DNA of 41,042 nt from IMG/VR virus record IMGVR_UViG_3300030451_003423, positions 1-41,042 of that record; one strand, 5' to 3'. Numbering within the stretch: the stretch's first letter is position 1; each line of letters starts with the position of its first letter. Both the position numbers and the translations under genes were made by a program. Positions 1 through 41,042 of this stretch are shown here, piece by piece. Below the pieces are notes generated by a model. That model worked only from the letters and a program-made list of their open reading frames with translations. It did not search any database and was not told the DNA's origin. Source of the stretch: a virus.

Positions 1-1
1 G

Positions 2-82
2 TTCCAAAAAGGTATAAAGGATATGAAAAAATTTGAAAGAACAAAATATAGGACAGGGTTTATTAAGCCATTCGATTTTTAA
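2..82 (+). CDS. C-terminal fragment of a gene cut by the window edge
   Basis: An open frame runs in from the left edge and stops at TAA 80-82, which overlaps the ATG of the next gene (TAATG). The visible tail ends in RTGFIKPFDF. An internal ATG at 23 could also make a 19-residue peptide, but the frame is open to the edge, so a truncated longer gene is more likely. Function unknown; its position places it in the late rightward operon. Confidence 0.5.
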   Translation, partial: FQKGIKDMKKFERTKYRTGFIKPFDF

Positions 83-294
83 TGGAAGAAAAAATTATAA
101 GACAATTAACAAAAATTTCTACAATACAAAAGACAACATACGAAGATTTAAAAGAAATCAAAGATATGTTAAAAGAGCAAAACGGTAGAGTAAGAAAAAA
201 CGAAACAGCTATAGAAAGATTAAACACTATTGCAGGAATTGCACTTGGTAGTGCTATATCTTACATAGCATGGATATTAGGGTTTAAATCATAG
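82..294 (+). CDS. Small coiled-coil protein with C-terminal membrane segment, XhlA/holin-like
   Basis: This 70-residue protein has a charged, heptad-like N-terminal region (about residues 1-48) followed by one hydrophobic segment (about 49-67, IAGIALGSAISYIAWILG). This is the layout of the XhlA haemolysin/holin-accessory family: a soluble coiled coil anchored by a C-terminal transmembrane helix. A role in host lysis, placing or regulating a holin at the inner membrane, is therefore plausible. The start codon overlaps the stop of the upstream gene, implying coupled translation. No endolysin is visible nearby, so the lysis role rests on topology alone; an ejection or tail-assembly membrane protein is an alternative. 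Confidence 0.6.
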   Translation: MEEKIIRQLTKISTIQKTTYEDLKEIKDMLKEQNGRVRKNETAIERLNTIAGIALGSAISYIAWILGFKS

Positions 295-302
295 GAGAAA
301 CA

Positions 303-482
303 ATGGACTTAAAAGAGATGGTAGTTAATTACATATTTAATGATGAAATGAAAGAAAAAATCATTACTAAATTAAACGATAATGTTGACATACCTATTAT
401 TTCTGAAAAGACAGAAGAAAAGATTATTACAGCAATCTATGATTCTGTTGAAGAAGTAGTCAAAGAAGCTATAATGAAGTAA
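303..482 (+). CDS. Small hypothetical protein (59 aa)
   Basis: The ATG at 303 follows a good ribosome binding site (AGGAGAAAC) and the frame ends at TAA 480-482, overlapping the ATG of the next gene. The 59-residue product begins MDLKEMVVNYIFNDEMK and is mostly charged helix with no cysteines or membrane segment. The strong initiation signal and the stop/start overlap argue it is real. I do not recognise the family. Confidence 0.65.
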   Translation: MDLKEMVVNYIFNDEMKEKIITKLNDNVDIPIISEKTEEKIITAIYDSVEEVVKEAIMK

Positions 483-799
483 TGATTAGCAAGTTGTTTG
501 TTCTACTTAATGATTTAACAAATGATGTTAATGGGGACATGGTTGAAAAGATTGGTGTAGAGAGTGAAGTAGAATATAAGAAAAAGCCCGAAAAATGCCC
601 TAAATGCGAAGAAAAAGCTATAGCTGGAGTCGAAATACTAGGAGCATACAAAAAGTCCCTAATATGGCAATGTATGAAATGCGGTGATAGATTTTTGAAA
701 TTAAGTAGAACAAGAACTTTAGAACTTTTGGAAGACGCGACTTCCGCCTGGACTAATCCCAATGATTGGGGAGATACAGAAGATAAAGAACTAAACTAA
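482..799 (+). CDS. Zinc-ribbon protein (105 aa)
   Basis: Two cysteine pairs, C39-P-K-C42 and C64-M-K-C67, are spaced as in a zinc ribbon, with a tryptophan just before the second pair (WQCMKCGDRFLKL). The C-terminal part is acidic and contains WTNPNDWGD. It is translationally coupled to the gene before it (TAATG). Such ribbons in phages bind nucleic acid or protein partners. Its place in the structural/late operon suggests a packaging or assembly accessory role, but nothing in the sequence decides this. Confidence 0.65.
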   Translation: MISKLFVLLNDLTNDVNGDMVEKIGVESEVEYKKKPEKCPKCEEKAIAGVEILGAYKKSLIWQCMKCGDRFLKLSRTRTLELLEDATSAWTNPNDWGDTEDKELN

Positions 800-808
800 G
801 GAGAGTCT

Positions 809-1600
809 ATGGCAAAAGACAAAGGTGTATTAAAACGTGCAGTTGTCACACCAGATAAACATGCACCAATACATGATAAAGCAGCGATAAACGTTGTTAA
901 AAAAGCAATAGAAATAATAAAACCTGATATCTATATAGATTTAGGTGACCTAGGAGAGTGGGGAAGTGTATCCCACCACCAATGGAAAAGAAAAAAACAG
1001 CCACCATTGGAATATATAATACCTAGGATTGATGAAGATGTAAAAGGTGTTAATGAGCTTCTTGACAGTATTGATGAGTCTTTAGATAAAGCTAAGGTAA
1101 AAGAGAAGTATTTATGCGGTGGCAATCACGATGAATGGTGCAACATGTTTGTAGCACAACATCCATATTTACCACAATATAAATTCGAAAATAGTACTAA
1201 TCTAAAAGAAAGAGGATACAAATATTATCCTGCTACTTTAGAACCTAGTAAATGGTTAAAGATTGGTAAACTACACTTTTATCACGGACATCACAAAAAT
1301 GGTATGCACCATGCTAAAGCACATTTAACATTAGGTGCTAATGTAATGTATGGACATCATCATGGACTACAACAAGCATCAGTAACTCATATAGACGGAC
1401 CTAAGTCTGCTTGGAGTTTAGGATGTTTAAAAGATATGAGTCCCGATGCAAATCCATGGCTTGGTGGTAAAGCTATAAATTGGGCACATGCTTTTGCAGT
1501 GGTTGATTACTTTAGAGGAGGCTTATTTACTGTACATATAGTACAAATTATAAATGGCAAAACCTCGTTATGGGGAGAATTGATAGATGGAAATAAATAA
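809..1600 (+). CDS. Calcineurin-like metallophosphoesterase
   Basis: The 263-residue protein carries the ordered metal-binding motifs of the calcineurin-like phosphoesterase superfamily: D16-x-H18 (TPDKHAP), GDLGE at 46-50, GGNHDEW with N106/H107, HGHH near 159-162 and GHHHG at 182-186. The second motif has E where many members have D or H. Family members hydrolyse phosphomono- or diesters (proteins, nucleotides or nucleic acids) using two divalent metals; the substrate here cannot be told. A ribosome binding site (AGGAGAG) precedes the ATG, and the stop overlaps the next start (TAATG). Its place among late genes is notable: it may be made late or carried in the virion rather than acting in early nucleotide metabolism. 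Confidence 0.85.
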   Translation: MAKDKGVLKRAVVTPDKHAPIHDKAAINVVKKAIEIIKPDIYIDLGDLGEWGSVSHHQWKRKKQPPLEYIIPRIDEDVKGVNELLDSIDESLDKAKVKEKYLCGGNHDEWCNMFVAQHPYLPQYKFENSTNLKERGYKYYPATLEPSKWLKIGKLHFYHGHHKNGMHHAKAHLTLGANVMYGHHHGLQQASVTHIDGPKSAWSLGCLKDMSPDANPWLGGKAINWAHAFAVVDYFRGGLFTVHIVQIINGKTSLWGELIDGNK

Positions 1601-1869
1601 TGTTTAATTATGATTACATAAACGCAAATAAAGCTGGATACGGACCAGGAGGTGATGGTCATTGGCCTAGTCGTGTAGGAAGTGGTCCTAATGAAGGTCT
1701 TTTATTAAAGCTTATGAATCACGAAACATTATTAAAAGGTATATTAGAAGATTCTAAACAAGGGTATAATTTTATGTATCAAAACCCTAATACTAATAGA
1801 ACTTATACATTTAATAATCCTCTTCAAGTTTTAGGAAAAAGGTTTGCTGAAAAAAGTTATGGAGAATAA
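1600..1869 (+). CDS. Hypothetical phage protein (89 aa)
   Basis: Coupled at both ends by stop/start overlap. The protein is glycine-rich near the N-terminus (YGPGGDGHWPSRVG) and then contains LLLKLMNHETLL, a pattern I associate with small uncharacterised proteins of marine phages. No membrane segment or catalytic motif is visible. The tight coupling to the phosphoesterase gene suggests linked expression. Confidence 0.6.
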   Translation: MFNYDYINANKAGYGPGGDGHWPSRVGSGPNEGLLLKLMNHETLLKGILEDSKQGYNFMYQNPNTNRTYTFNNPLQVLGKRFAEKSYGE

Positions 1870-2177
1870 TGGACATACTTACAATCTTGGAACAATTTGG
1901 AATACCAGTAGCAGTAGCGATGGCGTTCGGATTTTTTATATGGAAGCAGAACAGATTCATTCAACAGACTCTGATGACAGAATTAGACCAAGACTTCAAG
2001 AGGTTGGAAGGTATCATTATTAAACTCATTGACCAACAAAAGTTGGTTCAAATGGAACAAAAGAAGTTAAATGGTATATTTAAAGCACAAGTAGAAATAA
2101 TTGCTAGATTATCAGGTAACGGATTAAAAGATAAGTTTTTAAGGATGATGGAAAAAGGCGGGATGAATGACGAATGA
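1869..2177 (+). CDS. Membrane-anchored coiled-coil protein, BhlA/UviB holin-like
   Basis: The 102-residue protein has one N-terminal hydrophobic helix (about residues 10-26, FGIPVAVAMAFGFFIW) followed by a charged segment and a long amphipathic helix. This resembles the BhlA/UviB holin-like family: N-terminal anchor, then a short coiled coil. It mirrors the 70-residue protein at 82-294, whose membrane helix is at the other end, so the two could form a lysis or membrane-perturbing pair. The stop overlaps the next ATG (ATGA). The family call rests on topology only. Confidence 0.55.
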   Translation: MDILTILEQFGIPVAVAMAFGFFIWKQNRFIQQTLMTELDQDFKRLEGIIIKLIDQQKLVQMEQKKLNGIFKAQVEIIARLSGNGLKDKFLRMMEKGGMNDE

Positions 2178-2365
2178 TTTTATCTAAAATGCTAGTAAAC
2201 CAAATTGCCACATATCTAACTAAACATTTTAAGTTAGATAAAATGATGGCGTATGTATTTGACAAAAACGAGTTAGATGCAAAAGTTGAGCAGTTAGAAA
2301 AAAGAATTAACTTATTAGAGAATTTTAAATGTAATTATAAACCAAAGGAGGAAGATAATGGCTAG
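2174..2365 (+). CDS. Small coiled-coil hypothetical protein (63 aa)
   Basis: Starts inside the stop of the previous gene (ATGA) and ends just beyond the start of the next. Residues about 30-50 (ELDAKVEQLEKRINLLENF) form a clear leucine heptad coiled coil. The N-terminal half is amphipathic. No known family recognised. Confidence 0.55.
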   Translation: MILSKMLVNQIATYLTKHFKLDKMMAYVFDKNELDAKVEQLEKRINLLENFKCNYKPKEEDNG

Positions 2366-2834
2366 GTCATATGGAACAGCCACTCTGACATTAACAGTAA
2401 CTGAAGCTATTACTTTAAATAGTAAAGACGAAGGACAAACACATTCTCATACTATCGCTTCTGTAAGTGATATATATAGAAGAACTGAAAGTATACCAAC
2501 ATCAGAAACAACAGTTTTAGGATTTGATGGTTCTGCAGTAGGTAAAGGTCAGTTTGTAGAAGGTAACGTAAAGTATCTTAGAATAACTAATTTAGATGAT
2601 ACTAACTATGTTGCTTTATTCTTTAAAAATGAAAACAGTGACGAAGTATGTATAAAAGTAGATAAAGGTCAATCTTTTATTTTATGTCCTGATTTGTCAA
2701 GTGGTGTTGTTGATGTTATGGATGCTAATTCAGCTGGAGTTGCTGCTAAAGCAGGTTTAGGTGATTTAACAGAAGTTAGAGCACAAGCTGATACAGCTGC
2801 TGTTGATATAGAAATTTACATGGCACTTACTTAA
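2358..2834 (+). CDS. Small virion structural protein (158 aa)
   Basis: A strong Shine-Dalgarno (AAAGGAGGAAG) precedes the ATG at 2358, even though the gene starts within the previous one. The protein is beta-rich, with threonine/valine strands at the N-terminus (ATLTLTVTEAITL) and later KYLRITNLDDTNYVALFF. This is like small tail or decoration proteins of marine phages. The stop overlaps the start of the 2313-residue tail protein, so it is probably made with it and may cap or complete the same structure. Confidence 0.6.
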   Translation: MARSYGTATLTLTVTEAITLNSKDEGQTHSHTIASVSDIYRRTESIPTSETTVLGFDGSAVGKGQFVEGNVKYLRITNLDDTNYVALFFKNENSDEVCIKVDKGQSFILCPDLSSGVVDVMDANSAGVAAKAGLGDLTEVRAQADTAAVDIEIYMALT

Positions 2835-5800
2835 TGGCTATAGATGTAAAAGAAGTAAGTAAGTTTACTAGTGGACTTATAGGAGCATCCTCTGAAACTG
2901 ATATAGGTGACGATTTTGCCACCTTTTCACTTGATGTAGATAGTGAGTTTGAAAGAGGTGCTCTTCGTGGTATAAAGGGTAATTATATACTTGGTGATTC
3001 AGGTTGGGAATTGCCACGTTATTCTAGATGGAGATTACGTTTTACTAGTGACACTTTACTTAATTATACAGGTAACGGTTTTTTGTTATATGGCTATAAT
3101 AAAACATTTTTAATTTATTATAACGTAAGCGGAACAGTACCTGCAGCTGTTACAGCTCAAGCAAGTTCAAAAAATTGGACAGTTGTAAATATAAATGCAA
3201 CTGGATATAATGATAAAAAACAATTTGCTGATGCAACTATTACAGCAATTAATAATTTAGAACCTAATACTGCGCTTAAAAATGCTAGTAACATAAATAA
3301 TTACTTTACTTCATTTTACACAACTAACTCAGATGGTGACGCATTTGTTGTTATTAGAAGTTTATTTACAGGCAATTTAAATATGCCTCAAAGCCATTCT
3401 GATGATTTAGTTTTTGGTGCGTCTAATTTAAAATTAAAAGTTAATAGTACTACATCTTATGTTATATTTCCTGATAAAGATGAATATGGAGCTATTACAA
3501 CACCTTCTGCGTGGAGTGATACAAAAGATGGTAAATTTGTAAAAGGTAATGGAATACTTCCAGATTCTAATGTTGAAAATATGCCTTATGGATTTAAGTT
3601 TTTAAAGAACATAAATCAAAAAGGTGAATCAAACTTATTTGGTATAACTAATACTTCAAAAGCTAAATTAATTAAAGGATTAGGTACTGAAAATTTATCT
3701 ATTTTAGAAATGGGTTCAATAGCATCTTCTTCTGATAATTTCAATATAACTGCAGAACAAAGAAATAAAAATTTATACATTGGTACTGGAAATTCTAGTG
3801 GCACTAATTCTTTATGGCTTGGACAAATAGATAGAAAACAACTTGATAGAACATATACAGACGAAGATAAACTTGAATCTAATAAATTATATCCATTAGA
3901 TATAAATAACGGTGATATATCTGTAGATAATCTTGTTGTACCTACTTTACATTATGGATTAAATAGCACAAATGGTGGTATAGCTGGTAGTGCAGATATT
4001 TATGCTAATCCTGTAAATGGTAATGATTGGAATAATACAGTTATTACTACAGCTAATATTAGAAGTGTAAATAATTGGGCTAAAAAATGTTTAACAAACG
4101 CAGGTGTTAGTAGTCCTACATTTGCAAGTTTTAAAAAGGGGATGATATTTAGATTAGATATGGGTGATAGCTTTACTGCATCTAGTCAAAACATATCAGT
4201 ATATGGTGGTTCTGGAGAAAATGTATTTACTTATTTAAGGAATTTAAAATCATTTGCAAAAGGTAATTTAGATTCTGTAAACCAAACAGGTGCAGATTCT
4301 AGCACTATAGATTCAACTAATGGTGGAAGTGATGGCGAAGAATTACATAGTGGAGATTTATTTCAATTAGTATACAGTCCTTCTACTGGAACTATAGATG
4401 AAACAGCAGTAGAAACTGATACTGATATGATTAGATTTGTATATATAGGACATTTATCTAGTGATTCAGATTTAGAAGCAAATACAGGTACAGGAAATGC
4501 TAATGCATTTGCTCATGATAATGCTAAATGTTATAGCGGAACTCCTGCTTATGCATTTGGTCATGTAAATGATAGTAATCTTTTATATAGGATAAAAACA
4601 ACTTCTAAAACTGAGACTCAAGTTAGCAATACTTCAAATTCTATTTTAATAAAAGACAGTAAAGGTTCTGATATCTCGTCTTCATATAAATTAGTTGATA
4701 CAGTAGATTTAGAAGATGTATTAGGTGTACCAGGTTTTGAAATAGCAACAATAGCAGAATGTAAAAGTGCAGATGGTGAAGGTAATTTTGGTGGAGATAC
4801 TTCAAATAAAAACTATTATATGGGGTATGGTAAATTATGGGTTGCAAATAAAAATGAGCATAACAAACTATATTTAGTTGATATAACAAATTGGGATGGT
4901 ATAAATGCAGACGAAAACAAGATAACATTTAGAGAAGTCACTCTTGACTTTACTAGAATACATGATACTTTAATTTCTAAAGATGACACTACTTTTGGCG
5001 AAGGTTTAGTTAGACTATGGAATGGTGACTCTGGACAAGAAGATTATGAAGATTTAATTAATGGATATCAATTCAATAGAGAACCTGAAGAAAAGTATAT
5101 TGCTTCTATATGCGAAACATATTCACATAAACCTCATTTAGGTGATGGAGCTGGTGGAGGTTCTGCTGTAGGAGATGGTAAATGGAGAGTGTGGGTTAGT
5201 TATAATAAAATAAATGAAATGCCAAATGAAAGGTGGGATTTATTTTTATACAATTTTAGACCTCAAGCTTGGGAACAATATAGTGGTTCTAGTGACACGC
5301 AAAGTGCTTTAGGAACTACATATTTAATGTATATGTTTGACAAAACACCTCCTTATCAAGAATGTGCATATTATACTTCTAATCCTGGGGATTTTTATGC
5401 GCCTTATGATAAATTTGGAATAGGACATGATAAACCTGCTAATCGACATATATCATCAATAGCTAGTAATGAAGCTGGAAACGACCATGGAGAAGAATTT
5501 TATTCTATAAAAGGTAGTGATACAAGAATAAAACGTAACGGAGCATTTGGATATAGTCAGCTAAAAGAATTTGATGCTCTTGAATTTAGAAATCCATCAG
5601 GAGAAGTATTAAGTTGGTACCACCCTAATGTAGCTAGTGACCCAAATAAAAATCAACATACTTTTCATGCGGGTACAAATTTAGGTTGGGTTTCTAAAGA
5701 GGGTAAATATAGACAATGGGAAAATTTTAGACATTGTTTAAAACCTCATTTTAAAGAATGGTATTTTACAGGAATAACAGGAACTTTATCAGCATCTGAA

Positions 5801-8800
5801 CTTGGTAATTCTGTTGCTCATATTGTTTCATTTTTTGGAAAATTAAGTGGTGAATTTATAACTCATGGAGGAGCTGTATCTGGTAGAGATATAGACAATG
5901 TAAGATTTTGGAGACCTAAATATACTGGAAGCACAATACAATATGAAAATGATATTGTAATGTTTACTATGCATGATAGTCCTGTAGCATTTTCTAGTGT
6001 ATCAGGTGGAGATAATGCTGCTTCTTTTTCAAGTGAAATACAAGGTGCTCCTAACACTAATTCTAGTAGTGTAACTACAGGAAGTGGTGACAATGTTAAA
6101 TTTAATGATACTGAAGCAGGTTGGAGAACTGATAATAGTGTACCTGCAACACAAGGATATAGTAAATTTAATCAGTATAGGTATAATCACGACCATAATG
6201 GTACTTATCAGTTATATGATGATGCTGGCAATGGCACAACTAGAAATGGTTATGTAAATACAGAAGATAATACAAATGGTGGTGCTTATTATGGCCAGGA
6301 TGAATTTGGTCATTATAATATGATTACTATTACTTGGGCTTCTAATGCTGATAATAATGCTATATACAAAGCTTATTCTGATGAAGAGCCAACTGGTGGT
6401 AAGCATCATAGAATATATGGTTATGGATTAGAAAAGTTTAGAATATTAGAAAGATTAAGCACTGATGCAAATTCAGATGAAGGATTTAATGAAAGTGAAG
6501 ATAATATATGGAGATTACAAGGGCAAAGTTTATCTGATTATGATAAACAACCTGAAACACAATTTGGTACAGGATATTTAACGTATAGGTATCCGCATAA
6601 TACATCTCCTACAACTACTTTTGGTGATACTAATGCAGGTTTTTATAATACAACTGAAACTGACCCTATAGATATTGGTGAAGATGCTAATAATCCAAAT
6701 GGAACATATTGGGATAATAGAAAAGCTGTATTTTGTTGGAGCACAACAGCTCTTACTGATAGTGTTTATAAAGAAACAGATTATACAAAAGATAGACATC
6801 ATTACACTAATAAATTTCAATCTTTAGTTTCACCTAGGTGTTCGTTTAGAAAACTAGAGTTACCTGCAGGGTATAAATTAGAAAATGTAAAAAATGTAGA
6901 TTTTATTTCTTGGCAAGAAATACACTTTAATTCATCTGAAATGAGGCATGGTTATATTATATCAGGAAAAGCTGAAGAAACTCCTATAGAAGAAGGTATG
7001 CTAATAACAGTAGTAGATAATAAAGCTATTGATTATTATAGAAGAGATGGTATTGGAGTAAATAATGGAATTGATAAATTAAATAATTGGAAAGGTAGCC
7101 AAGCCAAAGCAGCTACTTCACCTCTTGTTCCATTACAAAAACAAACTTATTTAAATGAAAAAAGTTATTATAATCAATTAGTAAGTTATACAAATTCTAA
7201 TTTTATATTTAAAAATTTAAATTCAGGACTTGCTGATAGTCCATATGTTTATAATTTTGGTAATAGAGCAAATCAAATTAGTCAAGATAATAATCCTGTA
7301 ACTGATATAGGTATTAGATTAGAAACTTATAGTCCTATTATAATTGGACAAAATGGTGATAATACAAAAGAAACACTAAGTATATGGATGAGACCTCAGT
7401 TTACAAAAAGTACGACTAATTTAAATAGTATGGGCCTTTTTCCATATTATAAATATGACAAACTATGGAATTATTGGTCAGAAGATGAAAGGTCTCCTAA
7501 TAATAAAAGTGGTGACCCATTAGAAAATCCTAATATAGAGTCAGGATTTGACTATGCAGTTTTAAAAGCTGGTGAAAAAGTTTCAGTTAAAAAAAGACCT
7601 ACAGAGGGTTGGGGAAGTACTGCAGGAACTTCATTTCCTACAACCGAATTGTTAGACAAAGCTTATCCTGCTGCATATGATGATACAGATAATGCACCAA
7701 ATGGGATAGGTTCGCATCTTAAATTATTAAATAATGCTATTCTTTCTATTGGAAATGAAATAGAAGCTGATACAGAAATTATAGATGGCACAGAACAAAA
7801 TGTTGGTGTTGAATTTAAAGCAGAATCTAAAGTTTATTATAAAATAAGTTTAACATACGATGGATTTCAAGAAAGTCCTTTAACAGATAATGAATGGCCA
7901 TATACTGTTACAGCAGATTCTAAAGGTTTAGAATTGTTATTAAGAGTTCCAAATGCTACTGCTTTATCTATTAATTCAAGAGTAACTCATATAAATATTT
8001 ATAGAAGAACAAATAAAAAAGATTTATTTAGACTTGTTAAATCTGTAGCTCTTAATGGAAAAGATGACGTTTTTTCAATTACAGAAAATATGTATGAGCA
8101 TAAATTTAATGATGAACGTACAACTATATCTTATGAAGGATTAAACGGTGTATCACAAACATTGAAACATTTTACACCTAATTATGCACTTAGTTGTCAA
8201 CTTAATGATTTTCTGTTTGTATCTAAAATTAATCACCCAAAAATAGATAATGGTAGCCATATATTACTTCGCTCTAAACAAGGTAAATTTTCTATGTTTG
8301 ATTGGTCAAATGATTTCTTAGATTTACCAATGCAACCTAAAGCAATGGCTGCATTTGCTAATAGAATATTTTTATTTGATGAAAATAATACATACATAGT
8401 CAATCCAGAAGGAATGTATATAGAAGAAAAAACAGAAGGTGTTGGAATATTAAATAGTCAATCAGTTGTAGTAACAGACGATGGAATGTTCTTTGCTGAT
8501 AGAAACAATGTATACGCACACAATGGTAGAAATGCTGTACCTATTGGTGATGCAATACTTTACAATCATAGTAGACCAGAATGGCAAATAGGATACCTAG
8601 ATGCTATCAAAAAAGCAGAATCTTTAGGTTATACACCTAGAGTAGTATATGACTCAATTAAGAAGTCATTATACGTTATTTTACAAGGATTTTCAGAAGT
8701 TGAAAATAGTTTATCAGGTAGTTATGAGAATAATAAATCTAGAATATACTCATTTAACATAAATACTAAACGTTGGGATTATTATAACAGTCCTAATATT

Positions 8801-9775
8801 AATTCTGCTATAGTCACTAATAAAGGTGATGTAGTATTAAATGATGGTTATCAGTTGTATAACTATCGTGTAGATAAACGTAATAGAAAAGCATTTTCTT
8901 GGGAAAGTAAAGAATTTGTTATGGGTAGCAGTAACTATGATAAAGTATTTAAAAGATTGTATATAACAGGTGAATTATGCTTATTAAACTTTAATAATAT
9001 TGACCAAACTAGTTTATATGAAGAAAGTGAAGAGTCAGAAGATTGGGGATTACCTCCTAATCCTGTAAGTACAGAAGGTACTGATTTTGAAGTATTAAAT
9101 GATGAGTATCAATTAAATACATCAAATGCTTCTGAAAGTGACGATTTAAAGGTATATGTTGACGGTGTGCTACAAACGATGAGAGTCCAAAACAGAAAGC
9201 CTCATATTGGTCATTATTTAGCAAATGATAAAACAGCTAGTTTGTATACTATAGAAACTGAATTGCCAACATTTGAAACAGCTACAAATGGTTTAACAGA
9301 TGTTGATGGTAATCCAATTAAAAATGCATTTTCTTTAAATAAGGACTCATTACCTGAATTTGTAAATGCACCTAATAGTCAATATCCAAGCACTACAAAA
9401 CAAGGTGAGTTATCTGAACTTGTACACTTACATAGAGGGCAATACTTGTATATAAGTGGTATTATAGGCGGTAACGAAGTAAAAGAAATTGTTAAAGTTA
9501 AAAAGGTGCATTTAAAATGGACACAAAATGAAGATGGATTAAACACTATAGTAAATAACAATGGTGTAATTGTAGAAGTGTATAGAGGTTTATTAGGTAC
9601 AAAAGCTCAAAATTGGCATGGATTAAATTCAGAAAAAAGACAAATAAGAATAGCTACACCAATACTTAAATTTCCAAGTGGAACTAAGGGAAAGAATTGT
9701 AAAATAGTATTTGACAATCAGAAAAGTTATATTGATTCATTTGCTATAACATATCGTAAAACAAGGATGAAATAA
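2834..9775 (+). CDS. Very large tail protein, nozzle/stabilisation (beta-propeller) type
   Basis: A 2313-residue protein. Its N-terminus has the form seen in podovirus tail nozzle/stabilisation proteins: an opening that describes a D-rich segment ending in GALRGIKG (about residues 40-47). Near the C-terminal third it has the typical propeller blades IFLFDENNTYIVNPEGMYI, then VVVTDDGMFFADRNNVYAHNG and a PIGDAI turn (about residues 1840-1920). T7 gp12 and P22-type equivalents are usually several hundred residues, so this one is expanded several-fold. The added middle is Asn/Ser/Thr/Tyr/Gly-rich and beta-rich, as in receptor-binding or adhesive insertions. It is followed, with a stop/start overlap, by the tail fibre gene. 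The propeller assignment is from pattern recognition; the middle is unassigned. Confidence 0.65.
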   Translation: MAIDVKEVSKFTSGLIGASSETDIGDDFATFSLDVDSEFERGALRGIKGNYILGDSGWELPRYSRWRLRFTSDTLLNYTGNGFLLYGYNKTFLIYYNVSGTVPAAVTAQASSKNWTVVNINATGYNDKKQFADATITAINNLEPNTALKNASNINNYFTSFYTTNSDGDAFVVIRSLFTGNLNMPQSHSDDLVFGASNLKLKVNSTTSYVIFPDKDEYGAITTPSAWSDTKDGKFVKGNGILPDSNVENMPYGFKFLKNINQKGESNLFGITNTSKAKLIKGLGTENLSILEMGSIASSSDNFNITAEQRNKNLYIGTGNSSGTNSLWLGQIDRKQLDRTYTDEDKLESNKLYPLDINNGDISVDNLVVPTLHYGLNSTNGGIAGSADIYANPVNGNDWNNTVITTANIRSVNNWAKKCLTNAGVSSPTFASFKKGMIFRLDMGDSFTASSQNISVYGGSGENVFTYLRNLKSFAKGNLDSVNQTGADSSTIDSTNGGSDGEELHSGDLFQLVYSPSTGTIDETAVETDTDMIRFVYIGHLSSDSDLEANTGTGNANAFAHDNAKCYSGTPAYAFGHVNDSNLLYRIKTTSKTETQVSNTSNSILIKDSKGSDISSSYKLVDTVDLEDVLGVPGFEIATIAECKSADGEGNFGGDTSNKNYYMGYGKLWVANKNEHNKLYLVDITNWDGINADENKITFREVTLDFTRIHDTLISKDDTTFGEGLVRLWNGDSGQEDYEDLINGYQFNREPEEKYIASICETYSHKPHLGDGAGGGSAVGDGKWRVWVSYNKINEMPNERWDLFLYNFRPQAWEQYSGSSDTQSALGTTYLMYMFDKTPPYQECAYYTSNPGDFYAPYDKFGIGHDKPANRHISSIASNEAGNDHGEEFYSIKGSDTRIKRNGAFGYSQLKEFDALEFRNPSGEVLSWYHPNVASDPNKNQHTFHAGTNLGWVSKEGKYRQWENFRHCLKPHFKEWYFTGITGTLSASELGNSVAHIVSFFGKLSGEFITHGGAVSGRDIDNVRFWRPKYTGSTIQYENDIVMFTMHDSPVAFSSVSGGDNAASFSSEIQGAPNTNSSSVTTGSGDNVKFNDTEAGWRTDNSVPATQGYSKFNQYRYNHDHNGTYQLYDDAGNGTTRNGYVNTEDNTNGGAYYGQDEFGHYNMITITWASNADNNAIYKAYSDEEPTGGKHHRIYGYGLEKFRILERLSTDANSDEGFNESEDNIWRLQGQSLSDYDKQPETQFGTGYLTYRYPHNTSPTTTFGDTNAGFYNTTETDPIDIGEDANNPNGTYWDNRKAVFCWSTTALTDSVYKETDYTKDRHHYTNKFQSLVSPRCSFRKLELPAGYKLENVKNVDFISWQEIHFNSSEMRHGYIISGKAEETPIEEGMLITVVDNKAIDYYRRDGIGVNNGIDKLNNWKGSQAKAATSPLVPLQKQTYLNEKSYYNQLVSYTNSNFIFKNLNSGLADSPYVYNFGNRANQISQDNNPVTDIGIRLETYSPIIIGQNGDNTKETLSIWMRPQFTKSTTNLNSMGLFPYYKYDKLWNYWSEDERSPNNKSGDPLENPNIESGFDYAVLKAGEKVSVKKRPTEGWGSTAGTSFPTTELLDKAYPAAYDDTDNAPNGIGSHLKLLNNAILSIGNEIEADTEIIDGTEQNVGVEFKAESKVYYKISLTYDGFQESPLTDNEWPYTVTADSKGLELLLRVPNATALSINSRVTHINIYRRTNKKDLFRLVKSVALNGKDDVFSITENMYEHKFNDERTTISYEGLNGVSQTLKHFTPNYALSCQLNDFLFVSKINHPKIDNGSHILLRSKQGKFSMFDWSNDFLDLPMQPKAMAAFANRIFLFDENNTYIVNPEGMYIEEKTEGVGILNSQSVVVTDDGMFFADRNNVYAHNGRNAVPIGDAILYNHSRPEWQIGYLDAIKKAESLGYTPRVVYDSIKKSLYVILQGFSEVENSLSGSYENNKSRIYSFNINTKRWDYYNSPNINSAIVTNKGDVVLNDGYQLYNYRVDKRNRKAFSWESKEFVMGSSNYDKVFKRLYITGELCLLNFNNIDQTSLYEESEESEDWGLPPNPVSTEGTDFEVLNDEYQLNTSNASESDDLKVYVDGVLQTMRVQNRKPHIGHYLANDKTASLYTIETELPTFETATNGLTDVDGNPIKNAFSLNKDSLPEFVNAPNSQYPSTTKQGELSELVHLHRGQYLYISGIIGGNEVKEIVKVKKVHLKWTQNEDGLNTIVNNNGVIVEVYRGLLGTKAQNWHGLNSEKRQIRIATPILKFPSGTKGKNCKIVFDNQKSYIDSFAITYRKTRMK

Positions 9776-12700
9776 TGTCTAAAAAGGTTAGTTACAGAAA
9801 GTATACTAAAAGTTTTGGAAAAGAAGATGATAAAAGACAATTAGATGAAACCTTAGATATACTAAAAAACCAAGTAGATAATTTAACCTCAAGTGTAAAT
9901 ACTATTACAAGCAGAGGTGATGCCGATACCTATAAAGGTACACCAGGTGATATTAAAATCAACAAAATAGCCCAAAATAGGTACGAATTTTACATAAGGG
10001 GGGAAGATGGTTGGCATAAGGATAATAATGCTTCTTTTGGCCCAATAGACGAAGATAAAGACCTATCAGACCCGCCTACAGTAAACATGACTAGTGGCCA
10101 GTTTAACTACGGCTATGAAGGCAATACACGTTTAACATTAAATTTAGACCCCACTAAAATATCTACATCAGCTGTAGCAACTCCTACTGTAAAAGGTTTT
10201 GGTAACCTTAAGTTTGAATCTACAGGCAATACTATATTACAATCAGCATTACAAATGAAAACAGTACCTAATGCTAGTACTGACCCAGATAAATTCTTAG
10301 TATTAGATGCTTCTGATAATGTTAAGTACAGAACAGGCGCACAAATCTTATCTGACCTTGGTATAGCAGCAGATGAAATAATAGATTGGACTGCTGACCA
10401 AGGTTCTACAAATATACATGCTAACAATATAGTTATAACTCACAATGAAGTTACAGATTTTGATAGTGAAGTAAATGCTTTAGCACAAGTTAAAATAGAT
10501 GCTCTTGTAGATTCTGCACCAGGTGCTTTAGACACACTTAACGAACTTGCTGCTGCACTTAATGATGATGCTAACTTTGCTACTACTGTTACTAATAGTA
10601 TAGCAACTAAAGTAGGGTTAACAGGTGACGAAACAGTAGCAGGACATAAAAAGTTTAGTGATGATGTATTAATAGCAGGAACTGCAGCAGACACAGGAAC
10701 AAATGATGAAGTTAGTTTAGGTGTAAGTGGTGCTCAATTTAGAGTGCATACAAATCACGGATATGTGCAAATAGGTCCTGCAAATACAAATTGGGCACAT
10801 TTTTATACTGATAGAGATAGATACTATTTTGATGAACCTGTTGTAGTTGATGGTGAATATATTGCATCTTATAATGAAGATTTGGTTCTTCGTAGAGTTT
10901 ATAATGATACCTCTTACAATCAAATTACAATAGGTGATGACAGTTTTGAATTAAAGTTAGATAATACTGTAAGACTTGCTATTGATGGCGATGGAGATAT
11001 TACTACAGGCTCTTGGAAAGGAAGTGTAATAGCAAGTGCATATCTTGATTCAGACACAGCACATTTATCTGGTACTCAAACATTTAGTGGAACAAAAACT
11101 TTTTCAAATGCAGTTACAATACATACTGCAACAGATGCACAATTAAATTTTAAAACATCAGATGATTCTTGGGCATATATGCAATTCTTACAAAATGATG
11201 GAACAAGACGAGCATATATTGGCATAGATAATGATTTAGATAGATTAATTATTGCTGCTAATGAAAATGGTGCTAATGAAATAGAAATAAATACTACAAC
11301 AGTAGATATGAATGCTAGTGTAGATATATCAGGTAATTTAACAGTAGATACAAACACACTATTTGTAGACAGTTCTAACAATAAAGTAGGAATAGGCACT
11401 GCAAGTCCTGATGCTAATCTACAAATACATTCTACAAGTGGAACAAAGTTATGGCTTACTGCAGATGGCAGTAATCCTGCAGATGCTGCAAGTTTAAGAT
11501 TTGCAGAATCAGAAAATGGTAATAATTATATACAACTTAGTTATGATGGTAGTGCTAATACCTTATCGGTAGATAGTAATAATCACAATGATTTGAGTGT
11601 ATGGGATAGAGTTAATAATAGAGTAACTCATGGTGCTCAAAGTAGATTTTACAGAGCGTGGCCTCAAGTTAAATTTAGTGATGATAGTGGTACTGACTAT
11701 GTAGATGCAGGTTTAACAACTAATACTTTTCTTTTAAAAACATCTGATAATGATGTAAACTATCAATGGCAAAACAGTAGTTCTAATATATTAATGTCTA
11801 TTGATTCAGCTGAAAAAACAGTTACAATAGGTGAAGGTCCTCAATCTACTTATGATTTTAAAATAGGTAATAATGGTAGAATGAATATGCCTGTTAAAGG
11901 ATTAGAGTTTGAAAATGCACATGGATATTTTGCCTCAACAGGCGATATGTTTTTACCTTTGTTTATTAATGCTACACAAACAGATTTAATAAGATTTCAA
12001 ACACCTCAAATAATTCAATATTGGGATTATTCATCAAGTGCTTGGGTAGATGATAGTAGTAATATAAATAATTATAAAAACATGCTTGATGGCAGAAGAG
12101 CTACAACATACCAAGTTTCTAATACTAAAAGGAAATTTAGATTTGTAATAGAAAGAGCAAGTACTTGGGCAGATGACCAGTTATTTTACATAGAAAATAC
12201 ATGGAGTTCTATAACTTCAGGATTAAGTTGGAACACAGCTGCTGCAGGAGGTAACCCTATAACACCTACAATGCAAGTAGAAAGATTAGATGGTAGTTTT
12301 GATGCTAGTGATGATAGTAATAATGATTGGACTACTAATTCAGGTATTACTACTGATTGGCATACAACAGGTATTGTAACAGGATTTGGGTTAATGATGT
12401 ATTATTCAACAGGTATGCACAATTCAGAAACACATATTAGAATTACAGTAACGATACCTGAATATGCAGATACAAGTAAAGTTTTTAGCATAAAAAACCT
12501 AGGAGTAATGTCTTCTTACTCAAGTCAAAATACTAATCAACAACCTTTCATACAAGACTTTGATAGAAATGCAACAGGATATGGACATATTAATATACCA
12601 TCAGGACATGAGTACAAAATAAATAGTGTTAGTAAATTAAGTGCTACTACACTAGGTAGTGGAGTAGTTAATTCATCACTTACAAATTTAGGGACATTAA

Positions 12701-14130
12701 CAGGTTTGCAAGTTTCAGGAACTATAGGAATAAATAGTGACACTGGTAGTAAGTTAAATATAACCAATACAGGTGATACTGCTCTAATGACGCTAACTCA
12801 ACAAAGTGCATCTTCAGGTAGAGTTACTCTTAAACTTAACACTAATGGTGGCGATTGGGAATTAGGTGCAAGAAATAATGCTAATAGTCTTCCTAACGCT
12901 TTTTATATATACGAAAATGATGATACTTCGTATAGATTTGTAATTGCTGATGGTGGTAATATTGGTATTGGAACTACTACACCTTCTCAGAAACTGCATG
13001 TTATAGGTAATGTAAAAGTTGATGGAGATGTTATAATAGATGCAGACCATAAGTTAAGAAGTAATACAGATGATACTTGGAATTTTATAGAGTTTGATGA
13101 TGATTCAGGAAGTCCTGAAAACCAAACATTAATAAGCAGCAAAACAAATACTGGTGTAATAGTAGACGGTAATAACAATGGAACAGGACAATTTGAGGTA
13201 TTAAAGGGTGGAACAGATGGTACTGCTACTGAATTATTTAGAATAGAAAATGATGGTGACGCAGTATTTACAGGGGATATATATTTATCAGGTGAGAAAA
13301 AAATACAATTTGACAGTACAGACACTACGATATATACTAACTCTGATAACCCTGAAGATTTATATATAGAATCAGATGAAGATATGTATATAAGACCTGA
13401 TGATAATTTAGTTATAGCACATGGTACTACTAACTATGTTACATTTAAAGGTGATGAAAGAGAAGTAGACATAACAGGTGATTTAATAGTATCAGCTGAT
13501 TTAACAGTAGATACAAGTACATTACACGTTGATTCTACTAATAATAATGTAGGCATAGGAACTACTAGTCCTAGCGCAGAATTACATATAAGCACAGCAA
13601 GTCCATATCCAAGCTTATTATTAGAAAGTACAGGTAATACTGCTAATATTATGAGATATACTACTTCTGATACTAATTGGACAATTGGTATTGATTATGA
13701 TGATAATTATTCTATTGCTAATGGAGCAAATATTACAAGTGCTAGAGTGCTTACAGTACTAAAGTCAAATGGTAATGTTGGAATAGGTACTACAAGTCCT
13801 ACTACTACACTTGACGTAGAAGGTACTGTATCATATAAGCATGTATCATTGACTGGTGATTCAGATGATTTAGATGTATCAGGAGTAACAGTAGTAGAAT
13901 GTACACCAAGTGGTACCAATAGGCTTGGAGGATTAACAGGTGGTGTTCAAGGACAAATTTTATATATATTAAAAGTAGACTCAGGATTTGGAAGAATAAT
14001 TATAGAACATAATGAAGGAACGGGAAATCAAGATATATTTTTAAGTGGAGGTTCAGATGTTCAACTTTCTACAAGAGGTGGAATGACATTGTATTGTAAT
14101 GGAACATCTTGGTTTGCTCTAGATAAATAA
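9775..14130 (+). CDS. Tail fibre with GIGTxxP repeats
   Basis: A 1451-residue fibre. A coiled coil (about residues 22-48) follows the N-terminal anchor. Residues about 245-275 contain ALDTLNELAAALNDDANF, a module common in long tail fibres of marine myoviruses. Four copies of the motif [V/I]GIGT followed by a proline a few residues on begin at about residues 538, 1063, 1259 and 1335. These mark shaft repeats, typically LHV or LDV strands after the proline. The C-terminus (about 1390-1451) is a compact Gly-rich tip ending in GTSWFALDK. No chaperone (S74) domain with its catalytic Ser is visible. It should bind the host receptor. Confidence 0.8.
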   Translation: MSKKVSYRKYTKSFGKEDDKRQLDETLDILKNQVDNLTSSVNTITSRGDADTYKGTPGDIKINKIAQNRYEFYIRGEDGWHKDNNASFGPIDEDKDLSDPPTVNMTSGQFNYGYEGNTRLTLNLDPTKISTSAVATPTVKGFGNLKFESTGNTILQSALQMKTVPNASTDPDKFLVLDASDNVKYRTGAQILSDLGIAADEIIDWTADQGSTNIHANNIVITHNEVTDFDSEVNALAQVKIDALVDSAPGALDTLNELAAALNDDANFATTVTNSIATKVGLTGDETVAGHKKFSDDVLIAGTAADTGTNDEVSLGVSGAQFRVHTNHGYVQIGPANTNWAHFYTDRDRYYFDEPVVVDGEYIASYNEDLVLRRVYNDTSYNQITIGDDSFELKLDNTVRLAIDGDGDITTGSWKGSVIASAYLDSDTAHLSGTQTFSGTKTFSNAVTIHTATDAQLNFKTSDDSWAYMQFLQNDGTRRAYIGIDNDLDRLIIAANENGANEIEINTTTVDMNASVDISGNLTVDTNTLFVDSSNNKVGIGTASPDANLQIHSTSGTKLWLTADGSNPADAASLRFAESENGNNYIQLSYDGSANTLSVDSNNHNDLSVWDRVNNRVTHGAQSRFYRAWPQVKFSDDSGTDYVDAGLTTNTFLLKTSDNDVNYQWQNSSSNILMSIDSAEKTVTIGEGPQSTYDFKIGNNGRMNMPVKGLEFENAHGYFASTGDMFLPLFINATQTDLIRFQTPQIIQYWDYSSSAWVDDSSNINNYKNMLDGRRATTYQVSNTKRKFRFVIERASTWADDQLFYIENTWSSITSGLSWNTAAAGGNPITPTMQVERLDGSFDASDDSNNDWTTNSGITTDWHTTGIVTGFGLMMYYSTGMHNSETHIRITVTIPEYADTSKVFSIKNLGVMSSYSSQNTNQQPFIQDFDRNATGYGHINIPSGHEYKINSVSKLSATTLGSGVVNSSLTNLGTLTGLQVSGTIGINSDTGSKLNITNTGDTALMTLTQQSASSGRVTLKLNTNGGDWELGARNNANSLPNAFYIYENDDTSYRFVIADGGNIGIGTTTPSQKLHVIGNVKVDGDVIIDADHKLRSNTDDTWNFIEFDDDSGSPENQTLISSKTNTGVIVDGNNNGTGQFEVLKGGTDGTATELFRIENDGDAVFTGDIYLSGEKKIQFDSTDTTIYTNSDNPEDLYIESDEDMYIRPDDNLVIAHGTTNYVTFKGDEREVDITGDLIVSADLTVDTSTLHVDSTNNNVGIGTTSPSAELHISTASPYPSLLLESTGNTANIMRYTTSDTNWTIGIDYDDNYSIANGANITSARVLTVLKSNGNVGIGTTSPTTTLDVEGTVSYKHVSLTGDSDDLDVSGVTVVECTPSGTNRLGGLTGGVQGQILYILKVDSGFGRIIIEHNEGTGNQDIFLSGGSDVQLSTRGGMTLYCNGTSWFALDK

Positions 14131-14142
14131 TATTTGTATATT
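14114..14142 (+). promoter_or_regulatory. Possible rightward promoter at the end of the fibre gene
   Basis: TTGCTC (14114-14119), 17 bases, then TATATT (14137-14142). The -35 matches the sigma-70 consensus poorly (3 of 6). The -10 lies in GTATATTATA (14136-14145), which recurs exactly at 40403-40412 upstream of the other rightward gene start. It lies just ahead of the internal virion protein genes. Confidence 0.35.
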
Positions 14143-14174
14143 ATAGCGTAGTTTTTAATTAAAATGGAGAACAA

Positions 14175-14327
14175 ATGGAACTAGAACAAAAGTTAGAAAA
14201 CTTAAAAAAACAACAACAACAATTAGAAGTTACTTTAATAAAAGTACAAGGAGCTATGGAGCTAATCGAAGCTATGATAGCTGAAGAGAAAAAAGAAGAA
14301 GAAAAAGACGAAGAAGAGAAGAAATAA
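14175..14327 (+). CDS. Small coiled-coil protein (50 aa)
   Basis: The ATG at 14175 has GGAGA five bases upstream, and the frame stops at TAA 14325-14327. The product begins MELEQKLENLKKQQQQLEV, a clean coiled coil, and ends in an acidic/lysine tract (EEKKEEEKDEEEKK). It may be a scaffold or assembly accessory for the tail or internal core; no family recognised. Confidence 0.6.
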   Translation: MELEQKLENLKKQQQQLEVTLIKVQGAMELIEAMIAEEKKEEEKDEEEKK

Positions 14328-14329
14328 CT

Positions 14330-14344
14330 TGCATAAGTTATGCA
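14330..14344 (+). promoter_or_regulatory. Perfect short hairpin with 3-nt loop
   Basis: TGCATA-AGT-TATGCA: a perfect 6 bp stem closed by a three-base loop, two bases after the upstream stop and about 50 bases before the internal virion protein gene at 14395. No T-run follows, so it is not a typical terminator. It could be a processing site, a protein-binding palindrome or a hairpin promoter. Confidence 0.45.
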
Positions 14345-14394
14345 TATTTATTATATTAGATTGATGAAAACCTTTAAAAAGGAGTATTTATAAT

Positions 14395-15072
14395 ATGAGT
14401 TGGCAAATGATTGCTAGTGCAGCAATGCAAATGGCCCCGTCTTTATTAAGTGCTTTTGGCGCTAATAATAACGATGCAGACCAAAGTAACTTAGATGTTA
14501 ATTTTAAGCCTTATATGGATAAAATAAATAAAATAGGTAATAAAGGATTAGAAATGACTACTCCTAATTCTGCTTATAATCTACAAGAAGACAAACGAAT
14601 TACGGAAAGCGCATATGATGCTATGGGTGTTGCAGATATGTTATCAGGTAGAGGAGTTGCAAAAGGCGGTATAGGTGGTTATAGTGGTATAACAAACCAA
14701 TGGGCTCAAGCTGATTTAGAAAAACGTCAAAATGAATTACGAAAAACATTACTAGATTCTCGAATGGCTAGAGAAGCTCAAGGTTATAATCTAATAGCTC
14801 AAGCTGCAGAAGGTGACCAATATATGGGTGCCTTACGAACTCAAAGAGATATAAGTAAACCTCAATTTGATTTAGGTGCAACACTTCAAAACATAGGTAC
14901 AGGAGCATTTGATTATTGGATGGGACAACAAGAAACTGTAAATCCTATCGTAGACACAATACAAAGTATGGAAACACCAAATTTTGATGTACAATCAATG
15001 TTCCCTAGTTTATATAATACTAGTACAACAACAACTAACGAACCAACAAATTATTTTAGTGCATTTAAATAG
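14395..15072 (+). CDS. Internal virion protein, T7 gp14-like
   Basis: A 225-residue protein opening with a hydrophobic/small-residue segment (MSWQMIASAAMQMAPSLLSAFG) followed by a long helical region with QADLEKRQNELRKTLLDS. This layout and position are those of the small internal core protein of T7-like podoviruses, which forms the outer-membrane part of the ejection channel. AGGAG lies about 10 bases before the ATG. It is the first of four consecutive core-type genes that end in the giant protein. Homology to gp14 is inferred from composition and synteny. Confidence 0.6.
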   Translation: MSWQMIASAAMQMAPSLLSAFGANNNDADQSNLDVNFKPYMDKINKIGNKGLEMTTPNSAYNLQEDKRITESAYDAMGVADMLSGRGVAKGGIGGYSGITNQWAQADLEKRQNELRKTLLDSRMAREAQGYNLIAQAAEGDQYMGALRTQRDISKPQFDLGATLQNIGTGAFDYWMGQQETVNPIVDTIQSMETPNFDVQSMFPSLYNTSTTTTNEPTNYFSAFK

Positions 15073-15080
15073 GAGATAAG

Positions 15081-15758
15081 ATGGCACAAGTAGATTTTTC
15101 ACCATTATTAGCAAGAACTTTAGCAAAAGAATTAAAAGAGGCTGAAGCAGGATATAGTATAGGACATTCATTAGGACAAAAAGGATGGTATCCTGGTAAA
15201 TATGCAGCAGAAGGTATAGGCGCAGCTGGTAAAGGTTTAGGTTTACTAGGCCAATATTTACAAAAAGCACCTGGTGGATTAAAAAAAGGATATGAAGCTA
15301 TAGGTAATATTCCTGGAAAAATGAAAAGAGCATATCAGCTCTCACCTTATCAATTTAAAAACCCTTGGGCAAAACCTGAAATAGATTTTGGTGCTACTAT
15401 TCACAGAGACTACTTAGATAAACAAAACAAAGAAGCTACAGATAAAATGATGTCTGATTTTCTTCAATCTAATAAACCTGCACCATTACCAATTGTTGAT
15501 TATGAACAAGATTGGAGAGGTATGGGTAGAGATATAGATAGAAAGATTCGTGCAGGTGAAAGAGAAGAAAAAGCTAGAAAAGAAGAGTATGAAGCTCAAA
15601 AAAGAAATATGAGACCAATGGTACCTTATCAGTTACCTGCAAATATTGGTCCTATTGGCCCTGCTGGACCAGAACCATTAAGCACTTGGGAACAAGCTTT
15701 TGCTAACTTTGGACCAGCTATGAATAATTTATATAAAGCATTTGGATTTGGAGACTAA
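15081..15758 (+). CDS. Internal virion/core protein (225 aa)
   Basis: Begins after AGGAGATAAG. The N-terminal half is Gly/Ala-rich and amphipathic (GIGAAGKGLGLLGQYLQKAP near residues 50-70). The middle is highly charged (IDRKIRAGEREEKARKEEY) and the C-terminal end proline-rich. Sitting between the gp14-like gene and the 384-residue protein, it is probably an ejected core component. No enzymatic motif seen. Confidence 0.55.
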   Translation: MAQVDFSPLLARTLAKELKEAEAGYSIGHSLGQKGWYPGKYAAEGIGAAGKGLGLLGQYLQKAPGGLKKGYEAIGNIPGKMKRAYQLSPYQFKNPWAKPEIDFGATIHRDYLDKQNKEATDKMMSDFLQSNKPAPLPIVDYEQDWRGMGRDIDRKIRAGEREEKARKEEYEAQKRNMRPMVPYQLPANIGPIGPAGPEPLSTWEQAFANFGPAMNNLYKAFGFGD

Positions 15759-15761
15759 ATA

Positions 15762-16916
15762 ATGAGCTTAGGTAATATAAGACAAAGATTTCAACAAATG
15801 AATCAACAAAGGCAAATCAATTTTGAACAGGCCTTTTGGGGGGATGTAGGAAACTTTATTCAAAGTGATGTAGGTTCTTATAATCCTGATACTAAATCAA
15901 TAGTATTTCCTACTCAATTATTACCTAATCAAACATTATTATGGAATGAATATAATAAACTAGCAAAAGAACGTGGTGTAAAAGCTGATTATGCTCAATT
16001 CATGACTCAATATGATGGCTTTAAAAAACTTGAAGATAATAAGTTCTTACAAGTAATTAATAGTGCCAATACTATGGGTATGAAAGATAAAGATATTAGA
16101 AAAGCTATACAAGCTAACCCTATAGCTAATCAAAGAATAAATAATATATTTTTGACTTCTGATGCTAATACTAAAGCTTCAATGGTTGAAATGCTTAAAC
16201 CTGAACAAAGTTGGATGGATTGGGCTAAAGATAATAAAGCATGGGTAATAGGTGGAGGATTAGGAGGTGCTTATTTAGCAGGTAAAGGTATAAGCGCAGG
16301 CGCATCAGCACTTGGAACAGCAAAAGATTATTTTTTCCCACCTGAAGAACCAAAGAAAGAATCTGAAAAAGCTAAAGAAAAAGCTAAAGGTAAGGGCGGA
16401 AAAGGTAAAGCTAAAGTACCAATGGAAAAAGTTATGGTACAACAAAAAGGTGTATCTACAAAAGATATGGGTATAAAAGGTGCGCCAGAGTACTTTGATA
16501 GAGAAAAGTTAAATAAATTTACTCGAAAACGATATGAAATGGATAAATCATTTTTTGAATATGATAATCCAAAAAAGACTTATAAGAATTTTAGTGAGTG
16601 GAAAAAAGGTAAAACTGTACCTGAGTTATTAAAAAACGCAAGCTCTGATGAAATAAAAGATTTAGCAGGCAAAAAATATAAAATGGTTTCTAAAGAACAA
16701 CCAATAAAAAAATATGGACCTGCTGATAAGACTGGAAAAATAGTTTATCCAGAAACACCTAAAACTGCAAAAGAAAAGTTTATGGAAATGGGTAAAAAGG
16801 GATGGAAAGGCTTTAAAGGTGGTAAAGGTATTAAAGGAGCAGTTGCAAGAAATCCTGTAATGACTGCATTATTAGCGCTACAAGCTGCACAATTATTAGG
16901 CTCAGACGAGGAGTAA
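15762..16916 (+). CDS. Internal virion/core protein with lysine-rich linker (384 aa)
   Basis: Residues about 160-185 form a hydrophobic glycine-rich segment (WVIGGGLGGAYLAGKGISAG), followed by a strongly basic, low-complexity stretch (about 195-222, KAKEKAKGKGGKGKAK). The C-terminus has a short Ala/Leu-rich helix. Membrane-active segments plus basic DNA-binding-like linkers fit an ejection protein of the T7 gp15 position. It starts three bases after the previous stop and ends six bases before the giant gene. Confidence 0.55.
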   Translation: MSLGNIRQRFQQMNQQRQINFEQAFWGDVGNFIQSDVGSYNPDTKSIVFPTQLLPNQTLLWNEYNKLAKERGVKADYAQFMTQYDGFKKLEDNKFLQVINSANTMGMKDKDIRKAIQANPIANQRINNIFLTSDANTKASMVEMLKPEQSWMDWAKDNKAWVIGGGLGGAYLAGKGISAGASALGTAKDYFFPPEEPKKESEKAKEKAKGKGGKGKAKVPMEKVMVQQKGVSTKDMGIKGAPEYFDREKLNKFTRKRYEMDKSFFEYDNPKKTYKNFSEWKKGKTVPELLKNASSDEIKDLAGKKYKMVSKEQPIKKYGPADKTGKIVYPETPKTAKEKFMEMGKKGWKGFKGGKGIKGAVARNPVMTALLALQAAQLLGSDEE

Positions 16917-16922
16917 AAACAT

Positions 16923-19900
16923 ATGGCTTTTAATCCTTATGGATTCTATGAGTATGGTGGTAAACCAGAACCTCAAGGAGATAAGGCTGCAACCCCTGCA
17001 GAGTTCACTCCTAGATACACAAAAAAACAATTAGATAGCATAATAAATGCTTATAAAAACAATCCTAAAGCATTTAAACCTGAGCATATAGATTCAATAA
17101 AACAACACGCAATATACCATAACACTGGCTTCTATGAAGGTGATTTTCAAATATCAGAAGCTATAAAACAATTTATGGGTGGTGTAGCAGAAGGTTTAAC
17201 AACATTTAGCCCTGTAGATGCGCCTGATAATGAATACGAAGCTATTGCACGTAATGTAGGACATTTACTTGGTTTTGCTCCAGGTATGGCTGCTAAACCA
17301 TTAAAGTTATTAGGCCTTAGAAATGCAGCTGCTAAAATAGCAGGATTTAAATCTATACCATTATATGTCGGTGAAAAAGCTACTAAACTTACAGGTAAAT
17401 TTGTAAAAAATGTTATTCCTACTGCTAGGTTTGATGCTACTAATACTGCAAGTAAATTTATAACAGGTGGAGCTGTTAAAAGCGTAGCAGAAGAAGCTAT
17501 GAAGCTTGGTGTTGCTAGTGCTGTAAGTAATTGGAAGCAAGGTGTAGATGGTGTAATGATGGCTGCTAGAAGTGGTGGTGAATTTGGTGCAGCATTTCAA
17601 ATACTTGCTAATGCAGTTCCAGGAAGTGGAACATTTAAATATTTATTAAGAGCATTTGCAGGTTCTATGTACCAAGGAATGCATGCTGAAGCTGCTGGAG
17701 CTACTACACCTGAAAAAGTATATGAATATTTACTTGGTGCATACTTTGGTGGTGGAGGTGCTAGTTGGGTACAAAAAGACAAAGCTAAGTTTTTTAAAGA
17801 GAGAAACGAGCAAATGTATGGTACTAAAGGTAAAAAAGCAGACCACAAAGCTCAAGCAACTGGAGACCCTACTCTTATAAAAACATGGGAAAAGTATGAC
17901 CCTATAGTTCAAAAAGAAATTTTAAAAGAATTAAATGACCCTAACTATTATGGTAAAGGTAAACCTAGTGAAAATTGGAGACCTCAGTACCAACTAAAAG
18001 AAGGTGAAACTTATCCTGAAAGAACAGCAATGCTTGAAATGTTTGTTAAAAACCTTGGTATAGACACTAAATTAGAAACAGTATCACAAAAAGGTTGGGA
18101 AAGATTTAACAGAATGCAAGAAGATGCTGTTATTGGTAAAAAACCAACTGGTCTTGCTATAGAAACTGAAAAAAAATTAAATGAGTTAAATATCCAAAAG
18201 AAAGATTTAGCAGAGCAAATAAGTAAAAAAAGAGCTGAAATAACTACTTTAAAAGGCACAGAAAAAATGCTTGCTGAAACAGAGCTTGGTAAGTTAGAAA
18301 GACAGGTTGAAGAAGTTATTAAGGAAGAAAAAATTCAACTTGATTTAAAACCTTTTGAATATATAGATAAAGCAGGTGAAATTAAAAACGAAAGAATGAA
18401 TGATACTGGTAACGATATTGGTATGATAGCTGCTATTGATTTAACAAAAAAATCAGAAAATCTTGTAACTAGGCATTTAAAAAAGTATTGGGATAAAGAT
18501 GACTTTGAGCCTATGGATAAACGAAATGAAATGTTACGTTTAACTCAAGTAGTAGATGATGTCGTAAGTGGCGAAAAATACAACAAACCAGGCGAAAAAA
18601 TTGATACCCAAGAGTTAACTCAAGATATAGTAAAAACTCTTAAAAAACAGGAAAATATCGACTTAAAAACTAACACTAAGAAGTGGAAAGAAACAGAAAA
18701 TGAATTAAGACAGTTTTTAACAAGACGTAACTTTTCTAAACCTGTTAGATATGTTAATATGAGCGTTGATACAGATGGTAAAATAACTGACTTTAAACTA
18801 AGAGATGGTGGTTTTACTAATGCTGGAAATAGAAAAGAAAGCATGGAGCCTAAAAAAGAAGTCCAAAGAGTTTTAGAAGAAGCTACACCCAAAGGCGAAG
18901 AAGTACCTGAAGCTAGTGTTATATTAGATAATATGACATTTAGAGGTCCTAAAGGTGAATGGATAGATGGCGGACTAGGAGATGTAAGAAAGCTTCTTAG
19001 AAATGCATATCGATTTAACAAAAAAGTAACATGGAGAGATGCGTACAATTCATTACTTAAAGAAGCTCATAAAAAAATGGCTGATGAAGGATATTATCCT
19101 TTTGGCGGTAAAGGTGATAATGATTTAATTATATATATTAAAGAACACCCTGATTTACAGAAAGCTAATGTTAAAAGATATATAAACGAATATATAACAG
19201 AGTTAAAAAGAGATGGTAATAATCGAAAGTATTATAATCAAGCTATAAAAAGAAACAAGTTCTTTAATGAAAAACAAGCTAAAGACCACTATGTAAGTAA
19301 TATTATGTATGACATAGGGTTAAATGGATTTAAACCTAAAACAAGCAAAGAATATAGAGAGGTTTTAAAGAAACTATTTGAAGGTAAAGGTTATATTAAA
19401 AATGCTACTGCTTGGAATAAACGTCAACAAATATGGTTTACACCTACTTACAGAGCTGATGGTGATTTTATTAATAGTAATTATAAAAGATATATAGAAA
19501 GATTAAGTCAAGCTGATATAAATGATATAAATCCCGCATTTAATAATGTTTTAAAAAATAATGAAGCTAATTATGTAATAGTAAGAGATTTAGACCCTGA
19601 GTTATTTACTAAATATGAAGGTACAAGAAAGAAAAAATTAGATAAAGATAGTAAAAATACTGAAATGGATGAGCATGTAGATGGTCAAATAACTGTAGAA
19701 GATAATTTATTAAAAGCTATTATTAAAGATGCTGGAATGCCTCAAAGTGGTAATAGTAAATCGTTTATTGTTAGTCCTGATGGGCAAATGGGAGCTTTAC
19801 TTGGTAAGTATATGATGCATAGCGCAGGACCAAAAGCATCTAGACAAATGCGTAAAGCTGGTGTACATATGATTATGCAGGAATCAGCTGTTAAACAAAG

Positions 19901-22900
19901 AGGTGAAAGAAAAATAACTGATTACCATGTTAAAAATAATAAACTAGAAATAGATGATTTAACTGCAATGTATAAACTGCCTTTAAAGGATATTAAATAT
20001 TCTTATAGTGTAAAAAATGATGATGCTATGGTAGGTTTAAATCCTAATGGAACTATGCATAAACATGGTGTGCCTAAACAGTTATTAATGGCAATGGCTC
20101 AAAATACATTTGAACCTTTTCCTAAAGAAATGATTGAAGATTTTTACAGAGAGACTGTATTAAAGAAATTTGATGGAAAAAAAGAGATAAATGAATTATA
20201 TGAAGATTATAAAAATAACCCAAAAAGTAAAAAATTACTTAGGTTATTAGAAGATAATATAGAAGATTTAGGTATTAATAAATTACTTGATGCAATAAAT
20301 GGTAATCCTACAAACTTTTCCGATGCCGCTTATATGCGTTTAATGAAAATACAAAAAGAAGATGTAATGCATAGAGTGGCTGATGGAGAAATGACTCCTG
20401 AACAAGCTGAAAAATTAATACAAAATATGGAAGAATTTAACAGCTCTATGGATAGAATAGTAGAAGCTGGACAACAATGGAAAACAAGAGAGCAATTAAT
20501 TGGTAGAGAAGGCAATATTAATCCTTTATTAATGCATAAATGGATAAGGCCATACAGATTCCAAGTAATTAGAAACTATGTATTTAACTCACTTAGTAGA
20601 CCAAAGATAGGTAATAGTGGTGTAGCCCGTATGCGTGGTTATGATAAATGGTTTCAAACAGAATTAGATTCAAAAGGTAAAAAGAAATTTGGTGAATTAG
20701 AAACAAATGATGAAATATTTTATCTAGATGATGCATTTAAAAGAATGCCACTTAAAACTACTATTAAAGGTTATGAGGATACTACTTTAAGTGAATTATG
20801 GTATGATTCAAAAGGTTTTGGCAAAAAGAAAAAAGCACAAGCAGATGAAGTATTTACTGCTTTAACAGTAAGAGTACCTATGGACTCTGTTAGTGGAGCT
20901 CAAAGGATGGTATTTAAAGGATTTACAGATAGGCCTGGACATGGTATATTAATGCACAGTAGAGCTATGAAAGCAGAAGGTGGTGCTGACCTTGATGGTG
21001 ATGAATCTTTCATATTTTTTGGCGGAAGAAAAGGCGATAAAGGTGAAGGTTTTAGAAAGGAATGGATAGATAAATTCCACGAAAATAAGACAGAGTTTTA
21101 TAATGAAGATGGTACGATTTATAATAACAAAAATAAAAAAGCTGTTAAATCTTTAACTATGCAAGACTCTATTAAAGAAACAGGTATTGACCCTGAAGCT
21201 AGAGATAGTAAAATGTGGCAATATGATTCGCAATGGAGACAAGATATATCAGAAAGAGCTGTAGAAGGTCGTAACTTATTAGGTGGTACAGTAAGTGGTG
21301 CTCAAGTATTAAAAGCTGCTCACAATGCAATGCTTCAAATGAAACAAGGGCATAAATTTACTGTTTATAAAGGTAGAAAAAAGTTTGAAATAAGATTAAT
21401 ACCTAGAACTGAAAAAGCAGAACTTGAACAAGCTAGAAAATTAGCATCTTCAATGATAGCGTTTACGTCTGACCCTCTTGATGTAGCTGGTTTAACAGGT
21501 TACAAAGATTATATGAGCAAATTAACTAATGCTTATTTTAAAGTAAAGATAAATGGTAAAGATGCAGAAGTAACTCCTGAAAATCAAACTCAGGTATTTA
21601 ATAAAGAGGGTATAATAGGGCAAGTTAGAGATATAAATAAAGCTCTTTATAGTAGAGATTATTACAATAACAAATCTTGGGACGCTATAGATATAAATCA
21701 AATGACTTCTGTTACAAAAGAAAATAGCTCTTCACCTCTTAGAAGTTCAAGGCTTCATAATAGTATGCTAATTAAAATAGGACGTTTAGCTGCAGATGTA
21801 GAGTTATATGATAGTCCGTTTAGAATGGTAGCACCAGAGCGTTTAGTTGCAATGTATAATGATTACAATAATATAACTCAAAGAATACCTATGTTTAAAG
21901 ATTTGCTTCCAAACGTTAAAGTTACACCAAACAATTTAATGTTAAAGATAATGGGCATTAAGGTTAAGGATGGAAAAGTATTTGAAACAGGTAAAAAGTT
22001 ATACGAACAGCAAGAATTAGAAAGAGTTGCTAATAATTTACCTGAATTTTATGAGTATATTAATCATAAACAAAGTCAATTTAGACCTGGTGGAAGTGAG
22101 AGAGATAAATTTAGTGATTCTTATGCTCAAAAAAATCGTCAATATAGAATAGATAAATTAAAAGAATTAATAAAGTTTTCTGAAGATGCTTTAACACAAG
22201 ATGTAAGTGATATGGTGTCAGTTAGACAAATATTTAGATATTATGATGGTGTCGAAGTAAATCCTACAATGTTTAGAAAGATACTAAAACAAACTCAAGA
22301 TTTAAAAAACAACAGTTATCTTCAAAGAAAAGAACTTACTGAAGAAGCTGTAGAAAGAAAACATATAAGAGCTATAAGAGAAATGTTTGGCGTGCCTGAA
22401 ACAGCTGAATTAGAAAAAAGTGCTACATTAAATCAAGCTGAATTAGATGTTGCAATTAAAGCAGCTAAAGATAGTATGCCTAATGCAAGAGCTAGAAAAC
22501 TATTTGACCATTTAATGCTTGGAACTTTTAGACATAGTACTATGGAAACTGGTGTAAATAAACTAGGATTTGCGTCTAAAGCTATAGACCCTGCTAGTTT
22601 AACAGATTTTGTTGGCGACTTTACACAAGTAATGACTAAAGCTTATAAAACTCCTTCACCAAACTCTGAATTAAATCGTAAACTATTTAAAGACATTAGG
22701 TTTGAAAAAGATTTGCCTGAAGGAACAATACTTGAAGATACTACTACAGGTTATGAAGGTCTTCATGGTAAACCTGATATGAAATTGATACCTAAACAAG
22801 TTAGACAAGAAATTACTGAACTTGTTGATATATTAAGTAAATATAATAATAAAGTAGGGCAAGATTTAAATCTAATAACTAGAGATTTATTAGGAAAAGA

Positions 22901-25802
22901 TTTTAATGCAATGGACTATGCTGATATAAAAAATCTAAATAGGTATTTTAAAGAGTTGCAAAGAGGTAGTATTTGGCAAAGATTATTCAGAGAAAAAACT
23001 CCTGACCTTAGAAAAAGATATACAATGTTATTTCCTCTTACAATAAATAGAGAGACAATGAAGTATGATATTCACCTTATGAAAAAAAGAGGCTTGTTTA
23101 TGACTCAAGCTGGTGATATTGCTTCTGGTGACATGGCAAGACCTACAAATATTACAGAGAAGCTTCATCATGGTATAACACTTGCTATGGATAAATCGCA
23201 AGCTAAAGGTGATGAAGAGGTGTTTAAACTACGAAGAGAGCTAGAGTTTCTTGACGGTATAGATGAAGGTGAAGCTTTTAGAATGATTGGTGTAAGAAAA
23301 CTTGAAGCAGATGGTAATGTAGCTAGAACGCTTGGCAGAAAAGATGTACAAGGTAAGATTTGGGCACGTAATTATATTGAAGCTTTAAAAAGTGATATAA
23401 AAGACACTAATTACGATGTTATTCAAAATAATAGATACAGAATAACTCAAAGAACACCTGAAGGTGAAGTTAAACGTATTGAAATGACAGGTAAAGATAT
23501 TACTAATAAAGTAATAAAAATTTATAAAAATCATTTTCAAAATGTTTACGATAAAGTTATTAGAGGCAACCAAGAATTTCTTGATAGTTATCATAAAAAA
23601 AGTAAACATGGTACTAAAATGTATCATGATTATAAAGATTTCAAAAGTTTAAATGACCCTATTAATGGTGGTAAACGTAAAATGCCAATGGAACCTATTT
23701 ACGATTACCAAAGATTTATTAAAGATGTTTATAAAGCATACGAAAGAGGTGAAGATATTACAACAGACCTTGGTATAGATGGTATTAGAGCTATAGCTCG
23801 TTCTATGATGGTTCAGTTGCATCCTCAGTATAAACATAAATATAAAACACCTCAAGAGCTAAGAGCTCAAATAGGATTAACACTTCCTACAGGTAAAATT
23901 GAAGAAGGTTATTGGCCTCATATGTTATTTGATAAAGGTTTAGCAAGTAAAGCACTTTTAAATGCTTTGCAAAAAATTGATAAATCTACTATGACAGCTG
24001 CTGAAAAGAAAGAAGAAGCTAGAAAAATTCAAATGCGCAGTAAAACTTTAACAGGTGATTGGATTACAGGTACAGAGAATTGGGATGCTTTTGATGCTAA
24101 AATGCACCCTAAAAAGTTTAAAGGTAATCCTATAACTTGGAAAGAATCATTACAAATGACTTCTTCAATGCATAAAAGAACAAGTCACATTCCAGGCCAC
24201 TCTATTGACGCTACTGTTGCTGAGGTTTATACTCGTAACATGTATCAAACTTACTATAAACAATTAGCTCAAATGTTATCTAGAAAAACATTATTTGATT
24301 TTGATATGAGAGCTATTGAGATGGGTTGGGCTAAAGAATGGACAGGACCTAAAGGTAAACAAAGAACTTTAAAAGATAGATGGCATGATTGGTATAGTTT
24401 ATATGTTCAAGATGCTTTAGGACATCCAAGCACTATTCCAGAGTATATATTAAATGACCCAGGAATGAAAATAAAAGGGACACCTTATGCTTGGTGGGCT
24501 GATAATGTTGTAGCTAATAAAATGAATAAAGTTGCAAAAGCTATTGGCCTTAAAACACCGTTTAAAGATGTAGATAAATTTGATGTAAATGATGTTAGAG
24601 CTTTATCTAATCTTGAAGCTAGGTTTGAGCTTATGTCTTTACTTGCGCATCCTAAGTCTGCTGTTGTTAACTTATTTGGTGGCTCACTGCATACTATCCA
24701 AAGTGCAGGTGCTTCTGCTCTTAGGAAAGTTTATAATTATGGATTTTTAAAACAGATAAATCCTAATTGGACATCACGTCAAGCTATTAAAGATTTTGCT
24801 ATACAACAAGGTGTTTTCCCTGAGATGTTAGCACATGAGTGGGGAATGCAAAAGACTTTACAGAGTAGTAAAGCTAAAACTTTTGTTAAAGATTTAGTTG
24901 AAAATGTATCTAAAGAAGGTACAGTAAATCCTGATAAAGTTCGTGAACTTGCTTCAAAACATAATGTTGGTAGAAACGTTATGGAATTTGCTGCTAAGTT
25001 TATGTCTAAACCTGAAATGAAACTGCGTACTGATGCGTTTATGGCACATTATATTAAAGCCTGGGAACGTTTTGGTGGTGCTATTACTCAACATGACCAT
25101 CCATTCTTAATTGAAATGGCTAAGAAAGGTGTTAAAGCTACACAGTTCTTATATGATTCGGTAAATCGTCCAGCATTTGCTAGAACAGGTTTAGGTAAGA
25201 TAATGACACGTTTCCAGTTATGGTCTTGGAATGCTTGGCGTTTTAGAAATGATGTTAATCGTGAAGCTCGTATACGTGGTTATCGTCAAGGTACTCCTGA
25301 GTATGAAAGATTTAAAAGAACAGCGTCTATAGATTTATTAGTTTATGCTCTTGGCAGTGTGTATGCTATGAGTATATTTGAAAATGCTATTCCTGCACCT
25401 TATAATCATCTTAAAGAAGCTTCTGAATTATTGTTTGGCGATGATAAAGAAAGAGAAAGAGCGTTCTGGGGATTATATCCTAGGTCTATAGCTCCTCTTC
25501 AAGCTATTACTCCACCTGTTGTTTCTAGAGCAATTGAAGGTTTAAAAGCTATGAGTAGTGATGATTATGAAAAGTTCCTTGATTACCATATTTATACATT
25601 TATGCCATTTGGTAGGATAGCTAGAGATATATCTCCATGGGCTAGTGGTAATTTAATTGATAATCCTTATAGATTTATTGAAAAGACTACAGGTATACCA
25701 TATGGTGATATACAAAGAGAACGTTCTAAATATAAAGATGAGTTAGCATATCATCCTACATTCCAAACAGCTGCTCAGTTAAAACAACAAATAGAAGATT
25801 AG
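16923..25802 (+). CDS. Giant virion protein with candidate two-barrel RNA polymerase core
   Basis: A 2959-residue protein. Residues about 80-290 are Ala/Gly-rich and amphipathic, as in ejection proteins. About 2620-2900 holds another ejection-type region (NRPAFARTGLGKIMTRFQLW near 2748). Between them are marks of a double-psi beta-barrel RNA polymerase. The first barrel would hold HVDGQI (D920), LLGKYMMH (K962) and MQESAVKQRG (K991). The second is DRPGHGILMH followed by EGGADLDGDESF, with D1356, D1358 and D1360 matching the metal-binding DxDGD of cellular beta', YonO, crAss-phage virion polymerase and eukaryotic RNA-dependent RNA polymerases. Downstream, NLLGGTVSGAQ and IAFTSDPLDVAGL (near 1510) fit conserved segments after the active site. 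It would be injected with DNA and transcribe early genes. The motif is seen; the polymerase call is inference. Its stop overlaps the convergent gene by 4 bases. Confidence 0.7.
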   Translation: MAFNPYGFYEYGGKPEPQGDKAATPAEFTPRYTKKQLDSIINAYKNNPKAFKPEHIDSIKQHAIYHNTGFYEGDFQISEAIKQFMGGVAEGLTTFSPVDAPDNEYEAIARNVGHLLGFAPGMAAKPLKLLGLRNAAAKIAGFKSIPLYVGEKATKLTGKFVKNVIPTARFDATNTASKFITGGAVKSVAEEAMKLGVASAVSNWKQGVDGVMMAARSGGEFGAAFQILANAVPGSGTFKYLLRAFAGSMYQGMHAEAAGATTPEKVYEYLLGAYFGGGGASWVQKDKAKFFKERNEQMYGTKGKKADHKAQATGDPTLIKTWEKYDPIVQKEILKELNDPNYYGKGKPSENWRPQYQLKEGETYPERTAMLEMFVKNLGIDTKLETVSQKGWERFNRMQEDAVIGKKPTGLAIETEKKLNELNIQKKDLAEQISKKRAEITTLKGTEKMLAETELGKLERQVEEVIKEEKIQLDLKPFEYIDKAGEIKNERMNDTGNDIGMIAAIDLTKKSENLVTRHLKKYWDKDDFEPMDKRNEMLRLTQVVDDVVSGEKYNKPGEKIDTQELTQDIVKTLKKQENIDLKTNTKKWKETENELRQFLTRRNFSKPVRYVNMSVDTDGKITDFKLRDGGFTNAGNRKESMEPKKEVQRVLEEATPKGEEVPEASVILDNMTFRGPKGEWIDGGLGDVRKLLRNAYRFNKKVTWRDAYNSLLKEAHKKMADEGYYPFGGKGDNDLIIYIKEHPDLQKANVKRYINEYITELKRDGNNRKYYNQAIKRNKFFNEKQAKDHYVSNIMYDIGLNGFKPKTSKEYREVLKKLFEGKGYIKNATAWNKRQQIWFTPTYRADGDFINSNYKRYIERLSQADINDINPAFNNVLKNNEANYVIVRDLDPELFTKYEGTRKKKLDKDSKNTEMDEHVDGQITVEDNLLKAIIKDAGMPQSGNSKSFIVSPDGQMGALLGKYMMHSAGPKASRQMRKAGVHMIMQESAVKQRGERKITDYHVKNNKLEIDDLTAMYKLPLKDIKYSYSVKNDDAMVGLNPNGTMHKHGVPKQLLMAMAQNTFEPFPKEMIEDFYRETVLKKFDGKKEINELYEDYKNNPKSKKLLRLLEDNIEDLGINKLLDAINGNPTNFSDAAYMRLMKIQKEDVMHRVADGEMTPEQAEKLIQNMEEFNSSMDRIVEAGQQWKTREQLIGREGNINPLLMHKWIRPYRFQVIRNYVFNSLSRPKIGNSGVARMRGYDKWFQTELDSKGKKKFGELETNDEIFYLDDAFKRMPLKTTIKGYEDTTLSELWYDSKGFGKKKKAQADEVFTALTVRVPMDSVSGAQRMVFKGFTDRPGHGILMHSRAMKAEGGADLDGDESFIFFGGRKGDKGEGFRKEWIDKFHENKTEFYNEDGTIYNNKNKKAVKSLTMQDSIKETGIDPEARDSKMWQYDSQWRQDISERAVEGRNLLGGTVSGAQVLKAAHNAMLQMKQGHKFTVYKGRKKFEIRLIPRTEKAELEQARKLASSMIAFTSDPLDVAGLTGYKDYMSKLTNAYFKVKINGKDAEVTPENQTQVFNKEGIIGQVRDINKALYSRDYYNNKSWDAIDINQMTSVTKENSSSPLRSSRLHNSMLIKIGRLAADVELYDSPFRMVAPERLVAMYNDYNNITQRIPMFKDLLPNVKVTPNNLMLKIMGIKVKDGKVFETGKKLYEQQELERVANNLPEFYEYINHKQSQFRPGGSERDKFSDSYAQKNRQYRIDKLKELIKFSEDALTQDVSDMVSVRQIFRYYDGVEVNPTMFRKILKQTQDLKNNSYLQRKELTEEAVERKHIRAIREMFGVPETAELEKSATLNQAELDVAIKAAKDSMPNARARKLFDHLMLGTFRHSTMETGVNKLGFASKAIDPASLTDFVGDFTQVMTKAYKTPSPNSELNRKLFKDIRFEKDLPEGTILEDTTTGYEGLHGKPDMKLIPKQVRQEITELVDILSKYNNKVGQDLNLITRDLLGKDFNAMDYADIKNLNRYFKELQRGSIWQRLFREKTPDLRKRYTMLFPLTINRETMKYDIHLMKKRGLFMTQAGDIASGDMARPTNITEKLHHGITLAMDKSQAKGDEEVFKLRRELEFLDGIDEGEAFRMIGVRKLEADGNVARTLGRKDVQGKIWARNYIEALKSDIKDTNYDVIQNNRYRITQRTPEGEVKRIEMTGKDITNKVIKIYKNHFQNVYDKVIRGNQEFLDSYHKKSKHGTKMYHDYKDFKSLNDPINGGKRKMPMEPIYDYQRFIKDVYKAYERGEDITTDLGIDGIRAIARSMMVQLHPQYKHKYKTPQELRAQIGLTLPTGKIEEGYWPHMLFDKGLASKALLNALQKIDKSTMTAAEKKEEARKIQMRSKTLTGDWITGTENWDAFDAKMHPKKFKGNPITWKESLQMTSSMHKRTSHIPGHSIDATVAEVYTRNMYQTYYKQLAQMLSRKTLFDFDMRAIEMGWAKEWTGPKGKQRTLKDRWHDWYSLYVQDALGHPSTIPEYILNDPGMKIKGTPYAWWADNVVANKMNKVAKAIGLKTPFKDVDKFDVNDVRALSNLEARFELMSLLAHPKSAVVNLFGGSLHTIQSAGASALRKVYNYGFLKQINPNWTSRQAIKDFAIQQGVFPEMLAHEWGMQKTLQSSKAKTFVKDLVENVSKEGTVNPDKVRELASKHNVGRNVMEFAAKFMSKPEMKLRTDAFMAHYIKAWERFGGAITQHDHPFLIEMAKKGVKATQFLYDSVNRPAFARTGLGKIMTRFQLWSWNAWRFRNDVNREARIRGYRQGTPEYERFKRTASIDLLVYALGSVYAMSIFENAIPAPYNHLKEASELLFGDDKERERAFWGLYPRSIAPLQAITPPVVSRAIEGLKAMSSDDYEKFLDYHIYTFMPFGRIARDISPWASGNLIDNPYRFIEKTTGIPYGDIQRERSKYKDELAYHPTFQTAAQLKQQIED

Positions 25803-25981
25803 TTTTTATCGAATTTATTTAATATTTCGCTTAATAAACGAGTATCACCGCAACAGTCTATATGAATGTGAAGATAAGCCATTTGACTAAACGACTTATC
25901 TACATTCAAAAAACCATGAGCGATTTTAAGGCAAGGTTCTAAAGGGTCTATTTCATCCCCACATATGTCACAAAAATCCAT
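25799..25981 (-). CDS. Small Cys/His-rich protein (60 aa)
   Basis: Contains CDICGDEIDP at the N-terminus and HIHIDCCGD near residue 40, a likely zinc-binding knuckle. The first pair (C4, C7) plus the later His/Cys group could bind one zinc. The ribosome binding site is weak. It is the last gene of the leftward operon and overlaps tail-to-tail with the giant virion gene. Function unknown. Confidence 0.55.
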   Translation of the reverse strand: MDFCDICGDEIDPLEPCLKIAHGFLNVDKSFSQMAYLHIHIDCCGDTRLLSEILNKFDKN

Positions 25982-25989
25982 ATAGTAAT

Positions 25990-26211
25990 TTACTTACTTT
26001 CTTCTTCTTTTGCAACCTCTTTTGCAGGAAATTCTTTTTCTAAGAATGCTAAGAATTTATCTTTATCTTTGTTAAATCTAATGTAAGCATCTAAAATGTT
26101 TTCATTTGCTACTGTTAGTTCTTCAAGAAATTGAAGCTTTTGTCCGATAAATCTTAATGCATCAGTTATATCTTTACGGGTTGGTTTACCCTTGTTATTT
26201 TTCTTTGACAT
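25990..26211 (-). CDS. Hypothetical protein (73 aa)
   Basis: AAGGAG precedes the ATG. The protein is helical and charged (DITDALRFIGQKLQFLEELTV) with an acidic C-terminus. It overlaps the end of the upstream coiled-coil gene by 17 bases. No family recognised. Confidence 0.55.
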   Translation of the reverse strand: MSKKNNKGKPTRKDITDALRFIGQKLQFLEELTVANENILDAYIRFNKDKDKFLAFLEKEFPAKEVAKEEESK

Positions 26212-26407
26212 TATTTTCTCCTTCTTGAGCTAAAAAGCCTTCGAGCTCTTTGTAGTAGCTCTCGGCTTTTTTTCTCAATTGTTTTTCACCTTTTAATTCT
26301 CTATGAACTTTTTTAAGCTCTAGTTTTAAGGCTCTGTTTTCTAAAGATAAATCTCTAACTTTTTCACAACAATTCATCAATGCTTCGTGTGTCTGATTTG
26401 GGTCCAA
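26195..26407 (-). CDS. Coiled-coil protein (70 aa), TTG start
   Basis: The start is TTG at 26407, chosen because AAGGAG lies seven bases upstream; no ATG is better placed. Residues about 15-60 form a continuous charged coiled coil (LSLENRALKLELKKVHREL). The gene begins 44 bases inside the end of the nuclease gene, so translation is probably coupled. Confidence 0.5.
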   Translation of the reverse strand: MDPNQTHEALMNCCEKVRDLSLENRALKLELKKVHRELKGEKQLRKKAESYYKELEGFLAQEGENNVKEK

Positions 26408-27101
26408 GTTTAAACTCCTTCTTTAGTTTTGGTAATTGTTTAGGCCATGGTTTTCCATAAGGAAAGTTTAAAAAGCACCATAAGTCGTATACTTTATGAT
26501 GTATGTCGTTGTCCTTAAATTTTCTAAATCCATAGCTCGGTTCTTTTATCCATTTACCTTTTGTATATAAACCATACATGTCTAGTATAGGGTTATCAGG
26601 GAATATTGCGTTCCATAAATCCTTATACATTAGCTGTTGTATTTCATGAGACTTTCTGTAGTCTCCTGTTTTTATATCTACTAAAGATAAACGTCCATTA
26701 ACGTTTGCTATTATATCAGGTGTACCAGCCCAAGGTATATCTTTATGATAAAGAAACAGTTCTTTCTCTACCACATCAGGTTTTACTTCGTAATAAAACT
26801 TTTCAAAGCTCATTAAAGACTTTTGAGTAAATTCATCATCTACTTTTACTTCACCATCGTCAAGTAGCATTTCAATATACTCGTGTACTTTAGTACCTCT
26901 TCTTGCTGATTCATCCCTTATAGTGATAGCATTTAGGCCATTTTTCATTAACCATTCTTCAAAGTGTTTACCCTTTGCACATGCTTCACCTATTACAGTT
27001 GTTACTGATGGTTTCCAGTTATTTGCGTTTCCTCGACTGTACCATCTTCTTTCCGCGTCTAGTCTTTTTACTGGTTGACTTTTGTATTTTTCTAAGTTCA
27101 C
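26364..27101 (-). CDS. PD-(D/E)XK (RecB/Cas4-like) nuclease
   Basis: The 245-residue protein has the single-domain RecB-type nuclease motifs in order: H73 in RRGTKVHEY, E113, GTPD with D129, VDIKTG with D142 and K144, and QQLMYK (155-160). These coordinate one or two metals for DNA phosphodiester cleavage. Phage members act as exonucleases in recombination or host DNA degradation. With Sak4-like and SSB-like proteins upstream in the same operon, a role in making single-stranded ends for annealing is the natural reading. The start is GTG at 27101; there is no in-frame ATG before the upstream stop, and the site lies within the 40-codon gene upstream, suggesting coupling. No cysteine cluster for an iron-sulphur centre is evident. 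Confidence 0.8.
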   Translation of the reverse strand: MNLEKYKSQPVKRLDAERRWYSRGNANNWKPSVTTVIGEACAKGKHFEEWLMKNGLNAITIRDESARRGTKVHEYIEMLLDDGEVKVDDEFTQKSLMSFEKFYYEVKPDVVEKELFLYHKDIPWAGTPDIIANVNGRLSLVDIKTGDYRKSHEIQQLMYKDLWNAIFPDNPILDMYGLYTKGKWIKEPSYGFRKFKDNDIHHKVYDLWCFLNFPYGKPWPKQLPKLKKEFKLGPKSDTRSIDELL

Positions 27102-27141
27102 TTCTGAATCTTTCCATCCATTGTTTGCTTACTCCTTTCAT
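27019..27141 (-). CDS. Very basic small protein (40 aa)
   Basis: The ATG at 27141 has a perfect GGAGG five bases upstream. The product begins MKGVSKQWMERFRSELRK and ends in a Lys/Arg tract (KKTRRGKKMVQSRKRK), so it could bind nucleic acid. The last 83 bases overlap the nuclease in another frame. An earlier start at 27213 is possible but would overlap the zinc-ribbon gene and has no better signal. It may serve mainly to couple nuclease translation. Confidence 0.45.
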   Translation of the reverse strand: MKGVSKQWMERFRSELRKIQKSTSKKTRRGKKMVQSRKRK

Positions 27142-27172
27142 TGGAACCTCCAATCTTTGATGTAATATCGCT

Positions 27173-27265
27173 TCAGGTCTCAGTGTATCCACATATTGTA
27201 CATGCATATCCACAATCGCTACCTAAAACGATATTACCACATTGTAAACAGGTTATTTTCTCCAT
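27173..27265 (-). CDS. 30-residue zinc-knuckle protein
   Basis: The ATG lies inside the stop region of the HTH gene (13-base overlap). The peptide has CLQCGN, then C18, C22 and CTICGYTE: five cysteines with two CxxC pairs, enough for one zinc site. Its size and cysteine spacing resemble the tiny zinc ribbons of phages. The ribosome binding site is weak, but coupling to the upstream gene would help. Confidence 0.5.
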   Translation of the reverse strand: MEKITCLQCGNIVLGSDCGYACTICGYTET

Positions 27266-27384
27266 AAATGCCTATAAATTGTTCTTTCTGAAAGGTTAAA
27301 AAGTATTGCTAATTTACGAGGTTTTACCCATAACTTCCAAAGTATATTTATAAGCGTTATCTTAAAATTACTTGTCTTTTTCAT
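27253..27384 (-). CDS. Small helix-turn-helix protein (43 aa)
   Basis: The ATG at 27384 follows GGGAG. Residues about 22-41 (PRKLAILFNLSERTIYRHLW) read as a helix-turn-helix: helix, turn at NLSE, recognition helix RTIYRHL, like the resolvase/homeodomain-like class. At 43 residues it is little more than the DNA-binding unit and may act as a dimer or with a partner. Its start overlaps the upstream stop. Confidence 0.6.
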   Translation of the reverse strand: MKKTSNFKITLINILWKLWVKPRKLAILFNLSERTIYRHLWRK

Positions 27385-27537
27385 TTATCTCCCATCGTTT
27401 GCTTTAAAACGTTTAGTTGATGTTAACATTTGGTAAAGCCACCAACATCGACCGTTATCGGTAGCTTTTAATATCTTTTCTTTTCTCTTGTTAAAGAGCC
27501 TTAGATTAGCCTCTTTTTGTGCTTTTGTTAATGGCAT
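27385..27537 (-). CDS. Small basic hypothetical protein (50 aa)
   Basis: The ATG at 27537 follows AGGAGAAAC, the same initiation module used at 303. The product is basic and contains MPLTKAQKEANLRLFNKRKE and a WW pair near residue 33. Its stop is immediately followed by the ATG of the HTH gene. No family recognised. Confidence 0.6.
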   Translation of the reverse strand: MPLTKAQKEANLRLFNKRKEKILKATDNGRCWWLYQMLTSTKRFKANDGR

Positions 27538-27545
27538 TGTTTCTC

Positions 27546-28022
27546 CTAATTAAATACGTCTGATTTTGCAAGTTTCCTTAGTATATAATCTTGCACTCTT
27601 ACATCTTGTTTACTTATCCATTTAATAAATCCTCTATATTCTTTATCAGTTAGAGGTCCTTTTTTAGTATTACAAGATGCGCATATCATTTGTAGGTTAC
27701 CCTTATATGAGCCACCACCTGATGATATTGGATGCTTATGGTCGCATACCATATTAGTTACATCTAATTTCTTCTTACAATATTTACAAGGTTTGTTATA
27801 TGCTGCGTATAGCATTTCACGTATTTCTGTAAGAGACATGTTAAATGTTACCTCATACTCTTTACTCCTCTTCTTCAAAGATGATTTTAGAGTTGACGAC
27901 TTTTTCATAAGTCTGTGAAACATTCTCTTAGCATGTGTCCCGTGAGTGGGACGAAGCTTACGCATAAACTTCTTTTCCCACTCTTTAGGACTACGCGACT
28001 TCCTTCTGGAATTAGTACTCAT
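27546..28022 (-). CDS. HNH endonuclease
   Basis: The 158-residue protein has the complete HNH pattern: C79-x2-C82, CDHKHPIS (D94, H95), NLQMICASCN with N109 and C114-x2-C117, then K120. The two cysteine pairs bind a structural zinc; the DH...N...K residues form the metal-dependent active site that nicks or cuts DNA. The first 60 residues are strongly basic. It could be a free-standing homing endonuclease or a packaging/replication nuclease. Its setting inside a tight replication operon without an obvious intron or duplication allows either. Confidence 0.85.
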   Translation of the reverse strand: MSTNSRRKSRSPKEWEKKFMRKLRPTHGTHAKRMFHRLMKKSSTLKSSLKKRSKEYEVTFNMSLTEIREMLYAAYNKPCKYCKKKLDVTNMVCDHKHPISSGGGSYKGNLQMICASCNTKKGPLTDKEYRGFIKWISKQDVRVQDYILRKLAKSDVFN

Positions 28023-28032
28023 AACTAGTGTG

Positions 28033-28278
28033 TTATTTGCCTATCTTTTGGCCAGTTGGTGTCTTACGCATTGTGTATTTACCAAAGCCTTTATACTTAC
28101 CTCTAGTATTGTGCTCCATATCTATCTCGAAGCCTTTCTTTCTAAGGTTATGTATAACTGCTGATAATCTCCAAGCTCCAAATAAAGTTGCTGCTTGTGC
28201 CTGATTAAGAGATTTACCCTTAAGCAGATGCAGCATTATTTTTTGACTCTTTGAGTGTCTGTTTGTTCTTCTCGGCAT
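28033..28278 (-). CDS. Winged/helix-turn-helix protein
   Basis: AGGAGG lies six bases before the ATG. Residues about 24-52 (LNQAQAATLFGAWRLSAVIHN then LRKKGFEI) match the small phage helix-turn-helix family in which a GxxRLxxxIxxLRKxGxxI signature ends the recognition helix and starts a wing. It probably binds DNA as a regulator or replication accessory. It overlaps the upstream gene by 59 bases; both starts have strong ribosome binding sites, so both are kept. Confidence 0.7.
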   Translation of the reverse strand: MPRRTNRHSKSQKIMLHLLKGKSLNQAQAATLFGAWRLSAVIHNLRKKGFEIDMEHNTRGKYKGFGKYTMRKTPTGQKIGK

Positions 28279-28438
28279 CTTTAGCCTCCTTCATGAACGT
28301 TATTATTAAAGCATAGCTGAATACTCCAATAAGTATTTTATACTCATCATGAAGCATTCCGTTATGTTTGGCTACGCTAAGTTCAAGAGCCCAGATTCTT
28401 ATTCCGAGCTCTTTATTTGTTTTTAAGAAACTAATCAT
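28220..28438 (-). CDS. Hypothetical protein with one hydrophobic segment (72 aa)
   Basis: AAGGAGA precedes the ATG. Residues about 34-50 (ILIGVFSYALIITFM) are hydrophobic enough for a membrane helix; the C-terminus is charged. The start overlaps the end of the primase-helicase gene by eight bases. Function unknown. Confidence 0.55.
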   Translation of the reverse strand: MISFLKTNKELGIRIWALELSVAKHNGMLHDEYKILIGVFSYALIITFMKEAKDAEKNKQTLKESKNNAASA

Positions 28439-30209
28439 ATGTTCTCCTTAATCTAAAGCTTGGTTGCCATTCTAACTTAGTCTTAAACAGCTCACCATCA
28501 GTGTTTTTAAGCACTTCTAGCGTTTTGTTAGGACTGTTAGATTGACCATTCAAGCCTATCACTTTACGTGATGCGTTTTCTATTGCACCTGAACCTTTAC
28601 CTGCATACAGGTCAAGTACCTCATTTCTGCTGTATTCTCGGCTGACCTGAGATACTTGAATTATGATTAAATCATTGTTTACAGCCATGCTTGAAAGTGA
28701 GTGTGATATATATTTAATCTGCTCGTATTCCCCTCTTACATGAGGTGGAGTTTCGACCAAATCAATGTAGTCAACAACTACCACAGCTGGACGCAATTCT
28801 TTAACCTTAGCCTGTATTTGTTCAAGTGTTGGAGGTATAGTCTGAATAGCCATATGATTAAGTTTATCTTTGTGCTTTTGATATACCTCTTTTGGATTCC
28901 TATTTATATCTTCTTTTGTTAAACCGCTTACTATTTGCATGTTACGTCTATGCATATACCAAGCAGATAACTCTAAAGATAAGTACAGAGTAGGTAATTG
29001 CCAATCAGGATTAATATCATCATTAGCAAAATCTACTCCTAGTGCTATGCACTGTGCAAGCGTTGTCTTACTTGAACCTGTTGGTCCAAATATAGTTACT
29101 AACTCACCTGGGTATATCTCTGTGTCAGCGTTATTTACACCTAGCATTTCTGATAAAGGTAGAGCTCTTCCTGAAAAGTCAGAGTTCATTCTTTCTTCTA
29201 GTTTAGCTTGTAAATCATCACTGCTCATCACATCAATAAGGTAGTCTTTTCTTTTGAAATGTATGCACCGTGTCTTACAATGGTTAAGCATTATTTCATC
29301 TTGGCAACCAAATCTATAACCTCTGTTATAAACATACTCAACTTTCTCTATTACATTGTTTTCATTCAAACTATTGTTATTCCAATGTAGTATAGCAGCT
29401 TTAGCATATTCACTTGGTATACCATGTCTAAAGAAATGACTTGCTATTCTTATAAGGGTTTGATTTCTCGTGCCCTCTTGTGGCCCATTTGAAAGCATTT
29501 CTTGTACACAGGGGATAACATCCCTAGGTTCAACAACTTTGCTTATTTTGGCCATTCTAGTGGCTTTTTGAACTATTGTATCTTCTAACTCGCCATTACC
29601 TACTAACTCTGAATAAGCATAGTCTAGTCTTGGTGACTTCGCTAATTCATGTATATCTTCAAACTTGCTTGTAAGCATTTCGTTCATAGTTAGAGGTATC
29701 TTGTGCAAGTCAGTCTTTTTATTAACAGTGTGTTGTACTCTGTATATACCTGTTCTCATGAATATAGAGTTATCTATATCATCGCCAAATATATTTTTCA
29801 TAGTACCTTTAACTACATAGTGTATGTTATCACTATTAGGAAAGTTAAATACACCACCATGAATTGCAAGATGGTAGCCACTACCACTAAAGTAACATTG
29901 AAGACTCCAGTCCTTATCTATTCCTAGTTCATCTAGTTTATAAATAATATTTCTTGCTTTATCTAGTGTGTATTCATCACTACTGTTACCTTTATCTACA
30001 TCTAAAAGTATCCAGTCTATGCTTCTTTCACCAAAGTAGTTTTTTAAACCACCATTAGCTTCAGCAAACTTTACTGCTTCTTTTGTATATAGATAAACAC
30101 TACGATACAATGGTTGCTCAGGATTTATATAGTTAACTAAGTCTTTCTTTGCAATAAGTTGCCCCCTATGACGAGGGCTACCTACTGCTATTTCAACATA
30201 GTCGTGCAC
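28431..30209 (-). CDS. Primase-helicase: AEP-type primase fused to DnaB/SF4 helicase
   Basis: 592 residues. The N-terminal part has archaeo-eukaryotic primase motifs: ILLDVDKG (D70, D72), the SGSGYHL motif (108-114, H113) and a conserved third block around D146-R157. A middle region with cysteines C234, C302, C311 and C315 could hold zinc or an iron-sulphur centre. The C-terminal helicase has Walker A GPTGSSKT (375-382), SLELS (E413), Walker B VVVVDYIDL (D480) and IIQVSQVSRE. It would prime and unwind at the replication fork. The start is GTG at 30209, one base overlapping the SSB-like stop. No DNA polymerase gene is in the window, so the enzyme would work with a host polymerase or one encoded elsewhere in the genome. 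Confidence 0.85.
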   Translation of the reverse strand: MHDYVEIAVGSPRHRGQLIAKKDLVNYINPEQPLYRSVYLYTKEAVKFAEANGGLKNYFGERSIDWILLDVDKGNSSDEYTLDKARNIIYKLDELGIDKDWSLQCYFSGSGYHLAIHGGVFNFPNSDNIHYVVKGTMKNIFGDDIDNSIFMRTGIYRVQHTVNKKTDLHKIPLTMNEMLTSKFEDIHELAKSPRLDYAYSELVGNGELEDTIVQKATRMAKISKVVEPRDVIPCVQEMLSNGPQEGTRNQTLIRIASHFFRHGIPSEYAKAAILHWNNNSLNENNVIEKVEYVYNRGYRFGCQDEIMLNHCKTRCIHFKRKDYLIDVMSSDDLQAKLEERMNSDFSGRALPLSEMLGVNNADTEIYPGELVTIFGPTGSSKTTLAQCIALGVDFANDDINPDWQLPTLYLSLELSAWYMHRRNMQIVSGLTKEDINRNPKEVYQKHKDKLNHMAIQTIPPTLEQIQAKVKELRPAVVVVDYIDLVETPPHVRGEYEQIKYISHSLSSMAVNNDLIIIQVSQVSREYSRNEVLDLYAGKGSGAIENASRKVIGLNGQSNSPNKTLEVLKNTDGELFKTKLEWQPSFRLRRTYD

Positions 30210-30823
30210 TATAAGTTTCCTATACCTGTTCCAGACATTTCAACAGTCTGTTGTGGTGTCTCAGTATCTGATTCAGTAGCTTCTTTTATGAAACCTTTGC
30301 CTTTAAACCACTTAACGTCAGCTTCAAGTTTCTTTCTACCTTCATCATCAGCTTTTTGTACTTTTTGAAATACTCTTGAGTACACTTTGCCACCTTTAAC
30401 TTTAGGTTTTTCTTTATAGATGTATGCTATATAGTTATACTCTGGGTCAGTATCAGGTATTACATCTTGAGAAACTGTTGCGTTTAAATACTTAGCTATA
30501 TCATGTATTATTTCGCCATTTTCATTTTCCCATTCACCTTTTACGTTTAGCCCTGCTGTACAACCTATTACATCAAAGAAGTGATATAGTCTTTTAAGAG
30601 CTGAACCACCAGTTATGTTACCATTAGAATCTTTATCAAGATTACCTGTGATTCTTAACTGTTTAGTGTAGTCACTACCTTCTTGTTTTATTTCTACATC
30701 TAGATATAAGTCAGCCCAATCATACTGTGAAGTTTTATCTTCAAAGCCTAATATACCAAACTTACATATTCCATAGAAATTACTACCATTACCACTACTT
30801 TCTTTTGGCCTAAATATCGCCAT
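30209..30823 (-). CDS. SSB-like DNA-binding protein (204 aa)
   Basis: The start at 30823 (MAIFRPKESS) is preferred because AGGAG lies eight bases upstream; an upstream in-frame start at 30868 would run into the Sak4-like gene. The protein is beta-rich in its first 150 residues, with aromatic/charged strands (FGILGFEDKT, ADLYLDVEIK), and ends in a flexible acidic/Thr-rich tail finishing GTGIGNL. Small proteins of this kind sit next to Sak4 ATPases in many phages and bind single-stranded DNA. The assignment rests mainly on context. Confidence 0.55.
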   Translation of the reverse strand: MAIFRPKESSGNGSNFYGICKFGILGFEDKTSQYDWADLYLDVEIKQEGSDYTKQLRITGNLDKDSNGNITGGSALKRLYHFFDVIGCTAGLNVKGEWENENGEIIHDIAKYLNATVSQDVIPDTDPEYNYIAYIYKEKPKVKGGKVYSRVFQKVQKADDEGRKKLEADVKWFKGKGFIKEATESDTETPQQTVEMSGTGIGNL

Positions 30824-30824
30824 A

Positions 30825-31496
30825 CTACTTTTCTCCTTTCGTTGTTTTATAGATGTTTTTCCAATCAAACTCTATGTGTTGTCCTCGTAAATGTTCACAT
30901 CTACTACCTGCTTCTATAGATTCATCTGCTTTAAATGATATCATTAGTTTGTCATCTTCTCTTAAGACATAACCGATAGCGTCACAATCCGACATAATCA
31001 GATTCTTCAGCTTACCAGTTATATCTAAAGATTCAGGTTCAACAAGAGCCTTGCCATCGACAACAGCTCTTGCAACCTTTCTATGACCAACGATAATCAA
31101 ATGTTCACAAACGTCTCTAAAAGCATTGATAGTATTCATTACTTTTTCACGAGCCAACGCATAACCTTTACCGAATGTTAAATCAGCTATAGATGCTACT
31201 TCATATTCTTCGCAGACAGCTTTTTCAGCCCATTCTACAACTTTGTCAATAGTATCTATTGCTATGTATTTAAATTCGTGACCTTCCATAGCATCTTTAA
31301 GAGTTTGGATTAACTCTTCTCGGTTATTAACTTCTTGAACATATGCTTCTAACATATGTGTTCCTTTTTCTGTGTCTATAATCAGACAGTCATCTAATTG
31401 TGAAAGCATAGTAGTTTTACCTACTTTCGGTGCTCCATACATTAGAAGAACTTTCGGATTTAGAGACACGGGTTTGCGTTTCTGTTTTTTCAACAT
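30825..31496 (-). CDS. Sak4-like RecA-fold ATPase
   Basis: A 223-residue single-domain NTPase: Walker A GAPKVGKTT (21-29), acidic residues at IIDTEKG (D41), Walker B YIAIDTID (D81), and sensor-like LIIVGHRK near residue 134. This fits the phage RecA-like AAA_24/Sak4 group, which promotes single-strand annealing or recombination together with an SSB. It is followed directly by the SSB-like gene, a known pairing. AAGGA precedes the ATG at 31496. The first 80 bases overlap the end of the E1-like gene. Confidence 0.75.
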   Translation of the reverse strand: MLKKQKRKPVSLNPKVLLMYGAPKVGKTTMLSQLDDCLIIDTEKGTHMLEAYVQEVNNREELIQTLKDAMEGHEFKYIAIDTIDKVVEWAEKAVCEEYEVASIADLTFGKGYALAREKVMNTINAFRDVCEHLIIVGHRKVARAVVDGKALVEPESLDITGKLKNLIMSDCDAIGYVLREDDKLMISFKADESIEAGSRCEHLRGQHIEFDWKNIYKTTKGEK

Positions 31497-32172
31497 CTGT
31501 CATTCCTTCTATTATTGCTGGGTTTACTAGCCCCTCTTCAAGTGATAAATAGGGTGCTAACGATTTATAAATATACATATAAAATGACCTATTATGCAAG
31601 ACATTATATACTTGTGACAACATTAAGCCAGCAATTGTGTTTGCTGTAAATATTGTATGTTTTGCAGTACAAGGTAAATCAGGTATATCTTTACTAGATT
31701 GCCATCTTTCTAGATAGGTATCTCTTAAAGGTGTAGCTGTATGTATATCCATTGACAATGCTCCCATACGTCCATCCACAAGAACTGTACGCTTTGGATT
31801 TCTAGACCAATTCATATATACAATCTTACGAACTTCCATATTATCAGGAGCCATCATAACACATGGTGTTAAACCATCTAAAATACTGTATTCACCATGT
31901 TCTATGATTTCTGTGTGTTCACATCCAAAGTATTTAACTAACTCTTTGGCTGCTTCTGTTTTTGACTTACCCAAATATTGTTGTGGGTACATCGTTGTGC
32001 TTAAGTTATGTTCTTGAAGCACATCATAATCCCAAACATGAATCTTTCTAAAGCCCATTATGGCAGCTGATAGTATGAGCGCAGAGCCCACACCACCAGC
32101 ACCAATAATGGTAACTTCTTCTAGATTCTTTTGGTTTATTATGTCTTTATTCCTTAAGAATCTACTTGACAT
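31417..32172 (-). CDS. E1-like (ThiF/MoeB) adenylyltransferase
   Basis: A 251-residue Rossmann enzyme: GAGGVGS (24-30) nucleotide loop, DYD (48-50) ribose-binding acidics, NLSTT (56-60) in place of the usual NLxRQ, LGKSKTEAA (68-75) with the ATP-contacting lysine, APDN (108-111), and LPCTAKHTIF with C168, a candidate catalytic cysteine. The family adenylates the C-terminus of a ubiquitin-like protein and often forms a thioester with it. The canonical arginine after NL is replaced. It sits in one run with JAB, E2-like and ubiquitin-like genes upstream, so it should activate the 77-residue protein at 34838-35071. The C-terminal tail (about 227-251, Ser/Thr/Glu-rich) is encoded in the Sak4 overlap. 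Confidence 0.85.
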   Translation of the reverse strand: MSSRFLRNKDIINQKNLEEVTIIGAGGVGSALILSAAIMGFRKIHVWDYDVLQEHNLSTTMYPQQYLGKSKTEAAKELVKYFGCEHTEIIEHGEYSILDGLTPCVMMAPDNMEVRKIVYMNWSRNPKRTVLVDGRMGALSMDIHTATPLRDTYLERWQSSKDIPDLPCTAKHTIFTANTIAGLMLSQVYNVLHNRSFYMYIYKSLAPYLSLEEGLVNPAIIEGMTDVEKTETQTRVSKSESSSNVWSTESR

Positions 32173-32352
32173 TTATTCCTCTCTTTCTCTATTATGATTG
32201 TGTTGTAATTCAAGCATATGGTCAAGAAATGGAACATCAAAAGGTTCTGTTGCTCTATCTGCATCAGGACTTCTTTTAAATAGTTCTTCACCAAATGATT
32301 TAACTAGCTTTTTAAAGGCGGTAAATGGTATTTCTATTGTATCTTTACTCAT
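32173..32352 (-). CDS. Small protein in the ubiquitin-like cassette (59 aa)
   Basis: The ATG overlaps the JAB stop (ATGA) and GGAGG precedes it; the stop abuts the E1 start. The product begins MSKDTIEIPFTAFKKLVKS and ends in a His/Arg/Glu-rich stretch. It is too short for an enzyme. Its place between JAB and E1 with coupling on both sides marks it as part of the same system, perhaps an adaptor. No family recognised. Confidence 0.65.
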   Translation of the reverse strand: MSKDTIEIPFTAFKKLVKSFGEELFKRSPDADRATEPFDVPFLDHMLELQHNHNREREE

Positions 32353-33185
32353 CTAGCACCTCCAAACAATCCTATTTGAAAGCAATAATCGTCTAGTTTC
32401 TTTTCAGCTTCTGTTGCTTTTTGATTAGCTTCATCACTTTTAGGGTGATTCCAATGTAAAGACTGATAGTAATCTTCTTTCTTGCGAAAATCTTCAAGTA
32501 GTTTTTGATACTTTTTGTCTTTTACATCATCATCGTAGATTTCCTTATTGTTATAAGAACCCCACATACTAACTTGTCTAGTATAAGGATTATTATACCT
32601 AACAATATTAGATGTTTTAACAACAGTTTTAGCTTCTTTTTCTTGCTTAACAAGAGATTTAACACATTCTGCAAATGCGCCTTTAGGTTTATATTTATCC
32701 CATTCAATCTCATATTCAGCTTTTGTGTAATCAGTTACTATTGTATGTCCACGCTGAGTTGTATAACTTACAGCAAATGCATATGGACTACCTGTAGAAT
32801 CATGAGCTACAACAAGAGATGGGTAACCTGTATTATTAGCGCAATGCTCTAATTGGTCTTTATCTACACTACTAATATAAGCACCACCTGATAATCCATG
32901 GTGACTATGTATTAAACCTTTATAGCACTCTTTAAGTTTTGGATTATCTTTATATGCTTTATCTTGTGTATCCATCAATTGTTCACCATCAAACTCTGTT
33001 GCAGCACTACTACCTAAATCAATAGGATAAAATGCTTCAATTCGCCATGTATCTGACCAATTGTGTTTGTCTGGTTCTACCATCTTATAAAATGCAACAC
33101 CTGACCATTCTGTTTTAGGAAACAGATTCAGTAAGTGTTTCACTTGTTGATGTACTTTCTTCGGAATGATTATTTTCATTTCCAT
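32349..33185 (-). CDS. JAB/JAMM-domain metallopeptidase (deubiquitinase-like)
   Basis: 278 residues with a JAMM zinc centre: E26 in TEWSG, then IHSHHGLSGGAYISSVDKD with H93, H95, S105 and D108. The spacing between the second His and Ser is two residues longer than the commonest form. JAMM proteases remove ubiquitin-like proteins from targets or trim their C-termini. Residues about 150-278 form an extra charged domain of unknown role. GAGG lies six bases before the ATG at 33185, which falls 71 bases inside the E2-like gene, so the two are read in overlapping frames. It would process or recycle the ubiquitin-like protein of this cassette. Confidence 0.85.
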   Translation of the reverse strand: MEMKIIIPKKVHQQVKHLLNLFPKTEWSGVAFYKMVEPDKHNWSDTWRIEAFYPIDLGSSAATEFDGEQLMDTQDKAYKDNPKLKECYKGLIHSHHGLSGGAYISSVDKDQLEHCANNTGYPSLVVAHDSTGSPYAFAVSYTTQRGHTIVTDYTKAEYEIEWDKYKPKGAFAECVKSLVKQEKEAKTVVKTSNIVRYNNPYTRQVSMWGSYNNKEIYDDDVKDKKYQKLLEDFRKKEDYYQSLHWNHPKSDEANQKATEAEKKLDDYCFQIGLFGGAR

Positions 33186-34713
33186 TTTTTGCCTCTCTTT
33201 CGTAGTTTTCTACATATGCACTAAGTTCAGCATATTGTAGTTCTAGTTTCTTTTTGTAAGATAAGTTAAATAGATATTCGTATTCATCATACATAGATTG
33301 TGCTTGTGTCATTAACTTTTGATATTCTTTAAATACATCAATTACTTGTTTTTTTGATGATAAATTTCTAGCATAATCAAGCATTTCCATGTAATCGTTA
33401 AACTTTTTACCACCTTCCCAACAATCCATCCATGAATGTAAAAATGAACTTATGTCTTTAGTGCCACCACCATAATACACGGCATCTTGAAGACTATGTA
33501 ATTCATTTAAAATAGAATTTATTGCTGTATAAGATTTAAAACATTTACTTTTTAAGTCTAAATCTTTTTCATCTCTAGATGGTGAAAAGCTAAAAGAATC
33601 ACTATAAGTGGAATGTCTAGGTTTTTTATTAAAATACATACTATAATGACCACTTACACTTTGATTTAACCTACGTAAATCAGCAGACATGCTATCAGTC
33701 CATTTGCCATCATATTCTTTTTCAATATTTGAATTTTGAATCATTATTTTTACAAAATCATTTGTAACGACAAATTTCTCTGATTGTGTTAATTCAGCAT
33801 AACTAGGTGTATCACAAAACTCATCAAAATGCCAAAATAATGTCATCCAAGCTGTTTTTACTTCTTGAGTTTGATACACAGGCTCAATTTTCTCTTCATT
33901 AAGAGGTTTTATTGCTTCGTTATATAATAACATAGTTCTACCTAAAGGTTCTGAATCATAAGCTTTCTTTCTAGCACTTGGAAGCATTATTTTATCATAA
34001 CTATATGCATAGTCTATATCATATTTTTTCGCTAATACTGAAGCAGGCCTTAAGAAATTATAACCTTGACCTCGTTCAGCTACTTCAAACATACCAACTA
34101 TTAAATTAGGATGATAAGATTTAATACTTCTTTCAAACACTTCAGGACGATAATGTGGGCTATTATAAGTCCAAGTATTTAAATACATTTGCATTTTTTC
34201 AAGACCACCTATATAACTATGTGCATTAAAAGATGTTTTAATCTCAGTTTCCCAATCAGCCATACAAGCTATACCACTTTGTATATGCGGATGTGCTGCA
34301 GCTACATATTTATACTCTATTTCATTTTTATTATTTATTATTGGTTCTTTTGTATAAAATTTCCAAGTAGTTTTACTATAACCATTATTTACCAATCTTA
34401 AATAATAATCGCCAAGCCTAAAGATTTTACGTCTTCTAATTTTAATATCTTTAAACTTAACCCAAAGTTCAAAAGAACCCTTTTCTACTTTAAAACCATG
34501 ACAATTCTTTTCTTCATCATTGGTTATTACGTCAACAATTTCGAAACTTGCATGATTAACAAGAGATTTAGCTAAATCCTTTGAATCATATTGTGGTCTA
34601 ATAAAATCTTGTTCTCCATAATGGTCAAATTCACTAACCATTACATCAATAACTTTATTATCCCTTTTCTTTATAGCTTCTAGCATGCTATATACTTGAA
34701 CAAACATGTTCAT
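33115..34713 (-). CDS. E2-like conjugating protein with large C-terminal extension
   Basis: 532 residues, not obviously matching a named family over the full length. Residues about 80-190 have an E2 (UBC) look: antiparallel strands (FELWVKFKDI, YYLRLVNNG), then HPHIQSGIAC with H141-P-H143 and C150, followed by a helix (GLEKMQMYLNTWTY). Prokaryotic E2s commonly have HPH before the catalytic Cys where eukaryotic ones have HPN. The remaining 340 residues are mostly helical with a Ser/Thr/Glu-rich tail. It is the gene next to the ubiquitin-like protein and overlaps JAB, exactly where an E2 would be expected. AGAGGT precedes the ATG. If C150 is catalytic it would take the ubiquitin-like protein from E1 and pass it to a target; the extension may choose the target. 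Confidence 0.6.
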   Translation of the reverse strand: MNMFVQVYSMLEAIKKRDNKVIDVMVSEFDHYGEQDFIRPQYDSKDLAKSLVNHASFEIVDVITNDEEKNCHGFKVEKGSFELWVKFKDIKIRRRKIFRLGDYYLRLVNNGYSKTTWKFYTKEPIINNKNEIEYKYVAAAHPHIQSGIACMADWETEIKTSFNAHSYIGGLEKMQMYLNTWTYNSPHYRPEVFERSIKSYHPNLIVGMFEVAERGQGYNFLRPASVLAKKYDIDYAYSYDKIMLPSARKKAYDSEPLGRTMLLYNEAIKPLNEEKIEPVYQTQEVKTAWMTLFWHFDEFCDTPSYAELTQSEKFVVTNDFVKIMIQNSNIEKEYDGKWTDSMSADLRRLNQSVSGHYSMYFNKKPRHSTYSDSFSFSPSRDEKDLDLKSKCFKSYTAINSILNELHSLQDAVYYGGGTKDISSFLHSWMDCWEGGKKFNDYMEMLDYARNLSSKKQVIDVFKEYQKLMTQAQSMYDEYEYLFNLSYKKKLELQYAELSAYVENYEREAKNGNENNHSEESTSTSETLTESVS

Positions 34714-34837
34714 TGTTTACCTCTACTTTCTTTTTTTAGTTAAATAGACTACACAGGGAATTTCACCTTTACCACATTTATGCCATCGTGTAGCTTCATA
34801 TGCTACATCACCTCGTCTATTTATTGTTAATTACCTC

Positions 34838-35071
34838 TTATTTACCAGACTTGTTAGAAGCCATAGTAATTGTTACACTATCCCCAGCGTTGATTGCTGT
34901 ACCCATATCAACATTATCTCTTGCAACACCACCATTTGTGATTCTGATGATTACGTTGCTCATTGATAAGTTAATATCTTCCAAAATAGAGCCAACTGTT
35001 GGAAATTTATCAGTTGTTTCTGGTCTTGGAGTTCCGTTAGGTGTGTCTAGGTAAAACGTATTATTTGACAT
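34838..35071 (-). CDS. Ubiquitin-like (ThiS/MoaD-type beta-grasp) protein
   Basis: 77 residues. From residue 25 the order TVGSILEDINL, NVIIRITNGGVARDN, GTAINAGDSVTITMAS follows the ThiS/MoaD pattern: TVxxLLExL helix, VxVxxNG hairpin, then the INAGDxVxI strand that ends the beta-grasp fold. The C-terminus is S75-G76-K77 rather than Gly-Gly. Removal of the last Lys by the JAB enzyme would leave Ser-Gly. AAGGA lies nine bases before the ATG. It is the first gene of the run containing E2-like, JAB and E1-like genes, supporting a conjugated modifier rather than a sulphur carrier. The fold is inferred from pattern, not computed. Confidence 0.65.
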   Translation of the reverse strand: MSNNTFYLDTPNGTPRPETTDKFPTVGSILEDINLSMSNVIIRITNGGVARDNVDMGTAINAGDSVTITMASNKSGK

Positions 35072-35100
35072 ATCATATGTCCTTTCTTGGTGCTTTATCT

Positions 35101-35153
35101 TTTGTTTATAAAAAGAGCCTGAAAAGCAACACCAATTAAACTAATCAGGCTCT
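35101..35153 (-). terminator. Leftward intrinsic terminator ending structured region 1
   Basis: Perfect 9 bp stem AGAGCCTGA (35114-35122) with TCAGGCTCT (35145-35153). On the minus strand it is followed directly by TTTTTATAAAC, a fair T-run. The 22-base loop is long. It lies between the structured region and the ubiquitin-like gene, so it would end the noncoding RNA or act as an attenuator for the cassette. Confidence 0.65.
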
Positions 35154-35820
35154 ATGAGGCAAACTGGATTGTTCGCCTAATTTTTTGAGAAGCGTATCTG
35201 ATGCTTATGGTTCATCAGCTAACCACCGAGGCTGGCTATAGAATTTTATCTCGGTTTTATTTGCATGCTTCCAGCTTTGTGTATACACTTCTCAAATTTT
35301 TGGTAACTCCTGCAACTTCCAGCCAGGCAATGTTCAACAAAATGATAACTCAATAATCGGAATCTAATGAAAGAAGATTCTTTGAAATGTCAAATAGCAA
35401 ACTGAGTGCTATTTAGGGAGTTTTTATGCTGTTACCAATATTTAGTAGAAGGAGATAGTGCTTTAAATAGTGCCTATCTATCTTTTAGTCTGCAGACCAG
35501 CGACCTTCTACTAATTTAATTCTTGGCATACTTTCAAGGTAGGCGCGCGGTCCTTTAAACCTTGCTGTTAGGTATGCCAGCCATAACCGATAGGGCTAGT
35601 AATCACTACTTGTATGTTATTTGCTTTTTACTATATCAAGTACCAATCGTCCTCTAGCCCTATTTAATTCTGCAAGACTGCACGCAAATAAGGGGATGTG
35701 TGCGGAAATATACTCGAAAGATAAGTTTACGTGCAGTCTTTTTAGATGAGTTGTATTAAGGACGTAATAAAGATAGAGCATGAATTACTCTATGACATGT
35801 TAAGAAAGGATAAAACTCAT
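35114..35820 (-). ncRNA. Candidate large structured noncoding RNA, cluster 1 (nine hairpin domains)
   Basis: No supportable gene lies in 35072-35857. Nine closed domains follow one another with 3-10 base spacers. Outer stems: 35114-35122/35145-35153 (9 bp); 35157-35164/35171-35178 (7 bp, one mismatch); 35184-35192/35288-35296 (9 bp); 35300-35307/35431-35438 (8 bp); 35442-35452/35504-35514 (11 bp); 35524-35531/35572-35579 (8 bp); 35590-35599/35654-35663 (10 bp); 35674-35684/35730-35740 (11 bp); 35746-35752/35814-35820 (7 bp). Most enclose inner stems of 6-8 bp, e.g. AAATAGCA/TGCTATTT at 35392-35414 and CAAGGT/ACCTTG at 35535-35564. None has tRNA arms. The strand is set to minus because flanking genes run leftward and the last hairpin ends in a T-run on that strand. 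The layout recalls ornate large RNAs such as GOLLD or ROOL, without shown homology. Confidence 0.7.
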
Positions 35821-35857
35821 GTCTAACGCCCCGATTGCTCTCACGATACAATCCAAC

Positions 35858-36157
35858 TCAGAATATTTCATCAGCGGGATGCTGACCTTCTTTATATTCT
35901 ATGTTTAATGGCTGTAGCAAGCCATAATCTTTTTTTCTTTTATACTCTTCTTGAAAAGAGTTATCTTTTACAAAATGAAATGGAACACCAAATACTTCTT
36001 CAAATGGTTTTAAAAATGTTTCCCATTTCTTATACCTCTCTTTATAAGCGACTAGTTTTGTGTTATAGTTATCACTATAAAATCCCTTTTTATCATATGA
36101 TGGATTACCAGGCGGCTTGGGAGGGAAACCACCTGGTTTTATTAGTTTCTGTCTCAC
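35858..36157 (-). CDS. Hypothetical protein (99 aa)
   Basis: The preferred start is GTG at 36157, which overlaps the TGA of the upstream small membrane protein and has AAGGA upstream; an in-frame GTG at 36226 would overlap that gene entirely. The protein has a proline-rich N-terminus (PGGFPPKPPGNPS) and a charged, aromatic middle (YKERYKKWETFLKPFEEVF). No family recognised. It is the last gene before structured region 1. Confidence 0.55.
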   Translation of the reverse strand: MRQKLIKPGGFPPKPPGNPSYDKKGFYSDNYNTKLVAYKERYKKWETFLKPFEEVFGVPFHFVKDNSFQEEYKRKKDYGLLQPLNIEYKEGQHPADEIF

Positions 36158-36261
36158 AGGACAGTCCTTAACATAATAGCAATCCAATATATATTTAACA
36201 AGCCTACACCTAATATTGCTAGCCACAATAATAAATTAGACCATCTTATTTTTCTTATCAT
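36154..36261 (-). CDS. Tiny membrane protein (35 aa)
   Basis: The ATG overlaps the stop of the previous tiny gene (ATGA), with AAGGAG upstream. The peptide MIRKIRWSNLLLWLAILGVG continues as one hydrophobic helix and ends ...MLRTVL. A basic N-terminus plus single membrane span fits a phage membrane peptide (lysis, host inhibition or entry exclusion). It is coupled to a second such peptide upstream. Confidence 0.55.
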   Translation of the reverse strand: MIRKIRWSNLLLWLAILGVGLLNIYWIAIMLRTVL

Positions 36262-36356
36262 ATACAGCTCCTTAATAGTAATAATATACCATATAAAGCT
36301 ATTAATAACAAGATACTTACAAATATACCTTCTAATAAGGCGAATAAGTTATTCAT
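36258..36356 (-). CDS. Tiny membrane protein (32 aa)
   Basis: A strong AAGGAGG precedes the ATG at 36356. Nearly the whole peptide is hydrophobic (LLEGIFVSILLLIALYGILL), one membrane span with few charges. Its stop overlaps the start of the next tiny membrane protein, suggesting a two-peptide unit. Confidence 0.55.
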   Translation of the reverse strand: MNNLFALLEGIFVSILLLIALYGILLLLRSCI

Positions 36357-36365
36357 ATATCCTCC

Positions 36366-36512
36366 TTAGTTATGATGTTTACAAGTTGGTATTACTTTAT
36401 CTACTTTATTTTGAATAGCAATTATATCTATACCAATTGCCATTTTTCTGTTATTACCATAAACAGTCATTTTTTTACCACACTGTTTACATTTTATTTT
36501 AACTAATTTCAT
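36366..36512 (-). CDS. Small zinc-binding-like protein (48 aa)
   Basis: Starts with AGGAGAATAAATG. Contains KCKQCGKKM (C8, C11) and ends PTCKHHN, giving a possible Cys3His zinc site. It is Lys-rich with an Ile-rich middle. The ATG overlaps the stop of the upstream gene. Function unknown. Confidence 0.6.
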   Translation of the reverse strand: MKLVKIKCKQCGKKMTVYGNNRKMAIGIDIIAIQNKVDKVIPTCKHHN

Positions 36513-36670
36513 TTATTCTCCTTTTTTTTAAGTTTTATTTGTTTTATAATACCATTAACTATAGCATCTTCATAAGTATTATCTGGTAATTCTTCCCAAT
36601 CTTCTAATACTTCTAATTCACCTTTAGTTATAGATACTTGTTTTCTTACAATTTTATTACTTTTTCCCAT
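36509..36670 (-). CDS. Small charged hypothetical protein (53 aa)
   Basis: Starts with the same AGGAGAATAAATG module. The N-terminus is basic (MGKSNKIVRKQVSITKGE), the middle acidic (LEDWEELPDNTYEDA) and the C-terminus lysine-rich. No family recognised; coupled to the next gene. Confidence 0.6.
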   Translation of the reverse strand: MGKSNKIVRKQVSITKGELEVLEDWEELPDNTYEDAIVNGIIKQIKLKKKENK

Positions 36671-36682
36671 TTATTCTCCTCT

Positions 36683-37306
36683 TTATTTATCAAATGTATA
36701 AATTACTATATCGTGTTCTGAGTTAAGGTCTGGATGATGACAAGTATCATATCTTTCTATAGGAACAACTAATCTTTTATTATGACCGTGTCCAACAGAA
36801 TATACAGGCCTGTCTTTATCGCAAATGTCTTCATAATAATTACAACTACCTGAAAACTCCCTTATATTACTTATGTATTCTTTAAATTCTTTAGAATACA
36901 TATTATCTGCTATCTTTATTCTTTCAATGTATCTATTTTCATACTCATTTTCACTTACAGCTTTATAATAATTATGGTATCCAGTATTAAATTCAGGTGC
37001 GTAATTATCTTCTATTTCACCATACTTTCTACACAATTTTAGATGCTCTTGTGTTTTAAGATACCATTTAAATCTAGGCCAATTATAAACTATTTCTACA
37101 GTTTCATTTCCTATAGTTTGAAATACAGTATTTCTTCTGTATATACAATATCCCCAATTAAAACCAGTATTATTTGATTTAATTTCTTCATTTACACTGC
37201 TTGATTTAATTTTTTCATTTACATGACCTTCTTCTAATAAATCTTTGTGTGCCATTTGTAATGCAAGAAAGTTTCTATTTTCTTGTGATATACTATTAAA
37301 TAACAT
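36683..37306 (-). CDS. Hypothetical protein (207 aa)
   Basis: Starts with AGGAGAATAAATG, twelve bases before the next gene's start region begins. Rich in Tyr, Asn and Glu, with scattered Cys/His (YDTCHHPDLNSEHD near the C-terminus). No membrane segment and no motif I recognise. Likely an early, host-directed phage protein by position only. Confidence 0.55.
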   Translation of the reverse strand: MLFNSISQENRNFLALQMAHKDLLEEGHVNEKIKSSSVNEEIKSNNTGFNWGYCIYRRNTVFQTIGNETVEIVYNWPRFKWYLKTQEHLKLCRKYGEIEDNYAPEFNTGYHNYYKAVSENEYENRYIERIKIADNMYSKEFKEYISNIREFSGSCNYYEDICDKDRPVYSVGHGHNKRLVVPIERYDTCHHPDLNSEHDIVIYTFDK

Positions 37307-37621
37307 TTATTCTCCTTTTTTATATTTAGATAATATTTTTTTTGTTATGTCTTTTTCTGGATTCTTTTTTAAATATTCTTTCCATTCTTTAATTTCAGCA
37401 TCTCTTAAATCCATTTCAGCTTGTTCATCCTCTGCTACTTTAAATTCTTCGATATATTCACCTTTATTACAATTTTTTTTTGCTAATTCTTCAGTGCTGT
37501 ATACACCTTTTATACATTCTTTATATATATCGTCAATTTTTGTACCATTATCTCCTGGATATTGTGTAAGAATACCTCCTTCTTGCACAAGTTCTATATA
37601 AAATACTATATATACGTTCAT
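37307..37621 (-). CDS. Hypothetical protein (104 aa), small phage accessory type
   Basis: Starts with AGGAGAATAAATG and abuts the next gene. The pattern MNVYIVFYIELV, then IKGVYSTEELAKKNC, then YIEEFKVAE (strand, helix, strand) is shared by many tiny uncharacterised phage proteins. The C-terminal half is charged helix. The role is unknown. Confidence 0.55.
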   Translation of the reverse strand: MNVYIVFYIELVQEGGILTQYPGDNGTKIDDIYKECIKGVYSTEELAKKNCNKGEYIEEFKVAEDEQAEMDLRDAEIKEWKEYLKKNPEKDITKKILSKYKKGE

Positions 37622-37652
37622 TTATTCTCCTTTTATTTTAATCTATTAAGTT

Positions 37653-38188
37653 TTGAGCAGTTTACTCCCTATATAGGGCAATCCTCACATTGCTCAGGAG
37701 GCGCGAGTTGACAGCAGTTTTATGTCATGCTTAATAGGACAGATTTATATGCGCCTAGTAATAGTTACTACCGTAACTTAATACTGAAGTGTAATACTAT
37801 CAATAGTAACTACTACTAGCTGTTTTATGCGCAATTATGTAACATTAAAGTAATTCTCAACTTTTCCATATATTCAAGTCTCTACATTACCGAAGCAGTC
37901 GGTCTCTTACAAAGTAATGCGTAATTATTTTTAATGTTACAATTGTTTATACGTTTCATGTTTTGCTATTTAGCTTAAGTATGATACTAAGAGTGTTAAT
38001 TAAGTATCCGCAATTATGTCGGCCTTCTTTGATAGAGTCAGCGGGTTTCTAGCCCTACTACTATCTTTAACAGCTCTTAGTGTGGTTATCTATACTTGGA
38101 TTTATTGTACCACAACCAATATAGTTGCCGTTTAGACATGTTTTTAAATCTATTAATGTCTTCCTTGGGCCACCTATTAGTAGCCCAA
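37653..38188 (-). ncRNA. Candidate structured noncoding RNA, cluster 2
   Basis: The gap 37622-38225 holds no supportable gene but many nested stems: 37654-37659/37691-37696 enclosing palindrome CCCTATATAGGG (37667-37678); 37755-37770/37804-37819, 16 bp with one mismatch, closed outside by TGCGC/GCGCA (37750-37754/37829-37833); 37838-37849/37930-37941, a perfect 12 bp stem enclosing CATTAC/GTAATG (37885-37890/37914-37919); 37986-37993/38074-38081, 8 bp, continued by GTTA/TAAC and enclosing GATAG/CTATC; and TTGGGC/GCCCAA (38165-38170/38183-38188). There is no T-run at either end. It could be a free RNA or the long leader of the gene at 37621. Strand inferred from flanking genes. Confidence 0.55.
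37830..38019. repeat. Direct repeat CGCAATTATGT, two copies
   Basis: The 11-mer CGCAATTATGT occurs at 37830-37840 and 38009-38019, each just beside or within a different hairpin domain of cluster 2. Entry spans both copies. Confidence 0.6.
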
Positions 38189-38225
38189 AGAATTAACATT
38201 CTTCTGTTACTAGGAACATATTTAC

Positions 38226-39020
38226 TTACCATTCTATATCGTCCTCTATAGCTTGTTCCTTTATTTTAGCCTCTATTAACTGTTGTTCACGCTTCCATTT
38301 ATACTTTTCATCACGCACTAACTCTTTCTCTTCTACAGCTACTTCCATACCTAATCTATCAGCTTCTATATGTCCTAAATCACGTATTTCTTTCAAAATA
38401 CCCTCATTAAGATGTTTTTCTATCTCATTGAGTTTACTTATTTCAGACGTTTGAATATCTTCTAGATTACGAACTTTCTGAAGAACATCTTTTTTGTTGT
38501 CCATATCAGCAAGTTTAAGCTTAGTAAGATTTTTCTCTATCTTTAAAAACTTATTATCAAGAGTCTTTTTATCAAGATAATATGTATCCCAAGAGTTACT
38601 TAATACAGTATTAACTTTAGCTTTTAAACCTCTAAAGTCTTCTAATTTACTTGCAATATTCTCTAACTTATCAAGTCTTTCAGTAACTGTATCAGGATTA
38701 AGTGTAATAGGATTTAACTCTTCAATACTCTTCATATGTTGCTGATGATTAGTATTTATCCTATTACTTAAACCTTGAGCCAAGTCTTCAATACTTCTAC
38801 TTAAACTATCTATTTGTGATTGATAGTTATCATGTTTATGAGTAGAGTTATTAACTTCTACGTAACCCATATCTTCATGATATTGTTTCATAGCTACGTA
38901 GTCTTTGTAAATAGAGATAGCTTTAAATGGTGCTATAATGACTCTGATTAGGCCATATAAGCAATATTCTGTTATCTCTATTATATTATTCACAATTGTT
39001 TTTATTTTGTTAATTAACAT
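38226..39020 (-). CDS. Membrane-anchored long coiled-coil protein (264 aa)
   Basis: The first 40 residues contain hydrophobic helical stretches (VNNIIEITEYCLYGLIRVII), likely membrane-associated. Residues about 65-255 are nearly continuous charged coiled coil (IDSLSRSIEDLAQGLSNRI and later KLEDF, EIEKHLNE blocks). The C-terminus is acidic (EDDIEW). Such proteins can organise replication at the membrane or act as scaffolds. No family recognised. It is an isolated gene with structured noncoding clusters on both sides. Confidence 0.6.
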   Translation of the reverse strand: MLINKIKTIVNNIIEITEYCLYGLIRVIIAPFKAISIYKDYVAMKQYHEDMGYVEVNNSTHKHDNYQSQIDSLSRSIEDLAQGLSNRINTNHQQHMKSIEELNPITLNPDTVTERLDKLENIASKLEDFRGLKAKVNTVLSNSWDTYYLDKKTLDNKFLKIEKNLTKLKLADMDNKKDVLQKVRNLEDIQTSEISKLNEIEKHLNEGILKEIRDLGHIEADRLGMEVAVEEKELVRDEKYKWKREQQLIEAKIKEQAIEDDIEW

Positions 39021-39080
39021 AGTTTTCCCTTTCTTTGGTTTGTGGTTTACTTACTATTTAAAAATATAATTTAACCTGGA

Positions 39081-39424
39081 TAGATACGCATTAGTTGGCA
39101 TACGTATCTACCTGTGATTTTCCAACGTTGTATATCTATTCGCAGGCGATATACAAGCCAACTCGTTGGAACGTTTTAATTAAATAGATTACACGCAGGT
39201 AATTCTCCTGTCACCTTTGATTGTGCTAATAACAGCTCTTCTTGCCTCTGTCCCATTGCCAATCTCTCGCACCATCCATCTCTAGTATATCTCTAGAACC
39301 TCATCTATTTAATAAGCTTTTAATGCAAGGACTAGTTACCCGCCTTATAGTAATTTAATACTGTTAACAGGCGGAATTGTCCACTTTATGGCTTCTGGCG
39401 TATCTAGCTAATACCTTGCATTAA
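39081..39424 (-). ncRNA. Candidate structured noncoding RNA, cluster 3
   Basis: Within the 39021-39549 gap: TAGATACG/CGTATCTA (39081-39088/39103-39110, 8 bp). TTCCAACG plus TTGTATATC (39120-39136) pairs with GATATACAA (39148-39156) and CGTTGGAA (39164-39171), 17 bp interrupted by one 7-base bulge. ATTAAATAGAT/ATCTATTTAAT (39179-39189/39303-39313, 11 bp) encloses CAGG/CCTG and TCTAG/CTAGA hairpins. TTAATGCAAGG/CCTTGCATTAA (39320-39330/39414-39424, 11 bp) encloses CCGCCT/AGGCGG (39340-39345/39369-39374). No gene is supportable here. The perfect nested stems argue for a folded RNA. Strand inferred from flanking genes. Confidence 0.6.
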
Positions 39425-39484
39425 TGTAGTTAATTTTGACTTTATGTGTAATAATACACTTGATAGTGTGTGTGTGCGCATCGA

Positions 39485-39523
39485 TAAAATAAACAATAGA
39501 GACTCAAAGAGCCTCTACTGTTT
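39485..39523 (-). terminator. Leftward intrinsic terminator after the 91-aa gene
   Basis: An interrupted stem pairs AAACA (39491-39495), TAGAG (39497-39501) and CTC with GAG, CTCTA (39513-39517) and TGTTT (39519-39523) around a short AAA loop. On the minus strand it is followed by ATTTTAT. It lies 27 bases past the stop of the 39550-39825 gene. Confidence 0.65.
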
Positions 39524-39549
39524 ACTAATCTACCTAAGATTGGGGGATG

Positions 39550-39825
39550 TTATTCACCCCAATCAGACACGTCAATCGCATCGTAGTTTACGAAGACGCT
39601 AGGTGGATACGGTTTACCGTTTTTATCCAACCTAGGACGTGAGCCGCCGTTGTCGTCATAGCTTGCTGTGACGTCAATACCCTCGGTGGCTATGTAATCC
39701 TGAAGCATTTCAAATGCTTTAGGTGTTACATCAAGGATAATGAAAGACTTATTTTCTTTCATTTTCCCTAACTGTAGGCATTTGCCTACATTCTTTTTAC
39801 AAAAATCAACCAATTTTTTATACAT
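39550..39825 (-). CDS. First leftward gene, hypothetical protein (91 aa)
   Basis: Begins MYKKLVDFCKKNVGKCLQLG and contains SFIILDVTPKAFEMLQDYI followed by a Gly/Pro-rich loop (GGSRPRLDKNGKPYPP) and an acidic end (DAIDVSDWGE). A GAGG sequence lies close before the ATG. It is the first gene of the leftward arm and has its own terminator, so it is probably an early gene expressed separately. By eye its codons are somewhat less AT-rich than its neighbours'. Function unknown. Confidence 0.6.
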   Translation of the reverse strand: MYKKLVDFCKKNVGKCLQLGKMKENKSFIILDVTPKAFEMLQDYIATEGIDVTASYDDNGGSRPRLDKNGKPYPPSVFVNYDAIDVSDWGE

Positions 39826-39858
39826 TGTTGATACCTCACTTTCAAGTGTGTTTTGTTA

Positions 39859-40072
39859 GACGTTTCGTCACGATACGTTTTGCATCGCAAGATGCACGGG
39901 GGAAGAAAGGCACCTAAACCGCGAAATGCTTTATTACGCTCAGTGCTTGGGGATATAACTAGGTTTAAAATGCGAACACAAGGGTGAATTAACAGTGAGC
40001 ATTTTCAACGTAGTTAACCCCCACACGGGCGTAATTTCGAGCGGTGTGGTGCACTATATCTCTGACACACCC
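39859..40072. other. Structured intergenic control region
   Basis: Part of the 39826-40450 gap between divergent arms; no gene supported. It holds GACG-TTT-CGTC (39859-39869); TGCATC-GCAA-GATGCA (39881-39896), a 6 bp stem with a GNRA-type tetraloop; AAATGCT/AGCATTT (39924-39930/39998-40004); CCACAC/GTGTGG (40021-40026/40044-40049); and GGGTG/CACCC (39982-39986/40068-40072). By eye it is richer in G and C than coding DNA around it. It could be the leader of the leftward transcript, a further noncoding RNA, or an origin. Confidence 0.4.
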
Positions 40073-40192
40073 ATTCTACCGCTATTTTTTCAAAAACGGC
40101 CTTTTCAACGCGATATAGGACGATTTATCATAGGTGTAAGTGCTTGTTTTTACTAGACTTAAAAATTTTTTTAAATTTTTTTTCCAAAACCC

Positions 40193-40221
40193 TTGACTTT
40201 TAGGGGGTAAAAATGTTAAAT
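40193..40221 (+). promoter_or_regulatory. Candidate rightward sigma-70-type promoter
   Basis: TTGACT (40193-40198), 17 bases, TTAAAT (40216-40221). A run of A/T tracts (40160-40183) just upstream could serve as an UP element. It would read toward the virion gene at 40451. Confidence 0.5.
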
Positions 40222-40345
40222 TTACCAGCCTACCAAGGTATAGTGACTGACTATGTAACTTACAGCAAGACTTGTTACTAGGTTAACTAGACAGCTCCAC
40301 TGTTTCAATCTATATTAAACCCGCAAGTGATGAGTATACACTGGT

Positions 40346-40366
40346 TAGTGACTAGGTTAGTCACTG
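40346..40366 (+). promoter_or_regulatory. Perfect 8 bp hairpin with 3-nt loop
   Basis: AGTGACTA (40347-40354), loop GGT, TAGTCACT (40358-40365), with a T/G pair outside. A related half-site, TAGTGACTGACTA, lies at 40241-40253. No T-run follows. It may be an operator-like palindrome or a structured promoter element; compare the hairpin at 14330. Confidence 0.5.
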
Positions 40367-40380
40367 AGTAAAGAAATAAT

Positions 40381-40409
40381 TTGGATATTTAATAGTTATT
40401 TAGTATATT
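40381..40409 (+). promoter_or_regulatory. Candidate rightward promoter before the virion gene
   Basis: TTGGAT (40381-40386), 17 bases, TATATT (40404-40409), within GTATATTATA (40403-40412), the 10-mer shared with 14136-14145. The gene starts 40 bases further on. Confidence 0.5.
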
Positions 40410-40450
40410 ATACCTAAAAATTTACAATAATTAACCGAAATGGGGAATAA

Positions 40451-41014
40451 ATGAGCAAATTAACAGTAACAAACGCAGGAGTTGCAGTAACGCCTAAAAC
40501 ACCTGGTTCTAGCATAACTACAGGTAGAAGAAAGCTTATTACGATAAATCCTACAGTAAATGCAGCAGCACATAGTGCAGGAGAAGTTCTATTTAACTCT
40601 ACTGAACTGCCAGATGCGGTATTAGAAGAAGGTGGAGTAGCTAAATTAATTGCAGTTAGTTGGGTAGTAGAATCAACTGTAGTATCAGGTGGTAATGATT
40701 TTGAGTTAGTATTCAGTGAAAAAAATATGGCTGACCTTGGAACGCAAAATGATGCGCCAAATATTACTCATGATAATTTTATAGCAGCTAATCCAACAGG
40801 TATGGTTCATATTGATGGTGGCGATAACGATGCTGATTTTGGAGCTATGACTATGGGAACTTGTAGTTCTGGTGCTGAAGCTGGAGGCGGACCTCTTATG
40901 CTTTTAAAAGCAGATGCTGGTTCTACTTCAGTATACGTTAGCGGCTTAGCAGGAAGTGCTATTGATACAACAAATACTGATAGTCTTAGATTAATATTTC
41001 ATATAGAGTACTAA
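40451..41014 (+). CDS. Virion protein, possibly head decoration (187 aa)
   Basis: Starts after GGGGAATAA. Beta-rich, with strands SKLTVTNAGVAV, KLITINPTV, KLIAVSWVVESTVV and a final LRLIFHIEY. The block NDFELVFSEKNMADLG (about residues 80-95) is a pattern I associate with uncharacterised structural proteins near capsid genes of marine phages. It is the first rightward gene after the control region, and the next gene follows directly (TAA then ATG). Decoration or head-fibre function is an inference. Confidence 0.5.
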   Translation: MSKLTVTNAGVAVTPKTPGSSITTGRRKLITINPTVNAAAHSAGEVLFNSTELPDAVLEEGGVAKLIAVSWVVESTVVSGGNDFELVFSEKNMADLGTQNDAPNITHDNFIAANPTGMVHIDGGDNDADFGAMTMGTCSSGAEAGGGPLMLLKADAGSTSVYVSGLAGSAIDTTNTDSLRLIFHIEY

Positions 41015-41042
41015 ATGGCACAAGATATGATGAATACCCAGT
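41015..41042 (+). CDS. N-terminal fragment of a gene cut by the window edge
   Basis: The ATG directly follows the upstream stop; nine codons are visible (MAQDMMNTQ) before the window ends. It is probably the next late gene. Too short to identify. Confidence 0.45.

Follow-up and report, generated by a model that had tools for sequence, protein, structure and literature searches.

GOLLD and ROOL are abundant discrete RNAs that form multimeric cages, and they usually, though not strictly, lie near tRNA genes. The preQ1-I riboswitch is an H-type A-rich pseudoknot, and pseudoknots at ribosome-binding sites occur both there and in T4 gene 32. The put elements of HK022 are antitermination RNAs. GOLLD and ROOL have been described as large, highly structured phage RNAs, with the 5′ half of GOLLD being less conserved (PMC12286853). 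Permuted ribozymes are also on record, e.g., the hammerhead, which occurs as types I–III and in permutations (PMC10085705).

The locus described here lies in a 41-kb IMG/VR virus record from an uncultured phage (the whole stretch analysed, 41,042 nucleotides, is called the window). Its leftward gene block (26.4–39.8 kb) includes genes for an exonuclease, endonuclease VII, a primase-helicase, Sak4 and ThiF/E1. Among 50,697 phage records, the primase-helicase has only distant relatives (best 27% identity), and many close relatives of it were found in IMG/VR contigs; the phage and its relatives are related marine phages. The rightward operon consists mostly of three very long ORFs on the plus strand, at 2834–9775 (2313 aa), 9775–14130 (1451 aa) and 16923–25802 (2959 aa). 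Inside the leftward early operon, flanked by ORFs of 122 aa (family unknown) and 77 aa, is the array at 35072–35857, for which the original prediction had claimed a gene-free chain of nine closed hairpin domains. All nine were confirmed at these coordinates on the minus strand, and no ORF of at least 60 aa is confined to the interval on the operon strand; a 54-aa ORF within the array is not conserved in L044, the closest relative (L numbers denote related loci). Read 5′ to 3′ on the minus strand, the domain order in the window is E-D-D7-A-D5-B-D3-K-C, as follows.

35750–35857, minus strand: domain E, CGUGAG...GGGCGUU-[hairpin]-GUCC-UUNAUAC, which folds and has homologues in L044, L047, L058 and L084
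35674–35740, minus strand: domain D, with a 15-bp outer stem and a CGCACA-type loop
35590–35663, minus strand: domain D7, AUAGGGCUAG..CUAGCCCUAU, which folds and has a homologue in L044 only
35524–35579, minus strand: domain A, UGGCAUAC..GUAUGCCA, with a variable interior
35442–35514, minus strand: domain D5, a mobile domain whose interior recurs in L104 and L144
35300–35438, minus strand: domain B, a beta-first (permuted) form of a putative alpha/beta pseudoknot module
35184–35296, minus strand: domain D3, UUUGAGAAG..CUUCUCAAA, which folds
35155–35179, minus strand: domain K, a short hairpin AGGCGAACAAUCCAGUUUGCCU kept beside C in relatives
35113–35154, minus strand: domain C, a 13-bp hairpin whose loop UUGGUGUU (35128–35135) is predicted to form a pseudoknot with 35087–35093

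Folding of the minus strand returned the nine closed domains with a minimum free energy of −212.9 kcal/mol, versus −178.2 ± 5.7 kcal/mol for 20 dinucleotide shuffles (z −6.1), which is more structure than chance would give, in line with the original prediction. The plus strand gave z −5.4, and span-limited folding gave z −6.8 on the minus strand and −3.4 on the plus strand. In a scan of 450-nt pieces, ORF-free gaps outfolded coding pieces, with 60 of 160 versus 7 of 50 at z ≤ −3. Over the four counted alignments (A1, A2, A3 and A8), 39 G-U cells were found versus 0 A-C cells, so that selection acts on the operon-strand RNA. Co-variation, whose absence was to have told against a structured non-coding RNA, was seen in domains B, C and D and, to a minimal extent, in A. 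Among six homologues of domain D, 6/9 outer pairs changed on both sides and 100% of the cells are paired, and the outer stem of domain A is 100% paired in 12 homologues with a single compensatory change. Domain E, which begins immediately 3′ of the stop codon of the 122-aa ORF, gave a weak consensus fold (five sequences). A pattern search of viral contigs with domain D returned mostly chance matches and yielded the close relative L017/L044. The fold and the co-variation together bear out the claim of a structured non-coding RNA and support the view that the domains are probably structures of operon-strand RNA; what co-variation reveals is a fold and not a function.

The array shares with GOLLD and ROOL the character of a large, highly structured phage RNA. 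The original prediction had seen this likeness while adding that no sequence match could be claimed, and that caution was justified: Rfam cmscan at gathering scores gave 0 matches for the window and 12 related loci, nothing in Rfam 15 rose above chance at gathering or permissive thresholds, and GOLLD and ROOL, both held in Rfam as families, were not matched in the permissive search either. The likeness itself, in the sense of one large conserved RNA, is unsupported, since the relatives have in common only the order in which optional domains follow one another, and these domains are found at other places too, alone or in other combinations. In contrast to RNAs with one overall secondary structure, the array is a mosaic whose domain content varies by genome, and no tRNA or tmRNA was found in the 41-kb window. 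With a model match, a common architecture and a tRNA neighbourhood all lacking, the array is not GOLLD or ROOL.

Domain C stands next to the 77-aa ORF, and two further features define its setting.

35087–35093, minus strand: GCACCAA, the putative 3′ pseudoknot strand of domain C, which immediately precedes the Shine-Dalgarno-like AAAGGA (35080–35085)
34838–35071, minus strand: the 77-aa ORF, with a predicted ubiquitin fold and a conserved C-terminal NKSG, directly 3′ of the array

A hairpin with a T-run had been noted at the left end of the array. Both are present, and the hairpin is domain C. However, among the ten printed copies the T-run occurs only in the window, as well as in the closest relative L044, and it is thus not a conserved terminator. 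In an alignment of the ten copies anchored by hand on both pseudoknot strands, both-side changes occur in six stem pairs and three pseudoknot pairs, and the pseudoknot is 100% paired. The compensations in the pseudoknot comprise GG/CC to AG/CU (L066), GA/UC (L163) and A-U/U-A swaps, supporting domain C as a likely pseudoknot. In 10/10 copies the loop UUGGUGUU pairs with AACACCAA, 1–6 nt before the Shine-Dalgarno, so that a co-varying strand sits where it does in a translational-control pseudoknot. This is shared with the ribosome-binding-site pseudoknots of T4 gene 32 and preQ1-I, whereas the sequence and geometry of domain C differ from theirs. The position beside the Shine-Dalgarno argues for control of translation initiation.

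The structure of the 77-aa protein was predicted with a pLDDT of 91, and its top PDB matches by Foldseek are archaeal ubiquitin, ubiquitin variants and SUMO (E ~3e-3, TM-scores <0.6); its homologues terminate in NKSG. The interval 31417–35071 on the minus strand encodes this ubiquitin-fold protein (ending NKSGK), a 532-aa protein of unknown family, a JAB-like protein and ThiF/E1. The JAB-like protease was called by eye from an HSHH...SSVDKD stretch and has no Pfam match. The ubiquitin-fold protein, ThiF/E1 and the JAB-like protein together suggest that 31417–35071 is probably a ubiquitin-like conjugation operon.

The near-invariant, bipartite core of domain B (CUGGCUNNAAGUUGCAG + AUAAAAACUN'N') consists of an alpha strand, CUGGCUGGAAGUUGCAG, and a beta strand, AUAAAAACUC, which in the window are placed as follows.

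35417–35427, minus strand: beta strand AUAAAAACUCC, an A-rich loop and then the 3′ strand of the putative pseudoknot helix P2
35310–35326, minus strand: alpha hairpin CUGGCUGGAAGUUGCAG, stem P1, with a loop predicted to pair with beta

The exact alpha 17-mer was found in 79 stretches of viral contigs, and alpha and beta occur together in 62 places, nearly all intergenic and in sense; these contigs may include near-duplicates, and the B counts are of non-redundant flanks rather than independent events. Three strand orders are represented among the 62: 25 are beta-first, as in the window, 22 are contiguous, and in 15 alpha and beta are separated by an insert. Divergent copies escape searches by exact pattern. 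When two alpha-loop positions were left free, they paired with the two bases after ACU in 31/31 contiguous copies, the pairs being GG/CC (20), GG/CU (2), GU/AC (2), UC/GA (2), CC/GG (2), UC/GG, AG/UU and GA/UC, i.e., 5–6 pair types at each position, with the non-canonical pairs coming from at least five distinct combinations. Every pseudoknot cell pairs in 26 aligned copies, a result reached by 0 shuffles and compared with 20–59% in slid controls. Since the free positions all pair, above both controls, these data support a pseudoknot between the alpha loop and beta as the likely structure of domain B. No variants appeared when the AAGT of the alpha loop was left free; the four inner pairs of the pseudoknot are thus invariant and beyond the reach of co-variation testing. 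The outer helix (35431–35438 with 35300–35307) has 8/8 pairs changed on both sides among beta-first copies, which were aligned after the variable beta-alpha insert had been removed by hand.

Domain B has the H-type arrangement with an A-rich third loop, its hairpin loop pairing with a downstream strand via the A-rich linker AUAAAAACU, as in preQ1-I. However, it has no spare P2-P1 loop for a ligand pocket, its loop sequence is different, its strands come in permuted orders, its copies are often remote from any start codon, and no Rfam match to the preQ1-I riboswitch was obtained; it is not preQ1-I. The core was also without an exact match in one genome each of 84,980 prokaryote species, and when the whole region and the B core were searched against cultured phages at the nucleotide level, only chance-level matches came up. 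Since the core is conserved beyond the needs of the fold, and in many gene contexts, it should bind something, and we infer that it may recognise some phage or host factor. Many copies of B immediately follow a gene for a protein that ends in an SSB-like acidic tail (DDLPF/DDEIPF; L132, L138, L151, L156, L167, L191 and others). Within domain D3, GCUGGAAGC..UGCAAAUAAAACC resembles a decayed alpha/beta core, although relaxed matches of this kind are not above chance.

The slot of the array is filled by hairpin chains in the window and seven relatives (8 genomes), in sense with the flanking genes, and the array domains recur among the relatives as families. L044 lacks D5 in its array slot and has an unrelated hairpin at the position of D3; other arrays read E-D-A-B-K-C (L084), A-B-K-C (L051) and A-J-B-K-C (L163). 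Family J (AAAUAGAYGAGG..GUGUAGUCUAUUU) has two copies in different slots of the window, at 34741–34823 and 39182–39311 on the minus strand, and occurs in L106, L163 and L124. In L104 the D5 interior follows the E1 gene, and in L144 it follows the ubiquitin-like gene and is enclosed by a different outer stem. Frame M (TGACAGGCGAGT..ACTAACGAGGGTCA), which is not in the window, is widespread (40 stretches), with an identical insert in copies that have two different outer stems, and no fewer than five different frames carry the cassette GAAGAGCCUCAUGGGCAAGUCCCGUGGACGAAC or its core. A count of isolated conserved blocks whose flanks are dissimilar gave 1436 in non-coding DNA versus 51 in an equal amount of coding DNA, with inflation of the two largest clusters, whose motifs had been used to fetch loci; in loci fetched by the primase alone the numbers are 79 non-coding versus 7–23. 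The array is thus a mosaic in the compared sequences, in which entire domains appear or disappear between genomes and different frames bear identical apical cassettes, supporting the view that the domains have probably been gained, lost, permuted and moved as units. Further gene-free hairpin clusters at 37622–38225 and 39021–39549 fold at about −23 to −26 kcal/mol per 100 nt, and parts of them are kept in relatives. Frame X (AACUGGUCCUAUAAG..GGAAUAUGUGAGGCUCUCU), a motif not used to fetch loci, is present at ~29 loci (e.g., L051, L132, L183 and L198) and shares cassettes with frame M.

We lean towards a cis-acting array, a reading that we hold to be slightly more probable than improbable: exchangeable RNA modules would be embedded in an mRNA, where domain C would control how the ubiquitin-like gene is translated. 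The untranslated spacer of the leftward early mRNA would carry nine RNA domains that fold independently and act in cis on that mRNA, and these domains would come from a library of modules that related marine phages share and shuffle. Domain C would switch or tune translation of the ubiquitin-like gene, and the remaining domains, above all the B core, may be interchangeable modules at which a phage or host factor binds or processes the RNA. Several alpha/beta copies lie directly 5′ of the next ribosome-binding site; however, only C and some B copies are near a start codon, most domains being elsewhere, and the partly kept order E-D-A-B-K-C also suits a single variable RNA. Such an RNA, processed from the early mRNA and working alone in trans, perhaps as a multimer like GOLLD or ROOL, would fit the length of ~800 nt, the dense structure and the partly fixed order with optional domains between. 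However, a promoter scan found sites no more numerous than in shuffles, a conserved terminator and an Rfam match are lacking, the composition is too fluid for one quaternary structure, and single domains stand alone in other slots, which makes a discrete trans-acting RNA unlikely.

Hairpins in a phage early operon are shared with the HK022 put RNAs, and the leftward early operon has arrays at intervals along its length (34.7, 35.1–35.9, 37.6–38.2 and 39.0–39.5 kb), as expected of put-like elements that bind RNA polymerase and are repeated along a long operon to suppress termination. Per base, far less structure was seen in two sampled gaps of the rightward operon (at 2.2 and 14.1 kb), and the strong sequence conservation of small hairpins fits polymerase contact. 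However, the array contains many unrelated families that vary by slot and genome with no element common to all, and no sequence relation to put was seen, so that antitermination is a distinctly doubtful account. A self-cleaving ribozyme that cuts the mRNA appears less probable still, for module B and perhaps others, even though a near-invariant core, a pseudoknot, a size of ~60 nt and one conserved core in three strand orders recall the permuted hammerheads (PMC10085705). Domain B has no hammerhead core recognised by Rfam, no Rfam ribozyme, hammerhead included, was matched in the window or 21 related loci, and there is no recognisable cleavage site; moreover, conserved candidates of such appearance can fail, as ten tested besides hammerheads did not cleave (PMC10085705). 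Clean-bordered blocks that move between frames would also suit inverted repeats acting as DNA, i.e., as mobile hairpin cassettes or as recombination or replication sites, but the excess of G-U over A-C, the co-varying pseudoknots and the constant orientation to genes already disfavour this reading, which we regard as very improbable.

Beyond the array in the window, the modules may belong to a combinatorial system used by related marine phages, in which conserved frames (A, B, F, M and others) with exchangeable apical cassettes would be strung into early-operon arrays and evolve by RNA domain shuffling, with the ultra-conserved B core recognising a common partner in all three strand orders; we put this forward tentatively, as plausible but somewhat short of probable. 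Taken singly, the elements, e.g., a pseudoknot or a structured leader, are of familiar types. What appears to be new as a category is their combination, in which RNA frames are shuffled, cassettes are exchangeable and one core exists in three strand orders; we know of no counterpart. The array is therefore called new in kind, given also the lack of a family match in Rfam 15 and a search of the open-access literature that found neither the motif sequence nor a similar system. Several RNA families that co-variation supports and Rfam lacks were obtained together, one of which exists in three strand orders, and they provide a clear case of RNA modules swapped like protein domains, suggesting that in some phages accessory functions may be carried by RNA instead of small proteins. 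Two predictions follow, namely a translational pseudoknot before a phage ubiquitin-like operon and a B-core partner that binds all three permuted forms.

Elsewhere in the window, an element at 39990–40110, with repeated GTTGAAA words and TAGAATG..GATATA, is kept in ~19 relatives between divergent transcription units. It was considered as a leader RNA and dropped, since the repeated GTTGAAA words look more like DNA sites, and it is possibly a promoter or origin region.
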